DNA of 64,000 nt, from the NCBI GenBank assembly GCA_016930085.1, contig JAFGHO010000124.1:1-64000 (forward strand). The letters run 5' to 3'. The notes beneath the pieces are model-generated. The model searched no databases. It was not told the origin of the DNA and saw only the letters and a program-made list of their open reading frames with translations. The stretch is from Spirochaetales bacterium (lineage in GTDB: Bacteria; Spirochaetota; Spirochaetia; SZUA-6; JAFGRV01). The translations under genes were made by a program, and so were the position numbers. The number at the start of each line of letters is the position of its first letter. Within the stretch, counting starts at the first letter, position 1. This document shows, piece after piece, positions 1 to 64,000 of the stretch.

Positions 1-1435
<1,435 letters not shown>

Positions 1436-1469
1436 TTTACACAAAAGCTTGAGTTTAAAAGCGGGAATC

Positions 1470-1501
1470 GTTAAACCCCGAGTGGGTACATAAATTGAAA
1501 A
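1470..1501 (+). repeat. Decayed trailer-end CRISPR repeat
   Basis: A 32-base segment lies exactly one spacer length (34 bp) beyond the last good repeat. It matches the repeat at 21 of 32 positions, keeping the CCCCG core, GTGGG and ATTGAAA. Most differences are C to T or G to A changes. It is the leader-distal, oldest end of the array, and 1436-1469 would be a fossil spacer. The stretch from 1502 to the MutS-like gene shows no convincing gene. Confidence 0.75.
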
Positions 1502-1671
1502 ATGGGAGACTTGAATACCATGGGCATGAAATATCGTCGCATTCCGCGTAGATATATAATGAGGACAACTTTACTTTAAAATATTCAAATGGAGCTGCGA
1601 ATCCTCGAATAAATACCATACCCCCGAACTTTTCCATAGTAACCGTCTCGTCATTTCATCCCACCACCCCC

Positions 1672-3441
1672 TCAATCCGTTTCCATCCTACCGTCCGCCG
1701 CTGTATCGTCCAATATCCCGCGCCTGACAAAAAGCTCCTTCAGCTGATCGAATCCTATTCCGTACTTCGAGGCTATTTCCATGGCGTAGCTGCTGCCTTC
1801 GGGGGGTCCCTTCACGATCTTGAATGTTCGTAAGATGTTATTCGCTTCCTTTTTTTCGGCGACGGCGATCATGCTCACGACGTTGCTTTTCCCTTCTATG
1901 GAATTATTGATCTCTTCCGCGGCGATTCCGAGTTCGTGAAGATGGGTCGCGTAGACGACATGAGCTCCCAGGACTCTCAATATCCTGACGATATCGCGGG
2001 CGATAAAAAAACTCTCTCCCGCGTTCGTGCTCGAAAAAGATTCGTTCAACAGGAGCAGGCTGTATCCCGTCACGCCGGATACAATTTCATAAAAGCGTTT
2101 GGCTTCATCGCCGAGCCTCCCCGTCCCCTTGTCCACCTTTTCCTCGATCGGGAAGTGCGTATAAATGCTTTCGACGGGACTAATCTCCGCCCGCGTTCCG
2201 GGCACGTACAGGCCGGTCTGGGCGAACACCTGGGCTATCCCGATCCCCTGCGTGTAGGTCGTTTTTCCGCCCCGGTTCGGGCCCGTCAGTATGATGATGC
2301 GCCCGTCCGGGCCGAATGAAACGTCATTTGTAATAACGGAGGATTTCAAATCGGTCTTCCCGCTATTAACGGGAAAACCAAGCGCCAATCCCATATTATA
2401 ACTCTCATTGATGACGCATTTCTTTTCGTCTTTTTCGAAAATTACGGGCCTGCACATCGGCAGACCGGCTTCCTTCATTCTTTGTATGAGATTAACCGCC
2501 CCCAGATAAAAGAAAAACTCTTTTTTCAATCCGGCAAACTGATCGCCCCGTATCGACACGAATTTTCTCAACGATTTTACGATCGGAATACTGATCTTTT
2601 TTATCAAGACCGATATATCGCGGAAAAGCGGAACGAGTGTCGGATTGACCTGGTAACCGTGCAGCTCTGGGTTGACGAACATTGTCTTCCCGTCCCAATG
2701 AATGTGTTTTCTGGGAGGGGTGTGCAGCTGCGCGATTCCTTCGTATTCATCGACACTCGATCCGAAGAGTTTTTTGAAAATACTTTTATTCCCTGTATAT
2801 CTTTTTTGATTGATCGAGAGCAATGTCGCTTCGACGGGAAGCAGATCGTTGTTCAGGTTGACACCGATGGAAAAACTCCGAACCCCCCTGATATCCGAAA
2901 GAATTCCGGGTAATTCCCGCAGCAGGTTCTTGTATACTTCATCGTCGACGATATCGTTTATATAGGTCTGCAATGCGGCGAGCCCCGCGGACGTAAAAGC
3001 GTGTTCGAGTGAGGTGAATGTGTCATGGAATTTCCGCACACAGAATATGTATCCTTCAAGTTCGCTCAACCGGGATGTCAGAGAGTACAATTCGACGTTT
3101 TTTTTATCGGCCTGAACCACCGGTTTCCTCCCGGCAAACACATCGAGCATCGGGAGGAGTTCCATAATGACCGCAACAAAGGACGGATTTCGCAGCAAAT
3201 CATCCAGAATATCCAGCCGGTATTCGATGACATGGTTATCGAGACAGATGTGTTTAAAAACGGCTTCAATTTCGTTCCGATGTTGGGGAATGACGGCTAA
3301 TTCGGAAATAATGCGGGGAAGATCGAGGTCATTGAATGTCTGGGGGGTTATCGTGAAAGTATCCGAATCGCGGCTTCGTCCGTCCGGCCACAATAAGGAA
3401 AAATATTTCCGTTTATTGTCGTCAGGTGATGGATTGTTCAT
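1672..3441 (-). CDS. MutS-related ATPase (MutS core/ATPase domains only)
   Basis: A 589-residue protein with the MutS-type ATPase module at its C-terminus. The Walker A GPNRGGKTT is near residues 385-393. A modified Walker B (LLLLNESFSST) near 460-472 has Asn where MutS normally has Asp, with the following Glu kept. A YATHLHELG segment follows. The N-terminal half resembles the helical lever/core region, and the mismatch-recognition domain I of classical MutS (about 850 residues) is absent. The start is supported by AAAGGAT upstream of the ATG. Family knowledge says such short MutS homologues are DNA-binding or recombination-linked ATPases of uncertain role, not proven mismatch-repair proteins. 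It is transcribed towards the CRISPR array, which is probably coincidental. Confidence 0.85.
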   Translation of the reverse strand: MNNPSPDDNKRKYFSLLWPDGRSRDSDTFTITPQTFNDLDLPRIISELAVIPQHRNEIEAVFKHICLDNHVIEYRLDILDDLLRNPSFVAVIMELLPMLDVFAGRKPVVQADKKNVELYSLTSRLSELEGYIFCVRKFHDTFTSLEHAFTSAGLAALQTYINDIVDDEVYKNLLRELPGILSDIRGVRSFSIGVNLNNDLLPVEATLLSINQKRYTGNKSIFKKLFGSSVDEYEGIAQLHTPPRKHIHWDGKTMFVNPELHGYQVNPTLVPLFRDISVLIKKISIPIVKSLRKFVSIRGDQFAGLKKEFFFYLGAVNLIQRMKEAGLPMCRPVIFEKDEKKCVINESYNMGLALGFPVNSGKTDLKSSVITNDVSFGPDGRIIILTGPNRGGKTTYTQGIGIAQVFAQTGLYVPGTRAEISPVESIYTHFPIEEKVDKGTGRLGDEAKRFYEIVSGVTGYSLLLLNESFSSTNAGESFFIARDIVRILRVLGAHVVYATHLHELGIAAEEINNSIEGKSNVVSMIAVAEKKEANNILRTFKIVKGPPEGSSYAMEIASKYGIGFDQLKELFVRRGILDDTAADGRMETD

Positions 3442-3550
3442 GTATGTATCCTTTCATTAATTATATTAACCCCTTTTTATTGATTAGTTACCGTCCGGAG
3501 AATACTTAAAAAGTACCGCAAAGAGCCGGTACAACTCCGATAAATGCGGA

Positions 3551-4195
3551 TTAATGATCCGCGAATACCCCGTATTTACTCATAATGGCTTCAGAAATCG
3601 ATTTCATTTCCTCCAATGAGACATCGGGTTCTCTATATATGAGTACCAGTACCGTCATGCCGTAATCATAGTGCTTGTTTATTTTCACGTAACGCGTATA
3701 TTTGTCCCGTATTTCGGGAAAAATATATTCACAGACAAGCTTTTTTCCGCTGAAATTCATTGTAACATCCCTGTAGCCCGATATATGCTTGAATTCACTA
3801 TTGTTGAAGTCAAAACACAGATAGACCGACGACGCCGACCATAGGGGAGACAAAAGGTAAATATATGCCGGTTTTTCCTTGTGTTTGAGAATGACGCCGT
3901 CCCGTACCTCCGAAGCGATCACATACATCGATGCGGGAACGAAGATCTGAAAATAGTCTTTTTTGTATATGCCGTCTTCAGGTAATGCTTCTTTATTTTC
4001 AGCATTAAAATTTTTTATATCAAGGGTAAATATATCCTTTATTTCATCGTCATGATTATGTATAAAAGCGTGTTGAGCGTAATCGGATATACGCTTTTCT
4101 ATGGATGTTTTTCCCGTATCGATTTTCCCGCCCGCCGGTTTGGCGCATGAAGAGAACAAGACGGTGAAGATAATAAAATATACAAGATGTTTCAT
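3551..4195 (-). CDS. Putative lipoprotein, unknown function
   Basis: A 214-residue protein from the ATG at 4195. I chose this start because it places a signal peptide (MKHLVYFIIFTVLFSSC) at the N-terminus. A longer reading frame adds 44 residues with no signal. The lipobox-like FSSC suggests lipidation at Cys17. The mature part is mixed alpha/beta with several Tyr and Asp residues (IYLLSPLWSASSVYLCFDF). I recognise no family. It is the last gene of the minus-strand block and is separated from the next upstream gene by 275 bases in which I see no gene. Confidence 0.7.
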   Translation of the reverse strand: MKHLVYFIIFTVLFSSCAKPAGGKIDTGKTSIEKRISDYAQHAFIHNHDDEIKDIFTLDIKNFNAENKEALPEDGIYKKDYFQIFVPASMYVIASEVRDGVILKHKEKPAYIYLLSPLWSASSVYLCFDFNNSEFKHISGYRDVTMNFSGKKLVCEYIFPEIRDKYTRYVKINKHYDYGMTVLVLIYREPDVSLEEMKSISEAIMSKYGVFADH

Positions 4196-4470
4196 GATTG
4201 TATCTCCCCGTGTCATTATATCACCTTGTGAATTGTCTTGAAAAGTATTTTTACCGTGATTCGGCCCGGGGTAGTCCGGAATCACAATGATAAATTTTAT
4301 ATCGAGGTATTTCATTAACGCCCCCAATCAAAGGTTTGGGTTTCTCAATATATTTTATGGGCTTGATATCGCGCCTGATGGTTCGCGGGGACGCGGTGTT
4401 CTCCGGAGGCCAGTCCATGGGTGTCGCCGGGTGAAACCGTATATCCGCGGGCAACCGCTGTTACGGAAAT

Positions 4471-4932
4471 CTATGAGCCTGATATTTTTCCTGTCATTGT
4501 TTCAATTTTGACTTTGAGAACCGCGACTTTTTCGACGGCGGCTTCAGGAATATCCCAATTCGTATTTTCCGTAATCTGCCTCATAATGATTTTTAGTCCC
4601 TCGATCTTTTTTTCGTTCTCAATGACATTATGAATTGTTCCTTGACAAATGACCGACCTGAACTTCGTGCCGGAATCACACGCTTTTTCCGATGTGACAA
4701 CATCTATCGAATCCGTAATTTCAACGCATACGTTGTTATTAACGTGCAACAAGTCGATTTTCTTTCCTTCCAATGCAGAATGCACGAAAATCTCATTTCC
4801 CTCATAACCATAGTTCATGGGAATAATATAAGGCCGTTCACCGTCGACAAAAGCTATTCTGCAAATCGAATTTTTTTTCAGGATATCTTCTAATAATCTT
4901 TGGTCCGTTATTTGTTTGTCTTTTCTTCTCAT
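4471..4932 (-). CDS. Pyridoxamine 5'-phosphate oxidase-like flavoprotein (NimA-type)
   Basis: A 153-residue protein with the split-barrel FMN-binding pattern of the PNPOx-like/NimA family. It has an N-terminal helix, then CRIAFVDGERPYIIPMNYGYEGNEIFVHSA, with the basic and aromatic spacing typical of NimA homologues, and a following GKKIDLLHVNNNVCVEI strand. (Segments: ICRIAFVDGERPYIIP and MNYGYEGNEIFVHSA.) Family members are small cytosolic flavoproteins; some reduce nitroimidazoles, most are uncharacterised. It lies 54 bases downstream of the adenylyltransferase gene on the same strand and probably shares its transcript. Substrate cannot be told from sequence. Confidence 0.82.
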   Translation of the reverse strand: MRRKDKQITDQRLLEDILKKNSICRIAFVDGERPYIIPMNYGYEGNEIFVHSALEGKKIDLLHVNNNVCVEITDSIDVVTSEKACDSGTKFRSVICQGTIHNVIENEKKIEGLKIIMRQITENTNWDIPEAAVEKVAVLKVKIETMTGKISGS

Positions 4933-4986
4933 AATGTAAAATTATCGATAAATACGCTTTACGTATCTATATACTCCTTATATACG

Positions 4987-5868
4987 TCAATAGATGCTCT
5001 TCGCATTTTCCGGCAGATTTCTGACATGATTCAAAAAAGACAGCACTTTTGAGTTTTTTTCTGCAGGAAAATCAAAATTATATTCTCGGGCGACGAACCC
5101 GGCGGTTTGTTTGAAAAAATCATGGAAGACGAATAACGAATCCCATAGATCGTCATAATCGGAACCGGCATATGTTCCTACATATGCTTCCCATTTCTCC
5201 GGTTCGAGAAATCGCTGAATATACTTGCCTTTTGATCCGATTGACTTTTCAAATCCGGTCTTGATCCCGATTTCCCAGGACAACATCATCACGACCGGTT
5301 CACGCAGCCACCCCTCTATATAAAATTTCAGCAACGGCAGTTTTTTTCTCCATATCGTTTTCGGAATGTGTGACCCCAAAGCAAAATAAAAAGCATTACA
5401 GCAGCCGGAATAAAGATCCTTTGTCGGAGGTGAAATGAAGTAGCTTTTTTCACTCGGCGGAGGAAGATGCTTGCAGAGACCGTCCTTGTCGAGAAGAACA
5501 AGGGTCAAACTGTCGTTTACATGATTCTTCAATGTATCAATATGAAAGAATGAAAGATCCAGCCGGTTTCCATCCAATAATTGTATATTGTAATTGTGGC
5601 AACTGCCGTCGGCTTCAGCCGGCGGCCAGGGTCCCGTATTGGGCTGTTCGACTACCATCATTTCGCCAAACCGGAATACAATGTCATTTTCATTCCCGAA
5701 TGGCTCGATATCAGTCACATAACATGAAACATCATAATCCTGAAAAATGTCTTTTTCGGCATCCGGATTCGCCCTCGACCCGTTCAATATGACGACGCGT
5801 ATTTTTGCATCTGAACCTGCAAAATCCATTATCAAGGTAAACATTTCTTTTTCGGTTTTTGTCTTCAT
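4987..5868 (-). CDS. Aminoglycoside 6-adenylyltransferase-like protein (ANT(6) family)
   Basis: A 293-residue protein matching the ANT(6)/AadE family in length and motif order. It has VVILNGSRANPDAEKDIFQDYDVSCYV near the N-terminus, containing the nucleotidyltransferase GSRA and D-x-D catalytic pattern. (Segments: VVILNGSRANPDAEKD and IFQDYDVSCYV.) LDLSFFHID follows about 80 residues later. Characterised members adenylate streptomycin, but many chromosomal homologues have no proven drug activity. It sits 23 bases downstream of the RibD-like gene and upstream of the NimA-like gene, so the three form a likely operon of detoxification-type enzymes. Confidence 0.88.
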   Translation of the reverse strand: MKTKTEKEMFTLIMDFAGSDAKIRVVILNGSRANPDAEKDIFQDYDVSCYVTDIEPFGNENDIVFRFGEMMVVEQPNTGPWPPAEADGSCHNYNIQLLDGNRLDLSFFHIDTLKNHVNDSLTLVLLDKDGLCKHLPPPSEKSYFISPPTKDLYSGCCNAFYFALGSHIPKTIWRKKLPLLKFYIEGWLREPVVMMLSWEIGIKTGFEKSIGSKGKYIQRFLEPEKWEAYVGTYAGSDYDDLWDSLFVFHDFFKQTAGFVAREYNFDFPAEKNSKVLSFLNHVRNLPENAKSIY

Positions 5869-5891
5869 TTATAATTCCGATTCGGTTTTCA

Positions 5892-6545
5892 TTACTGCTG
5901 TTTGCCGTTTTTGATTTTATATCTGATCCAGATATAATTGTTTTCCAACATCTCCGTTTTAATGAGTTCCAGGTTGATAACGTCTTCGAAAGATGTCAAA
6001 TCCTCAGCCGTAAATATAGTTTTCGGAGATTCGCCGCCCGTCAATTGAGGCGCAACAACAATACTTAACTCCTCGACGAGCCGTTGTCTCAATAAGACAC
6101 CGGCCAGAATACCGCCGCTGTCGATTCTGATCGTATTAATATTAAATTTATTATATATCTCTTCCAGTGCGTGTTTTAAATCCACTTTCGTTTTGCCGGA
6201 GATTATGAAATTAATATTTTCTTTTTCCAGCAGTTTTACATATGCAGCCGGTGTGGTTTCGGAACACAGGACGATAGGAGTGCTGTTCCACCACGCCTGA
6301 TTTTTTATTATATCCCAGTTCTTTATTTTGCCGTTACTATCCACGACAATTAAATATTGATCGTCCATTTTCTTGATATCTTTTTCCGGAGACATTTCCG
6401 CCTTCAGCATCGTAGTGCTGCCGGAGATCATCGCGTCGAATTTCCGGTCCGATATGATTCTGTAATACAGAAAATCATCCGGTTTTAGCCAGTCAATCCT
6501 CCCGTCGATACTGCTTTCAATGTGATAGACTATTTTTGGTAACAT
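5892..6545 (-). CDS. RibD C-terminal/dihydrofolate reductase-like reductase
   Basis: A 217-residue protein with the DHFR-like fold signature of RibD C-terminal domains. HIESSIDGRIDW lies at the N-terminus, ISGSTTM and LIVVDSNGKI in the first half, and IRIDSGGILAGVLLRQRLV followed by VAPQLTGGESPKTIF near the C-terminus. The deaminase half of bifunctional RibD is absent, so it is the stand-alone type, an NADPH-dependent reductase of unknown substrate. It heads the short operon with the adenylyltransferase and NimA-like genes. It need not be a trimethoprim-resistant DHFR; the family assignment stops at the fold. Confidence 0.85.
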   Translation of the reverse strand: MLPKIVYHIESSIDGRIDWLKPDDFLYYRIISDRKFDAMISGSTTMLKAEMSPEKDIKKMDDQYLIVVDSNGKIKNWDIIKNQAWWNSTPIVLCSETTPAAYVKLLEKENINFIISGKTKVDLKHALEEIYNKFNINTIRIDSGGILAGVLLRQRLVEELSIVVAPQLTGGESPKTIFTAEDLTSFEDVINLELIKTEMLENNYIWIRYKIKNGKQQ

Positions 6546-6646
6546 TGTTGCTCCTTTTTAATGTAATTGCTAATAATATTCAAATGGCTGGTTATGTTTT
6601 CCCAGCCTTGCGGCGAAGCCTGGAAGTCTATGTTACACTTCATCAT

Positions 6647-7405
6647 TTAACCGGGGCGTCTTTTAAATATCCGTCCTGACCAGCTTACATCATCGATATA
6701 GACCGTCATACCCCCGGCAACTTCACAAACCGCATTTGTGGTTTCTGTAGGACTGCCGTCTTCATAAAAAACCAACGTATCATCGACATAAACTGAATAG
6801 TTATGTTTTCTCAAAATTACCTTTACCCTATACCATTGATCGGCGGTGAGAATTACATTTAAATCAATGTCCTCTCCCTGTGTTTGGCTTTCTATGTGTG
6901 CTTTCAAACCGGGTGAAATACCGAAGGTCGATCTGTCGTCGAATGAGTTTCCATAGTAACGAAAAGTCAAAGCAGTCCACCCTTCCGCATATTCAACCAG
7001 TTTCAACCTATAGTCCAATTCATATTCCCAATCCGTTCTCAATGGTCTTTCATTGGGGCCGCCATGAAAACTAAAACCCGAATAATGCGGGTGATTTTCT
7101 TCCGGAATGAAAATATCCGATGAAGATATTAATTTTAAAACCATATTGCCGTTGTCATCAATGGCTTGCGGTTTATAATCCGAATCCGACTGCCAAGACT
7201 GTATGGTTGTGGGGATTTTTCCTGATTCAAACGATTCATCCAAAAGAACCGGAACGGTGTTTTTTTCCGGTTCTGTATCGGCTTTTATTCGTTGAATCGA
7301 ATTGCAGCCGCCGGGTAGTATAATAAATGAGATAATTATCAATGCAAACAATATGGCTGAACATCCAATAGCCGATCCGGCGAGAGAGTTAGATAATCGT
7401 TTCAT
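6647..7405 (-). CDS. Lipoprotein/membrane-anchored protein with jelly-roll lectin-like domain
   Basis: A 252-residue protein with a hydrophobic N-terminal segment (about residues 15-34) ending in LPGGC, consistent with a lipoprotein or membrane anchor. From about residue 50 it has the concanavalin-like beta-sandwich pattern seen in domains that bind or cleave sugars: FESGKIP near the start, LTADQWYRVKVILRKHNYSV and DDTLVFYEDGS, and a final YIDDVSWSG. Such domains are common carbohydrate-binding or 3-keto-glycoside hydrolase-like modules. I see no catalytic signature. A 101-base gap with an imperfect hairpin (about 6599-6625) separates it from the RibD-like gene. Confidence 0.7.
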   Translation of the reverse strand: MKRLSNSLAGSAIGCSAILFALIIISFIILPGGCNSIQRIKADTEPEKNTVPVLLDESFESGKIPTTIQSWQSDSDYKPQAIDDNGNMVLKLISSSDIFIPEENHPHYSGFSFHGGPNERPLRTDWEYELDYRLKLVEYAEGWTALTFRYYGNSFDDRSTFGISPGLKAHIESQTQGEDIDLNVILTADQWYRVKVILRKHNYSVYVDDTLVFYEDGSPTETTNAVCEVAGGMTVYIDDVSWSGRIFKRRPG

Positions 7406-8362
7406 GATTCAGTTCCTCCTGTCATAAAAAAATGATAGAATAAAACGATCCGATTTGCAAGGGCAGTGTCGATCAATGTTCGTAATTCAATGTACGGGAC
7501 GCCGATTTTCATCACGAGTCACCTTTATTGAACTTTATTATATTACCACAAAATTTGGCAATAGAATGACGCATAACGTCCTGTAGCTTGACACCGGAGT
7601 GAAGCGTGGGAAATCCGGGCGGAGGGTTATTCTACGCCCGAAGCAGTCAACGCTCTGTTGAATCTATGGCAAAACCCGGCCGAACAGAATACACAATCAT
7701 ATATGTCATACACAATAGACTCCATTTGAGGATACACCAATTCAAACAATCCGAAAAACAACTTATACTCGGGACTCATCAAGAATTTCACCCTTTATTC
7801 CATTCTTTCAAATCTATCCTGACTATATACCATGCATACAGGAAATTAATTCAGTATCCGCAAATAAACGTAAAAAATGATATCGTTTATTACGAAAACT
7901 GCTTTCTCTGCATGAAAATGAATGACGCCGATAATGCATTAATGAAAGCTATCTGAATTAACCCCGTCACTCCCGTAAAAATTCTTCTCTTCCTACCGCC
8001 CTCCGTGTCGCGCCTGCGGCAGTCCAACAATAGAACCGCGCTTCCGTCCGTTCATCCTCAGTCACCATAAAAGCCTTCTCTGTGTGCCCTGTGAACTCTG
8101 TGTGAAACAATATTTATTAAAGGTCTCACACAGGGCCCGCAGAGAACACAGAGAAAGAAATTATTTCCTCTTCCTCTGCCCTCTCGTCTCCCGGGCGCCG
8201 CTGAAACTGGCTGCCCGGGTCCTTCCTGTTGAAAAAGGATTGTGGTAATCCTTTTTTCAATATAACTCGTTTTGAAAAAAAACAATACCCAGGCTGTAAA
8301 TAACATCTCCTGCATGAAACCGAATCGTTCGCCGATGGGGGATAGCGGTTCCCGGCGGCGCG
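7406..8362. other. Gene-poor stretch
   Basis: About 950 bases without a supported gene. A 116-codon plus-strand frame at 7606-7956 lacks a convincing ribosome-binding site and looks non-coding in composition. A possible recombination-site-like pair (ATTCAAC and GTTATGC on the minus strand, about 7570-7665) was considered and rejected. The right part holds the palindromic repeat at 8076-8155. Confidence 0.5.
8076..8155. repeat. Dispersed palindromic intergenic repeat
   Basis: The left arm begins TTCTCTGTGT and ends CTCTGTGTGA. The right arm, read on the other strand, begins TTCTCTGTGT and ends CCCTGTGTGA, with an AT-rich centre. The whole is an imperfect inverted repeat of about 80 bp. Elements of this CTCTGTG composition are familiar as dispersed intergenic repeats in many bacterial genomes and give rise to spurious protein predictions. 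Only one copy is seen here. Confidence 0.55.
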
Positions 8363-8917
8363 TTACAGCCCCCAGGGATAGTAATCCCGCTTGAGGCAAT
8401 ACATTCCGGTTTGAGATATGCCGCAGTCGATGCTTGCTTCGAGGGGGTCGTCCCGGACATAGAGTCCCTTGATTGTTATGTGATATACTCCCGGAGAGAG
8501 GTCCGTTATTTCATAATCGGTGTCGAACAGACAGAGACAGTCGCAGTATCCCTCGGTTTCCGCTTCCGTTATGATGATGCCGTTATTCTCGATCGTTACT
8601 TCGGAAACGATTTTACCCGGACAGCAGTTGAAACACGCGTTCGCATGGGTAAGGGCAAGCGTGTTGCTTTCGCCATCGTACCGATAGACGATGCAGTCAG
8701 CGCCGGACGATACCGTTTCGGGTTCCGTCTTTTCATCAAAGGTTTTACAGCCATTGCTTTCCGTGAGTCTTCCGGCGGCCGCCGGTGCCTTTCCGGTGTC
8801 GGTACAGCCGGATATTAAGAACAGGGTTGTTACGGCGCTCGATAACAGTAACGTTCGCATCAAAGACGCCCGGCTTTTTTGCTTGATTTTTCTTTTTATT
8901 GCGGTAGAACCTGACAT
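8363..8917 (-). CDS. Cysteine-rich lipoprotein, unknown function
   Basis: A 184-residue protein from the ATG at 8917, chosen because AGGGGGT lies about 10 bases upstream. A longer frame to 8995 adds residues without signal character. After a basic stretch comes a hydrophobic signal (LLLSSAVTTLFLISGC) with a lipobox, so lipidation is likely. The mature part has clustered cysteines (NACFNCCPG, GYCDCLCLFD, IDCGI), suggesting disulfides in the envelope or a metal site, and a DLSPGVYHITIKGL strand resembling a beta-sandwich end. I recognise no named family. Confidence 0.7.
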   Translation of the reverse strand: MSGSTAIKRKIKQKSRASLMRTLLLSSAVTTLFLISGCTDTGKAPAAAGRLTESNGCKTFDEKTEPETVSSGADCIVYRYDGESNTLALTHANACFNCCPGKIVSEVTIENNGIIITEAETEGYCDCLCLFDTDYEITDLSPGVYHITIKGLYVRDDPLEASIDCGISQTGMYCLKRDYYPWGL

Positions 8918-9092
8918 AAGCTTGTTACCCCCTGAACGTCCCGGATGAGACGCTACTATTATCGTCCGCTTTACGAACGTATATTTACCTATCATATCAC
9001 GGAACGACCGTCATTGCAAGCGGCCGGGGCGGCATCGAGTGCTCCACCGGTATGCCGGGGGAATGATATTGGGCCGGATCGTCCGGTCTTAC

Positions 9093-9121
9093 TTGATTTT
9101 TCTGATATAATATGGTATGAT
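9093..9121 (+). promoter_or_regulatory. Sigma-70-type promoter
   Basis: TTGATT at 9093-9098, a 17-base spacer and TATGAT at 9116-9121. It lies about 100 bases upstream of the first PEGA gene and is in position to transcribe the tandem PEGA/FG-GAP cluster. Confidence 0.5.
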
Positions 9122-9224
9122 TTTCCGTTAAAAAAGGAGTTATTTTCCCGGATGATAAAAATATGGAAAGACCGATGCTTCGGCACGTCGAACCGGGGGG
9201 CGTTTGAGGCCGCCGGCTGAATGT

Positions 9225-10745
9225 ATGAAAAAGACAGTTATTTCCTTGTGTATTTTTCTTGTTATCGTGAATCTTTTCGCAAATGAAACCCGTTCACGCA
9301 AGGAAACCATTCTGTTTCTCCCTTTTCTCAATAATGGCGACGGCAAAGACGACCGTTTTTGTCGTCTTATTCCCGGGATCATGGATTTGTTTATGAAAAA
9401 CGGCTCGTCGTACGCATCCGTTTCTCCCGGTATCGTGCGTGAATATATCCGCCTGCGGGGATACGAACATGACGATTTCTGGAAAAACGATACGTTGTAC
9501 ACGATCGCGGCGGATTTTTCAGCCGATTTCATTGTGAGGGGAAAATTCAGGATAGAGACCGATTATAGTGAAATAAGTATCGAGGTGGTCGACATATCGG
9601 CGAATAAAGTCGTCTACCGGAGCAGGAGCCGGGGGCTTGGCGGCGGTGAAGCGGGGGCTTCCATGTCTGAAATGATCGTTAAAATCGTCCGCGGTTTCGC
9701 ATCCGTACTGAACATTCCCCCATACGAGGTGGAATACGGTTATTTCACGTTCATCACCGAACACCCGTGCGCCGTTGTCGTCGATGACGAAGAAATCGGT
9801 CTTACCCCGTTTTCCCTTTGTTTTCCGGCCGGTCCGCACGCGATGAAACTTGTTTATGATTACGGGACGGCGGGCGGTATCGTGTGGGAGGAGTTCGTCG
9901 ATCTGTCGCCCGGTGAAAACAGGATAATCGAAAAAAAAGTGCTGGTGAATATCGACATAACGGCCGAACGGGAATGCATGGTGTTTCTCGACGGCAGGTA
10001 TATCGGAACGGGTGACTATACGGGAACGATCACAGCCGGCCGGGACCACGCGTTGAGGGCCGTGTATCGCGATGAAACGGGGAATGAAACTGTGGTGAAT
10101 GAAAGAATCGTCGCATCCGAGCGAGATGATATTTCCGTTTATATTAATGTGACCGCAAGCATACGGATTAGCGGTGGGGATAACCGCCTTCGTGCGGAAA
10201 TCAACGGTGAGACCACCGCCATACTGCCCGCGGCCCTGAATCATATCCTCCCCGGTAATTACCATGTCCGCGTGCTTCTTTCAGACCCGCTCGACAACAG
10301 CGAATGGTGTTTCCATGAGGAGTATGTGGAACTCTCGGCCGGCGAAACCGGAAAAATCGATGTTGAGGATATCGATTTCGATTACCGGTGGGGATTGTGC
10401 CTTGTCCCCTCGGCCGCGCAGTATTATAACCGTGAACCGGGGAAAGGGAATCTGGTGCTTTCGGGATTTCTTTCTTCCGCGGCCTTTACCGCGGCCACGG
10501 GGATGTTTGCAGCCGGATTTTACGATGAATACACGCGGAGGCGTGAAGCGGGCGTAAAAGAGCACCTCGCGGACCATCTCAGACAAAGCGCAAATTTTTT
10601 TAAAGGCCTTTACTATTGCGGTATATTTATGGCCGGTGTGTGGTATACCGTCTCCTGTATCGACGGATGGAAAACCATGGACCGGATTCATGGACTTTTT
10701 TACGGAAACGGGGCGGACGGTCGGGCAATACCGGTGCGGAAATGA
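9225..10745 (+). CDS. PEGA-domain membrane protein, copy 1
   Basis: A 506-residue protein from the ATG at 9225, chosen because it starts directly at a signal sequence (MKKTVISLCIFLVIVNLFA). A TTG start at 9204 preceded by GGGGGG is an alternative. Residues about 25-160 look like the TolB-N/CsgG-like fold (ETILFLPFLNNG, then ADFIVRGKFRIETD, then IEVVDISANKVVYRS). PEGA-like repeats follow (CAVVVDDEEIGLTPFSLCF; CMVFLDGRYIGTGDYTGTI). The C-terminus (LVPSAAQYYNREPGKG, then two hydrophobic segments) resembles DUF5683. Paralogues lie at 11881-13386 and at the right window edge. Location is probably cell envelope; function unknown. Confidence 0.82.
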   Translation: MKKTVISLCIFLVIVNLFANETRSRKETILFLPFLNNGDGKDDRFCRLIPGIMDLFMKNGSSYASVSPGIVREYIRLRGYEHDDFWKNDTLYTIAADFSADFIVRGKFRIETDYSEISIEVVDISANKVVYRSRSRGLGGGEAGASMSEMIVKIVRGFASVLNIPPYEVEYGYFTFITEHPCAVVVDDEEIGLTPFSLCFPAGPHAMKLVYDYGTAGGIVWEEFVDLSPGENRIIEKKVLVNIDITAERECMVFLDGRYIGTGDYTGTITAGRDHALRAVYRDETGNETVVNERIVASERDDISVYINVTASIRISGGDNRLRAEINGETTAILPAALNHILPGNYHVRVLLSDPLDNSEWCFHEEYVELSAGETGKIDVEDIDFDYRWGLCLVPSAAQYYNREPGKGNLVLSGFLSSAAFTAATGMFAAGFYDEYTRRREAGVKEHLADHLRQSANFFKGLYYCGIFMAGVWYTVSCIDGWKTMDRIHGLFYGNGADGRAIPVRK

Positions 10746-10802
10746 GAATTCGGGAAAGGGCGTAGAGAGGTGCAACCGGTTAATAAACGGAAAGGACAGC
10801 GT

Positions 10803-11861
10803 ATGGAGCATTCGGTTTATTATCATATTGAAAAGATTGGCGGTACGAACGGCCCGGTACGGGGGAACGTGGCTCTTCCGGGAAAGACGGCGCTGTGTGT
10901 TTTGTTCTCTGCAATATTCACACAACTGTGTTTTTCCTGCCTGTATACGCCGCAGTACCCGGTGACACCGCGGTTCGATACGGCGGTCGGGGATCCTTTC
11001 GGGATCGAAACACGTGAGGATGAATATCTGGGGAATCAGCAATATTATATGATACGGGTCGGGTCGTATGTCGTGGATACGAACAATAACACCGTCGATG
11101 TTTTTGGGGTTGCGAACAGGGAGTTCATATATTATATCAATAAAAGCGAAAAATACAATCTTTTCGATTATATGACCGTCCGTTTGACGGTACCGATCAC
11201 CGGTATTGACGCCGTAAGGGATTTTATAGCCGTGGATATTCTGGGGGGAGGGGAAGGCAGAAACAATGCCTTTCTTTCGGTATGGGGGAATGATGCCGAC
11301 GGGGACGGAAATTACGAAACATACGGCGATGTATATTTTATCCGGACTTTTGCGGACATTTCGGATATTAATACCGGGGGCAATGCCTTCAACCTGACGG
11401 CCGGTGATTCCAATGGAGCCCCCACACTCGCCTTTGTCGATATAGACGATGATGAGGACTTCGACGCCTTCGTCGGGTCGGATCACGGAAATATTTTTTT
11501 CTTCGAAAATGTCGGGACTCGGAAAAAGCCCGATTTCGCGAATTATGCAACGAACCCGTTCAATATCGTCAACGCGGGCCGGTATTCGGTTCCCGCCTTC
11601 GCGGATATCGACGAGGATCATGATTATGATCTTTTCGTGGGCGTCGTTTCCGGGGACGTCGTCTATTTCGAGAATACCGGAGATCGAGTAACACCCGTGT
11701 TTTCCGAACCGGAGCCGAATCCCTTCGGTATCGAGTCCGCCGCGTCGTTTGCCTCGCCTTTTTTTTACGATATCGATGAAGACGGCGACATGGACCTCTA
11801 CCTCGGATACAGTGACGGTATTCTCGGCAGAACTTTATTCTACGGGAATATTTCCTATTGA
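10803..11861 (+). CDS. FG-GAP/VCBS-repeat lipoprotein, copy 1
   Basis: A 352-residue protein from the ATG at 10803, which has AAAGGA upstream. A hydrophobic segment ending TQLCFSC marks a probable lipoprotein signal. The second half carries FG-GAP-type beta-propeller repeats with acidic calcium-loop motifs (DIDDDEDFDAFVGSDHG, DIDEDHDYDLFVGVVSG, DIDEDGDMDLYLGYSDG), each followed by an aromatic FFENVGT or YFENTGD segment. It follows the first PEGA gene by 57 bases and precedes the second by 19, so all are probably co-transcribed. A paralogue is at 13545-14609. A role in surface adhesion or ligand binding is inferred only from the fold. Confidence 0.82.
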   Translation: MEHSVYYHIEKIGGTNGPVRGNVALPGKTALCVLFSAIFTQLCFSCLYTPQYPVTPRFDTAVGDPFGIETREDEYLGNQQYYMIRVGSYVVDTNNNTVDVFGVANREFIYYINKSEKYNLFDYMTVRLTVPITGIDAVRDFIAVDILGGGEGRNNAFLSVWGNDADGDGNYETYGDVYFIRTFADISDINTGGNAFNLTAGDSNGAPTLAFVDIDDDEDFDAFVGSDHGNIFFFENVGTRKKPDFANYATNPFNIVNAGRYSVPAFADIDEDHDYDLFVGVVSGDVVYFENTGDRVTPVFSEPEPNPFGIESAASFASPFFYDIDEDGDMDLYLGYSDGILGRTLFYGNISY

Positions 11862-11880
11862 CGGCACGGGAGGACGACGG

Positions 11881-13386
11881 ATGAAAGGCAATGGAAAAGG
11901 AAAAGCGCCGAACGGGAATAAAAACCTGCCGGTACTGCTTCTCTGTTTTTTCTTCGGCGCGGCCGGAGTCTACGGACTTCCGGACGTCAAAAAGGTGTTG
12001 ATCGTGCCGTTTGAAAACAGGGACGAGAAAAAATACGATTACCTGAAGGAACTCATCCCCAATTCGTTCATCGACAATCTCTCGGATTCGGGAGATTTTC
12101 TCGCGGTCCCATTGGTACGTTATTACGCCCTGTTGAAGGATACGGGACGCGAAGCCGGCGAGCACAGGAACATCGATGCCCTTATCGCGGCAGGAGCGGC
12201 ACTCGATGCGGACTACATTATCCGCGGGGGGTATTCGGTTGCCGCCGATTTTATTTCGATTGATTTCGAGGTGTTCGATATTGTTCAGCACAAAATCATC
12301 TACAAACGGGAGGATTACGGAAAAGGCGGTCTTTCGATGTTCGAAACCCTCGACGAATTGATTGAGGTAATGAAAAACGACTTTATCGAGGTAACCTCCG
12401 GATACGTTTCGTATTCGATCGAGGCGGAAGGGCCGTGTATCCTTTACATCGACGACCGCTATGTGGGGAAGACACCGGCCGAAATCTATCTTTCCGCAGG
12501 CAGGCACGGCCTGAAGGCCGTCTGCGATGGAGGAAACGAAGAATATACGGTATATGACGGACCGATTTACGCGGGCGAAACGGAAAGAAACCGACTTTTC
12601 CTCAAGGTATTCGTTCGATGCGAATTAAACGCTGAAGTCGAATCTCATGTCTACATAAACGGACAACCGGCGGGTAAAACGCCGTTTACGGGGACCCTGT
12701 ATGCGGGGAATACTTACCGGATAAAACTGACAACAACAGACAGGGCGGGGAAGGAAGTCGCGGTCGCTGAGGAAACGATTTCGACCGTCACCGGGGAGGA
12801 TATTCTACGTAATTTCAAGGTGACCGGAACAATTGAGCTTGCGGGCGTGAACGGGGCGATAAAAGGACGCATCGAGAACGGGACGGGATACGTGTTGCCC
12901 CACCTGTTCGAACATCTTCTTCCCGGGGATTATGGCGTCGAGTTTTTTCTCGATGTTCCGGACGCGAATAGAACCTTTGTGTTCCATGGCGAACATCTGT
13001 ACCTTAATCCGGCGGACAATAAAATCGTCGATATCGGTTCGAAAGCATACAAGCCCATATGGCCGTTGTGTTTTGTCCCTGCCGCCGCCCAATTCCATAA
13101 CCAGGAACCGCGCAAGGGTTTGATCGTTTTGTCGTCTTTTTTGGTTTTTCTCATCGCCGGGTGCGGCTCGTTTTATTGCGAAGAATATTTCTATAGCGAA
13201 TATGTCGGGCTTCAGAACGCCGGCCGCGATAACTTGGCCGGATCCGCCTATGCGACCATGGAGGTGTTCCAGGCGTTGAAACTTTTCGCTTTCATTATCT
13301 CGGGCGGCGTGTATCTTTATTCGTTTTGTGACGGGCTGGCGGGTATGAATGAGCTCGACAGACGCATCAATTCCGGGAAGCCATAG
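11881..13386 (+). CDS. PEGA-domain membrane protein, copy 2
   Basis: A 501-residue protein from the ATG at 11881, preceded by GGGAGGACGACGG, a good ribosome-binding site. A longer in-frame reading overlaps the preceding gene and is rejected. The architecture mirrors the gene at 9225: signal sequence, TolB-N/CsgG-like region (KKVLIVPFENRDEKK, ADYIIRGGYSV), PEGA-like repeats (CILYIDDRYVGKTPAEIYL; SHVYINGQPAGKTPFTGTL), then a C-terminal region (FVPAAAQFHNQEPRKG) with two hydrophobic segments. The GKTP motifs are the classic PEGA signature. Probably envelope-located; function unknown. Confidence 0.85.
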   Translation: MKGNGKGKAPNGNKNLPVLLLCFFFGAAGVYGLPDVKKVLIVPFENRDEKKYDYLKELIPNSFIDNLSDSGDFLAVPLVRYYALLKDTGREAGEHRNIDALIAAGAALDADYIIRGGYSVAADFISIDFEVFDIVQHKIIYKREDYGKGGLSMFETLDELIEVMKNDFIEVTSGYVSYSIEAEGPCILYIDDRYVGKTPAEIYLSAGRHGLKAVCDGGNEEYTVYDGPIYAGETERNRLFLKVFVRCELNAEVESHVYINGQPAGKTPFTGTLYAGNTYRIKLTTTDRAGKEVAVAEETISTVTGEDILRNFKVTGTIELAGVNGAIKGRIENGTGYVLPHLFEHLLPGDYGVEFFLDVPDANRTFVFHGEHLYLNPADNKIVDIGSKAYKPIWPLCFVPAAAQFHNQEPRKGLIVLSSFLVFLIAGCGSFYCEEYFYSEYVGLQNAGRDNLAGSAYATMEVFQALKLFAFIISGGVYLYSFCDGLAGMNELDRRINSGKP

Positions 13387-13462
13387 GGGCTGTCGCCCGT
13401 ACCATGCAGGGACCCTCCTGCGACCGGCTGATTCACCGTTTGCTTGGACAGTGAAAAAGCGG

Positions 13463-13494
13463 TTGACAAAGCCTTTATGAGGTGATATTATAAT
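13463..13494 (+). promoter_or_regulatory. Strong sigma-70-type promoter
   Basis: TTGACA at 13463-13468, a 17-base spacer and TATTAT at 13486-13491 (a TATAAT overlaps at 13489-13494). It lies about 50 bases upstream of the second FG-GAP lipoprotein, giving it its own transcript despite its place at the end of the cluster. Confidence 0.75.
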
Positions 13495-13544
13495 TGTCTT
13501 AAACAGGCATAATAAAAATAAAATAAGCTTTAAAAGGAATAACA

Positions 13545-14609
13545 ATGAAAGAATATGCTTTTAAAAAAACCGGCACGGTGTGTGCCTTCCTGATTTTATT
13601 GCTTTCTTTTTTCTCATGCCCGCCCCGTCCGAGCTTGCCGCCCCCTCCCCCCACATGCGCGCCCACGGCGGTACCGTGTGTCGAGCCGGGTTTTTCTTTC
13701 GGCGAACCCGAAATACTCGATTTCGGTGACGATACGACGGGCCTTGATCCTTTTACCATATTCGAGAATTTCCCGGAGTCCGACACGCCGAAAACGGGTA
13801 TCGGCATTATTTCCTGGAAATTGAAGTTGAATCAGGTCACGGGAAGGGAAGAGCCGGAAATATCGTTGATGTTGTATATATATCACGGTGAGGACGGGTC
13901 GATTGAAAAATATGGCCCAGGGGTGACGACAATATTCCCGTTCCGTTCGGCCTCGAAGGCGAATCTTTTCGATTCATGCAATCTCGGTCTTATGGCGGGA
14001 ATATGGAATGGTTATCTCATATACGGGGAAATCGAGTTTTTTACGGATGATCCGGGCATTATCCCCAATATCGAAAATATTGTATACGGATGCGACATCG
14101 GTTTGTGCCCCCGTTTGGATTTTGCCGAGGGTGAAAATTATCCGACGGCAATCTCACCATTTATGGTCGATATCGACAACAATGGTTCACTCGACGCCTT
14201 TCTCGGTTCGGATGATGGAAGAATTTATTATTATAAAAATACGGGGGAGGAAGAAGATCCTTTTTTTGAAAAGGTCGATGATGAAAGCCCCTTCGGTATA
14301 ATAGTGGAAGATGAATGGAACTATACGGTACCCTGTTTTGTCTGGATGGAGGATCGCTACGACCTCTTCATCAGCGATTCGAACGGCAATATCCATTATT
14401 TCAGGAATTACGGTACAAGAGAGGAACCCCTTTTCAACGGATATGAAACAAATCCCTTCGGTTTGAAGAATGTGGGACCCGATGCCGCGATAAGCTTTTT
14501 CGATATCGATAACGATTGCGATCTCGACGCCTTTGTCGGATACAGCACCGACTACAATGCATGCAAGGGGGAAGTCGCCCTCTTCAGGAATAATATCGCC
14601 GCCCGTTAG
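13545..14609 (+). CDS. FG-GAP/VCBS-repeat lipoprotein, copy 2
   Basis: A 354-residue protein with AAAGGA upstream of its ATG and a lipoprotein signal ending LLSFFSC, followed by a proline-rich spacer (PPRPSLPPPPPTC). The C-terminal half has FG-GAP-type repeats (DIDNNGSLDAFLGSDDG, then YYYKNTGEEEDPFF, and DIDNDCDLDAFVGYSTD). One repeat is degenerate (MEDRYDLFISDSNGN). It resembles the lipoprotein at 10803 in organisation, including an FGI or FGL segment before repeats, and ends the duplicated PEGA/FG-GAP cluster. Function unknown; probably exposed on the outer surface. Confidence 0.82.
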   Translation: MKEYAFKKTGTVCAFLILLLSFFSCPPRPSLPPPPPTCAPTAVPCVEPGFSFGEPEILDFGDDTTGLDPFTIFENFPESDTPKTGIGIISWKLKLNQVTGREEPEISLMLYIYHGEDGSIEKYGPGVTTIFPFRSASKANLFDSCNLGLMAGIWNGYLIYGEIEFFTDDPGIIPNIENIVYGCDIGLCPRLDFAEGENYPTAISPFMVDIDNNGSLDAFLGSDDGRIYYYKNTGEEEDPFFEKVDDESPFGIIVEDEWNYTVPCFVWMEDRYDLFISDSNGNIHYFRNYGTREEPLFNGYETNPFGLKNVGPDAAISFFDIDNDCDLDAFVGYSTDYNACKGEVALFRNNIAAR

Positions 14610-14639
14610 TGATTTCACGTCCGTCATGCGTGACGGCGT

Positions 14640-15734
14640 TTAAAGATCCGCGATATCCTCCGAAGGTATCGAATAGACATACACGGTCGCGGAATCGATC
14701 GAGCAGTCATAATCTTCCTGTTTTACCGTCGTATAGGAAAAAAGCGACTGGTACGTACCGTTCCCGTCCTCGTATTCGTAGCAGAACCTCACCTCCCCCA
14801 TCCCCGTGACAAAGAGTTCCTTCCCGGAGAGCGAATATCCCCGCGCGATACCGTTCTGATACGTAAAGATATCCCCCGAGCTGAGCAGATGTTTTCCGGG
14901 TCTGCTCATGGAAATTTTCTGGGGCGACTGCCTGTCGAGCCATGTATATGTTTTATAAGATGAACCATAATAATAACTCATGAGGCTGCGATTTTCACCC
15001 GCATCGTGCGAGTAAAAGACATCCTGCCAGACCGGATCGGGAAGGGAGATATAATCCAATGGTCCCGAATGTGTGCATTGGGGATCGATTAAATCCGTCC
15101 CGTAAGAGAGGGAGAAGCTTGCTTCGAAATACCTGATCGTCCCGTAATATTCATTATCGCTTGAAAAAAGAATATATACCCTCCCGTCGACGGGACTCAG
15201 ATACACGCCGTTTATGGAAGGGTTATTGTCAAGTCCCAGGAAACTATTATAATATTCAGATATGAGATAGCTCAGTTCCTGTTCGTATCCGAAATACCAG
15301 TAGATGTAATCATAATCGTAAACGGCGACATTAAATCGCGTGGTGTTTCCGTCATAATTGACGCATAAAAGCCGTCCGGGATATCCTGCTATGGTATCAA
15401 AGAGATAATTCGGTTCATGTTCGTTTGAATCCGTTATTTCAAAATGATCAGAGCCATAAATATTCCCGTTTGCGTCGAGGTACCAGATTTCAAAGTGCGT
15501 ATCATGATGCTTGACGATAAAACCCTGTTTATAATATCCCTTGTCCGGAATAAAAAATATCGAATCTTTTTCGCCGTCATAACACTGGTTGAGATCATGG
15601 ATGGGGCCGGCCGTTGCCTTTTGATCGAGTTTCGAGATAAAGGAGACGGTCAGGGAAAGTTCCTCGTCGAATAAAACACCCCTGCAGGAAAGACAGACTA
15701 TACTTATTATAATGAGTGCAATGGTGTGTTTCAT
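14640..15734 (-). CDS. Putative lipoprotein, propeller-like, unknown function
   Basis: A 364-residue protein with a lipoprotein signal (MKHTIALIIISIVCLSC) and a GGAGGG ribosome-binding site. The mature part is rich in Tyr, Asp and Gly with repeated short strands (FEIWYLDANGNIYGSD, GRLLCVNYDGNTTRFNV, GRVYILFSSDNEYYG), which fits a beta-propeller. I recognise no named family. It converges on the FG-GAP gene; a 16-base hairpin (14621-14636, CCGTCA/TGACGG) sits between the two stop codons and may act as a weak shared terminator. Confidence 0.7.
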   Translation of the reverse strand: MKHTIALIIISIVCLSCRGVLFDEELSLTVSFISKLDQKATAGPIHDLNQCYDGEKDSIFFIPDKGYYKQGFIVKHHDTHFEIWYLDANGNIYGSDHFEITDSNEHEPNYLFDTIAGYPGRLLCVNYDGNTTRFNVAVYDYDYIYWYFGYEQELSYLISEYYNSFLGLDNNPSINGVYLSPVDGRVYILFSSDNEYYGTIRYFEASFSLSYGTDLIDPQCTHSGPLDYISLPDPVWQDVFYSHDAGENRSLMSYYYGSSYKTYTWLDRQSPQKISMSRPGKHLLSSGDIFTYQNGIARGYSLSGKELFVTGMGEVRFCYEYEDGNGTYQSLFSYTTVKQEDYDCSIDSATVYVYSIPSEDIADL

Positions 15735-15821
15735 GGTATTATGCCCTCCATGGTTAATATACTAGCGCCGTAAGGCAATCGGAAAGAAAAAAAACAGGGA
15801 TAATTCAAGATTTTTCATGAT

Positions 15822-15858
15822 AAAAAAAAGACCCGGACGGGCGTCGGCGCCGTCCGGG
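15822..15858 (-). terminator. Rho-independent terminator of the GH9 gene
   Basis: On the minus strand, CCCGGACGG pairs with CCGTCCGGG around a 9-base loop, followed by TC and eight T residues. It lies about 50 bases downstream of the endoglucanase stop codon. Confidence 0.9.
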
Positions 15859-15905
15859 CCGTTATTCTCATTCTCCAACCCCTGGAAAGGGGTTGCCGTA
15901 TCGCA

Positions 15906-18038
15906 CTAACAAAGCTGGCTGATCAGCCCCACGTAATACTGGGCGATTCTTAAGGCATCGACGATATCGACCGTTCCGTTGCAGTTCGCGTCCGCGGCCT
16001 GCAGATTGAAATTGGAGGGTTCGAGTCCCACGTAGTACTGGGCCACGAGAAGCGCGTCCACAATGTCGATCCCGCCGCTCGAATTGACGTCGCCGATAGT
16101 GACGGCAGGCGGGTTGGTCACTGTCGGGGGATTCGTCACCGTCGGCGGGTTGGTCGCAGGGGGATTCGTCACTGTGGGCGGGTTGGTAACGGTGGGTGGC
16201 GAGGTCGACCCGCCTCCCGGTTCAACGCCGTAGAGGAGTGTGTTCCCGTCATAGACCGGTATCCGTTCCGTTTTCACTTCCGAACTCGACGACAGACCAT
16301 CGTAGGAGAAATCGTTCGAAGGATCCCAGAAACTCGTATTATTGGGCGCCGCTATTCTCACCTGAATCTCTGCCGCGTACTCCGACTGGCCGCCGGGATA
16401 AATGCTCGTTCCGTCGCTGAAGGCGACCTGGACGTAATAGATGTCGCCGCTGTACTGATTGAGTGTAATCGTCGCCGGAAACTCGACGTAATTCGTGGTC
16501 AGGGTGACGTCGCTCGTCGAATATCCCGCGGCAAAAACCTCGGAAAGGTCGATGAAATACCTGAAGCGGAGATCCTTGATCAACCGTGCCGGCCATCCGG
16601 ATCTGTTGTTGCAAAGCGCCTTGATTTCAGTGAAATTGGTTCCCTGCGCGTTGATCCTTGCCTCGACAAAGAACTCGTCGTCCTTTGTTTCCGCCGGGGG
16701 ATTGAAGGATGCAGATCCGGCGCTTCCCAGCCGCAGAAGACTTGCCACGAGTCCCGCGTTATAATCGCAGGCTACTTCATTACAGACATAATCGCTTATT
16801 GAATCGTTATAGCTTCCGCCCTGATCTGGTCCCCCGACCAGCGCGCCGTAGAGGGTGTGCCGGTGATTCGGCGGGACGTTCTGGCTGTCGGCCCATGAAC
16901 CGTGGGCGGTTCTGTGGTGAGGATGCTGCGGTGCGTTCGATCCTAATCCGACGACATAGCTGCCGTTTCGTTCGTTCGAGCCGAGGCAGTAATCGATCTG
17001 TTTTTTTGCCCATGAGGAATATGAGGTGGCCTTCGAAGAATCGGCGCCGCTCCAGTCGGCGTAGACAAACGCGACAAAAGCCGCCGCCGACGCGTATCGG
17101 AGACATCCCCATGAATCGAGCCATGAAAGTCCGCCGGGTGTTTTCCCTTTTGCGCCGGCCACCCACCAGTCGAGGTGCTGGTGGACAAAATCCTTGTATA
17201 CCTGTTTTCCCGTTATTTTAGCAAGCATGAGCATGCCGCCGTAGTGAGAATCGTCCCAGCAATGGCCCCACTGGTATTCGACGTCGTCAGACTGGCCCTG
17301 CCTGTTCAATTCATCGACAAGCGCTTCCGCGTTGGAAAGGTACGTGGATGAGTTTGTCGCGAGGTACAGCCAGATGGCAGCCCACATGATTTCGTCGATC
17401 GGGCCGCTGTGGGACTGATAATACCCGCTTGCGGCGGTATAATTAGAGTCGCTTCTGTCCGAGTTCGCCCGTGAATAAAGCGATTGCGCCTTGCTGAGGT
17501 ATGTACTGTTGCCGTAGAGTATGTTTCCGATCGCCAGGGCCGCGGCGGTCTGTGCCATCACGGCGGAAAGGCCGCTCGAAGCAGAAGCCGCCGGTCTGTT
17601 TCCGGCCTGTGTTTCCTTGTGGATCACTTCAACGGGACCCCACCACGCATGATCCGCGCCGCCGTCGCCAATCTGATAAATATAGGTGCTTCCGTTCCAG
17701 CATGCGGCCAGGTAATCGAGCACAAACTTGAGGTTGTTGTTGAGATCGGTATTTGATCCGTATTCATAGGCGCCCCATCCGAGTACCGAGGCGGTATATG
17801 CCATAGGCAGGTTGAATTTTACATGATCACCGGCATCGTACCATCCGCCCTGAACGGCATCATCCAGGGTGGCGTCCCCGCGCCATTCGACACGATTCCA
17901 TGATGGAAGCGGTCCGGCCTGCTGGCATTCATAGAAATAGATAGCTTTCGCAAGGGCTTCATTATAGTTCTGCGCGAATGCCTCCGCGGCTATTAATCCC
18001 ACGACAAGGACGATTATCCAGACTTTCATTTTAGTCAT
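15906..18038 (-). CDS. GH9 endoglucanase with CBM3c and C-terminal dockerin
   Basis: A 710-residue secreted enzyme cleaving beta-1,4-glucan. A signal peptide ends about residue 22. The GH9 catalytic domain (about 24-435) has DAGDHVKF with the two catalytic-site Asp at D68 and D71, the signature HHRTAHGSW near 370, and NEVACDYNAG near 420 carrying the general-acid Glu. A CBM3c-like module follows (about 445-610), the layout of processive endoglucanases such as Thermobifida Cel9A. Then come a TNPPTV-repeat linker (about 616-650) and a duplicated dockerin (DVNSSGGIDIVD and DANCNGTVDIVD) ending in a terminal Cys. The start has AGGAGGAG just upstream. It is divergent from the BNR_4 gene, which carries the same kind of dockerin. 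Confidence 0.93.
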   Translation of the reverse strand: MTKMKVWIIVLVVGLIAAEAFAQNYNEALAKAIYFYECQQAGPLPSWNRVEWRGDATLDDAVQGGWYDAGDHVKFNLPMAYTASVLGWGAYEYGSNTDLNNNLKFVLDYLAACWNGSTYIYQIGDGGADHAWWGPVEVIHKETQAGNRPAASASSGLSAVMAQTAAALAIGNILYGNSTYLSKAQSLYSRANSDRSDSNYTAASGYYQSHSGPIDEIMWAAIWLYLATNSSTYLSNAEALVDELNRQGQSDDVEYQWGHCWDDSHYGGMLMLAKITGKQVYKDFVHQHLDWWVAGAKGKTPGGLSWLDSWGCLRYASAAAFVAFVYADWSGADSSKATSYSSWAKKQIDYCLGSNERNGSYVVGLGSNAPQHPHHRTAHGSWADSQNVPPNHRHTLYGALVGGPDQGGSYNDSISDYVCNEVACDYNAGLVASLLRLGSAGSASFNPPAETKDDEFFVEARINAQGTNFTEIKALCNNRSGWPARLIKDLRFRYFIDLSEVFAAGYSTSDVTLTTNYVEFPATITLNQYSGDIYYVQVAFSDGTSIYPGGQSEYAAEIQVRIAAPNNTSFWDPSNDFSYDGLSSSSEVKTERIPVYDGNTLLYGVEPGGGSTSPPTVTNPPTVTNPPATNPPTVTNPPTVTNPPAVTIGDVNSSGGIDIVDALLVAQYYVGLEPSNFNLQAADANCNGTVDIVDALRIAQYYVGLISQLC

Positions 18039-18539
18039 TTTCTCCTCCTCACTTTATTTGTGTTTAAATTTATAACTGTTTCTTCCTTATTAGTGTAAGG
18101 ATTATATACGCATTTTATTACCTTGCAGGTTACAGAAGACATCACATTCAGATATGTCACCACTTCTTCCTTTTATTTATATTTATCCGGTGATACCAGT
18201 ATTTTTTATGTCGAACTACATTCTTCTATATATAAGGTAACATTTATTCCCCATGATTCAATAAGCCGCTTCACTGAAAAAAAAATAGGGTTTTCGACTA
18301 TATTTGCTATAGGCCAATAGTCCTCTTATGGTGATGGATTTCCCGGTGTATCCTTGATGGATCGATTTGATCTATTATGGTTTTACATGGGAAAAGCGAT
18401 ATCCTGAAAGAGACGGTGCTACGATTAAGGTGAAAATGAATGGCAACAGAGCCTGTCCGTCGCGTGCCTCGGATTGACAGCGGGGTATTTCTGTGGTAAT
18501 CTATGACGGAATATTATAAAAAATAAAAGGCAGGTCGGA
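18039..18539. other. Divergent intergenic region between two dockerin genes
   Basis: About 500 bases separate the minus-strand GH9 gene from the plus-strand BNR_4 gene. A minus-strand TATAAT (plus coordinates 18101-18106) could be the GH9 -10 element, but its -35 is poor. The plus-strand promoter at 18474-18502 is clear. No gene is seen. Confidence 0.5.
18474..18502 (+). promoter_or_regulatory. Sigma-70-type promoter for the BNR_4 gene
   Basis: TTGACA at 18474-18479, a 17-base spacer and TAATCT at 18497-18502, about 38 bases before the start codon. Confidence 0.65.
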
Positions 18540-20081
18540 ATGAAAATAAAAATAAACTTTTTTATTCTGTTTTTCATGACCGTTTTTTTACTGTCTCCCC
18601 TGTATCCGGCACCCGATGCCGTCAAGGAAGGCGAACACCTCGTTACCTCGAACGCAACGACATTCTTTGACGACCGCTATGGCGATTCGTATATCAATTG
18701 CCAGGCCTTCATTCAGGACGCAATCATCACCTATAACGGATGGCAGTATGTCTCTTACTATAATTCCAACAGGTATGTGACGGTTTCGCGCCGCGAACTG
18801 CCGTCGGGACCGTGGGAGCATTGCGTGCTTTCGGATTACCGGGAGACGGCAGACGATAACCACAATGCGATTTCGATGGGTATTTCCCCTTCGGACGGAA
18901 GAATCCACCTTTCATTCGATCATCATAACAGTACGCTTCATTACAGAAAATCGGTAAGCGGGCTGATAACGAATCCCCGGTCGTTTGAGTGGGCCGCCCG
19001 GCAATTCGGATCTGTTGAGAATAGTCTCGGTTCGGGAACCGTGACGAACTTCACTTATCCCTGTTTTGTCACAGCACCTGATGGCACCCTCCTCTTTTAC
19101 GGTAGAATCGGTTCAAGCGGCGACGGGGACAATTATATCTGGCGTTACAATACCAATGGTTCATGGGCAAGCCTTGGCATGTTCATCGACGGGGTGGACG
19201 AGAACGCGTACCATCACGGTGTGATGTACGACAACAATAACAGGCTTCACATGACGTGGTGCTGGAGGGCGACAAGCGACGGGAACACGAACCACGACCT
19301 CATGTATGCCTACTCGGACGATCACGGCGCGACATGGAAAAACAATGGGGGAAGCGTGGTCGGGACGACGGGAAGCAATCCGGTCAGTCCGTCCAGGGAC
19401 TGCAGGGTCTGGACAATCGGCCAGCGGACCGGTCTGATCAATTCGGAGGGAATGATTATCGACGCGCAGGGCAGGGTGCATGTTCTTTCTCGTGAAGATG
19501 TCAACGGCACGAACCGCCAGATGCATTACTACCGGGATACCGGCGGAACGTGGCACAGGATCGATACGGGGATTCCCACCAAAGTGTGGGACAACCGTTC
19601 AAAGATCGCATACGATGCGGACGGAAACGTGTACGGCATCCTCCCTCATGTTCAGATCGCGGGCGCATCGGTCTCATCGAACTATACGGACTGGAGGATT
19701 ATCGACAACGCGGATGACGGAAGGTTTTTCCATTCGGAACCCCTCATCGACTACTTTGCCCTTCGCGCATCGAATGAACTGAATGTGTTCGTGCAGGCGG
19801 GGACAACGGGGAGCACATCGTCGAATATGTATACCCTCACATACCGGCTTAGCTCATCGGGGTCCGTTCAGACACCCGAGCCCGGTAATACGGGCGATGT
19901 AAACTCAAACGGCACGATCGACATCGTCGACGCACTCCTTGTCGCCCAATATTACGTGGGGCTTGCTCCGGCAAATTTTAATCAAAACCGGGCGGATGCG
20001 AACTGTAACGGTACAATCGATATCGTCGATGCATTGGTGATCGCCCAATACTATGTGGGGCTGATCGACCGGTTTTGCTAA
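18540..20081 (+). CDS. BNR_4-type propeller protein with C-terminal dockerin (possible polysaccharide lyase)
   Basis: A 513-residue secreted protein with a signal peptide (about 1-23). Residues about 30-440 form a BNR-repeat seven-bladed propeller of the BNR_4 type. The segments DDNHNAISMGISPSDG and IHLSFDHHNSTLHYR are characteristic, with later YHHGVMYDNNNRLHMTWCWR. Relatives in CAZy families PL24/PL25 cleave ulvan-type uronate polysaccharides; others are sialidase-like, so the substrate is uncertain. A dockerin duplex (about 448-513) has DVNSNGTIDIVD and DANCNGTIDIVD and ends in Cys, nearly identical to that of the neighbouring GH9 enzyme. It is divergently transcribed from that gene. Confidence 0.85.
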   Translation: MKIKINFFILFFMTVFLLSPLYPAPDAVKEGEHLVTSNATTFFDDRYGDSYINCQAFIQDAIITYNGWQYVSYYNSNRYVTVSRRELPSGPWEHCVLSDYRETADDNHNAISMGISPSDGRIHLSFDHHNSTLHYRKSVSGLITNPRSFEWAARQFGSVENSLGSGTVTNFTYPCFVTAPDGTLLFYGRIGSSGDGDNYIWRYNTNGSWASLGMFIDGVDENAYHHGVMYDNNNRLHMTWCWRATSDGNTNHDLMYAYSDDHGATWKNNGGSVVGTTGSNPVSPSRDCRVWTIGQRTGLINSEGMIIDAQGRVHVLSREDVNGTNRQMHYYRDTGGTWHRIDTGIPTKVWDNRSKIAYDADGNVYGILPHVQIAGASVSSNYTDWRIIDNADDGRFFHSEPLIDYFALRASNELNVFVQAGTTGSTSSNMYTLTYRLSSSGSVQTPEPGNTGDVNSNGTIDIVDALLVAQYYVGLAPANFNQNRADANCNGTIDIVDALVIAQYYVGLIDRFC

Positions 20082-20437
20082 ACCTGAAAAGAATCGGGTT
20101 TCTTCCGGGAGACGGTAAAAACAGTTATATATTTCAGATTTTCCGAAGAAAAAATGGCGACGCGGATTATATAATTCGGTCCGCTTTTAAATGAGGATAA
20201 AGAGAAATCCAATATTTCCGGTTATTCTGATTTTAAAAATTGGGGCAACAAAATAAATATCGAGACTGATACCGGTTGTTGACATCTCCGATATAAACAG
20301 ACAAAGAGGGAAATTCACCGCTAACCAGATAAAAATTATAAAATAATAATACAGAACCCGATTATTACATCCAGCCGTTGAAATACCAGAGTGGAATTAT
20401 TTGCAGTATTTTTATATATTTTTATATGAGGCATATG
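20082..20437. other. Intergenic region, nothing recognised
   Basis: About 355 AT-rich bases between the BNR_4 gene and the phosphatase gene. I see no gene, clear terminator or convincing promoter; only a TGAGG ribosome-binding site just before the phosphatase start. Confidence 0.4.
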
Positions 20438-21742
20438 ATGAGAACATTGGTTTTGTGCATCATTATTTTAGTATGTCTTCTTCTAACCGGCTGTTTCTAC
20501 AGACCTGTCGAGTATTGCGAACTCGATTCCTACAGAAAAATAATCATGACCGGGGAAACGGAAAGGCTTCATGCGGTAACCGACATCAAATCAGAAACGC
20601 TTTTCTGGGAATCGAGTGATGAAACCGTTATAACCGCCGATGCCGAAGGCAACCTTTTTGGAGTCTCCCCCGGTAATGCGGTCGTGACGGTCTCGACGGC
20701 TGCGGGGCATGAAAAAGAGTGTTTCGTGACCGTTGTCGCCGAGATTCCAGAAAATCTCATTCTTTTCATCGGTGACGGAATGGGTTTCGAACAGATAAAG
20801 GCAGCGGGAATGTATAAAAACGGAAGCGAAGGTACGCTTTCATTCGAGTCCCTCGATTTTGCGAACACAATGACGACGTATTCGGCCAGCAGCCGTGTTA
20901 CCGATTCTGCGGCTTCCGCCACTGCCATGGCAACCGGCAGAAAGGTAACCAATGGCGTCATCAGTATGGCCATACCGGGAAAAAGAAATGATCTGGAATC
21001 GATAGTCGAGACACTTTCGGCTTTAGGTAAGAAAACAGGTCTCGTTACGACTTGCTTTATCACGCACGCAACGCCTGCCGGTTTCGGCGCCCATACCGAT
21101 TCGCGGTTTAATGTCCGTGAAATTGCCGCCGATTACCTGTCCGGCTCGCGGCCGAATATACTGTTCGGCGGCGGAGAAAACGGTCTTTCGCCGGTCGAAA
21201 GCGAGGCGGCGGGGTACCATACGGTAACCGATAAGGCGGGATTTATTGGACTTGTTCAGGATTCTTTTGACTATTATTCGGCGCAATTCGGAACATATCA
21301 TCTTCCCTATATGTATGACGATCCGGATACGTATCCTCAGCTGTCGATGATGACGGAGAAGGCACTGGAACTGCTTGAGACAAGTCCGAACGGTTTTTTT
21401 CTCATGATTGAAGGCGGGCGTATCGATCAGGCGGGACACGATAACGATATAGCCAGGAATATCTTTGAAGTGATCGAGTTTGAAGATGCCATTGACTCGG
21501 CACTTGCCTGGATGTCCGGAAGGGATGACACGGTTATCATCGTGACGGCGGACCATGAAACAGGGGGGCTGAAAGTATTGGCGAACAATGGACCGGGAGT
21601 ACTGCCCGATGTTTCATGGTCCACAGATTACCATACATCGAAAGAGGTTCCCGTTTTATGCACGGGGTCTGAGGAAAATATCATTTTTGGTGAGTTTGAC
21701 AATACACATATTCATGATCTGATTGCCGATTTTTATAAATAG
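20438..21742 (+). CDS. Alkaline phosphatase, lipoprotein with N-terminal Big2-like domain
   Basis: A 434-residue protein from the ATG at 20438, chosen because GAGG lies six bases upstream; earlier in-frame ATGs at 20426 and 20435 are less well spaced. The signal ends in LLLTGC, a lipobox. An Ig-like (Big2-type) domain of about 80 residues precedes the catalytic domain. The alkaline phosphatase signature VTDSAASATAMATG carries the phosphorylated Ser157. Metal ligands are seen in LFIGDGMG, THATPAGFGAH, MIEGGRIDQAGH and VTADHETGG. The expected role is release of phosphate from monoesters outside the cytoplasm. I see no pho-box-like regulation. Confidence 0.92.
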   Translation: MRTLVLCIIILVCLLLTGCFYRPVEYCELDSYRKIIMTGETERLHAVTDIKSETLFWESSDETVITADAEGNLFGVSPGNAVVTVSTAAGHEKECFVTVVAEIPENLILFIGDGMGFEQIKAAGMYKNGSEGTLSFESLDFANTMTTYSASSRVTDSAASATAMATGRKVTNGVISMAIPGKRNDLESIVETLSALGKKTGLVTTCFITHATPAGFGAHTDSRFNVREIAADYLSGSRPNILFGGGENGLSPVESEAAGYHTVTDKAGFIGLVQDSFDYYSAQFGTYHLPYMYDDPDTYPQLSMMTEKALELLETSPNGFFLMIEGGRIDQAGHDNDIARNIFEVIEFEDAIDSALAWMSGRDDTVIIVTADHETGGLKVLANNGPGVLPDVSWSTDYHTSKEVPVLCTGSEENIIFGEFDNTHIHDLIADFYK

Positions 21743-22026
21743 CCGGGTACGTATTGGTTTTGAATAATATCAGCGGCACGGCATGCGGAAGATGCTGTTT
21801 TTCCGGATTCATGGAACCCGGCGGCAGGATAAACCCGGACTTCTCCCGAACAAAATCGATAACCTATAAACACGTTGTTTACAGTAACAACTTTTTGTAA
21901 TATCTCCGTATCGAGTATCCCATTCACAATATACAGGAGCAACACGGCTATAGAAAAAAACTGTTCGTGAAAAGACCGGGTCGGTTTTACCGCCTCTCTC
22001 ATATCACTAAGAGAGTAACCATTGCA

Positions 22027-22425
22027 TCAGAAACCCATTTCCTCCATTGCTTCCGTTACTGCCGGATCCGCGGAATAACCCATTATTTTGTTGTAGGATT
22101 TTTCAAGAACGTCTTCCACATTTTCCATTTGAGTAATAAGGTTTTTCAATTCGGCGGGTGGTTCCGGTCCTGCCAGTTCAGGGTATTTGTCGGGAATACT
22201 TTCAAGCAGGGGGCTGATTCTTTTCATTTCTTTTGTGTAGGTTTTCAACGCTGCCGCAACGGCCTTGGCATCGTTCGCTTTTTCAATATCCGTTGCGAAC
22301 TTGTTATGGGCGCCTATGTAATCGTTGATTATTTTCTTAACATCTCCGTACTTGCCGCTGTCTCCCGCGCATCCGGCAAGAAGGATACATACGACGACGA
22401 GAGAAAGAAGTATGATTTTTTTCAT
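22027..22425 (-). CDS. Small helical lipoprotein
   Basis: A 132-residue protein from the ATG at 22425, which has GGAGG at good spacing; the longer frame is rejected. The lipobox VVVCILLAGC gives lipidation at about Cys18. The mature part is charged and helical (KIINDYIGAHNKFATDIEKA, LKTYTKEMKRISPLLESI), probably a short helical bundle. I recognise no named family. The region between its stop and the phosphatase stop (21743-22026) holds no gene. Confidence 0.75.
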   Translation of the reverse strand: MKKIILLSLVVVCILLAGCAGDSGKYGDVKKIINDYIGAHNKFATDIEKANDAKAVAAALKTYTKEMKRISPLLESIPDKYPELAGPEPPAELKNLITQMENVEDVLEKSYNKIMGYSADPAVTEAMEEMGF

Positions 22426-22456
22426 ATAAACCTCCAAATCAGTATGTCTTGTCATT

Positions 22457-22485
22457 AATGTAGGGGAAGTTTAGCCGTTTTGCAA
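22457..22485 (-). promoter_or_regulatory. Sigma-70-type promoter for the small lipoprotein
   Basis: On the minus strand, TTGCAA (22480-22485), a 17-base spacer and TACATT (22457-22462), about 32 bases before the start codon. Confidence 0.55.
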
Positions 22486-22617
22486 GAAAAAGTGTAGTCA
22501 TTTTGAGGATATTTTTAAAAAAAATATCATTTGATACGAAACAAAAATATTTTGGCTTGCATGAGCGGCGTGTCCGCGCAAGAGGTCGAGCGTACTTGGA
22601 GCAATCCGGAATCGCCG

Positions 22618-23439
22618 TCAATCGATCAGGCGTTTCTGCAGCCTCCACACCGCGAGAAAGGAAAACGCGACGCTAAAGAGGATTATATATATCCAGTCAA
22701 GCAGAAGATTCGCAGAATAGGTGTTGAGACAGAAAGACCGCACGATCCTTGTCGCGTGGGTAAGCGGCAGAAATTCCGCTATGATTTGTGCGGCATACGG
22801 AAGGTTTTGAAGGGGGAAAACGATTCCCGAAAAAAAGAACATCGGGGTAAGCAGCCCGGTAAAATAAAAATTGAAGTGGTTGATGGTCTTTATAAACGAG
22901 GTAATGAAAAGCGAAAAAGAGGCGAACATCACACCGACAAAAAATCCGCCGAAAGGGGCGAGGAGGGCGGCAGGAAAAACGGGGAAGGTTCCCCCGCTGA
23001 ACAGTGTTATGACGATGAGAACCGCACTCGAGAAAAAGAGGCTTTTTGTCGCGCAGAAGAGGATTTCCCCCAGGAGGAGATCCTTGCAGTCTATCGATGC
23101 GGCAAGCATCCCGTCGTATACCTTCTCGAATTCCATACGGATAAATGTCCCGAAGGTCGTTTCGAACGCGGCGGTATACATGGCGGGCGGGATGATGATA
23201 CCGGATGCGAGAAACTGGAAATAGGGGAGGCCCTGCATGTTGTCGATATACAGGCCCAGACCCACGCCGATGGCAAGCAGGAAAAAAAGCGGTTCCAGAA
23301 ACGGAGGCAGGCCGTTGCTTAAAAGATGGCGGGTGTAGACACGGAAATGTCTGTACCAGACGCTGAAGCACCGTGCGGGGAATGACGGGACGTTGATATT
23401 AATGTCATGATGGTGCGCCATATAATCGGTCTTATTCAT
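22618..23439 (-). CDS. ABC-2 type transporter permease (NodJ/DrrB-like)
   Basis: A 273-residue integral membrane protein with six probable transmembrane segments of the ABC-2 family (FFLLAIGVGLGLYI, FFVGVMFASFSLFITSF, LLTPMFFFSGIVFPL). The FFFSGIVFP segment and its place after the fourth membrane helix are typical of NodJ/DrrB permeases. Its start overlaps the end of the ATPase gene by 8 bases, so the two are translationally coupled and form one exporter. The substrate (drug, polysaccharide or lipid) cannot be deduced. Confidence 0.9.
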   Translation of the reverse strand: MNKTDYMAHHHDININVPSFPARCFSVWYRHFRVYTRHLLSNGLPPFLEPLFFLLAIGVGLGLYIDNMQGLPYFQFLASGIIIPPAMYTAAFETTFGTFIRMEFEKVYDGMLAASIDCKDLLLGEILFCATKSLFFSSAVLIVITLFSGGTFPVFPAALLAPFGGFFVGVMFASFSLFITSFIKTINHFNFYFTGLLTPMFFFSGIVFPLQNLPYAAQIIAEFLPLTHATRIVRSFCLNTYSANLLLDWIYIILFSVAFSFLAVWRLQKRLID

Positions 23440-24364
23440 TCAATCCCCTCCCGGTAATTTTCAGAAACACGTCTTCAAGATTGGATTGTCTGAGGTAGAA
23501 CGAACCCTGTTTGTATGCGGAGGAAATTTCTTCAAGACGGCCCAGATTCTCCGAATAGAGAAGGATTCTGCTTGCCGTTTTTTCCATGCGGACGGGAATG
23601 GTTTCCGAGGTTTTTTTCCCCCGGTCCGTCTCTTCATGATCGGTATCATAGATTTCCAGCACATATGGTTCGATATTGTTCCTGATAAGGGTCGACGGAC
23701 TCCCTTCGAGTATCTTTTCTCCCAGGTTCATGATGATAAGCCGGTCGCATAATTGAAATGCCTCTTCCATGTAATGGGTGGTGAGCAGGATCGTGACGCC
23801 TTCCTTTTTAAGAATTCGAAGTTTGTCCCAGATGATATGACGGACCTGGGGGTCGAGGCCGGTGGTCGGTTCGTCGAGAATGAGAATTTTCGGGTTGTTG
23901 AGCAGCGCCCTTGCGATGATCAGCCGTCTTTTCATTCCCCCGGACAGCTCGTCGATGGCCGCTTTCCTTTTCACCGACAATTCCATGAAATCGAGAAGCC
24001 CGTCGATCCTTTTCCCCGCCTCTTTCCTGTTCATGCCGTAAAATTTCGAATAAATGAAGAGATTCTGTTCGACGTTCAGTTCGTCGTCGAGGTTGTTTTC
24101 CTGGGGCACGATGCCGGAGATGTATTTGATTTTCAATTCGTCCATTGCCGGATCGAAACCGAATATGCTTATTTTCCCTTCGGGTCCGGGGTCGCGTCCG
24201 GCTTTTCCGTAGAGCATCTTCATCATCGTCGTCTTTCCCGCGCCGTTCGGGCCGAGCAGGCCGAAGCAGGTCGACTTCGGCACCTCGAAACCGATTGATT
24301 TGACGGCAATGAGGGAATGATATGTTTTCGTCACATTTTCAATGCCGATAGCGATGTCACTCAT
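23432..24364 (-). CDS. ABC transporter ATP-binding protein (NodI/DrrA-like)
   Basis: A 310-residue ATPase. Walker A GPNGAGKTT is near residues 38-46, the signature LSGGMKRRL and Walker B LILDEPTTGLDP follow, and LLTTHYMEEA contains the switch His. The DrrA-type C-terminal extension is present. It is the first gene of a two-gene operon with the ABC-2 permease. The complex would sit at the inner membrane and act as an exporter. A neighbouring dockerin system needing secretion is not evidence for its substrate. Confidence 0.93.
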   Translation of the reverse strand: MSDIAIGIENVTKTYHSLIAVKSIGFEVPKSTCFGLLGPNGAGKTTMMKMLYGKAGRDPGPEGKISIFGFDPAMDELKIKYISGIVPQENNLDDELNVEQNLFIYSKFYGMNRKEAGKRIDGLLDFMELSVKRKAAIDELSGGMKRRLIIARALLNNPKILILDEPTTGLDPQVRHIIWDKLRILKKEGVTILLTTHYMEEAFQLCDRLIIMNLGEKILEGSPSTLIRNNIEPYVLEIYDTDHEETDRGKKTSETIPVRMEKTASRILLYSENLGRLEEISSAYKQGSFYLRQSNLEDVFLKITGRGLNE

Positions 24365-24495
24365 ATGGTATTGCGTATCCTTGCCCCGGGGCCGTTTGTC
24401 GCCGGCCGTATGTTCGAATGATGAACGATGTTATCTTGAAAGTGGAACGTGAGTCAAGAAGAAACGGGGATGTACGGAAATGGGGAAAACAATGA

Positions 24496-24863
24496 ATGAG
24501 CCGGTATCAAGCGGTATCATTTAATCCTGATGAAAGCAGGGAACATGTGCATGTGTATTTCCCTGAGGATATATATCGAAAGATAAAGCTCCTTCATGCG
24601 GATTTAAATTGTTATAGCATCGCGCAGCTTTTGAGGGGATTGTTGGAGTTGTTTTTAGTGCTGGTGAAGAGATATGGAAAAAAGTTTTTCAGAAATTGAA
24701 AAAAATATTCAGCCATTGGAATAGAGAGGAGGAAAGCCTGCGTCGAAATCATCGAAGGAATTTACGACAATTATATAGGATAATTCAGCATCTATCGGGT
24801 CGAGATAGATTGATTTCCACATATTCGAGTCATTATTCACCATTTTGGATACTTCGACTCTAA
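24496..24863 (+). pseudogene. Frameshifted small helical protein gene (possible programmed -1 frameshift)
   Basis: The ATG frame at 24496 gives 67 residues (starting MSRYQAVSFNPDESREHVHV, with FPEDIYRKIKLLHADLN) and stops at 24697-24699. The -1 frame continues the protein-like sequence (VFQKLKKIFSHWNREEESLR, then NLRQLYRIIQHLSGRDRLIS and SPFWILRL) to TAA at 24861-24863. The frames join at A AAA AAG (24678-24684), which is in phase as a classic -1 slippery heptamer; slipping there gives a 122-residue product. From memory, unbroken proteins of about this length and pattern occur in spirochaete genomes, but I cannot verify it. It is either a pseudogene with one A lost from the A run, or a gene using programmed frameshifting. 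Confidence 0.55.
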
Positions 24864-25303
24864 AATCACATATACCACCCACTCCACATATCCCATAAAA
24901 CCATCCCGGCTGCACTACAGAGGATAATTATGTCCGTATCGTCGAATACAACCGCATATAAAAACCGTCTGAACTTAACACATTTAAAACGTTTCAAAAA
25001 CATTGATATCATCGATACAGTAGCCGAAAGATGACTGCAGTGAAAAATGGCGAATAATTCGCGGCTTAAGGTCATTTTTTATAACACTGCGGCGATAACG
25101 ATAATCAAGAAAGATATTATCTTGACATTTTTGCTGTGACAGGTAACCACGGGGACATAGAGAAAACCATGACATGATCAACAGGCAATATATTGAATTT
25201 ACCGTAACGATATACAGTGAATTCCTCTATGGTAAAAAAGACATAATTACTATTTACGGGGAGGGCAAGTTGTTTTAAAATGGATAAAAAAAGGAGTAAG
25301 CAT
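24864..25303. other. Intergenic region before the DUF3160 gene
   Basis: About 440 bases. A 34-codon frame at 24930-25034 has GAGG upstream of its ATG but nothing else to support it. TTGACA at 25122-25127 lacks a good -10 partner. No convincing gene or promoter is seen. Confidence 0.4.
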
Positions 25304-27805
25304 ATGAAAAATACGTACTTATTGACTTTTTTAGTCTTTTTGTGCTGTTGTTGTCTTGCGTCCGGACTCTTTGCCCAGGCGGTCGGCGATACGAACAATG
25401 ATGCGGCGATTAATATCATCGATGCGCTGCTCGTGGCCCAGTTCTATGTGGGTCTGGGGCCTCAGGGGTTTTACGAATCCGCAGCCGACGTGAATGACAG
25501 CGGCAGCATCGATATTGTCGACGCCCTGATGATCGCACGGCGCTATGTCGGGATTATCGACAGCTTCCCGGCCGAAAAATGGGTACGGTATCAGGTTGCC
25601 GCTGAGCAGACGGATATCGTTGCCGTGACCGGTTCGGGAGGAACATCGGTAACCGTCACCTTCACCTTCAATCACGGGGGGTACCGGGTCGTCGAGTGGG
25701 GAGAGACTGTTCAAAGCGGAAGCGTCTTCAAGGCCGATTGCGACGTCGAGATGTGGACGGGAATGAGTACTCAGGCCATGACGACAACGGCGAATACCTA
25801 TTCCCTCGGCGCCCTCGATCCGGGAGATTATTCCTTCACGCTGATGTGTTGGGGGGAAGAGGTGGAAACCCTCCGGTTTCGCTGTGACAATGCGACACCG
25901 TATCAACGGCCGGTGAATCTGGAAGCGGTCAATTCTGTCGAACAGCTTGACGGTGCCGCCGAAGATATGTTGTTGACGAATGGTTTTGTCGTCCTCGGTT
26001 CCAGGGGATACGACAGGCTGTCGAGTCTCTATTTCTCGCTTTTCAGACTCAATACCGATGTCCCGGTCTTGATCACCACCGACGCCCTCCTTCATATATT
26101 TCATATGGTGTATGACAACCTTCTGAAGACAATGGAAAAAACCGCCCTGCTTCCGAAGATGGAGCAGCTGATCGGCCTTATGACAACGGAAATCGCATCG
26201 GAATATGGACGGCTCGAGGAAAGCCCCTTTTTATCCGAAGCCGCGCGGCGGCTCTGGGTCTGTTTCGCCGTTGCCGGGGCGCTTATAAAAGGAGAGACAT
26301 CGATCACCGGAAACGGGACGGAAGCGATACGGGAAGATGCGAATCTCTATCTGCAGAAGATATACGATCACACCCTCACCGAATATTATCCGGGAGATGA
26401 TTACACGATGTACGAACCACGCGGCCATTACACGGAAGACCCCGAACTCGAACACTACTTCCGGGCCGTCAAATGGCTCGGCAGGCGTATTTTCAGGGTA
26501 TATGATCCGGTAAATGTAAGCGATTCCGAGTATGAATGCGCGGGTGCGGCGATCATGGGATTTCTCCTCATGAATGTGAAAAACGGCGCCCATCCCCTCT
26601 GGGAAGAACTGTATACACTGACATCGCTTCTGGTCGATGCCGCTGACAGTATTACCCCGGTCATGGTCGACGATGCCATGCGGCACTGCTTCGGGGACGA
26701 GTACGCGACGCAGAAATACATGCTTTTGGAACGGCATGAAAATCTTGCCGCGCTCAGGGACGAGCTTTTGAGCGACCGGTACCCCGAATCGGAAATTATT
26801 CCGGTGCCGCTTCTCAATCCCGGAGACCTGCCGAAGAAATATGTCCAGTTTATGGGCGAACGCTATGTAATCGACGGTGAGGCGATGCAGCGAACCTGTT
26901 TCCCGGATGTCGCGGACAGGCCGCTACCCGGCGGCCTCGACGTCGCCGCCGCGGTCTTGAACTCCCCCGCGGCTTACGAGGAAATGGAAGGTGAAATGAT
27001 CTCGTATCCGGGTTTGAAGGAAGCGATAGATACCCTGATCGAAGAGTTTGCCGTGATACCGGAAGAAAAATGGATGAGGAGCACCTACAACGCCTGGCTG
27101 TATACACTGCGGTCGCTTTCGGCGACCCCCGGGGGCGCCGCGCCGGAATGCATGAAGACATCCCTCTGGCAGCGTGAAAAACTCAATACCCAGATGGCTT
27201 CATGGACGCAACTCAGGCATGACAATATCCTCTACGCGAAACAGACGATGATTCCCTCTCCCTGGAACGAAGGAAGGGGCCTCGTCGAACCGTATCCCGA
27301 TTTCTATCTGCGGTTGAGCCGCATGTGCAGGAGCCTCGTCTCCGTAATGGATGCCTTCGAAATCGACCTCCAGGTACACAGAACGCGCCTTCAGACTCTT
27401 GCGGGCTGGGGGGATAGTTTCTCGGGCTATGCGGAGAAAATTATCGCGGGAACGCCATTGTCTGCGGATGAACAGAACAGAATAAAACGGTGGGGACTCG
27501 ACCTGCTTTCTTTCTTCAGTTCTTCCGACCTTCCCGAGGACGATCCCGCGCTTGTGGCGGATGTCGCCTCGAGTTCCATCACCGGCGGTGTTCTCCATGA
27601 GGGTGTCGGTAACATCAATCCGATTATCGTCATCTATACCGATCCCGAAGATTCGGTAAGCCGAGCCGCTTTGGGTTATGTCCTGAGTCATTATGAGTTC
27701 ATCGAAGAAGACTGGAACAGACTCAATGATGAAGAGTGGGTGCGGCGTCTTGAAGAAGATCCTCCGGCCAGGCCGCCATGGACCGCCGGATTTATCGCAA
27801 AGTAG
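25304..27805 (+). CDS. DUF3160 protein with N-terminal dockerin
   Basis: An 833-residue secreted protein from the ATG at 25304, preceded by AAGGAG. A signal peptide (about 1-25) is followed at once by a dockerin duplex (about 27-88) with DTNNDAAINIID and DVNDSGSIDIVD. A small beta-sandwich comes next (to about 200). The rest is a DUF3160-type domain (TNGFVVLGSRGYDRLSSLY, VPVLITTDALLHIFHMVYD, PSPWNEGRGLVEPYPDFY and a late DPEDSVSRAALGYVLSHYEF). DUF3160 has no established function. This dockerin is N-terminal and lacks the Cys pair of the other four. A strong terminator follows. Confidence 0.85.
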   Translation: MKNTYLLTFLVFLCCCCLASGLFAQAVGDTNNDAAINIIDALLVAQFYVGLGPQGFYESAADVNDSGSIDIVDALMIARRYVGIIDSFPAEKWVRYQVAAEQTDIVAVTGSGGTSVTVTFTFNHGGYRVVEWGETVQSGSVFKADCDVEMWTGMSTQAMTTTANTYSLGALDPGDYSFTLMCWGEEVETLRFRCDNATPYQRPVNLEAVNSVEQLDGAAEDMLLTNGFVVLGSRGYDRLSSLYFSLFRLNTDVPVLITTDALLHIFHMVYDNLLKTMEKTALLPKMEQLIGLMTTEIASEYGRLEESPFLSEAARRLWVCFAVAGALIKGETSITGNGTEAIREDANLYLQKIYDHTLTEYYPGDDYTMYEPRGHYTEDPELEHYFRAVKWLGRRIFRVYDPVNVSDSEYECAGAAIMGFLLMNVKNGAHPLWEELYTLTSLLVDAADSITPVMVDDAMRHCFGDEYATQKYMLLERHENLAALRDELLSDRYPESEIIPVPLLNPGDLPKKYVQFMGERYVIDGEAMQRTCFPDVADRPLPGGLDVAAAVLNSPAAYEEMEGEMISYPGLKEAIDTLIEEFAVIPEEKWMRSTYNAWLYTLRSLSATPGGAAPECMKTSLWQREKLNTQMASWTQLRHDNILYAKQTMIPSPWNEGRGLVEPYPDFYLRLSRMCRSLVSVMDAFEIDLQVHRTRLQTLAGWGDSFSGYAEKIIAGTPLSADEQNRIKRWGLDLLSFFSSSDLPEDDPALVADVASSSITGGVLHEGVGNINPIIVIYTDPEDSVSRAALGYVLSHYEFIEEDWNRLNDEEWVRRLEEDPPARPPWTAGFIAK

Positions 27806-27844
27806 GCGTTAAAGCGCTTCATTTTTACGGCAAAAGGTAAAAAG

Positions 27845-27884
27845 GCCGGAAATTTTTCAAACCGATAAATTTCCGGCTTTTTTT
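27845..27884 (+). terminator. Rho-independent terminator of the DUF3160 gene
   Basis: A perfect 11-bp stem, GCCGGAAATTT with AAATTTCCGGC, an 11-base loop and seven T residues, 40 bases after the stop codon. Confidence 0.92.
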
Positions 27885-27946
27885 AAACCGATTTACTAAA
27901 CCGGTTTAAAAAAAAGCTTGACAGCAGGTAAGACCGGTGGTAAAAT
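27882..27946 (+). promoter_or_regulatory. Promoter with upstream palindromic operator for the mannanase gene
   Basis: TTGACA at 27918-27923, a 17-base spacer and TAAAAT at 27941-27946. Just upstream is the perfect 12-bp palindrome TAAACCGGTTTA (27897-27908). A third half-site, TTTAAACCG (27882-27890), forms a wider inverted pair with CGGTTTAAA (27902-27910). The ACCGGT-centred palindrome resembles LacI-family operators that respond to sugars. No LacI gene is in the window. Position upstream of -35 would also allow activation. Confidence 0.7.
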
Positions 27947-27984
27947 GGAAAAAAACATGCAAAACGAAAAAATGGAGGAAAGGT

Positions 27985-29220
27985 ATGAAAAAACCATGTA
28001 AAACATTTTATCTGGTTGCGGCAATCCTCTTGATCGCGGGAATTGCCCAGCTCGATGCGCAGGGATTTTCAATAAGCGGCAGGAATATTCTGGACGGAAA
28101 CGGGAATACCTTCAAGATAAGGGGTATCGCCCACGCACACTGCTGGTATACGGACAGGACGAATCAGGCCCTGGCGGACATCAAGGCGGTCGGCGGGAAC
28201 TGCGTCAGGGTCGTCTGCTCGAACGGCCGTGAGGGATGGACACGGACAACGGCAAGCGATCTCACCAATATCATCAATACCTGCAAGTCGAACAAGCTTA
28301 TCGCGATGCTCGAGCTTCACGATACGACCGGCTATGGCGAAAACTCAAGCGCGATCACCCTCTCCGCTGCGGCAAGCTACTGGAACGGCGTAAAAAGCGC
28401 GCTGCAGGGCCAGGAAGCCTACGTCCTTGTCAATATAGGAAACGAACCCTACGGAAACAACAACGCGAGCAACTGGGTGAACGATACGAAAGGCGCGATC
28501 CAGAGCATGAGAAACAATGGATTTACCCATACGCTCGTCGTCGACGCCCCCAACTGGGGACAGGACTGGGAGTTCAATATGAGAAACAATGCCCAGTCCA
28601 TATTCGATTCCGATTCGAGAAAGAACACGATACTGTCCGTTCATATGTACGGGGTTTTCGACACGGCATCTGAAGTACGGGACTATATCGATCAATTCAG
28701 GAGCAAGAACCTCCCCCTTATTGTCGGAGAGTTCGGACATAACCACTCGGACGGGAACCCGGACGAAGCGACGATCATGTCCTATACGCAGTCCCAGGGA
28801 GTCGGCTGGATAGCGTGGTCGTGGTGCGGAAACTCGGGCGGCGTCGAATACCTCGATCTTGTAAACAGCTGGAACAGAAGCAGCCCCACGGACTGGGGAA
28901 GGACGATTTTTACCGGTTCGAACGGTCTCAGCTCCACCTCGAGCGAGTGTTCAATTTTCAGCGGAACGTCCACCTCGCCGCCGACCGTGACGAATCCGCC
29001 GACCGTCACCAACCCGCCGGCGGGAAACCGGGGGGATGTGAACGGCGACGGTAACATCAATATCGTCGACGCCCTCCTTGTGGCGCAGTATTCGGTCGGC
29101 CTGAACCCGTCGAACTTCAATGTGAACAACGCCGATACCAACTGTGACAATAACATCACGATCGTCGACGCCCTTCTTATCGCGCAATACGCGGTGGGAC
29201 TTGTCGACCGGTTCTGTTGA
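27985..29220 (+). CDS. GH5 subfamily 8-like beta-mannanase with C-terminal dockerin
   Basis: A 411-residue secreted enzyme from the ATG at 27985, with GGAGGAAAGG just upstream. After a signal peptide (about 1-25) the GH5 domain begins FSISGRNILDGNGNTFKIRG with IAHAHCWY, the pattern of GH5_8 endo-beta-1,4-mannanases. The acid/base is E154 in VNIGNEPYG and the nucleophile E249 in LIVGEFGH. HMYGV and IAWSWCGN are further conserved parts. It would cleave mannan or glucomannan. A short PPTVTNPP linker leads to the dockerin (about 347-411) with DVNGDGNINIVD and DTNCDNNITIVD and a terminal Cys. It has its own promoter/operator and terminator. Confidence 0.92.
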   Translation: MKKPCKTFYLVAAILLIAGIAQLDAQGFSISGRNILDGNGNTFKIRGIAHAHCWYTDRTNQALADIKAVGGNCVRVVCSNGREGWTRTTASDLTNIINTCKSNKLIAMLELHDTTGYGENSSAITLSAAASYWNGVKSALQGQEAYVLVNIGNEPYGNNNASNWVNDTKGAIQSMRNNGFTHTLVVDAPNWGQDWEFNMRNNAQSIFDSDSRKNTILSVHMYGVFDTASEVRDYIDQFRSKNLPLIVGEFGHNHSDGNPDEATIMSYTQSQGVGWIAWSWCGNSGGVEYLDLVNSWNRSSPTDWGRTIFTGSNGLSSTSSECSIFSGTSTSPPTVTNPPTVTNPPAGNRGDVNGDGNINIVDALLVAQYSVGLNPSNFNVNNADTNCDNNITIVDALLIAQYAVGLVDRFC

Positions 29221-29246
29221 TACGGCAGATAATTGCAGATAATATG

Positions 29247-29280
29247 GAAAGCAGTCTGAACGGGCTGCTTTCTTTTTTTT
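29247..29280 (+). terminator. Rho-independent terminator of the mannanase gene
   Basis: GAAAGCAG pairs with CTGCTTTC around a 10-base loop, followed by eight T residues. Confidence 0.9.
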
Positions 29281-29449
29281 CGCCTTTTATTACCGCGCGG
29301 GAAAAGGAATCGTTTTTTCCCGCATTAATAGACTGATGTCGTCGTCATCGGATTATTTTTTCTTTTATATATACATAACTCAGTTTCGTCGCTGTCTGCG
29401 GTAAAACCGCAATGAATGGTAACGGCGATTCCTGTGCAACTCATTTTTC

Positions 29450-29487
29450 TTGAATTTTTGCTCAATTATGGTTATACTATAACCATA
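29450..29487 (+). promoter_or_regulatory. Promoter with dyad operator over the -10
   Basis: TTGAAT at 29450-29455, a 17-base spacer and TATACT at 29473-29478. A perfect dyad, TATGGTTAT and ATAACCATA around ACT (29467-29487), covers the -10 element. A bound repressor would block polymerase. The cognate regulator is not identified. Confidence 0.65.
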
Positions 29488-29542
29488 TTGGGAAAACTGA
29501 ACCGTAAGTAATATAGATCAAAGAAAAAAAGGGGTACCCATA

Positions 29543-30379
29543 ATGAATATACAAAAACGTATCGTCACCGTGTTAATGACCGTTGCCTTTATTTTATTAT
29601 TTTCCGGCTGCAATCTCTTTATCGAGATGTTCGAAGGCATGAGGGACCCTGCCGACGACACACCCCCGGTCCCGGCCAGGATCGGCATATTTTACCGGGA
29701 AGTCCCGATTCTCAATGGCCTTGACAGCTTTGATTTCGGAAGCATCGCCGCCGGTGACGGCAAATATATCGAGTTTACCATTCGGAATCTGGGGGAAACG
29801 CGGCTCGTCCTCGAAGGGCAGCCGCTTATCGTCAATACTTCAGGAGAAAATTTTTCACTTCAGACAAATGCCGCGCTCGCGATTGAAGCGGGAGAGGAAA
29901 CGGCATTTACCATATATTTTACGTCGGAAGGCGATGACGCCGGAGAGTACAGGGCGTCCGTTACGATAAAAAGCAATGACAGTATCCGGAATCCGTTTAC
30001 ATTTTATATAACGGGAAGCATCGTACAATCACATCCGGCGGAACCCGATATCGATGTGTATTATCAGAATATCAATATAAAACCCGGAGACACCTCCGTG
30101 GATCTGGGAACGGTACGGATCGATCAAATCCGGCAATATGTTTTCCATATGACCAATATGGGGGATGCCGAGTTCACCCTTTCCGGGATCGAAATAACCG
30201 GAGACGGATTTGAGTTGCTTCCCTACGAAATCGAATCGATCGCCGTTTCGGATAGCGTCAATTTCAAGGTCTCCTTCACGTCTTCCGAAAGCGGAAGCCA
30301 TTCCGGTACCATCCTGATCGACAGTAAAGACCCGTATGATTATCTTTTCGGTTTCAATGTCATGGTCCTGGTCGAATAG
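29543..30379 (+). CDS. Lipoprotein with two choice-of-anchor-D (ASH-like) domains
   Basis: A 278-residue protein with the lipoprotein signal AFILLFSGC. Two tandem immunoglobulin-like domains of the HYDIN/ASPM (choice-of-anchor D) type follow. The first (about 60-155) has FDFGSIAAGDGKYIEFTIRN and FTIYFTSEGDDAGEYRASV; the second (about 170-275) has VDLGTVRIDQIRQYVFHMTN and FKVSFTSSESGSHSGTILID. These domains are adhesive or structural on bacterial surfaces. It has its own promoter and dyad operator and precedes the cohesin-like operon by 140 bases. Confidence 0.82.
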   Translation: MNIQKRIVTVLMTVAFILLFSGCNLFIEMFEGMRDPADDTPPVPARIGIFYREVPILNGLDSFDFGSIAAGDGKYIEFTIRNLGETRLVLEGQPLIVNTSGENFSLQTNAALAIEAGEETAFTIYFTSEGDDAGEYRASVTIKSNDSIRNPFTFYITGSIVQSHPAEPDIDVYYQNINIKPGDTSVDLGTVRIDQIRQYVFHMTNMGDAEFTLSGIEITGDGFELLPYEIESIAVSDSVNFKVSFTSSESGSHSGTILIDSKDPYDYLFGFNVMVLVE

Positions 30380-30453
30380 ATCGCGGAGAGTTCCCGAACC
30401 ATCGAATAGCGTGCATGAAAACAAGACGTATACCCGCATCATTTCTCCATATC

Positions 30454-30482
30454 TTGACAGGATGAGGTTTTTCTGATACAAT
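30454..30482 (+). promoter_or_regulatory. Sigma-70-type promoter of the cohesin-like operon
   Basis: TTGACA at 30454-30459, a 17-base spacer and TACAAT at 30477-30482, 38 bases before the first start codon. It is a near-consensus promoter able to drive the three genes to 35940. Confidence 0.75.
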
Positions 30483-30520
30483 CAGCTATCACGTTTCAGG
30501 AAAAAGGGCGTCATTTTTTA

Positions 30521-32389
30521 ATGAAAAAAGGCTTTTTCTATCATTTTACTTCCTTTATATATATCGTTATCGCTGTTATATGCACCCTTGTTCTTTCATG
30601 CCGCCATCCGGGAGATGAAATCCCCGCCATCGACACAACCCCACGGGCTTCACTGGCATTTGCCAATTACATCGATCCTTTTATTGTCGAAGGGAAACCC
30701 TTCAGGCTATGCCTTTCCGTGGATCTATATTATTCCCGGCTGAAATCCTTTGATATTATCGTTTCCTATGATGAAACGATGATGCTGCCGATTGAAAATG
30801 GTGTTGAATCGGGCAATGAAAACCTCTCCATCACCGTCGATACCGTCACTCCGGGAATGCTGCGCATTCAGGGCAATCATGAAACATGGTTTGAAAGCGG
30901 TGAGGATATCGGGTTACTGATCGCCGGCTGGGATGCGACCGCGCAGGGTGAGACCGATATTTCCGCCGAAATCGTCGGTCTTGCGGCGCCGGACGGTTCG
31001 GCGATCGAATCAGAAAAAACGATACATTTCACCATCGACGTAGATGAGTCCGTTTCTTACCCCCTCACCGGGCGCGTCCTCGACAGTATCGGGGGTGCAC
31101 CGGTCGGCGGTGCCAGTGTCGAGGTTTCGGGGACGGGTCTCGAAACAACGACGGACAGCGACGGGTTCTTCCGGTTCGAAAATATCGTTATCGGGGTCTA
31201 TGATATCGTGGCCACGAAAGAAGGACGGGCCGGAAGCAGGCTTCAGGAGGTGTATGTCGACGGCGATGATATCGACGTCGAGATCGTCCAGTGCGAGTAC
31301 AATTACCTGATCGGCTCGGTCACCCCCCCCTCCATTGAAGTGAGCGGGGTCGATCACGGCGGGGAATATACCGGGCTCGTTCCCGTCGACATCCGCGTTA
31401 TCGAGGGCTCGAGCCCGGTCTTCGCGACCGAGTTTCACCGAAGCATTTATTTAAAAATAGGGACTACCTCAATGAGTTATTACGAAGTTGCCGAAAGCCC
31501 CACCGACACACTCTACTACCGGTGGAATACCCAGACGCTGCCCGCGGGGCCGGTCGTTTTAAAGGCGGTTGCCTATGACACGAACAACAACAGAGCGGAA
31601 ATCAATATTCCCCTTTCAATTACAACGAATAACGGCGTTGTCCCGGAAATGTCCCCGTATGAGGATTTTTACAATATTACTGCGACGACCTACGGCAAGA
31701 GTATGGTTATAACGAGGTCGCCGGGGCTTTCGGCAATCATCGGCGGGGCCGCGTATCCGGCCACGCGAGCGCCGGAAGACACCTCGATTATCGTCGAGTT
31801 CTCCGTTCAGAAGTATTACCATGGCATTGTGATATATAAATCAGCAGCGGAGGAAGGGCCTTACGCGCTTGCCGGCCAGACAACCTATACCGATTCCTTC
31901 TTTTACAAGTTTGCCGATTATTCACCCGCCCTCATGCCGGATATGACCGTTTATTACAAACTCGCGTATTTCAACCAGTATGGGATGGGGCCCCCGACGG
32001 ACGCCATTTCAGTCAGGATTCTGCCGGCATACCACATTTCCCTTGCCGGCCCGCCGAACAACGCGATCATTACCGAAATTACTCCCACACTGACATGGGA
32101 AAGCGAACCTGTTATCGAGGGGGCTCGCCGGACGGACTGGATTGTCGTCACCAATGTGCTGGATGCCACGATTGTGGCCTACAGTTTTATCGATGACGGT
32201 CTGGAATATACGTTACCCGCTCTGCAGTATAATAACAAATATGAATGGGATGTCAGGAGTCTGTATGAATACAACAACGCCCCGCCCAGGGCGAATGTGT
32301 TGTCCCGTTCCTTTCCCGGGGGAAAAGGATTTACGGATCTGTCTCTGAACGGGTCCTTTTATTTTACGGTCGTGCAGCCGGAAGAGTGA
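30521..32389 (+). CDS. Lipoprotein with one cohesin-like domain and carboxypeptidase-regulatory-like domain
   Basis: A 622-residue protein with a hydrophobic signal ending in CTLVLSC. Residues about 40-170 look like a cohesin-type beta-sandwich: RLCLSVDLYYSRLKSFDIIV, then SYDETMML, GMLRIQGN, GLLIAGWDATAQGETDISAE. This matches the strand order of type I cohesins (YDPSVL, then G-x-I/L-x-I, then F-x-A near a TPI-like segment). Next is a CarboxypepD_reg-like domain (about 185-260, VSYPLTGRVLDSIGGAPVGG), then fibronectin/Ig-like regions (to about 620). The lipid anchor would place the module on the cell surface, where it could bind the dockerins of neighbouring enzymes. The cohesin call is inference. 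Confidence 0.65.
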   Translation: MKKGFFYHFTSFIYIVIAVICTLVLSCRHPGDEIPAIDTTPRASLAFANYIDPFIVEGKPFRLCLSVDLYYSRLKSFDIIVSYDETMMLPIENGVESGNENLSITVDTVTPGMLRIQGNHETWFESGEDIGLLIAGWDATAQGETDISAEIVGLAAPDGSAIESEKTIHFTIDVDESVSYPLTGRVLDSIGGAPVGGASVEVSGTGLETTTDSDGFFRFENIVIGVYDIVATKEGRAGSRLQEVYVDGDDIDVEIVQCEYNYLIGSVTPPSIEVSGVDHGGEYTGLVPVDIRVIEGSSPVFATEFHRSIYLKIGTTSMSYYEVAESPTDTLYYRWNTQTLPAGPVVLKAVAYDTNNNRAEINIPLSITTNNGVVPEMSPYEDFYNITATTYGKSMVITRSPGLSAIIGGAAYPATRAPEDTSIIVEFSVQKYYHGIVIYKSAAEEGPYALAGQTTYTDSFFYKFADYSPALMPDMTVYYKLAYFNQYGMGPPTDAISVRILPAYHISLAGPPNNAIITEITPTLTWESEPVIEGARRTDWIVVTNVLDATIVAYSFIDDGLEYTLPALQYNNKYEWDVRSLYEYNNAPPRANVLSRSFPGGKGFTDLSLNGSFYFTVVQPEE

Positions 32390-32396
32390 GAAGAAG

Positions 32397-34547
32397 ATGA
32401 AGCGATTATGGACCTTTTTGACAATATTATGGTCACTCTCCTTTCTTTTTTCCTGTTCGATTGAAAGCGAACGGACAGCATGGCCCGTGACGTTGATCGA
32501 AGAAGAAACGAACGGGGAGTATGTCGAGGGGGAGGTGATCGTCACTATCGATGAATCAGTCGCCTGCGGCGATATCGATGTCCTTGTCCCGGGCAACCGC
32601 GTGAAAACCGTCACCCCGAAAGGGTCGTCACAGCGCATGCTGTTGTATCGGCTTTTCGACAGGGATGAGTGCGACACCGTGATAATCGCACTCATGTCGA
32701 GCGGACTTGTCAATTACGCGGAGAAGAACGCAGTGTATTCACTCTGTGAATATGTTCCCGACGATCCCTATTACTCGACCTGCCAGTATTCACCGCAGAT
32801 TACCGGCTGCGAAGAAGCCTGGGAGGCCGTCCAGTCACCGGGAGGCGGGATCATCGTTGCCGTACTGGATACGGGAATCAATGGCGAACATGAGGAGCTC
32901 GAAGGAAGGGTGATCGCCGGAAGAAACGTGTTGACCGGGGAAGATATCCCGGAAGGGACGAACAGCGACGACAACGGCCACGGTTCCCATGTCGCGGGCA
33001 TCATCGGCGCAAAAGGCGATAACGGAAAGGGAATCGCGGGTGTCGCATGGGACTGTTCCCTCATGCCGGTCAAGATATTCGGTAATGATATACAGACCAC
33101 GACAGCCCATATCGCCGAAGCCATTGTCTGGGCCGTCGATCACGGCGCCCGGGTCATCAGTATGAGTTTCGTGGGAATGCTGTATTCGATGGCGGTCAAC
33201 GACGCGGTCAATTACGCGTTGAACAGGGACGTCGTGCTGGTCGCGGCCATGGGAAACGACGGGAGGGCAAAAATCGAGTACCCGGGCGCGCATCCGGGGG
33301 TGATTGCCGTGGGTGCGACGAACGGAAGGGATCAGGTCGCCTATTTTTCCACGCGGGGAAACCATATCAGTGTTGCGGCGCCGGGGGAAAGCATCTATTC
33401 CCTGAAAAACACCTCGAACACCGAATATGTATTCGGAAGCGGAACGTCGATGGCCACACCCTTTGTTACGGGAGTCGCCGCGTTGCTTTTATCGGCCCGG
33501 CCGGAACTCACCCCGGTAGAATTACGTTCGATTATCGAAGACAGTGCGGTCCCGCTGGGACCCGACGAGTTCAGTCCGGCATACGGCTACGGCAGGGTGA
33601 GTGTTTATAATGCCCTTAACCTCGATGCCCGGAACAATTACGGGACGGTCACCGTCAATGTTACGAACAGGGACGAACCGGTCGGAGGGATTAAGGTCCT
33701 CCTGGAAGATACTGCGGACAACACGATCGTACAGGCGGGGATTACCAGCTATGGCGGAATCGAAGGCGTCTTGAACGGCCAGATTGTTTTCAATCATATA
33801 CACCCGGGTGATTACCGGGTAAGGGTTCAGGCAGGTATTCACAAAGAAACCTTTATCTCAATCACACCCAAAAGCCGGGAACAGACCGCATCCTTTGCGT
33901 TCGACACTCCCATGGTGCTGGTCGTCAACGCGATAAAGGTCGCAGACGCGTCGCTTTTGACGGCGGAGGCTTTGTATGCGGAACGACTCACCTCGATGGG
34001 AAAAGCCTTCACCCTCTGGAAAACCGCCTATCACGGACCGCCGCCGAAATCCCTCATCGACGCCTATGACCTTTTGATCTGGTTTACGGGCAACACACAG
34101 AACAACCCGTCAAAACAGATCGAGATTCTCACCGAATACGAGATAACGCTGCTTGAAGAGTATTGCGATAAGGGCGGCAGGCTTTACCTTTCCGGCAATA
34201 ACATCGCGCAGCACCTGAAGCGATTCGATCCGGATTTTTTAGCCGGTTACCTGCACGCCGAATACCTCACTTCACCCCTCTCGCACGACGAACTTTTGGG
34301 GCGGGGGCTTCTCGACGGTATGGATTTTTTCATCTCCATGGCGGACGACGATCAGATCGATATCCTCGATGGGGCGACCGGTATTCTCGACTCGAGCGAC
34401 GAGCCCGATGAAAACCACTGGGCGGGCCTGAGCTGGGATTCTGGATACCGACTCATATTCACCACCCCGTATCCGAACCAGATCAACAGCTCTTTTCACG
34501 AGGAGTTTTTCAACAGGGTCCTCACATGGCTGGAAAGCGACGGATAA
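32397..34547 (+). CDS. Subtilisin-like serine protease (S8), lipoprotein, with C-terminal ThuA/GATase-like domain
   Basis: A 716-residue protein seven bases after the preceding gene. A signal ending SFLFSC suggests lipidation. A fervidolysin-like propeptide (about 45-125) precedes the S8 domain with catalytic D158 (VAVLDTGI), H195 (NGHGSHVAGI) and S351 (GTSMATPFVTG). A CarboxypepD-like beta domain (about 420-500) and a C-terminal alpha/beta domain (about 505-716, IWFTGNTQNN, GGRLYLSGNNIAQHL) follow; the last resembles ThuA or glutamine-amidotransferase folds. Sandwiched between two cohesin-like genes, it may process surface complex components. Confidence 0.9.
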   Translation: MKRLWTFLTILWSLSFLFSCSIESERTAWPVTLIEEETNGEYVEGEVIVTIDESVACGDIDVLVPGNRVKTVTPKGSSQRMLLYRLFDRDECDTVIIALMSSGLVNYAEKNAVYSLCEYVPDDPYYSTCQYSPQITGCEEAWEAVQSPGGGIIVAVLDTGINGEHEELEGRVIAGRNVLTGEDIPEGTNSDDNGHGSHVAGIIGAKGDNGKGIAGVAWDCSLMPVKIFGNDIQTTTAHIAEAIVWAVDHGARVISMSFVGMLYSMAVNDAVNYALNRDVVLVAAMGNDGRAKIEYPGAHPGVIAVGATNGRDQVAYFSTRGNHISVAAPGESIYSLKNTSNTEYVFGSGTSMATPFVTGVAALLLSARPELTPVELRSIIEDSAVPLGPDEFSPAYGYGRVSVYNALNLDARNNYGTVTVNVTNRDEPVGGIKVLLEDTADNTIVQAGITSYGGIEGVLNGQIVFNHIHPGDYRVRVQAGIHKETFISITPKSREQTASFAFDTPMVLVVNAIKVADASLLTAEALYAERLTSMGKAFTLWKTAYHGPPPKSLIDAYDLLIWFTGNTQNNPSKQIEILTEYEITLLEEYCDKGGRLYLSGNNIAQHLKRFDPDFLAGYLHAEYLTSPLSHDELLGRGLLDGMDFFISMADDDQIDILDGATGILDSSDEPDENHWAGLSWDSGYRLIFTTPYPNQINSSFHEEFFNRVLTWLESDG

Positions 34548-34569
34548 CCATGAAGGAGCGAAAGAAGAA

Positions 34570-35940
34570 ATGATTACCGGTCATGACAACCTGACGAAAC
34601 GATTACCCTTCATTATCTTACTGGTCCTGCTTCTGGTATTCCAGGCATGCAGGCATGCCGGAGACGGTGATATTGTCGAAGACAATGATCTCGCGACCAT
34701 GGAATTTTTCTTTTATCCGAACAATGAAGTCATCTTTCATGACACGTTCGCCCTGTTCTGTACGACCGTCTATCTCGTTTCGCCGCAGGGTGGGGTCGAT
34801 GCAGCGGCCGTCACGATCGGCTATGATCAGGGGGTCATGGAATATGAGAGTGTATTCAGCCGCGATTTTATCGTGAGTGCGAACGATACCCCGGGGGCGC
34901 TTCAGGTGCAGGTGTCCGCGCTCGGGGCCTACGATCCCGTCGATTATCTCGAGGTGTGTTCCGTGACATGGAAGGCGACCGCCACGGCGATTACGGACAT
35001 GTCGTTGACGATCGAGGGGATGACTAATCCAGACGGGCTTCCGGTCGAATACCGCTCCGGGTTCTCGAATACGGTGAAAATACTGAAAGTATTGGGAAGT
35101 ATTTCGATAGAGGGCGCCGGGGCGGTGTTAAAAGGAACACATTTTTCAAATACCCTTTATTTCGGCACGGAAGATAAAATCCTTGCGGACTACGACATCA
35201 CCGTCACCTATGATCCCCGGAAAATAACGATCGACGAGTCGGCAGGAGAAAGCGGGATCATGCTCGGCAGGGACGGGTTCATCGACGAGATCACGCACGA
35301 CTACGGAACGATCACTATCAGGGGAACGAATACCGTCGGGACCGGGGCCGGGTCGAGGCTCGAGTTTTTTTCCATGCGGTGGTATGCGGAAGATTCGGGA
35401 AGCACGGCGATATCGGTCAGGGTAAACAGAATCATGACCGGGGACGCCGTTTTTATCAAACCCTCGATACAGGGAAAATCAATCTCGATACAAAGGACGG
35501 GAAACAAACCGCTGGTTGAAATCCGGTTCGCGCCGGAAACACTCATAGTGAACGAGGAAGACCTGTTTGACACGGGTATAATCCTTGATACAAAAGACTA
35601 CAAGATAGCCGCATACGGAATCAACGTCTATTACGACCCGGATGTCCTGCAGGTAGATGCGGATAAGGGAAATAACGGTGTGAGTGCCGGAGCGGACGGA
35701 TTCCTCGCCGCGGCGAATCCTTCGGTTCCGGGTGAAATAAGAATCGCCGGTTTCGATGTGGGGGGGAAAGGACCCGATCCCGATATGGAGCTTCTCGTCA
35801 TCCATTGGAAGGCGATCGGAGTTGACGACGCTTCGACGATTTTCATGAATATCAAATCACTTACGGATCAATATCAAACGGAACTTCTCCATGACGATCC
35901 CGGAACCTGTACGGTGACGGTCAATGAATCCGTCGATTAA
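34570..35940 (+). CDS. Lipoprotein with three tandem cohesin-like domains (putative surface scaffoldin)
   Basis: A 456-residue protein 22 bases after the protease gene. A signal ends in LVFQAC. The rest divides into three repeats of about 130-140 residues. Each has a strand pair, a YD motif and a late MRW/IHWKA strand: AVTIGYDQGVMEYESV with CSVTWKATATAITDMSL; DYDITVTYDPRKITID with FSMRWYAEDSGSTAIS; and AYGINVYYDPDVLQVD with LLVIHWKAIGVDDASTI. The YDP-V/I-L core and G-x-I-x-I strand (GEIRIAG, GTITIRG) are those of cohesins. No CBM or dockerin is seen. It could be a small outer-membrane scaffoldin for the dockerin enzymes nearby. This is profile-level inference, unproven. Confidence 0.7.
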   Translation: MITGHDNLTKRLPFIILLVLLLVFQACRHAGDGDIVEDNDLATMEFFFYPNNEVIFHDTFALFCTTVYLVSPQGGVDAAAVTIGYDQGVMEYESVFSRDFIVSANDTPGALQVQVSALGAYDPVDYLEVCSVTWKATATAITDMSLTIEGMTNPDGLPVEYRSGFSNTVKILKVLGSISIEGAGAVLKGTHFSNTLYFGTEDKILADYDITVTYDPRKITIDESAGESGIMLGRDGFIDEITHDYGTITIRGTNTVGTGAGSRLEFFSMRWYAEDSGSTAISVRVNRIMTGDAVFIKPSIQGKSISIQRTGNKPLVEIRFAPETLIVNEEDLFDTGIILDTKDYKIAAYGINVYYDPDVLQVDADKGNNGVSAGADGFLAAANPSVPGEIRIAGFDVGGKGPDPDMELLVIHWKAIGVDDASTIFMNIKSLTDQYQTELLHDDPGTCTVTVNESVD

Positions 35941-35980
35941 GGGACCGGCTGTCCGGTTTTAAAAACAGCTTCCGGCTCCC
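35941..35980. terminator. Imperfect hairpin between convergent genes
   Basis: GGGACCGG at 35941-35948 can pair with CCGGCTCCC at 35972-35980 (one bulge), with T4A5 in the loop region. It fills the whole gap between two convergent stop codons and may terminate both transcripts. It is not a textbook terminator. Confidence 0.4.
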
Positions 35981-36841
35981 TCAGGAAAGATAATTCCTCA
36001 AATGTTCGATACGGGGGTCGTTTTTCAGCTTCTGGATCGCCCTTTTGACGATCTGGCGAACGCGTTCCTTTGTGATATTGAAACGGTTGCCCACTTCTTC
36101 GAGTGATCCGGCCTTTTTCCCGTTTATCCCGAAGCGGTGCTTCAGGATATCGGCCTCGCGGGGATCGAGATCGTCCAGAATTATTCTGATATTGTCCTTC
36201 AACGAGCTGTCGATGGCGCTTTCCGCCGGCGATTGGGTCATGCTGTCCTCGATAAAATCACAAAGCGGAATTTCCGAATCGGCATCGTTAAATGCCGGGG
36301 AGTCGAGTGAAAGCATTTCACGGGAAATCGAAATCAGATCGTTCACGCATTCCTTGTCCAGATTCAGCTGTTTTGCGATTTCTTCTATTTTAGCTTCGAT
36401 CCCGTCCTTGTTTTCGAGTTCTTCCTTTACACGCTCGATTCGCGCGATGTTGCATATTTTATTAACGGGAAGCCGTATCATCCTGCTTTTTTCATGCAGC
36501 GCCCTGAGAATCCGCTGCCTGATCCACCATACCGCGTAGGAGATAAACCGGTACCCCTTTTTGACATCATATTTATCGATGGCCTTGATCAGTCCGATAT
36601 TGCCTTCATTGATGAGATCCTCCAGTTGGAGTCCCATGTGCTGATAATTTTTGGCGACATGAACGACGAACCGCAGATTCGCATTGATAAGCTTTTCCTT
36701 GGAAACCGCATCACCCTTTACCGCCCGCTGCGCGTGATACATCTCTTCTTCCTTTGACATGAGATCCACTTTATTAATCTCATTGAGATAGATATTGAGT
36801 ATCGTATCACGGGATGAGGTCTTTCTGCTTTTTTTACGCAT
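35981..36841 (-). CDS. RNA polymerase sigma factor, sigma-70 group 2-like
   Basis: A 286-residue sigma factor from the ATG at 36841, chosen because AAGGAG lies just upstream inside the longer frame. Regions 1.2 to 4.2 are all readable: NIYLNEINKVDLMSKEEE (1.2), NLRFVVHVAKNYQHMGLQLE and DLINEGNIGLIKAIDKYD (2.1-2.2), FISYAVWWIRQRILRAL (2.3-2.4), a region 3 segment, and LEEVGNRFNITKERVRQIVK (4.2 helix-turn-helix). It lacks the long region 1.1 and the insert of RpoD, so it is an alternative, RpoS-like sigma factor. Its regulon is unknown. Confidence 0.93.
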   Translation of the reverse strand: MRKKSRKTSSRDTILNIYLNEINKVDLMSKEEEMYHAQRAVKGDAVSKEKLINANLRFVVHVAKNYQHMGLQLEDLINEGNIGLIKAIDKYDVKKGYRFISYAVWWIRQRILRALHEKSRMIRLPVNKICNIARIERVKEELENKDGIEAKIEEIAKQLNLDKECVNDLISISREMLSLDSPAFNDADSEIPLCDFIEDSMTQSPAESAIDSSLKDNIRIILDDLDPREADILKHRFGINGKKAGSLEEVGNRFNITKERVRQIVKRAIQKLKNDPRIEHLRNYLS

Positions 36842-37029
36842 ATTTCTCCTTTTCATAATGATAACCTGTTTCCTTAAGCTTCATATTCCTCTTTGGTCTT
36901 CCATTACTGTTATTGTCCCTTTCTTATTAATAAAATCCTCGGAATCGGTATTAGTTACAGAATACAGGCTGAATTTTACTGTTTTTGCCGGGTTTATACG
37001 GCATCATGTTTCGTGTTTTTTCTGTGATG

Positions 37030-38016
37030 TTACCGCTTTCTGAATACGGTATCCGGTTCATTTACCGGATAGAGGGGACGGCCGCCCCGAAGCACTGCGG
37101 CGACGTTTTCCGCCGCCTTTCGCTTCAATTCGACGAGGGATTCTTCGCTGTAATAGGCCATGTGTGAGGAAAGGACCGCGTTATCGAGTGTTAAAAGCGG
37201 CGAATCGGGAGGTATCGGTTCTTCACGGAAGACATCCAGTCCCGCACCGCCGAGTTTTCCCGAGAGAAGGGCTTCCGTCAGCGCGTCTTGATCTATCACA
37301 CGGCCACGTGAAGTATTGACGAGAATCGCCCCCTGTTTCATTACCGGGAATTCGTCCGTACCGATAAGCCCGCGCGTTTCTTCGGTAAGCGGGACATGGA
37401 TGGATATATAGTCCGACCGTGAAAGGAGTTCTTCAAGGGTAACGGGAATACAACCCCCGTTACTGATAATCCCGGGTTCGACGTAGGGGTCGTATACGAG
37501 AATTTCCGAAAGACCGAAAAAACCGATTTTTCGTGCAACGGTACGTGCGATCCTGCCGAAACCGATAAGTCCCAAAATTCTTCCCTTTATCCTGAAAAGG
37601 CGCACTTCCTTATGGATGTTCCATGCGCCGGATTTTACCCGCATATCGGTGTAAGGGATACGGCGAATAGCTGAAAGGAGAAGGGCGATCGTGTGATCCG
37701 AGGTGTCCTCCACGCAGTAGTCCGGCACGTTCGCGACCCAGATCCCCCGCCGTGCCGCCGCTTCGATGTCCACATTGTCATAGCCGACACCATAACGGGA
37801 GATAACCCTGCATTGGGAAAACCGGCGTATCGCGGGTTCCCGGAGGGGACAAAGATTGACGAGGAGCCCCTGAGATGAAAGAATTTCACCGGCAAACTCA
37901 TCGTCTTTAGTATAATCGTATATTTTCAGAACGGCGCCCGCCGGTTTGAGAACCGCTTCTTCTTCCCCGTATGAAGAGAATCTGTTGTCGGTAACTGAAA
38001 CGATGAGTTTTTCCAT
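37030..38016 (-). CDS. D-isomer-specific 2-hydroxyacid dehydrogenase
   Basis: A 328-residue NAD-dependent dehydrogenase. The Rossmann motif GLIGFGRIARTVARKIG lies near residue 150. Catalytic residues are seen in VNTSRGRVIDQDAL (Arg), VFREEP (Glu) and SSHMAYYSEES (His). The VANVPDYCVEDTSDHTIALL segment is typical of the CtBP/SerA-like branch. The substrate could be 3-phosphoglycerate or another 2-hydroxyacid; no serine-pathway gene is nearby. It stands alone on the minus strand, upstream of the sigma factor gene. Confidence 0.9.
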   Translation of the reverse strand: MEKLIVSVTDNRFSSYGEEEAVLKPAGAVLKIYDYTKDDEFAGEILSSQGLLVNLCPLREPAIRRFSQCRVISRYGVGYDNVDIEAAARRGIWVANVPDYCVEDTSDHTIALLLSAIRRIPYTDMRVKSGAWNIHKEVRLFRIKGRILGLIGFGRIARTVARKIGFFGLSEILVYDPYVEPGIISNGGCIPVTLEELLSRSDYISIHVPLTEETRGLIGTDEFPVMKQGAILVNTSRGRVIDQDALTEALLSGKLGGAGLDVFREEPIPPDSPLLTLDNAVLSSHMAYYSEESLVELKRKAAENVAAVLRGGRPLYPVNEPDTVFRKR

Positions 38017-38173
38017 ATTAATCGTGATTATCTCATTAATTGACCTATTCGTCTATTTCCTCAAAATGCCGCCCTGCGTGTTTTTCAGCCCTTGTTAGCG
38101 TCATTATTGCGAGTTTACCCGACAATTGTCGTATTACGGATGTTTTTAATGCTTTTACCGTGATCCTCCGGAA

Positions 38174-40375
38174 TCAGTCGGATTCGGTCGTACCTCCTCC
38201 GCTTGACCGCCATACGATATACGCAACCATCAAAAATACGAGTTTTTTGGGGGGATCGGGATGGTTTCTGAGGACGTTCAAAAAATAAAATGACGGCCCG
38301 TTTCCGCTTTCAGGCAGGTTTTTAAGTACGAGAGAAAGGCCTTCTGTGCATGTAAGAACGAATCCCTCTTCGATTATTCGTTTCAGGGTGATGCGGGCGT
38401 CATCATACGGTTTATCATGGACAGCTTTTTTATCGATTGTTTCGGAAAGCAGGATACGGGCCCTTTCCCCGCTCTGGAGAAACAGCCGGTAAAGCGGATA
38501 AAAAAAGGAACCGAATCCGATGATTCCGGAAACGGCGAGGATGATTTCGTCCTGTATGAACGGACGAAGCCCCGAACACATTTTTTTCAGCAGGGCTTCG
38601 ATTGAGGGAACGTGCCGGTAGCGTTCGAGTGCAAGGGCCCCGTGAATGATGAGCCGGGGATTATCCGATTCGGTGATTATCGTTTCGATGGCCGCGATGC
38701 TTTTTCTGTCTTCAAGTCTGGCCAGCGCCGTCATGGCTTTTCCCGAAAGGTAACAATCACCCGACCGGAGTGAGTTTCTCAATACCGGCACCGCCTTTTT
38801 TACCATTTTTTTGCCGAGGATTTTCGCTGCCAGAAACGCCGTTGTAAACTCATGTCTCGCCACTTCTTTAATCAAAGCGGCGGCAATGGTGTCGGTAATC
38901 GGAAACCTGCCGAGGGCGTTCAGTGTTTCCGCCCGAACGGAAAAACGGGGCGATTCGAGCCGCCGGAGGAGTTCGGCCACCGACAATCCGGATGGTTTTC
39001 CGCCAAGGGCCTTTATCGCGTCCCGTTCCGCGGTGATTGTTTCCGATTTTTGAAGTCGGTTCAATATACCGATGACATTCCAGTCCCTGGGTGAGAAAAT
39101 GACGGAAAAAGCGTCTTTAATCGAATACGCTCCCTGCCTGTCCAGGCGGAGAATCAGTATATTCACTAAAAGGGAAAGGACAAGCAGTCCCCCAAAATAA
39201 ATTCTGAACACATCGGGAGAGCTTATCGTTGGAACAGCCTCGATACCGTCGAGGAGGAGACCGCCCAAAACAGATCCGGCAGAGGCGGAAAGGCCCATCG
39301 ATATCTGGTAGACGGCGCCGAGATCGAGCCGTTCGTCTTCCGTAATCGTTGAAAAAAAATAGACAAGACCCGCGTTATTGAGTCCCGATTCACCGAACCG
39401 GAAGAAGAAAAAAAGAAGGCCCGCATAAGCGGAAAAAACAAACGGGTGAAGCAGGACGGGGGCTGCGCATGAAATACCCGAGACCAGGGTAATAAACAGC
39501 GAATAGAAGAAATAAAGCGGCTTTGCCCCAAGCCGGTCAAGGAGAAAGACGCTGGCAAGAGCCATAACAATGGCGCCGAGGGAACCCGCCACGATGAAAT
39601 AAACGATGACGCTGTCCGGTTGTCTGTAGACGTGTTTCATAAAAACGATAAGAAACGGACCGATCATGGCGGTGACAAAAAAAAGGGAGAGATGGGACGC
39701 CATAAACCTTCTGAAATCCTTCCGCCGGAACGCATTTGAAAATGCCCGGCGCAGCGAACCGGTATTCAGCATGATATGGGTATTACGAGGTTCAGGGATG
39801 CGTAGAAGGATAATGGAAGAAACAATCCCCGTTGCGATGCCGGCCCCGATGAAGACGGTATACATGCCCAATGACGCGTCCTTGCCGAGAAGAAGGGCGA
39901 TGGCGATATTGACGGCGATCGATGCCAGGTGGTTCGCCAGCGCGAGCCGGGAAAAGAAAGAGCCGCGGTCTTTTTCCGTGGCCAGACTCCCGATAATAGG
40001 ATTGTACGCGGTAACGGCGATGCCTCGGGCTACATTGAACGTGAAAACACCGGTACTGCACAGTATCAGTGCCAATGCCGGATTTCCAGAGGCCCCGGCG
40101 AGGGGTGTGAAAAGAAGCGGGATCATGCAAAGATACCGGACCAGCATGAATCCCCCCATAAGCCCGATCATGCCGAAGCGCGGGGCCAGTTTTCTCCCGA
40201 TCAACGGCATAAGATAGGATATATAGAGGAATGATGAGAGAACGCCGATCAGGATGTTTCCCGCCCCGAGTTTCAACGCGAAAAGGGTGATGATGTTCCC
40301 GCTGAGAAGGAAAAAGGAGACAGCATTAATGACCATATATAACGTGAATTGTTTTCTTTCTTTTCTGTTTCCCAC
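38174..40375 (-). CDS. MFS transporter fused to HEAT-like repeats
   Basis: A 733-residue protein from a GTG at 40375, chosen because AGGAGG lies eight bases upstream; a longer frame begins with TTG at 40429. The N-terminal part (about 10-420) has about 12 membrane segments of a major facilitator transporter (FFLLSGNIITLFALKLG, VTAYNPIIGSLATEKDRG). The C-terminal cytosolic part (about 450-690) has HEAT-like helical repeats (VAELLRRLESPRFSVRAETL, NALGRFP, and AVPVLRNSLRSGDCYLSGKA). Substrate unknown. HEAT repeats suggest a protein-binding or regulatory role. Confidence 0.85.
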   Translation of the reverse strand: MGNRKERKQFTLYMVINAVSFFLLSGNIITLFALKLGAGNILIGVLSSFLYISYLMPLIGRKLAPRFGMIGLMGGFMLVRYLCMIPLLFTPLAGASGNPALALILCSTGVFTFNVARGIAVTAYNPIIGSLATEKDRGSFFSRLALANHLASIAVNIAIALLLGKDASLGMYTVFIGAGIATGIVSSIILLRIPEPRNTHIMLNTGSLRRAFSNAFRRKDFRRFMASHLSLFFVTAMIGPFLIVFMKHVYRQPDSVIVYFIVAGSLGAIVMALASVFLLDRLGAKPLYFFYSLFITLVSGISCAAPVLLHPFVFSAYAGLLFFFFRFGESGLNNAGLVYFFSTITEDERLDLGAVYQISMGLSASAGSVLGGLLLDGIEAVPTISSPDVFRIYFGGLLVLSLLVNILILRLDRQGAYSIKDAFSVIFSPRDWNVIGILNRLQKSETITAERDAIKALGGKPSGLSVAELLRRLESPRFSVRAETLNALGRFPITDTIAAALIKEVARHEFTTAFLAAKILGKKMVKKAVPVLRNSLRSGDCYLSGKAMTALARLEDRKSIAAIETIITESDNPRLIIHGALALERYRHVPSIEALLKKMCSGLRPFIQDEIILAVSGIIGFGSFFYPLYRLFLQSGERARILLSETIDKKAVHDKPYDDARITLKRIIEEGFVLTCTEGLSLVLKNLPESGNGPSFYFLNVLRNHPDPPKKLVFLMVAYIVWRSSGGGTTESD

Positions 40376-40506
40376 CGATTCATCCTCCTGTCCCGGCCGG
40401 TATATCATGCGGGATGATGTCATCTTCAATGTATAATAACATATACCGATTGCACAATCATCCCTTCATTAATCGCGGGACCGGGAGTAAAAATTGAATA
40501 AAAAAC

Positions 40507-40535
40507 TTGAATTTCGGATTTTCTGATATTATATT
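40507..40535 (+). promoter_or_regulatory. Sigma-70-type promoter of the giant surface-protein operon
   Basis: TTGAAT at 40507-40512, a 17-base spacer and TATATT at 40530-40535. Transcription from about 40542 would give a leader of about 130 bases containing the hairpin at 40574-40612. Confidence 0.6.
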
Positions 40536-40573
40536 TATCTAAGAGATTAGTAATAAACCAAAAAAAATCTGAG

Positions 40574-40612
40574 AAAAAGTGCAGAGGAAGGAGCCTTATG
40601 CACTTTTTTTTT
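40574..40612 (+). terminator. Intrinsic terminator/attenuator in the leader
   Basis: A perfect 10-bp stem, AAAAAGTGCA (40574-40583) with TGCACTTTTT (40599-40608), and a T run to 40612. The loop holds AGGAAGGAG and the right arm overlaps an ATG. It lies between the promoter and the first giant gene in the same direction, so it would act as an attenuator. Confidence 0.7.
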
Positions 40613-40678
40613 GCTGCCTGCGAAAAAGAGGACGGATTGATGGATTTTCCATCAGTTAAGGGGGGTTACCATGAATAG
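40598..40678 (+). CDS. Possible 26-residue leader peptide
   Basis: The ATG at 40598 is preceded five bases away by AGGAAGGAG, a very strong ribosome-binding site. The frame reads MHFFFAACEKEDGLM and ends at TAG 40676-40678, overlapping the next start codon (40671) by 8 bases. The start codon lies in the terminator stem. Overlap with the giant gene suggests translational coupling. It may be fortuitous; there is no homology evidence. Confidence 0.4.
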   Translation: MHFFFAACEKEDGLMDFPSVKGGYHE

Positions 40679-43600
40679 ATTTTACCTTTCTCTTTTTTTT
40701 ATTATTATCGCTATGTTTTTCATCACCTCATGCGAGCTTTTCGAACCGGGGCTTGGCGACAAGGTGGATATCAATCCGCCTTTTCTGTTCGTCTCCAGCC
40801 ACTCAAACGGTGAGTATGTCAGCGGAATCGTCACATTGAGCGGAAACTTCGAGGAAGACAAAGAAACCTCGCGTGTTCAGGTTTCCGTTGACGGGGGCGT
40901 GACGTTTATCGATGCCGCGCTCAACAATAAAAAGAAAACGTGGAGCTGTGAGGTCGATACGACCGCATATCTCGATGGTGAAAAGGATGTCGTTTTCATT
41001 ATCACCGACTCATCGGGAAAAACCACGCAAAAGAACATACTTCTCTATTTCGACAACACGCCGCCTTTAATCGTGGTCAATGTTCCGCTTGTTTACGGCG
41101 GAGACGCCTCCTACTACGGAACGGTTGCAATTAAAGGGGAGGCGGCTGATACCTTTGGCATTAAAAACATCACGATCACCCTGCAGGATTTGACCCAGGA
41201 GGTCGCGGACGGAAGAAACAGCTGGTCGTATTATTTTGACAGCATTTCATATGTTCCCGCGCAGGGAAGTTATTCGTTTTCGATCACCGCAGAAGACAAT
41301 GCGGGTAATACCTCGACTGATTTTTATCATTATGCCGATGTCAAGACGGCAAACAGCGGGGATGCGATGTCGATCGAAGACCTTTTCAAGATATATTCGG
41401 GCGAAGTATCGAATCCGACGATGGAGGATTTCCTCGCTAACGAAGGCAAGACCTCCATATCGTATAATTTCGATCAGGATCTCGATAAACCTACGATAGA
41501 AATATATAACCCGTCGGAAGACTCGATTCCGGAAGAAAACGTCGTGTCGGGTAACGCGAGATTAAGCGGTAAAATCATCGATGAAAACGGGGTAAAGGCT
41601 GGATCGACTGAAATCTACATCATCAAAGACGGTGAATCCGTTCCCGAGGTCGATTGGGAAGGGGCCGATGAAACGAATCCGGGAACCGAATCGGTAAGCT
41701 GGAGTTATATTCTGGACGGCCTCGCCGACGGCCAGTACTCACTGCGCGTGCGGGCGGAAGATGAAAACGGCAATCAGCGGACGACCGACCCCGCGGTCGG
41801 TTTTATCGTCGATTCCGGGGCCCCGACGATTACGGTGGAGCAGCCGACACAGGGCGCCTATATCAACGGTAACTTCACAATTTCCGGGACAGCGGTCGAT
41901 CTTCAGGGGATCGAGCAAGTCGAGGTCAGTCTCGACGACGGCGATACCTACGAACTCGCTACCCTCATCGGGGATGACTGGAGTTATAACGTGACCGATC
42001 CCGATGAAGGATCCATACTCATCAAGGTCAAGGCGACCGAGGATACGATCGAAAAGAAAAAGGCATATTACAATCTCCAGGTAATCGTGGATAGAACCCT
42101 GCCCGAAATCACCTTCCTCAATCCGCAGTATTCGAGTACGGTCAACGGGCTTGTTCTGATCAAGGGGGTTTCGTCCGACAACACCCAGATCACGGACGTA
42201 AAACTCCGGATTGGAGAAAGCCCCAGCCAGCTTACGATGACGAACAAATACAACTGGGAGTACGAGATCGACAGCCAGAGTTACGCGGACGACGAGTACG
42301 CGGAGGAGGAACCGGGATCGCCGGGGGTGTGGCGGCTTTATGTGACCGCGCAGGTCACCGACAAGGCGGGCAACGTCAGGACCAAAGACGATTACTATTT
42401 CCTTATCGATAACGACATGGACAAACCGAACGTGACCATCCTCTCGCCCCAGGAAGGGGCGAATATCGGGGGTTCCACCCTGGTAACGGGGACGGCCTTC
42501 GACGATGACAGCCTTTATGGGGTGTATATGAGTATCGACCTCGATAACGACGGCTTTTTTACCCATCAGTACGATTTGAACGGGGACCTGGATACCGGGT
42601 ACCTGGACGGCACGATCGTCGATCTTCCCATCGGGAATACCGGCGACAGGTTCGAGGATGAAACGAAATGGTATCCGGTCGAAGACGGGATCATCACATG
42701 GAAACAGACACTCAACTCGGACGGCGAGCTCTATCATGTCACGGGCGGCCATAACGGCGATATAACGGTCAGGGTCGTCGCCGTGGATACAAAGGACGGG
42801 GGGATTTCTCCTTCGGTCAAGGGAAACGCCCGTGTGCTTTCCTTCCGTTTTGACGATACGATACCCGGTTTCGAGAGTTTAAACCATTCCTCCGGTTCGT
42901 ATGTAAAAGGCGAGTTTCACCTCACCGGAAGGGTGACCGACGACACGAGGGTCGACAAGCTGGATATCAGCTATGACGGCGGACTCAGCTGGTCGTCGGT
43001 GGCCACCCCCTATCTCGCGACGTACGACTTCGATATCACGGTTGACACCGAAACAATCAACAGCGGCGAGTTCGACGATTCAAGCGGCATACTCTACCTC
43101 AGGCTGCGAGCGGAGGATAACACCGGTTTCAGGAAACTGCAGCTGATCGATTTTAATGTGGATAACAGTTATCCCGAAAATACGGCCTATACGGGGGCGT
43201 CAAGCGATATTCACGGTTCTAGTGTTTACGCACTCATGCAGGGAGAAGCGGAGGATTCCGGGGCGGTCAGCGGCATAAAGGAGATACATGTCTATTTTAT
43301 TCGGGGCGGCTTGGTGTTCAATCCGAAGGTATACGACAGCTCGACCGCTATCGGGACCTTCGATTTCGGCGACGGAAACGGAAACGTTCCCTATACGAGT
43401 AACACAACCTACAAGATCGTGATCGACGACAAAAACGAGTTCGGAAACGATACGGGACCGAACGGGGACAACGACGGGTACCCGGAGTCACTCTCCCTTT
43501 CGGGTTCGACGATGAACTGGTGGGCGACATTTACATCGGCCAATATCCCGGACGGGGAAATCGACATTCATTATGTGATTTTCGATAACGCCCTGAATGG

Positions 43601-46127
43601 TACCCATTATTCATTTACCGGCTGTATCAAGAATTACAAGCCCCAGATCAATGGCATTACCGTGGGAAGCGACGTCGATTTCAGCAACACGGTCGACGGC
43701 GACGAGCAGAGTACCTATAACAACACGATCTATTCGTCCGGTAACAGATTCAAGGCGCGAAACAGGTTCTACCTTGAGATCGATGCCGAGGATACGGGAG
43801 GAACGATTCCAGGCATTGCCGATTATGAGTTTTTTCATGAAACAACCTCGCTTCAGAGCGGCTCGTCTCCCGTTCTCGATATTTCGCTTTCTTCATATTC
43901 GGATCAGGATACCTATTTTACCTGCATGATCACCGACAATGACGATATCGAAGTCACGACCATGACGGTCTGGGTCACATTCGACAAGGACGATGAGGAA
44001 GATCCGGTGATCGTTATCGACGATCTCGATACGGATGACGACGGGGACCCGTCGGAACACATCGTCGACGGGCATATCGAACTTCCCGGAAACAGCGTCT
44101 ACGACAATTCTCCCCAGGATGCCGATGTCAGCGGTACCATTCTCATGACGGGGAGCGCGTCGGACAACCACAGGATCAGTACGATTTCCCTTACCCTTGA
44201 CGGAACAGGTTCGGGTCTCGTTATCGCGGAATGGGTGGGAAACATGCTTCAACCGGCCGATCTCGATATCGACGGCTTCAGGGACGATGAGAATTTTAAG
44301 ATCCTCACACAGTCGCTGACCGCTTCCGACGGGCATGAGATTACATGGTCGTACACATGGGATACCACTACGGTCACCAATGCCGCGGGTCCGGATATAC
44401 GGGCCACATTCGCTGTAAACGATCCTTATGCGAACAGCAGTAATTCGTACTGTGATTACGATGTCGTTCCTTATATATCGAGCATCTCGAACGCCTCCGG
44501 ATACGGGCTTTCGATCGATGTGCTCCGAAGTTCGACAGGCAAGTATTCGATCGATTACGACCTCAATTCGAATCCATCCAATTATTTTATCGTGTCCGGC
44601 TACAATCTTGGTGGACCGAATAATGTTAGAATATCCTCCGCGCCCATTACATCGCCTTCCGGGCTGGATATTACCGGAAACATCACAGGAACACCCACGC
44701 AGACGCAGCTGAGAATCCGGAAACAGATAACCCGGTCCGGGTACCTGACCGTATTCATCAACGGTGTCCCGACTCTCAATAACATGAACGCGGACACGGA
44801 CAATAACCTCGAGTCCGAGGTCAATATGCCGAGGACGACGCAGTGGAAAGACGACCGGTATCTCCATGTGTGGGACACGACCGAAGTCATGAGCAGTGTG
44901 GGAAATCAGACCTTCTATTATCCGGACATGTACATGGCCGGAGATCAGCCGATATTCTCCTACTGCAATGACAATAACGGCTATACCTACATTACGACCG
45001 GCGATTCCGCTTCTACCTCTCTCGTCGGCAGGTGGTTCGAGCGGCAGACGGCGATCGCGCGGAACAGCGACAATACATACTACATCGTCTCATCGGAAGA
45101 CGCCTTTTCCGGGAATGCTATCGGATATCTGCAGTTGAACTACAACAACAAACAGGGGGGTGCCAGGATCGATGATTCATACGCCGGCGTCAATGGCGTA
45201 ATCGAACTGGCCGGGTCCGACTGGGACGGCACGGTAAACGGCGGATCCGGAGACAGCAGGCAGCTGAACCGCTTCAAATATCCGAACATCATCGTCGAAG
45301 GCACGGATTCGGCAACACAGGTCTATATCAGCTACTACGACTCACACCCCGCACGTGAACAGATCCAGTTCTTTTCTTTCCAGACAACGGGCGATACCTC
45401 GGACAACCTCAATGAACCGACCCGCGATTACCGGATTGCCTCCAATGGGAATCTCGCCATTCCTGGAACATCGGGCAACTCGAGCGCGTACACCGCGATG
45501 ACAAAGATCGGCGGGGATATCGCGATCGCGTATTACGATCAGACCGCTTCAAATCTAAAAATTCGGTATTCGTCGAATCACACATCGGGCAACCTTTCCA
45601 ATAGCGGCGCGACATGGACACAGCTTGTGGTCGATTCCACCCCGTTCTGCGGTTCGTATGTCTCTGTAACCAATGACGGAACTTATGTGTACCTTGCCTA
45701 TTATGACGGAGGAAACGCGAATCTCAAGTTCGCGCGGATTACCTGGGCGACGAAAGCGGTCGCCGTCTACACGATCGACGCATATCTCGCTGTCGGTACG
45801 TGGACGGATATAACGGTTATCGACGGGATTGCTTTTCTCTCGTATTATTCGGATTCGTATAATGGAACAAAATATCCGTTACGGGTGGCCTATCCCACGA
45901 CATCCATGGCCTCACTCGACCATGGCGTTCTCGGCGGCGGAACATCGGAAGCATATTCGGGAAATTGGGAAATTATGGCGATACCGGCTTTCACACCTCC
46001 GAAAGGCGGTATGGAACAATTCAACCATACCAATATCGATGAGTACACGAACAATGGACTGGATCTTCCCGTTGTCGGGTGGTTGAGTAATCATATTGAA
46101 TATTCCAAACTCATGCCTAATAATTAA
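40671..46127 (+). CDS. Giant lipoprotein with Ig-like repeats and C-terminal propeller
   Basis: An 1818-residue protein with a lipoprotein signal (IIIAMFFITSC). Residues about 30-1200 hold many Ig-like domains of the big surface-protein type, recognisable by repeated endings such as LADGQYSLRVRAEDENGNQ and by repeated starts such as PTITVEQPTQGAYINGNFTI. Roughly every 90-130 residues a VDNTPP or VDRTLP-like junction recurs. The last 400 residues (about 1410-1810) look like a beta-propeller (IAIAYYDQTASNLKIRY, YVYLAYYDGGNANLKFARI). It is likely exposed at the outer membrane in adhesion or polymer binding. The next gene begins 12 bases later. Confidence 0.85.
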   Translation: MNRFYLSLFFIIIAMFFITSCELFEPGLGDKVDINPPFLFVSSHSNGEYVSGIVTLSGNFEEDKETSRVQVSVDGGVTFIDAALNNKKKTWSCEVDTTAYLDGEKDVVFIITDSSGKTTQKNILLYFDNTPPLIVVNVPLVYGGDASYYGTVAIKGEAADTFGIKNITITLQDLTQEVADGRNSWSYYFDSISYVPAQGSYSFSITAEDNAGNTSTDFYHYADVKTANSGDAMSIEDLFKIYSGEVSNPTMEDFLANEGKTSISYNFDQDLDKPTIEIYNPSEDSIPEENVVSGNARLSGKIIDENGVKAGSTEIYIIKDGESVPEVDWEGADETNPGTESVSWSYILDGLADGQYSLRVRAEDENGNQRTTDPAVGFIVDSGAPTITVEQPTQGAYINGNFTISGTAVDLQGIEQVEVSLDDGDTYELATLIGDDWSYNVTDPDEGSILIKVKATEDTIEKKKAYYNLQVIVDRTLPEITFLNPQYSSTVNGLVLIKGVSSDNTQITDVKLRIGESPSQLTMTNKYNWEYEIDSQSYADDEYAEEEPGSPGVWRLYVTAQVTDKAGNVRTKDDYYFLIDNDMDKPNVTILSPQEGANIGGSTLVTGTAFDDDSLYGVYMSIDLDNDGFFTHQYDLNGDLDTGYLDGTIVDLPIGNTGDRFEDETKWYPVEDGIITWKQTLNSDGELYHVTGGHNGDITVRVVAVDTKDGGISPSVKGNARVLSFRFDDTIPGFESLNHSSGSYVKGEFHLTGRVTDDTRVDKLDISYDGGLSWSSVATPYLATYDFDITVDTETINSGEFDDSSGILYLRLRAEDNTGFRKLQLIDFNVDNSYPENTAYTGASSDIHGSSVYALMQGEAEDSGAVSGIKEIHVYFIRGGLVFNPKVYDSSTAIGTFDFGDGNGNVPYTSNTTYKIVIDDKNEFGNDTGPNGDNDGYPESLSLSGSTMNWWATFTSANIPDGEIDIHYVIFDNALNGTHYSFTGCIKNYKPQINGITVGSDVDFSNTVDGDEQSTYNNTIYSSGNRFKARNRFYLEIDAEDTGGTIPGIADYEFFHETTSLQSGSSPVLDISLSSYSDQDTYFTCMITDNDDIEVTTMTVWVTFDKDDEEDPVIVIDDLDTDDDGDPSEHIVDGHIELPGNSVYDNSPQDADVSGTILMTGSASDNHRISTISLTLDGTGSGLVIAEWVGNMLQPADLDIDGFRDDENFKILTQSLTASDGHEITWSYTWDTTTVTNAAGPDIRATFAVNDPYANSSNSYCDYDVVPYISSISNASGYGLSIDVLRSSTGKYSIDYDLNSNPSNYFIVSGYNLGGPNNVRISSAPITSPSGLDITGNITGTPTQTQLRIRKQITRSGYLTVFINGVPTLNNMNADTDNNLESEVNMPRTTQWKDDRYLHVWDTTEVMSSVGNQTFYYPDMYMAGDQPIFSYCNDNNGYTYITTGDSASTSLVGRWFERQTAIARNSDNTYYIVSSEDAFSGNAIGYLQLNYNNKQGGARIDDSYAGVNGVIELAGSDWDGTVNGGSGDSRQLNRFKYPNIIVEGTDSATQVYISYYDSHPAREQIQFFSFQTTGDTSDNLNEPTRDYRIASNGNLAIPGTSGNSSAYTAMTKIGGDIAIAYYDQTASNLKIRYSSNHTSGNLSNSGATWTQLVVDSTPFCGSYVSVTNDGTYVYLAYYDGGNANLKFARITWATKAVAVYTIDAYLAVGTWTDITVIDGIAFLSYYSDSYNGTKYPLRVAYPTTSMASLDHGVLGGGTSEAYSGNWEIMAIPAFTPPKGGMEQFNHTNIDEYTNNGLDLPVVGWLSNHIEYSKLMPNN

Positions 46128-46138
46128 GAGAGGAGGTC

Positions 46139-49100
46139 GTGATGAGATACGGAATAGCACTATCACTATGCATTTTTTTGATCATAACAACTTCATTCGC
46201 GTTTGCACAGGACGGGGACGAGATCTCACCGACTCCCGTTCCGGAGATGGACGGGAATATCCTCAACACATACAACACGGCAAACGGGCTGGAAAACTGG
46301 GATTATGAATACGATGTGTCGGGTCTCAAGAAGGGGATGTACAATATCATCGTCCAGGGAAAGGACCGGGCGGGAAATATCACCTACGGCGGGCCGATCA
46401 ATATATTTATCGATCCCTCGTCCGACCTGCCGGAGATCGGGATCACCAATCCAACACCGGGTATGCGGGTCGGCGGCAGCCACCTGAACATTGTCGGCAC
46501 CTGCGTCGACGACGACGGGGTGGGAAAAGTCGAGGTTAAAATCAATGACGGTGAGTTTGTCGAGGCGGAGGGAAAGGATTTCTGGTCGTTCAGGCTTTCG
46601 ACGGAGGGATTGGCCGACGGTAAACATACTCTGACGGTGCGCGGAACGGATATCAATGGCACTCAGGGGGAAGAACTCTCGAGGGCTTTCTATATCGATA
46701 CTTCGAGGCCGGTACATTATTTTACATCAGGACAAAGCGGCGCCCTCGTGTCGGGAAAAACCGCACTCGAAGGCTATGTTACCGACAAAAACGGTATCGA
46801 AGAATGTTATGTGAGTGAAGACAATGGAAAGAATTTCGAACGTCTCAAACTCAGGTACGACAAGCAGGAAGACGCATACTATTTCAGCCTTTCGATCGAC
46901 ACGAAAAAAAAGGAAGAGGGACCGAATGTGTTTTGGCTGAAGAGTGTCGATACCCTTGGTTCCACCGGCTACGCATCCTTTCTCTTTTTCGTGGATAACG
47001 AGGGACCCGAATTGGAAATATTGTATCCGCCCCCCGAGGAGAAAGTCAAAGGAGAAACGACAATTGTCGGAAAAGTGACGGACTCAGTCGGAATACAGTC
47101 GCTTACCTACAAATGGAGAGATGAGACGGGTGAAATAGGGCTTGTGGCGGGAAATCCCTACTGGTCGAAAGAATTCGCTTTTCACGGATTTACGGGCGCG
47201 ACGGAGGCAGTGGCCTTTACGGTGACCGATATTACCGGCAACACGAGGACGGTCAATCTAAAAATACCAGTCGACCGTGAAGCGGATAAGCCGGTGATAA
47301 GGCTTCTGCAGCCCACACCGGACGGGACAACGAGCGGGAATGTGGAGGTTTACGGTTTTGCCGATGACGATGACGGATGCGCTTCTTTGGTCTATGTGAT
47401 CGATAATCGTGAAGCGGTGAGTGTACCGGTAAAAGAAGGATTTTCCTTTACACTCGACAATCTCGAGCCGGGAAAACACCGGATTACCTGTTACGGTATC
47501 GATATCAATGGTGTCGAGGGAGATCGGGAAAAGGTCGAGTTTGTTCATACCGGGGCGGCGGCGGCGATTACTATGGAAAGCCTTGTCTCAAAAGGGGAAA
47601 CCTCGGATTTTCTGCCCGGTATGGCGGTCGACAGATACGATAATGCCCTTCTCCGCGGCTCCATAACCGCTTATGAACGATTCAAACAGGTGCAGTACCG
47701 AATCGGAGGCGAACCGGAAAAATCCCTCTCCCTGAAAAATACGTCGGATGGTTTTCTCAAGCAGTTTGAAATCCCGGTAACGAAAAACCTCCCCTACGGC
47801 ATCGTCAAGTTCGCCGTTACCGCGATCGATGTCCATGATAGGAAAACCGAATTCATATCGTTCGTCTATCTCACCAATTATGCGAAGCGGCAGGGGCCCC
47901 CCGGCATCTATTACGCGGATGCGGGGCTCGAGGGCGGTCGCGTACCTCTTTCTCCCGACTATCCGTTTAACGCATTTTTTCACGGCAACAGGGTGGCGTC
48001 GGTTTCCCTTGAACCCGACATTCCGGAGTTGTCGGTTTCCGAACGAAACGGCAGTATTACCGTCACACCGTCTTCCGGCAGCTTCGACGGAGAGGCAAAG
48101 ATCAAGGTGACGACGGACAGGGACGAGGTCTTTTATTCTCCTGCTTTTCGTTTTGTTTCCGATTTTTCTTATTTCAGTCAGGAATTGAACCAGCTTACGA
48201 TAAGTGGAGTCGACGGCTCACAGGAACAAACCGGTTTTTATCCGGGCATGACGATTTATTGCGCCGACGGTAAAGCGAAACTCGAAGGCGAATTGAGTGC
48301 CGTCGTCGTGAAGGGGGAATACCGGGTGAACGGCGGTGAGTTTAAAAAGCTTTCCGTAAGCGTCAAAAAAGGCGAAACACGTGGCGGTTTTTCTTTGGGG
48401 CTGCCGAAAGATATCCCGTTCGGAAAAAATGAAGTCGAAATCCGGGTGTACGATAAAGCGGGAGGGGCCGCGGCTCATCAATCCTTCTTTTTTGCCGTCG
48501 ATACCGCAGGCGGTGAGGGCAACGACAGGGAAGGGCTATATTTTATCGATTCCGGAATCGCGGATGACGGATCGGTCGCGATGAAGCCGGGTCGTCCGTT
48601 TGTCGGATTTGTCAACGGGAGGGAGATCGCATCGGTGACTCTGAACCCCCCTTCGGATTTTCTGAATGCGCGGTGGAGTGGTAATCACGCTATCGTCGAG
48701 GCTCAGAAAGACGGCATAAGCCCGAAAACCGAAATCACTGTCGTGACGGCGGACGGCAGGGAGTACCGCTCGGATGCGTATATCTTCCTGGCGGACGCAA
48801 ATCCCCCCGAAATCGAGCTGGAAACACCGGCCGCCGGAACCTGGGTCGGCGAACGGCTCGTTGTCAAGGGCAGGGCGCACGACAATACCGGTATCGACAA
48901 TGTCGAATATTCGACCGACGGCGGGGCCACGTTTTCCTTTCTCACTATGACGCGGGAAGGGGACGAGGTAGTCATTTTCGAAGAGATTATGCTTCAGGGA
49001 ATCGCCGACGGCGACTTTTCGCTGGTCATCCGGGCGCAGGATGGCGGTAATAACATAGCGACCCGGCGAGTTCTTTTGAAAAAGGATACGGAACCGCCGG

Positions 49101-51481
49101 TTATCTCATTTATTACGCCGGAGATAACGCAAAAGGTGAATGGAACGTTCACCGTCACCGGTCTTGTTCAGGATGCGGGAAGAATAACGAAAACGGAGTT
49201 CAGTGATAACAGTGAGACCTTCGAAGAAATAATGACGGGAAAGGTGTTTTCCCGTAATGTCGATCTGGCCTCCTACGAAACGATTCCGGAAAAATTCTTT
49301 ATCCGCAGTTCGGATGAAGGAGGCAATACATCCGTGATGAATCCGGAATTGTCGATCGATTTCGAAGCGGACAAGCCCGTCGTTGAGATACAGATACCGG
49401 AGAACGGCGCGGTTCTTCGCAGCGATTTCATTATTTCCGGAATGGTATTCGATGACGACGGGGTGGCCGGTATCTCATACCGGATCGATGACAATGAGTT
49501 CACCAGAATCGACGGCGGGAACAGTTTCAGCATCCCGGTCCGCCTCGATGACATTACCGACAACGAACATACGATCGAAGTCCAGGCCGAGGATATCGGA
49601 GGATTGAAGGGAGATGTCGTCCAATCGGGATTCTTCGTTTCAAAAGCGGAGCCCGTTTCACAATTGAATGAACCGGATATCGAAGTAACCGCGCGTGGAA
49701 TCATCGAACTCGAGGGAATATCCGAAGATGCCAATGGCATCAGGAACGTCTCCTTGTCCTTCGATAACGGTAATTCCTACAGTCTCATGAACGGCAGTGA
49801 AGAATGGTCGTACCGGTTAAATACGGCGCTCCTCCCGGATGGGGTCCACCGCATTCTGGTAAAGGCGGTCGACAATACCGGGACGGAGGGAATTCACGCG
49901 ACTATTCTCAACGTCGACAACACCCCCCCGGTTCTCTCCCTTGACGCGCCGTTTGACGGACAGATTGCAGACGACGCCTGTTTGATCGACGGAAGGGTGT
50001 TCGACAATATCATTGTGGCGTCACTCACTTTGAAAATAGCTCCGGTGTATGCGGAGCCGGGAACGGAGAAAAACGGCGGGGTCAGAGAATTCCGCCTTGC
50101 CACGGACGGCGTTTTTTCACAATGGATCGATATCAGTGATCTCGAAGCGGGGTGGTACAATCTTCAGCTCGAGGCCGCTGACAGGGGCGAGAATGTGAGT
50201 ATATTGACCCGGAACATACGGGTCCAGCAGAAAACGGTGGTAAACAGGATCGAACAGATATTCCCGACGGACGGAGAATCGGTCTCCGGATATTTCACAT
50301 TGTGCGGCAGGGTGATTTCTGAAAAACCGGTTAAAGCTGTCTCGTTACTCGTCGATGATGTTCTTCTTAAGTCCATCGATGTGGACGAATACGGTTATTT
50401 CAGCCGGGAATGTTCTCCCGATGAGTTTTCCGACGGAGAACATGTGATCGAAACGGCGGTCTCCCTCGAGGACGGAAGTTCGCTTTCATCAGGAAAACAA
50501 AAGCTCATATACGGGAGAAGCGGGGTCTGGGTAAAGATTACCAACCTCAAAACAGGAGATTTCATCACCGACAGGCCGTGGCTCGAAGGCGAAGCCGGGT
50601 ATTTTCTCGATCCCGTCGAAAAGGAGGCGGGGGAAGCCTACAAAGAATATCAACGGCTGCTCAAGAAGAATTCCGTCGACCGCATCGAGGTGAGTCTCGA
50701 TAACGGAAAGTCATTCAAATCCGCATCAGGCACAAAAAAATGGAAGTTCAGACTCGAAACGCAGAATATTACCGACGGGGATGTCCGGATTATGGTTCGC
50801 GCCTCCTGCGGTGACCACTTTGCTGTGACCAAAGCGATCGTCAATAACGATGACCTGGCACCGGCGGTCACCATCCTCAATCCCGAAGAAGGGAAACGCT
50901 TCAATGATAAAATCAGTGTGCTGGGAACGGCCTCGGATGAAAACGGTCTTGAGGATATTTCCATCAATCTCAGGAAGGGCGACAAATCGGGATATTCGAT
51001 CCCGGAGTTCATACAGGGAATGTATTTCGATACACAGGTACTCGGCGCCACTGTCGTAAACGCTGGACTCGGTCTTACCTTTTTCGACCAGAATGTGCGG
51101 CTTCAGGTTCAGGCGGGGATCGCCCCGCCGGGACGGTTTTCAGGGTTGGTGATCGGAACGAAATTGATCGCTAATATTTTCAAACTCCCGTTCGATTATT
51201 TATTCGGACCCGATTGGGCTTTTTTCTCCATGTCTTTTGCGCTGGGAGCGAATTTCTCATATTTTACCATGTCCGATGACGAGATCGCGTTTACGGACAA
51301 GGGACTCGTCATCAGCGCAATTTTCTTTCAGTGGGAAGTGGCGAAGTTCCATTTTGAGGATATGACGGCGTTCAATACGTACAGCATCTACACGGAGTTC
51401 GATCTGTGGGTGCTTTCCTCCGATATCGAAGGCGGGGTCGAACCGAAATTTTCGGCCGGTCTGCGGATCGGTATTCTGTAA
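46139..51481 (+). CDS. Giant Ig-repeat protein with C-terminal membrane-barrel-like domain
   Basis: A 1780-residue protein with an ordinary signal peptide (cleavage near AFAQ), 12 bases after the preceding gene and preceded by GAGAGGAGG. Ig-like repeats fill most of the length (LADGKHTLTVRGTDINGTQ, LPDGVHRILVKAVDNTGTE, VDNTPPVLSLDAPFDGQIAD). The last about 160 residues differ: alternating aromatic and small residues (AGLGLTFFDQNVRLQVQAGI, FAGLRIGIL-type end SAGLRIGIL) suggest an outer-membrane beta-barrel or porin-like anchor. Together with the lipoprotein it may form a two-protein surface structure. A strong bidirectional terminator follows. Confidence 0.83.
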   Translation: MMRYGIALSLCIFLIITTSFAFAQDGDEISPTPVPEMDGNILNTYNTANGLENWDYEYDVSGLKKGMYNIIVQGKDRAGNITYGGPINIFIDPSSDLPEIGITNPTPGMRVGGSHLNIVGTCVDDDGVGKVEVKINDGEFVEAEGKDFWSFRLSTEGLADGKHTLTVRGTDINGTQGEELSRAFYIDTSRPVHYFTSGQSGALVSGKTALEGYVTDKNGIEECYVSEDNGKNFERLKLRYDKQEDAYYFSLSIDTKKKEEGPNVFWLKSVDTLGSTGYASFLFFVDNEGPELEILYPPPEEKVKGETTIVGKVTDSVGIQSLTYKWRDETGEIGLVAGNPYWSKEFAFHGFTGATEAVAFTVTDITGNTRTVNLKIPVDREADKPVIRLLQPTPDGTTSGNVEVYGFADDDDGCASLVYVIDNREAVSVPVKEGFSFTLDNLEPGKHRITCYGIDINGVEGDREKVEFVHTGAAAAITMESLVSKGETSDFLPGMAVDRYDNALLRGSITAYERFKQVQYRIGGEPEKSLSLKNTSDGFLKQFEIPVTKNLPYGIVKFAVTAIDVHDRKTEFISFVYLTNYAKRQGPPGIYYADAGLEGGRVPLSPDYPFNAFFHGNRVASVSLEPDIPELSVSERNGSITVTPSSGSFDGEAKIKVTTDRDEVFYSPAFRFVSDFSYFSQELNQLTISGVDGSQEQTGFYPGMTIYCADGKAKLEGELSAVVVKGEYRVNGGEFKKLSVSVKKGETRGGFSLGLPKDIPFGKNEVEIRVYDKAGGAAAHQSFFFAVDTAGGEGNDREGLYFIDSGIADDGSVAMKPGRPFVGFVNGREIASVTLNPPSDFLNARWSGNHAIVEAQKDGISPKTEITVVTADGREYRSDAYIFLADANPPEIELETPAAGTWVGERLVVKGRAHDNTGIDNVEYSTDGGATFSFLTMTREGDEVVIFEEIMLQGIADGDFSLVIRAQDGGNNIATRRVLLKKDTEPPVISFITPEITQKVNGTFTVTGLVQDAGRITKTEFSDNSETFEEIMTGKVFSRNVDLASYETIPEKFFIRSSDEGGNTSVMNPELSIDFEADKPVVEIQIPENGAVLRSDFIISGMVFDDDGVAGISYRIDDNEFTRIDGGNSFSIPVRLDDITDNEHTIEVQAEDIGGLKGDVVQSGFFVSKAEPVSQLNEPDIEVTARGIIELEGISEDANGIRNVSLSFDNGNSYSLMNGSEEWSYRLNTALLPDGVHRILVKAVDNTGTEGIHATILNVDNTPPVLSLDAPFDGQIADDACLIDGRVFDNIIVASLTLKIAPVYAEPGTEKNGGVREFRLATDGVFSQWIDISDLEAGWYNLQLEAADRGENVSILTRNIRVQQKTVVNRIEQIFPTDGESVSGYFTLCGRVISEKPVKAVSLLVDDVLLKSIDVDEYGYFSRECSPDEFSDGEHVIETAVSLEDGSSLSSGKQKLIYGRSGVWVKITNLKTGDFITDRPWLEGEAGYFLDPVEKEAGEAYKEYQRLLKKNSVDRIEVSLDNGKSFKSASGTKKWKFRLETQNITDGDVRIMVRASCGDHFAVTKAIVNNDDLAPAVTILNPEEGKRFNDKISVLGTASDENGLEDISINLRKGDKSGYSIPEFIQGMYFDTQVLGATVVNAGLGLTFFDQNVRLQVQAGIAPPGRFSGLVIGTKLIANIFKLPFDYLFGPDWAFFSMSFALGANFSYFTMSDDEIAFTDKGLVISAIFFQWEVAKFHFEDMTAFNTYSIYTEFDLWVLSSDIEGGVEPKFSAGLRIGIL

Positions 51482-51491
51482 GGGCAATCCG

Positions 51492-51528
51492 GTAAAAGGC
51501 CGCCGTTTTACGGACGGCGGCCTTTTAC
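51492..51528. terminator. Bidirectional rho-independent terminator
   Basis: A perfect 15-bp stem (51492-51506 with 51514-51528, core GGCCGCCG/CGGCGGCC) with a 7-base loop, flanked by A4 and T4 inside the stem ends. It lies 11 bases after the giant operon. Confidence 0.92.
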
Positions 51529-51539
51529 ATGATATTTGT

Positions 51540-51568
51540 TTGAAAAGCCGCGGTCCATGTATTATGAT
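51540..51568 (+). promoter_or_regulatory. Sigma-70-type promoter for the response-regulator gene
   Basis: TTGAAA at 51540-51545, a 17-base spacer and TATGAT at 51563-51568. The leader would be only about 12 bases. Confidence 0.5.
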
Positions 51569-51585
51569 AAAAAGTAACCGATACC

Positions 51586-53400
51586 ATGAATAAACTGCTG
51601 ATAATCGAATCAGATGAAATTCTCCGCAAAACGGCCGCCACCGTCCTTTCCGAAGGCGGCAATAAGGTCGAAGAGGCGTCCGACGGGAAAGAGGGATTCA
51701 GGCTGGCGTTGGAGAGGGAGTATGATCTCATTATCTGCGATACACGCCCGGCGAAAAAAGACGGATACGAACTCGTCAGGGAAATCAAGAAACACCCGAT
51801 GAAACAGATTGTTCCTTTTGTCATGATAACGGATAAGGCGGATATCAGGGAAATACGAAGCGGTCTGAATATCGGTGTCGATCATTATATTATAAAACCC
51901 TTTTCCGCGCAGGATCTTCTCGGTGCGGTAAACGCGTGTCTTGCTAAAAAGGCGCATATCGCCGGATACTACGAAAACAAATACAAAAACATGGTGATGA
52001 TCGAAAAAAAATTCTTTTTCAACAGCCTTACGCGTCTGCCGAACCAGCATCTTCTCCTGAAGAATATCGAGGACATGATTCCATTGCTAAAAGAGAAATT
52101 GAGATTTTTTATCATTTCTTTTTCGATCGACGGTTATGACGATATCTGTACCATCGTCAACCGCCAGATCCTCCAGGAACTTTTGAAACAGATCGTACGG
52201 AAGGTTCAGGGATATTTATATGAAAGCGAGGAATTGTACCAATGTTCCGATAATGATTTTATTATCGTTTCCTATGTGCATTTGCTGGATAACCGGGAAG
52301 TCATCGATGACGAGTATTTTATAGGCAGGACACAGGCGTTTATCGAAATGATCAAGTCCCCCTTCCAACTCGCGAAATACGAGATGAGTCTTACCACGAG
52401 TGTCGGAACGGCATTTTGCGATAATATAGAAGCGATCGATGATGTGACAACGGGCATGGAGTCGGCCAGATACGCGAAGCGCTTTGTGGAATTGAGCGGC
52501 GGTAACGATTATGCCGCTTATTCTCAGAATGTGAAAAAGAAACTCGCGAACATTCTCTCGCCTTCGTTGAAGAAGCATTTTTTTATCAGGGAGATTAAAA
52601 GGAAAGATGTCGATGAAGCGATTGAAGAAGACGACGGGGATGTTTACGAGTGCAAGGTATTTTTCCTCTACCCCCACAATATTATCCAGGAAAAACTCAT
52701 TGTCGAAATCGTTAAAAACGAATACCAGGCTTATATCATCAACGATCACAAAAAACTTCCGTCGATTCTGGCAAAATACAGATCGTCGGTTCTTTTTATC
52801 AATCTCGACGCCGTTCTCCCGGAAAAGAAATGGGAAGTGTATATAAGAAATCTCATGACCGACAAAAAAACGGCCGGTGTCCGGATAGGGATACTCACCT
52901 TTTACGGGACGGCGGACATGGCAAAAAAGTATCTGCTGGAAGCGAGGATACAGTGCGGATTTATCCGGCTGCGGACGAGTTATGCTCAGTGCAAGGACAT
53001 CATTATAAAGGCCCTGGAAGCCGTCGAGGCGAAAGGGAAGAGAAAATATATAAGGATCGACTGCAGGGGAATGCCGTCCGTCTCCGTCAGCCTCAAAATC
53101 TCGGAACAGGTACACAAAGGCGTCCTCCATGATATCAGTTCGGTGGGCATGGCGTGCCGTTTCGGAAAGGACCTCAGCGAATACCTCGAAGGGAAAAAGC
53201 TTCTCGAAGACATTCAGCTTCACCTGAAAGGGAAAATCTGTTCCCTTAAAGGGGAAATCGTGGGGAAACGGTATACGATAGACCGCGAACCCGTCTACAT
53301 TATCATGTTCGGCGCCTATATCGAATCCGCCGTCAGGGACAAGATATACCAATTTATTTATGAATCCCTTCAAAAAGAAATCGACGCCGAACTTGCATGA
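51586..53400 (+). CDS. Response regulator: REC, degenerate GGDEF, pseudo-receiver, PilZ
   Basis: A 604-residue cytosolic signalling protein. The receiver domain (about 1-120) has acidic residues at 9-10, phospho-acceptor D52 (IICDTRPAKKDG) and HYIIKPFS. Residues about 145-310 resemble a GGDEF domain (TRLPNQHLLLKNIEDMI, SVGTAFCDNIEAID), but the catalytic loop reads SDNDFIIV, so cyclase activity is unlikely. About 355-475 looks like a second receiver-type fold without the Asp. The C-terminus (about 485-600) is PilZ-like (KRKYIRIDC, then HDISSVGMACRF), the c-di-GMP-binding pattern with one-residue differences. The next gene is 28 bases downstream and also has PilZ, so both may share a c-di-GMP pathway. 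Confidence 0.85.
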   Translation: MNKLLIIESDEILRKTAATVLSEGGNKVEEASDGKEGFRLALEREYDLIICDTRPAKKDGYELVREIKKHPMKQIVPFVMITDKADIREIRSGLNIGVDHYIIKPFSAQDLLGAVNACLAKKAHIAGYYENKYKNMVMIEKKFFFNSLTRLPNQHLLLKNIEDMIPLLKEKLRFFIISFSIDGYDDICTIVNRQILQELLKQIVRKVQGYLYESEELYQCSDNDFIIVSYVHLLDNREVIDDEYFIGRTQAFIEMIKSPFQLAKYEMSLTTSVGTAFCDNIEAIDDVTTGMESARYAKRFVELSGGNDYAAYSQNVKKKLANILSPSLKKHFFIREIKRKDVDEAIEEDDGDVYECKVFFLYPHNIIQEKLIVEIVKNEYQAYIINDHKKLPSILAKYRSSVLFINLDAVLPEKKWEVYIRNLMTDKKTAGVRIGILTFYGTADMAKKYLLEARIQCGFIRLRTSYAQCKDIIIKALEAVEAKGKRKYIRIDCRGMPSVSVSLKISEQVHKGVLHDISSVGMACRFGKDLSEYLEGKKLLEDIQLHLKGKICSLKGEIVGKRYTIDREPVYIIMFGAYIESAVRDKIYQFIYESLQKEIDAELA

Positions 53401-53428
53401 AAAGCGAATACATATATAATAAATAGTA

Positions 53429-54529
53429 ATGATACGTAAAAAAGGGTATTATCGGATATTTTTTATTTTACTCCTGTGTCTATGCTTCCGCGTCGTTGCC
53501 GGTACCAACCTCATACGCAACGGCGGCTTTGAAGAGGATTATATGGGGTCGGTCGCGATGTGGAGTTACGATGCGTTTCTGGAAACCGAAGACGCGGTCC
53601 GGTTTTATATCAATGAGGCCGACAGCCATTCCGGCAACAGAAGCCTCGCGATCGCCAATATTCTCCCGAATGATTCGAGGGCGATCCAATGGGTCGGGGT
53701 CAAACCGGATACCTTTTACCGGCTTTCCTGCTGGATAAAGATCGTCGAGGCGGACGCAGACAAGACGGGGGCGAATATTACGGTACTCGGTCTGAAAAAC
53801 ACTTCGAGGGACCTCAGGGATACAGGCTCGCACTGGGAACACGTTGTCGTGTACGGAAAAACCGGGCCGGATCAGGAGGAGCTTCCCGTGGTCGTACGGC
53901 TGGGTTTTTACGGCCAGCTAACAACGGGAATCGCCTATTACGATGACATAGCAATCGAGGAGACGGCGGAAGTTCCCGGCGAACATGTCATCGATTTTTC
54001 GACAGGCAACTACCTTCAGAAAACGGAACTGACGAAAAAGCCCGGCCTTTATGCTGTTGCCGTTATCGTCACGGCCGCGATCATTTTGTTATCCGGAATT
54101 ATTGCTTTTCTTTTTTTCAAGACCGATGCACCTGCGAAAGCGATACGTTTTCTCAAATCGAGATTTTTCCTGAAAAGGTACGGCGGAGAAAAGCGGCGGT
54201 ACATCAGAAAAAGGCGGGAACTCGATGTCGCGATAACCCGGCGAATCGCAGGCGGTTATACCAAAACGGTCAATCTTCGCACCCGCGATATTTCGCTGGG
54301 CGGCGCGTTTGTGAAAACGGACGATTTGTCGCTTTTCAGAATAAATGGAACGGTTGTGATTGAAATAGAATATAAAAATACCGTCGTGTTAAAATGCCGT
54401 GCGGAAGTCGTCAGGAGTGAAGTTGTGAAGAACAGGTTCAACAGAATCGTAAAAAAAGGCTTTGGGATACGGTTTATCGATCCTTCCTCGGAGAACCTCA
54501 AGCGTTTGGGTTCGGTCCTGAACGTATAA
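53429..54529 (+). CDS. Membrane receptor: extracytoplasmic CBM-like domain, one TM, cytosolic PilZ
   Basis: A 366-residue protein. A signal sequence leads to a jelly-roll domain (about 25-185) of the CBM4/9 type: NLIRNGGFEEDYMGSVAMW, SGNRSLAIANILPNDSRAI, FYRLSCWIKI, and AYYDDIAIEE. A membrane helix (about 207-230) follows. The cytosolic part is a PilZ domain (about 245-350) with RRYIRKRREL and RDISLGGAFVKT, matching the RxxxR and DxSxxG c-di-GMP motifs. It would link binding of a sugar or surface polymer outside to c-di-GMP inside. The architecture is unusual. It follows the REC/PilZ gene closely. Confidence 0.83.
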   Translation: MIRKKGYYRIFFILLLCLCFRVVAGTNLIRNGGFEEDYMGSVAMWSYDAFLETEDAVRFYINEADSHSGNRSLAIANILPNDSRAIQWVGVKPDTFYRLSCWIKIVEADADKTGANITVLGLKNTSRDLRDTGSHWEHVVVYGKTGPDQEELPVVVRLGFYGQLTTGIAYYDDIAIEETAEVPGEHVIDFSTGNYLQKTELTKKPGLYAVAVIVTAAIILLSGIIAFLFFKTDAPAKAIRFLKSRFFLKRYGGEKRRYIRKRRELDVAITRRIAGGYTKTVNLRTRDISLGGAFVKTDDLSLFRINGTVVIEIEYKNTVVLKCRAEVVRSEVVKNRFNRIVKKGFGIRFIDPSSENLKRLGSVLNV

Positions 54530-54660
54530 GAACAGGGTTCCCGTTAATGACAGTAGATGCGGCCTTCTCGGGATGATTTTTCTTAATCCGTTTTGGGGAA
54601 AGTCCGGCTTAACATTTTGTAAAGAAAATGATAAGGTTCCGTAAAATATAGACGAAAAAA

Positions 54661-54689
54661 TTGGATTTTTTTTCTAATGTTTATACAAT
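54661..54689 (+). promoter_or_regulatory. Sigma-70-type promoter for the solute-binding protein gene
   Basis: TTGGAT at 54661-54666, a 17-base spacer and TACAAT at 54684-54689, about 50 bases before the start codon; AAAGGAGA is the ribosome-binding site. Confidence 0.6.
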
Positions 54690-54740
54690 TTTAGTAAGGC
54701 AAGTCTTTTATCCTGTATTGTTCCTGAAAGGAGACCGGAG

Positions 54741-56330
54741 ATGAAGGCTGGAAACATAATAATGCTTCTTCTGGCCTGGACCGTACTTGTATGTTCGTGC
54801 GAGACAAAAAGAAAAGATGAAACGGTAATCCATGAAACCCTCGACGACGAGTTTTCCGCATCGGACAGCAATAACTTTGTCATATTAAACTATACCGCTG
54901 ATGTTCTGGCTCTGAGCCAGGTTCACGCGAATGATCCGGATATCGGTACCTTTTCCAGCATCATATACGATTCCCTTTGCTATGTCGATGCGGATGGAAA
55001 TCTCAGGCCGGGGCTGGCCGTTTCCTGGAAACAGATCGATGAAAAAATCTACCAGTTCAAACTCCGGCAGGGGGTGAGGTTTCATAACGGACAGCCTTTC
55101 GATGCGTATGACGTCAAACATACATTCGACACGCATCTTGACCCGGCCGTTCAATCGGCAACCGCCCTTATCTGGAATACACGCCATCTTGTTCATATCA
55201 AGGAGGTTGCGGTCGTAGACAGGTATACGGTGAATTTCGTCCTGTATGAAGTCTCGGGCATCGTCTATAATATGATGCATATGTTCAGTGCCGTGATCCC
55301 GAAAGATTATCCTGTGGAGAAACTGAAAGAGCATCCTGTCGGAACAGGGCCGTATAAATTCCTGAAGTGGGATAAAGGACAGCGGATCGTGTTGACGAAA
55401 AACGCTGATTACTGGAATCCGTCTCTTCCGAAAATCGAAAACCTCGTGTTCAGAATTATGCCGGTCGACAGATGGCTTGAAACCATTATCGGCGGCGGGG
55501 CTGATTTCATTATGCATCTGCCGGGTAAATACAGTAAAAAGATCGAGGCCGATGTCAATACCGATCTTATGGAAAGACCGGTACTCTCTTCCATATGGAT
55601 ATCCCTTAAAAACAAGGGACCGTTAAGAGACGTAAGGGTGAGAAGGGCGCTCAATTATGCCGTGAATATGGAACGGATTATCCGTTATGCGGAATACGGG
55701 AAGGGTGTCGAACTGGCGTCGATCGGGAGGCCGGGTGAGTTCGGGTTTAACGAGAACCTCAAACCCTATGGATACGATCCTGAAAAGGCCCGGAAGCTAT
55801 TGAACGGCGCCGGTTACGGGGAGGGGTTTACGCTGAAAGTATTTGCCACCGATATCACCGAGACGGTAATCAGGATGGTAAATGAAGACCTTGCCGATAT
55901 TAATGTCAATCTGGATATTGATATTGTCACACAGTTGGAATACAATCAGCGGGCACCTTACATGGCCAGGATTTTGGGAACAGAACCGACAACAATGTAC
56001 GATGTCACGGTTTTTATCGTCGATAATCCCGTTATCGATATGTTGTTCAATTGCGATACGCTGCTTTTAAGCAGCCTCTCGCATATCAATCATACACCAT
56101 ATAATTATCCGGAGTACGAAAATATGCACAACTGGGCCAATGTTTCCGATCCCCGCGAACACGAAAGACGGCTTAAACGACTGGACGAGTTCATTCACAA
56201 TAATGCCTATTTTATCTTTACCTATCAGCGGATATTGACCAGCGCGGTAAGAAAAAATGTTCATATCAAAAAACTAAATCTCAGCGGTCATCTCGAGTTT
56301 TCAATGCTTACGGAAACGACCAAGGATTAA
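54741..56330 (+). CDS. Family 5 extracellular solute-binding lipoprotein, orphan
   Basis: A 529-residue protein of the peptide/nickel/oligosaccharide-binding family (SBP_bac_5). The signal ends LVCSC, a lipobox. Family features are LRPGLAVSWKQIDEKIYQFK, FHNGQPFDAYDVKHTFD, HPVGTGPYKFLKWDKG and RDVRVRRALNYAVNMERI. No ABC permease or ATPase gene lies beside it. Instead a SpoIIE-type phosphatase gene starts 4 bases after the stop, so it may deliver a ligand signal to that sensor. The ligand (peptide or oligosaccharide) is not predictable. Confidence 0.88.
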   Translation: MKAGNIIMLLLAWTVLVCSCETKRKDETVIHETLDDEFSASDSNNFVILNYTADVLALSQVHANDPDIGTFSSIIYDSLCYVDADGNLRPGLAVSWKQIDEKIYQFKLRQGVRFHNGQPFDAYDVKHTFDTHLDPAVQSATALIWNTRHLVHIKEVAVVDRYTVNFVLYEVSGIVYNMMHMFSAVIPKDYPVEKLKEHPVGTGPYKFLKWDKGQRIVLTKNADYWNPSLPKIENLVFRIMPVDRWLETIIGGGADFIMHLPGKYSKKIEADVNTDLMERPVLSSIWISLKNKGPLRDVRVRRALNYAVNMERIIRYAEYGKGVELASIGRPGEFGFNENLKPYGYDPEKARKLLNGAGYGEGFTLKVFATDITETVIRMVNEDLADINVNLDIDIVTQLEYNQRAPYMARILGTEPTTMYDVTVFIVDNPVIDMLFNCDTLLLSSLSHINHTPYNYPEYENMHNWANVSDPREHERRLKRLDEFIHNNAYFIFTYQRILTSAVRKNVHIKKLNLSGHLEFSMLTETTKD

Positions 56331-56334
56331 CGGC

Positions 56335-57825
56335 ATGGAAAACAGGCCAAAGAAAAGCTTTTTTATATGGCTAATATTCCTTATCGTTCTACCGCTTATC
56401 GCGATTATCATACTCGCAACGATAAGTTTTATAATGTATCAACACACGATATCCTTCAACGAGTTTCTGATCAGGGGGGAGTTGCTGACAAAGCAGGCGG
56501 CCCATCTTGCGGAAAAACCGATCCTCGAAGAAAGTTTTTTCGATCTTATCGATGCGATCGAAATGATCAGTAAGGAAAAGGATGTGGTGCAGGTTCACGT
56601 CATAGATACAAAAGGAATGATTATCGAAAGCAGTAACCACCGGATGAGAAAAAACCGTTCGGTCCATACCTTGATAAGAGACTTTACATGGAAAGATTTC
56701 GGAAAGGGAAATGTAGTCCATTTCCTCTATCCGATTTTCGGCGGAGTAAAGGGGTTTACCTGCGTCGAACTCTCCAAAAAGCGGATGAACGATGATTTGA
56801 GAAATATTTCGGTTATCGCTATGATTTTTCTTGTTCTCTTCATCGTGTTATCCATTTTCATTTCGTTTCTCATTTCCCGTTCGATCATAAAACCGATAAA
56901 CAGCCTTCAGGTGACGTTCAAAGAGGTTTCGGAAGGGAATCTTCTTGCCCCTATCGATATAACAAGGACGGACGAACTCGGCAATCTGGCACGAAGCTTT
57001 TCACAGACAAGGGATGAGATTGTAAAACATATCAATGAATTGAAACGGAAAGAAAGAATCGATAAAGAAATGGAAATAGCGGCATCCGTGCAGCGTTTCA
57101 TGCTTCCCGAAAAAGCCGCATATATCAGGGATTACGACAGCGCGGCTGTTTCCATCCCGGCCGGTGAAGTGGGCGGAGATTTCTATGATATCCTTCCGAT
57201 CGACAGAGAGAATTTTCTCCTCATCATCGGCGATGTCTCGGGCAAGGGACTACAGTCCGCGCTATACCTGAGTACGGCGATGAGTATCCTTTCGACCGCC
57301 GTCCATGATTTTATCATAAGGGGCGCGAATGCCGCTACTTTCTCCCCGTTGACGATGTTGAAAATACTCAATGATGTGCTTATGTCCAAAATGAAAAGAA
57401 CCAATTTTGTCACCGCTTTTCTCGGGGTGCTGAATACCCGTGAACATGTATTCCGGTATGCGAACAGCGGGCATGAGCCCGCGATACTGTATAATCCGAA
57501 AACCGGAACATATGAGGAATTGAAAACAGAGGGCCAGGCATGCGGTATTGTTAGGCAGGAGCAGTATGTTACAACCCTGGAGGAAGGAACCGCGCTCGTA
57601 GGGCTCAAGAATTATCTCTTGTTCTATACCAATGGGGTAACGGATGTCCGGAATAAAAACAATGAATCATACAGGTCACTTTTTCTCGATCGTATTAAAA
57701 AAATCGAGGGAGATGAAACGGCAGATGCAATCGTCTCCGGCATATGTAAAAGTGTCGAGGATTTTCTTGACGGAGAGCCGCGAAGCGATGATTTGACAAT
57801 CGTCTGCCTGAAACGGCTGGCCTGA
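56335..57825 (+). CDS. Membrane sensor phosphatase: periplasmic domain, HAMP, SpoIIE/PP2C
   Basis: A 496-residue protein. A membrane helix (about 11-32) leads to an extracytoplasmic domain of about 125 residues (VHVIDTKGMIIESSNH), a second helix (about 158-182) and a HAMP domain. The C-terminal SpoIIE/RsbU-type serine phosphatase (about 255-495) has GEVGGDFYD, IGDVSGKG, ANSGHEPAILY and SDDLTIVCLK with the metal-binding Asp residues. YTNGVTD replaces the usual YTDGVTE. Such enzymes dephosphorylate anti-anti-sigma factors; none is adjacent. Four-base spacing after the solute-binding protein points to a ligand-sensing pair. Confidence 0.9.
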   Translation: MENRPKKSFFIWLIFLIVLPLIAIIILATISFIMYQHTISFNEFLIRGELLTKQAAHLAEKPILEESFFDLIDAIEMISKEKDVVQVHVIDTKGMIIESSNHRMRKNRSVHTLIRDFTWKDFGKGNVVHFLYPIFGGVKGFTCVELSKKRMNDDLRNISVIAMIFLVLFIVLSIFISFLISRSIIKPINSLQVTFKEVSEGNLLAPIDITRTDELGNLARSFSQTRDEIVKHINELKRKERIDKEMEIAASVQRFMLPEKAAYIRDYDSAAVSIPAGEVGGDFYDILPIDRENFLLIIGDVSGKGLQSALYLSTAMSILSTAVHDFIIRGANAATFSPLTMLKILNDVLMSKMKRTNFVTAFLGVLNTREHVFRYANSGHEPAILYNPKTGTYEELKTEGQACGIVRQEQYVTTLEEGTALVGLKNYLLFYTNGVTDVRNKNNESYRSLFLDRIKKIEGDETADAIVSGICKSVEDFLDGEPRSDDLTIVCLKRLA

Positions 57826-57903
57826 CGATAAATAGCCGGTGAATTGCCGGTTATTGGTCCGCATGTATTTCCATTGCCTCGCTATTCCCGTAAAACGGGT
57901 TTC

Positions 57904-57924
57904 GTGGGCGCGTTTATATTGAAA
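57904..57924 (+). repeat. Partial CRISPR-repeat-like sequence outside the array
   Basis: GTGGGCGCGT (57904-57913) and ATTGAAA (57918-57924) match the 3' half of the array repeat, with a 4-base gap instead of 2. The 5' half of the repeat is not present. It lies just before the start of the AhpD-like gene. Chance or relic cannot be settled. Confidence 0.3.
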
Positions 57925-57935
57925 GGGTAAAGATC

Positions 57936-58304
57936 GTGGATGAGTCGTTTGATAACAAAATAAAGGAAATCAGGCAGGGCAGGAAACATTTCCATAATTC
58001 TTTTGTTTCTCTTGATTTACCGGTTTACAAGGCTTTTCTGAAAATGGAAAAGGCGGCCTTTACCGACAGGGTGCTGCCGAAACGAACAAAGGAGCTTGTA
58101 GCGGTCGGTATTTCAATCGCGATCAATTGCGAATCCTGTATGGAATGGCATATCGGGGAAGCGCTGCGTTCGGGTGCCAAGGAAGCCGAAATACTCGAGG
58201 TAATCGAAGTCGGTATGGAGATGGGGGGCGGGCCCGCAACCGTTTCAAGCAGGTTTGCCCTCAAGGTGCTGGAATATTACCGGGAACACGGACAAAGAGG
58301 TTGA
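57936..58304 (+). CDS. Carboxymuconolactone decarboxylase/AhpD-like protein
   Basis: A 122-residue protein with a GTG start at 57936, preceded by AAAGGG. It has the AhpD-type motif NCESCMEWH with the redox pair C65 and C68 and the following His, inside the helical fold (VLPKRTKELVAVGISIAI before, IGEALRSGAKEAEILEVIEV after). Family members are small cytosolic, often hexameric, peroxidase-like or disulfide-exchange proteins. It stands alone, converging on the second GH9 gene; I see no linked peroxiredoxin. Confidence 0.88.
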   Translation: MDESFDNKIKEIRQGRKHFHNSFVSLDLPVYKAFLKMEKAAFTDRVLPKRTKELVAVGISIAINCESCMEWHIGEALRSGAKEAEILEVIEVGMEMGGGPATVSSRFALKVLEYYREHGQRG

Positions 58305-58339
58305 GAGTTTGACGGACCCCCGAAAATGGATGCCGTCGT

Positions 58340-60568
58340 CTAACAGAGTTCGTCGATCAGTCCCACGTAATACCGCGCGATGAGAAGCGCATCGACGATA
58401 TTGATCGTATTGTCGCAGTTGGCATCCGCCATGCCGCTGTTGAAATTTTCCGGACTCAAACCCACATAATACTGGGCGACAAGAAGCGCGTCGACGATAT
58501 CGATGCTTCCGCTGTCGTTGACATCACCCAATACACCTGAAGGCGGCGAGGTAGGCGAACCGGGATTCGTCGGTCCGGGAGGACCCGTCGGGGTTGCCGC
58601 AGGCGGAGCGGTCTGAGCGCCCCCTGGCGGTTCGAGACCCCAGAGAAGCACACCATTGTCATAGACGGGGATGTATTCCGTTTTTCCCTTGAATGTCTTG
58701 CAGTCATAATCCGGATTTGTCGTTATGTCCTGATACGACCAGTCATTCCCGAACCCGCCGGTAACGGGGCTGGAAATACTGACCGTCGCCTCTTTTTCGC
58801 ATTTATCCCAGTACCCGGGGTGGATGAGTGTGCCGGTAAAATCGACGGTGAAATAATAAACATCGCCGGCCCACTGACTGAGCCCGGAAACAGATCCCCC
58901 TTCGTCGCTTTCTTTTAACGCCAGTTTGATATCGCCCGTCGAATAGCCCGCATTAAAAACCTCGGAGAGATCCATAAAATAGCGGGCGGACATTCCCGAC
59001 CGTACGGTCGGCGGCCACGCGGAGCGGTTGTTCACCTGAAAAAGCACATGGACGTCACTCGGACCCTCCCATTGTATCCATCCCCGGACAAAATATTCGG
59101 TCAGGGCTTCTTCTTCCGGCGGCCTGAAATCCTCCGGCTGCGGCCAGCCGGCGAGCGGTTCGCCCCCGTAGGCCGAATACATTCTCGCGAGTGACCCGAC
59201 AAACCCCGCGTTGTAATCGTCGGCGACCTCGTTCAATGTGTAGTCCCGCACGTCGTCGTTCGGTATGTCGTTCGAATCCGGTCCGCCGACCAGGGCGCCG
59301 AAAAGGATATGACGGTGAAAGGTCGGTACATCGAGCATACTCAGCCATGAGCAGTGCGCGGTCCGGTGGTGGGGGTGCTGCGGCGGGTTTTCGCCGAATC
59401 CGACCATGTAACTCCCGCCCTTGGGGTTGTCTCCGAGTACGTAGTTGAGCTGTTTTTCAGCGAACTCGCGGTAGGTGGCTTTCTTTGAGGCTGTTCCCAC
59501 CGAATCGTCGTCCGACCAGACAAATGCGAGGAACGCGGCGGTTGTCGCATAGCGGAGTGCCCCCCAGTTGGAAAGGTACGCCAGTCCGCCCGGAGAATAG
59601 GCGACCCCCGAGCCGGGAAGAAACCAGTCGAGGTTCGCCTCGACCGCTTCGACATACTCCGGGTCCTTTGTTATCTGGGTCATTTTAAGCACGGCGCCGT
59701 AGCTGACATCGTCCCAGCAGTGGGTGTGGTGGCCCCCGAGTGAACCGATCGGAATATACGACAGCGCTTTATCGAGGTATGATTCATTATTCGTCTTGAT
59801 ATACAACCAGACGGCGGCCCAGGTGAGGTCGTCGAGGTACCCCCCGGACATATAAAAGGCCGGGAGGGGGTATTTGCCCCGGTAGGTGTCCGCGAACGAG
59901 AAAAGCTGTTCCGCGTGGGTGAGGAGGGTCGCCGCGTACGAGGGGTTCGTCGGTTCGAAAATAATAGAACCGATCGCCATAGCGGCGGCCGCCTGACCGG
60001 CAACGTCGGAACCGGGGGTGGATGTGTCCACCTTGAAGGAATTGCGTTCGGTAAAAAGATGGACGACTTCGGGCGGCACCCAGCAGCTGTGGTCCGATTC
60101 GCCGTCGCCGCAGTCATAATAATAGACATTCGCAGACGGGTGGCATTTGATAAAGTAATCGAGCGCCCACTTGATTTCATCGAGTATATCGTCGAGAAGA
60201 CCGGCGCGCTCGAACCCGTCACGGTATTCGTAAACCCCCCATCCGAGCTGGGCCGCCGTGTATGCCATCGGCATGCCGAATTTCACGTGGTCGCCCGCGT
60301 CGAACCAGCCTCCCGTGAGGTCGAGCCCGACATCCTTGCCGTCGTCCATACAGGTGTCGGCCCTGTAGGGGAGAATGTAGTCGTCCGGAAGATCGCCCGA
60401 ACGCTGCGCCTTGTAAAAGAGAATCGCTTTCTGAAGCGCCTCCCCGTAATTGTAATACGAACCGCCGGAACGGGGTTCGGCATAGATGGTTGCACCTGAT
60501 GCGGCGATCAATACGGTAAGCAGAAAAATCAGCCGAATTGTTTTTGTTTTCTCGTTTTTTATTTCCAT
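58340..60568 (-). CDS. GH9 endoglucanase with CBM3c and C-terminal dockerin, second copy
   Basis: A 742-residue secreted enzyme. After a signal peptide (about 1-30), GH9 has TGGWFDAGDHVKF with D90 and D93, HHRTAHCSW near 405 and NEVADDYNAGF near 445-455 with the catalytic Glu. A CBM3c-like module (about 480-650) follows, then a PPAATPTGPPGPTNPG linker unlike the TVTNPP one of the first GH9, and a dockerin with DVNDSGSIDIVD and DANCDNTINIVD ending in Cys. It shares the domain order of the enzyme at 15906-18038 but is diverged. It should cleave cellulose or mixed-linkage beta-glucan. It has its own promoter. Confidence 0.93.
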   Translation of the reverse strand: MEIKNEKTKTIRLIFLLTVLIAASGATIYAEPRSGGSYYNYGEALQKAILFYKAQRSGDLPDDYILPYRADTCMDDGKDVGLDLTGGWFDAGDHVKFGMPMAYTAAQLGWGVYEYRDGFERAGLLDDILDEIKWALDYFIKCHPSANVYYYDCGDGESDHSCWVPPEVVHLFTERNSFKVDTSTPGSDVAGQAAAAMAIGSIIFEPTNPSYAATLLTHAEQLFSFADTYRGKYPLPAFYMSGGYLDDLTWAAVWLYIKTNNESYLDKALSYIPIGSLGGHHTHCWDDVSYGAVLKMTQITKDPEYVEAVEANLDWFLPGSGVAYSPGGLAYLSNWGALRYATTAAFLAFVWSDDDSVGTASKKATYREFAEKQLNYVLGDNPKGGSYMVGFGENPPQHPHHRTAHCSWLSMLDVPTFHRHILFGALVGGPDSNDIPNDDVRDYTLNEVADDYNAGFVGSLARMYSAYGGEPLAGWPQPEDFRPPEEEALTEYFVRGWIQWEGPSDVHVLFQVNNRSAWPPTVRSGMSARYFMDLSEVFNAGYSTGDIKLALKESDEGGSVSGLSQWAGDVYYFTVDFTGTLIHPGYWDKCEKEATVSISSPVTGGFGNDWSYQDITTNPDYDCKTFKGKTEYIPVYDNGVLLWGLEPPGGAQTAPPAATPTGPPGPTNPGSPTSPPSGVLGDVNDSGSIDIVDALLVAQYYVGLSPENFNSGMADANCDNTINIVDALLIARYYVGLIDELC

Positions 60569-60606
60569 TTTATTTCTCCGTTTTTGGTTTGTTTTCCAGT
60601 ATATAG

Positions 60607-60635
60607 ATGATATGATGAATGGTTGCCGTTGTCAA
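60607..60635 (-). promoter_or_regulatory. Sigma-70-type promoter for the second GH9 gene
   Basis: On the minus strand, TTGACA (60630-60635), a 17-base spacer and TATCAT (60607-60612), about 38 bases before the start codon. Confidence 0.7.
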
Positions 60636-60690
60636 GCAAAGAATACTATAATCAGCATATCGGGTGAGATCCGGATAATTTTAAGCAATG

Positions 60691-61329
60691 TCACTTGATC
60701 TTCTCGACGAGGTATCGGATTATCGTGTAATAGTCCTCCGGTTTGGTAAAGGGCTTCTCCGGTCCCCGCAGGTATTCCTCTTCATGGATGCCCTTGAAGC
60801 GGTAGCCTTTTGCTTTTATGAAATCCTGAAGGCGTTCGATGGTCGGCAGTTCATCTTCATACGGGCCGATATGAAGAATTTCCGCCACCTCACCGTATTC
60901 CCATGTAGCGATCTCCGGTTTCGGTTCCCCTTTCCCGGGAGGTTCGGTAAGCTGTGAAGCCCACGGCACCGGCAGCCCGATATACCATGTCCGGTCGGTC
61001 ACATACCCCTGACCGGCCAGCTCAGAAAGCGGCCTGTCGACCGGCACATTGCAGCGAAGGAGGGGGGCGGACTGGCCCGGCCCCTTCGGCACGCCGGGCA
61101 TCTTGAAGTATTCGGAATAGAGGGCAGAAAAGGCCTTTGGCAGAACCTCCTCCGGGCTCCCCGAAACCTCTACCTGAAGCACCCGCCGATCTTCCATGTT
61201 CGTGATTCTGGGGTCTTTCAGAAATTCGTACTGCTCAAGATCGGGCCCGGACATGAAGACCATAAAAAAAAGAACTACGGCGATGATGATGACAACGAGC
61301 GCGATAGCGATAACGATGATTGTTCTCAT
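60691..61329 (-). CDS. Membrane-anchored GyrI-like small-molecule-binding protein
   Basis: A 212-residue protein from the ATG at 61329, which has AGGAGGT nine bases upstream; a GTG further out gives a longer frame. A hydrophobic helix (about 3-24) is followed by a GyrI/AraC-effector-binding-like domain: VLQVEVSGSPEEVLPKAFSA, WYIGLPVPWASQL, and VAEILHIGPYEDELPTIERL with KGIHEEEYLRGP. Such domains bind small hydrophobic ligands. Stand-alone membrane-tethered forms have no fixed role. It has a possible promoter at 61369-61396. Confidence 0.78.
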   Translation of the reverse strand: MRTIIVIAIALVVIIIAVVLFFMVFMSGPDLEQYEFLKDPRITNMEDRRVLQVEVSGSPEEVLPKAFSALYSEYFKMPGVPKGPGQSAPLLRCNVPVDRPLSELAGQGYVTDRTWYIGLPVPWASQLTEPPGKGEPKPEIATWEYGEVAEILHIGPYEDELPTIERLQDFIKAKGYRFKGIHEEEYLRGPEKPFTKPEDYYTIIRYLVEKIK

Positions 61330-61368
61330 GACGGATGCACCTCCTGGTTTTTGCACAATTTTATAGGG

Positions 61369-61396
61369 AGTATAGCATAATTGATTTTTAAATCAA
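61369..61396 (-). promoter_or_regulatory. Possible promoter for the GyrI-like gene
   Basis: On the minus strand, TTGATT (61391-61396), a 16-base spacer and TATACT (61369-61374). It overlaps a TTGATTT/AAATCAA hairpin (61381-61396). Confidence 0.4.
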
Positions 61397-61413
61397 GGAT
61401 TTTTGGCTAAAAT

Positions 61414-61444
61414 AAAAAAGGTGTTGAAGCATGACTCCAACACC
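61414..61444 (-). terminator. Rho-independent terminator of the repeat-linker lipoprotein gene
   Basis: On the minus strand, GGTGTTG pairs with CAACACC (stem extended past one mismatch), followed by six T residues. Confidence 0.85.
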
Positions 61445-61466
61445 CACGGTTTTCTCAGAAACAGGT

Positions 61467-62486
61467 TCAGGGAACCGGATATACGTCGTATCTTGCCACA
61501 TACTCTTCTTTTGCTTTATCTGTATTCCAATCTTTAATGATGAGTGACTTGTCTGTTCCAATTTCATTACCGTTCTTATCTTCCCATCGTAAAAATGTAT
61601 ACGAGGCATTGTATCCTCCCGAACCACATGATTGGTTATGAGCGGTAAGCGTCATTTCATCTCCATAACGATAACAGCTTTTATTCGGTTCGACGGTAAC
61701 CAGATCCGGATAACAGCCATAATTGATCATCTCTCTGTTTTTTTGATTTTTCAGTTTATATATCAGCGGAGTGTCGCCGCTTTTACTGAAATTACCGGTA
61801 ATACTCATGTTTTTATATACATATAACGATAAGGGATTCGAGTTTCCGGCATTTTCTCCATTTACAGTCCAACTATCAAATTGATAACAAGTATATGCTT
61901 CAGCCGTTATCGTCACTTGTTCTCCTTCTTCATATGTTGTTTTAGCGGGATTTATAGCGACGCTTCCATAGCCGGAACTATTGGCTGAAACAGAAACACT
62001 ATAAGTCGGTGGTGATGTCGGTGGTGATGTCGGTGGTGATGTCGGTAGTGATGTCGGTAGTGATGTCGGTAGTGATGTCGGTAGTGATGTCGGTAGTGTC
62101 TCTATTGATGTTGTTGTCGTTGTCACAATATGTATTTTTTTGACTGCTTTATCCGCTCTTTTTATATTGACATGTTCGTTTTTCTCTCCAATGACCGTAT
62201 CGTCTTCTGAAATTGCCTTTACGGTGATTCCCCAGTCGCCGGCAGCGAGTCCGGTAAAGGTTTCCTTGTTGTTTTCGATATCCTTTTTTATATACCGGCT
62301 GTCCGGTCCGAAAAGTTCGATCTCATACTTGTCAATCATCACCGAATCAATGTCGGGTTCAATAGTCAATTCCAGATCCCCTTTGCCTTCGGGGGGAAAG
62401 AGTTCCTCGCATCCTGTGAAAAAGAGAATGAGTAAAACCGTAATAACGGGAAATAAATAAAGACAATGTTTCATGACTTTTTTCAT
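61467..62486 (-). CDS. Lipoprotein with repeat linker and InlB-like B-repeat
   Basis: A 339-residue protein from the ATG at 62486 (GGAGG upstream). The lipobox is LILFFTGC. A first beta domain (about 35-115) is followed by a TSLP/TSPP repeat linker (about 129-160). A B-repeat-like domain (about 165-230) has AKTTYEEGEQVTITAEAYTC and FDSWTVNGENAG, the divergent InlB pattern. A second such unit ends the protein (NKSCYRYGDEMTLTAHNQSC, FLRWEDKNG). Surface adhesion is a guess from the fold. It lies 84 bases downstream of the third PEGA gene on the same strand. Confidence 0.8.
   Translation of the reverse strand: MKKVMKHCLYLFPVITVLLILFFTGCEELFPPEGKGDLELTIEPDIDSVMIDKYEIELFGPDSRYIKKDIENNKETFTGLAAGDWGITVKAISEDDTVIGEKNEHVNIKRADKAVKKIHIVTTTTTSIETLPTSLPTSLPTSLPTSLPTSPPTSPPTSPPTYSVSVSANSSGYGSVAINPAKTTYEEGEQVTITAEAYTCYQFDSWTVNGENAGNSNPLSLYVYKNMSITGNFSKSGDTPLIYKLKNQKNREMINYGCYPDLVTVEPNKSCYRYGDEMTLTAHNQSCGSGGYNASYTFLRWEDKNGNEIGTDKSLIIKDWNTDKAKEEYVARYDVYPVP
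62008..62098. repeat. 12-bp tandem repeat in a lipoprotein linker
   Basis: Seven full 12-bp units run from 62008 to 62091: three GGTGGTGATGTC, then four GGTAGTGATGTC. A partial eighth unit ends at 62098. They encode the TSLP/TSPP linker in frame. The unit sorting into two homogeneous blocks suggests recent expansion by slippage. Confidence 0.9.
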
Positions 62487-62570
62487 AATATCCTCCAATG
62501 ACTGCTGTGTTGAGTACTCATACAATAAATCGCCTGAACGCATCGTTTACCTCGCTGAGGTATAAAAAAA

Positions 62571-64000
62571 TTACCGCCGGATGAGTTCGTACAAATGCCG
62601 GTTCGTGATCGTCCCATCAATGGCGGAATAGAGCCAGCTCGCCGAGGCGCCGACGATCCCCGAGATGATGAGTGTTCCGCAGAGGTCTTTCATATCTCTT
62701 GCATCATTGGCTTCGTTTATAAAAGACGGCCTGCCGGTTTTTTTCCATTTATCGACCAGCCGGTTATGTTCCCCGTCGAAATAAAACCACCCGAACGCGG
62801 AAATACCGGTGCAGAGGGTGGAAACGGTAAATGCACTCAGTAAGAGCGCCCCCTTCACCGGTTCGCGGTTATAGAACTGGAGGGCGGAGGGAACGAACAT
62901 GAGACCCCACTGGTCCCTGTAATCGATGATCTCTTTCTGTTCAAGCGACAGCGAGGAGAAGGGGGTGATTTCAAGTCGCCTGTCGTAGATAAGCCATTTT
63001 TTCTTCCAGGCGGGATCGTCCAGAAAAACACGAAGCCGGTAAATATCCGGAACGAGGCCGCCGTATGTATGGGGAAGAACCAGGGGCGCTTCGCCGTCGA
63101 TTGACGCTGAAAAGGATGATGAGAAATCGAGTGAGACGCTTCCTTTCGACGGGAGGATAATAGGGGAAATGGGCTGCGTGGTATCGATGATGTTACTGAA
63201 GACCGTCCTGTTTTCTTTTTCATACAAGGCTTCGACGAGATATTCCCTGCCCCAGAAGAGATTTTTTCTGAAAATCGTTTTTCCCGCTTTTTTTTGATCG
63301 ATATACACGGTGCATTCCTCATCCGATTCAATGACAAGCGGAACCAGGACATCGATTTCTTTCGTGTATGTTCTTCCCTCTTCAATGGCAATGGCTGACT
63401 TGAAGATTTCCTCTTCGCTGCCGTTTTCATCCCGATAGACGAGCCTGATCGTGTGTTCTCCTGCAGTCAGCGGCAGTCTGACCGGAGTATTTGCCGACGG
63501 GACGCCGTCGATAAAAAGCAGACATGCTTCGGTAGTATGAAGGGAGAGAAATCCGGGGGAAAGCTTGTGTTCGGTTATTTTCTCACAGACGCCGATGAGG
63601 GAATCGAACCTCGTGTTCAGGGTCATCGCGTCCGTATCGGTGATACCGATGCGTTCGAAGCTGTTATGGGTTTCAAGATCTACGTCGACCCTCCGGTAAA
63701 TCGTAAAAATGATGGTGACCGCCGTTTCGTCGTTGGAGAATGTTCCGCTGATGATATAATCAGTGTCGAAATCACTCGCGATCGAAGCGATCACGTTTTG
63801 TCGTTTTAAATCGGTCTTGTCATAACAATGGGCGACCATATATTCATGGAATCGGGAATAGGGGATGGCAGTAAAACCGGAAAGGTGCTTGACCGGTTCA
63901 TAGAGGTAATTGGGGATATATGTCTCGAGTCTGTCGTAGAGAACGCTCCCTTCGTTCAGGAAGGGCATAAAGAGGATCGTTTTTTGCGTATCCTTTCCGT
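62571..64000 (-). CDS. PEGA-domain membrane protein, copy 3 (5' end outside window)
   Basis: A partial gene; the frame runs off the window edge and reads KDTQKTILFMPFLNEGS at its left-hand protein end, matching the other two PEGA proteins, so the ATG at 63968 is internal. TolB-N-like region (DTDYIISGTFSND), PEGA-like units (CLLFIDGVPSANTPVRLPL; CTVYIDQKKAGKTIF), and the C-terminal FVPSALQFYNREPVKG segment with hydrophobic stretches are all present. The copy is separate from the tandem module at 9225-14609 and is followed by a lipoprotein gene of a different kind. Confidence 0.85.
   Translation of the reverse strand, partial: GKDTQKTILFMPFLNEGSVLYDRLETYIPNYLYEPVKHLSGFTAIPYSRFHEYMVAHCYDKTDLKRQNVIASIASDFDTDYIISGTFSNDETAVTIIFTIYRRVDVDLETHNSFERIGITDTDAMTLNTRFDSLIGVCEKITEHKLSPGFLSLHTTEACLLFIDGVPSANTPVRLPLTAGEHTIRLVYRDENGSEEEIFKSAIAIEEGRTYTKEIDVLVPLVIESDEECTVYIDQKKAGKTIFRKNLFWGREYLVEALYEKENRTVFSNIIDTTQPISPIILPSKGSVSLDFSSSFSASIDGEAPLVLPHTYGGLVPDIYRLRVFLDDPAWKKKWLIYDRRLEITPFSSLSLEQKEIIDYRDQWGLMFVPSALQFYNREPVKGALLLSAFTVSTLCTGISAFGWFYFDGEHNRLVDKWKKTGRPSFINEANDARDMKDLCGTLIISGIVGASASWLYSAIDGTITNRHLYELIRR

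Follow-up and report, generated by a model that had tools for sequence, protein, structure and literature searches.

The DNA analysed here (the window) is a stretch of 64,000 nucleotides from a draft assembly of spirochaete lineage. It carries a three-gene operon on the forward strand, in which the genes of a PrcA-like lipoprotein, of an S8 subtilase lipoprotein and, in last position, of a predicted lipoprotein with three cohesin modules are separated by gaps of 7 and 22 bases (Table 1). A near-consensus promoter was found shortly upstream and ranks first among 14 promoter-like sites in 7 kb, where 7.5 are expected at the 9-of-12 threshold. The three-cohesin gene coincides exactly with its ORF, begins with ATG and encodes 456 amino acids. 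Its N-terminus, MITGHDNLTKRLPFIILLVLLLVFQAC, leads from a basic (K-R) part through a hydrophobic stretch to F-Q-A-C, plausibly a spirochaetal lipobox with a predicted lipid anchor on Cys27. Three modules of about 130-140 residues follow, with the core-strand motif YDQ in the first and YDP in the second and third, and a late strand reading WKA, WYA and WKA, respectively. Modules 1 and 2 share 19-23% identity with module 3, and a Pfam search of the protein found neither a CBM nor a dockerin. In all these respects (lipobox, diverged repeats of this length with these strands, no CBM and no dockerin) an earlier sequence-only reading of the locus proved accurate.

Table 1. Coordinates of the operon, its promoter, the cohesin modules, the dockerins of the window and related lipoproteins at other loci
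Feature	Position	Strand	Basis or remark
Near-consensus promoter TTGACA-17-TACAAT with TG, 11/12	30454..30482	+	Shortly upstream of operon
PrcA-like lipoprotein, N-terminal cohesin-like module	30521..32389	+	CarboxypepD_reg; NCBIfam PrcA 1.1e-6, below cut-off; lipobox VLSC, Cys27
Diverged cohesin-like module of PrcA-like lipoprotein	30680..30988	+	In-house profile 8e-18; leave-out profile 51.7 bits
S8 subtilase lipoprotein, PrtP-like	32397..34547	+	Pfam Peptidase_S8 9.7e-62; NCBIfam denti_PrtP; lipobox LFSC, Cys20
Three-cohesin lipoprotein gene	34570..35940	+	ORF; Pfam Cohesin 7.6e-8; AlphaFold2 model with three cohesin folds
Signal peptide and predicted lipobox FQA-C	34570..34650	+	By eye from translation; Cys27 codon 34648-34650
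Cohesin module 1 (aa 42-171)	34693..35082	+	VIA-align Z 16.3 to 2jh2; fold retained, without the loop and the conserved surface
Cohesin module 2 (aa 174-310)	35089..35499	+	VIA-align Z about 16 to 3kcp, 1g1k; fold retained, with changed recognition positions
Cohesin module 3 (aa 314-452)	35509..35925	+	VIA-align Z 16.0 to 5nrm_A, 15.8 to 6kgc_A; family's conserved surface kept
Dockerin of GH5 protein (27937-29220)	29032..29190	+	Pfam; E 3.8e-11 in genome scan; nearest upstream dockerin
Dockerin of DUF3160 protein (25280-27805)	25385..25543	+	Pfam, genome scan
Dockerin of BNR_4 protein (18540-20081)	19893..20051	+	Genome scan
Dockerin of GH9-CBM3 protein (15906-18038)	15936..16094	-	Genome scan
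Dockerin of second GH9-CBM3 protein (58340-60568)	58370..58531	-	Genome scan
Two-cohesin FN3-like lipoprotein	L046:8349-10253, L067:2349-4142, L068:5519-7312, L071:5744-7525	-, -, +, +	

The same reading had called the modules cohesin-like, and profile searches, decoys and structural comparison agree on this. The whole protein matches Pfam Cohesin (PF00963) with an E-value of 7.6e-8 and 33.1 bits, above the curated cut-off of 24.1; no single module reaches that cut-off by itself, and neither does a typical single-cohesin lipoprotein of the same genome. A leave-out profile made from 91 other cohesins of the window genome and its relatives, with the three-cohesin lipoprotein excluded, recognised module 3 (1e-39, 131 bits), module 2 (1.4e-25, 86 bits) and module 1 (1.8e-7, 27 bits) and gave zero matches to reversed or shuffled ORFs at E<=10. 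A search of PDB sequences with the lipoprotein alone returned chance matches only, and a 34-module profile reached cohesins there weakly.

The AlphaFold2 model (12-row alignment) consists of three beta sandwiches (mean pLDDT 82.9, pTM 0.62), and its mature part lacks helices, as in type I cohesins. Each module shows the jelly-roll fold of solved cohesins, which are the top solved relatives of every module in VIA-align with Z near 16. Module 1 is closest to Clostridium perfringens 2jh2 (Z 16.3, 2.0 Å over 124 residues, 24% identity), module 2 to the CipA and C. cellulolyticum cohesins 3kcp and 1g1k (Z about 16, 1.8 Å), and module 3 to cohesin 6 of A. cellulolyticus ScaB and to C. acetobutylicum CohA2 (Z 15.8-16, 1.8-1.9 Å). 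By cohesin type, Z values in VIA-align were 15-16 for type I, about 12-13 for type II and about 12-15 for type III chains. With cohesins as the closest solved structures throughout, no other beta-sandwich family offers a better match, which was the objection that the earlier reading had raised against itself. Integrins topped a first Foldseek list at a TM-score of about 0.3 and an rmsd above 20 Å and were discarded as artefacts of tandem sandwiches.

The fold is common to the three modules, and the surface through which a cohesin meets its dockerin is conserved in one of them. In C. thermocellum, cohesin residues Asn37 and Asp39 contact the Ser-Thr motif of the dockerin (PMC5772552). The two positions can be read in the modules since the alignment of strand 3 is gap-free at its Y-D end; beyond strand 3 the MAFFT alignment to CipA is unreliable, so that positions in the later loop and in strand 8 are approximate. 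Among the 91 family cohesins, position 37 is Ala in 73 and position 39 is Gly in 66. Module 3 has this Ala/Gly pair, module 2 has Asp/Asp and module 1 Ala/Ala. Module 3 also carries the A-Y-G strand, the G-x-x-x-G-x-D-G loop, F-D-x-x-G-x-G and L-x-D, a set that is incomplete in the other two: module 2 is without the F-D, and module 1 without the loop that most family members have. Module 3 does not retain the type I pair Asn37/Asp39 of C. thermocellum; the dockerins of this genome have changed as well. In the loci examined, their recognition pair is Ile-Val in 96 of 128 matched repeats, where C. thermocellum has Ser-Thr, and Ile-Ile is the second commonest pair. Module 3 alone thus retains the conserved cohesin surface of the family, and from these residues we infer that it matches the near-uniform dockerins and would bind one.

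The same asymmetry is seen in the homologue of a relative from a second genus (G003, locus L057), in which module 3 is near-canonical and modules 1 and 2 are diverged. The first modules of both proteins group together with support of 100/94, and the split between the modules therefore probably predates the two genera; the long branches of modules 1 and 2 make their exact placement in the tree unsure. The suggestion that the three modules bind different partners is accordingly not well supported, given the surface lost from modules 1 and 2, in the homologue too, and dockerins that are nearly uniform.

Both proteins encoded upstream resemble components of the dentilisin protease. The subtilase scores 213.1 bits against the PrtP equivalog NF033595 (denti_PrtP; cut-off 300), which makes it a relative and not a member, and the first operon gene reaches 27.2 bits against the PrcA equivalog NF033597, whose cut-off is 200; the first-gene homologue of G003 had no match to NF033597 at E 0.001. 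As both proteins lie below the NCBI equivalog cut-offs, the operon is termed dentilisin-like and not dentilisin. A CarboxypepD_reg region follows the cohesin-like module of the PrcA-like lipoprotein, and the subtilase itself is without a dockerin. The gene order is identical in G003 (9248-11083, subtilase region 11083-13254, 13251-14648), with one in-frame stop in the subtilase region. G002 and G004, relatives that are likewise rich in dockerins, lack the operon in drafts of 92% and 87% completeness, respectively; a cellulosome-like system can therefore do without it. A more distant spirochaete of the class (G051) has only a lipoprotein-subtilase pair, followed by a gene on the opposite strand. 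Its lipoprotein runs from the lipobox straight into the CarboxypepD_reg region, without a cohesin, and shares 24% identity over 361 aligned columns with the PrcA-like lipoprotein. The simplest history suggested by these sequences would be an addition of cohesin modules to the protease operon in the dockerin-bearing lineage, with a loss in the other lineage as the less simple alternative.

The window genome encodes far more of such a system. It holds 148 Dockerin_1 (PF00404) matches, five of them within the window, and 23 ORFs with 33 cohesin modules between them, several of these ORFs being truncated at contig ends. The main scaffoldin (L037:6680-11851, -) combines a CBM3, a GH115_C-like region, seven cohesins and one internal dockerin. 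Many of the about 150 dockerin proteins are fibre-degrading enzymes, among them GH5, GH9, GH11 and GH12 members. A CBM-bearing multi-cohesin scaffoldin and many dockerin enzymes, the combination by which a cellulosome is recognised at the genome level, are thus both present. A model of a natural Coh-Doc-Coh segment from the scaffoldin, made for a view of the docked pair, was uninformative, the dockerin and linkers being of low confidence. An S8 subtilase at another locus (L041:10267-12828, -) carries a CBM3, a cohesin and a dockerin, which indicates that subtilases take part in the cellulosome-like system.

Several further proteins of the genome deserve mention. Additional anchor candidates are lipoproteins with one cohesin and a predicted lipoprotein with two; the latter, whose N-terminal region is FN3-like, occurs in all four cohesin-bearing genomes (see below) and is a better candidate for a core anchor than the three-cohesin lipoprotein. 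A cohesin and a dockerin share one chain in a GH11-CBM60 protein, a GH12 protein, the S8 subtilase-CBM3 protein and an LRR protein (L044:9314-11071, -; L050:5269-6726, +; L041:10267-12828, -; L053:11345-12835, -), and with near-uniform dockerins such proteins could link into chains without a scaffoldin. A cohesin flanked by two CBM64 was found at L042:12758-14413 (+). A C-terminal cohesin module was also detected on a TRAP transporter DctQ-DctM fusion (L052:5990-8353, -), where it is unexpected, the transporter being of the inner membrane; the fusion adjoins a DctP-like and a GH3/NagZ-like gene, both named from sequence only. Within the window, the N-terminal dockerin of the DUF3160 protein ties this uncharted family to the cellulosome-like system, and two adjacent ORFs of 1818 and 1780 aa (40671-46127 and 46139-51481, +) with many Big_7 and Big_13 Ig repeats are likely surface proteins.

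Among 395 genomes of the same class that were searched, matches to the cohesin profile were found in only four, namely the window genome and three relatives of its family. The relatives are the 'Spirochaetales bacterium' assemblies Zod_Metabat.749, Zod_Metabat.855 and ZodW_Metabat.242, whose prefix suggests Zodletone spring. Within this sample cohesins are confined to genomes with many dockerins; a fifth genome of the family (G001) had no cohesin-profile or Dockerin_1 match at the thresholds used. CBM3 multi-cohesin scaffoldins similar to the one at L037 occur in G003 and G002, and G004 has multi-cohesin ORFs of like layout. A misbinned contig is an unlikely source, because parts of the system lie on many different contigs and it is found again in three further assemblies of the family. 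A contig scan with a six-row cohesin alignment, chosen because a 34-row one was too diverse, also pointed to two adjacent proteins of this cohesin family in a candidate division WOR-3 assembly that bears the Zod_Metabat prefix too (L105:7031-7831 and 7851-8447; JAFGHJ010000002.1), reflecting either lateral transfer or misbinning.

The reading that we favour, at about even confidence, is that the three-cohesin protein is a lipid-anchored dockerin receptor with probably one socket, carried on a stalk of two modules. The predicted lipid anchor would hold it on the outer surface of the cell, and module 3, C-terminal and distal to the membrane, would be the working cohesin for the common dockerin type of the genome, its partner being a dockerin on an enzyme or on the scaffoldin. 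The first two modules, as degenerate cohesins, would chiefly form the stalk or keep protease subunits in place. Since its gene shares an operon with those of the PrcA-like and PrtP-like lipoproteins, the protein would most likely set a dockerin-bearing protein beside the surface subtilase and the complex that it presumably forms.

A rather unlikely alternative assigns the protein to the dentilisin-like protease complex as a structural subunit; its cohesin folds and that of the PrcA-like protein would hold the subtilase and one another, and would bind no dockerin. This would fit the tight operon kept in a second genus, the diverged cohesin-like module on the PrcA-like protein and the loss of the conserved surface from modules 1 and 2, and it has a precedent in Treponema denticola, where the lipoproteins PrcB and PrcA anchor PrtP (PMC8167434). 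A purely structural role, however, would leave the conserved surface of module 3 unaccounted for, as well as the restriction of cohesins in the class sample to dockerin-rich genomes and the lack of a third gene in the cohesin-less operon of G051. The minimal scaffoldin of the sequence-only reading, in which each diverged module would take a different dockerin, appears improbable. The prediction of three cohesin folds behind a single lipid anchor and the divergence between the modules stand, but two of the three sockets have lost the conserved surface (module 1 also the loop common in the family), and the loci examined show dockerins of almost a single type, with no set of distinct types that would match three specificities. 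The name 'minimal scaffoldin' also overlooks the setting, a dentilisin-like operon in a genome that holds a true large scaffoldin and several other cohesin lipoproteins. Least probable is a generic beta-sandwich adhesin or stalk that attaches to substrate or other cells and has to do with neither dockerins nor the protease. Integrin-like and adhesin chains do occur among the weaker structural matches, the low-TM integrin matches probably reflecting tandem beta sandwiches, but cohesins are the best matches of each module and module 3 keeps family-specific residues.

Taken beyond the single locus, the data permit the tentative proposal that a spirochaete lineage, presumably diderm as spirochaetes are in general, carries a complete cellulosome-like system on lipoproteins instead of SLH or sortase anchors, with a dentilisin-type protease wired in through cohesins added to two operon genes. 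A 2024 census of cellulosome bacteria was based on RefSeq and excluded metagenome assemblies, and the words 'spirochaete' and 'lipoprotein' are absent from its text (PMC11557425). No spirochaete cellulosome was found in the open literature searched; the parts (cohesins, lipoproteins, a dentilisin-like protease) are of known kinds, and their combination is not described in that same literature. If the proposal holds, lipid anchoring would be a further way of holding a cellulosome-like system on the cell, and a cohesin-wired protease could mature or turn over the complex or attack cell-wall protein. With dockerins so nearly uniform, it also becomes a testable question how the assembly stays ordered if most plugs and sockets resemble one another.

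Compared with the type I clostridial systems (C. thermocellum CipA, A. cellulolyticus ScaB, C. acetobutylicum CohA2), modules 2 and 3 have the same fold by model (Z 15-16, about 1.8-2.0 Å) and the dockerin family PF00404 is shared, whereas sequence identity is about 12-20%, Asn/Asp at positions 37/39 is replaced by Ala/Gly in module 3, and the clostridial dockerin pair Ser-Thr is mostly Ile-Val. The cohesin-like modules of C. perfringens glycoside hydrolases (2jh2, 2vo8) include the best structural match of module 1, but there a single module sits on an enzyme and here three sit on a lipoprotein. Anchoring scaffoldins of Gram-positive bacteria are attached by SLH domains or sortase and present cohesins on a surface anchor without a CBM. 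The protein described here differs from them in its predicted lipid anchor, its spirochaete host, its protease operon and in having probably one competent cohesin out of three. The dentilisin operon of Treponema denticola, prcB-prcA-prtP (PMC8167434), likewise encodes lipoproteins together with a lipid-modified subtilase, as predicted here, and has the PrcA-like and PrtP-like genes adjacent and in the same order; in the window, by contrast, the order is PrcA-like, PrtP-like and three-cohesin protein, and cohesin modules are found in the first and third genes.
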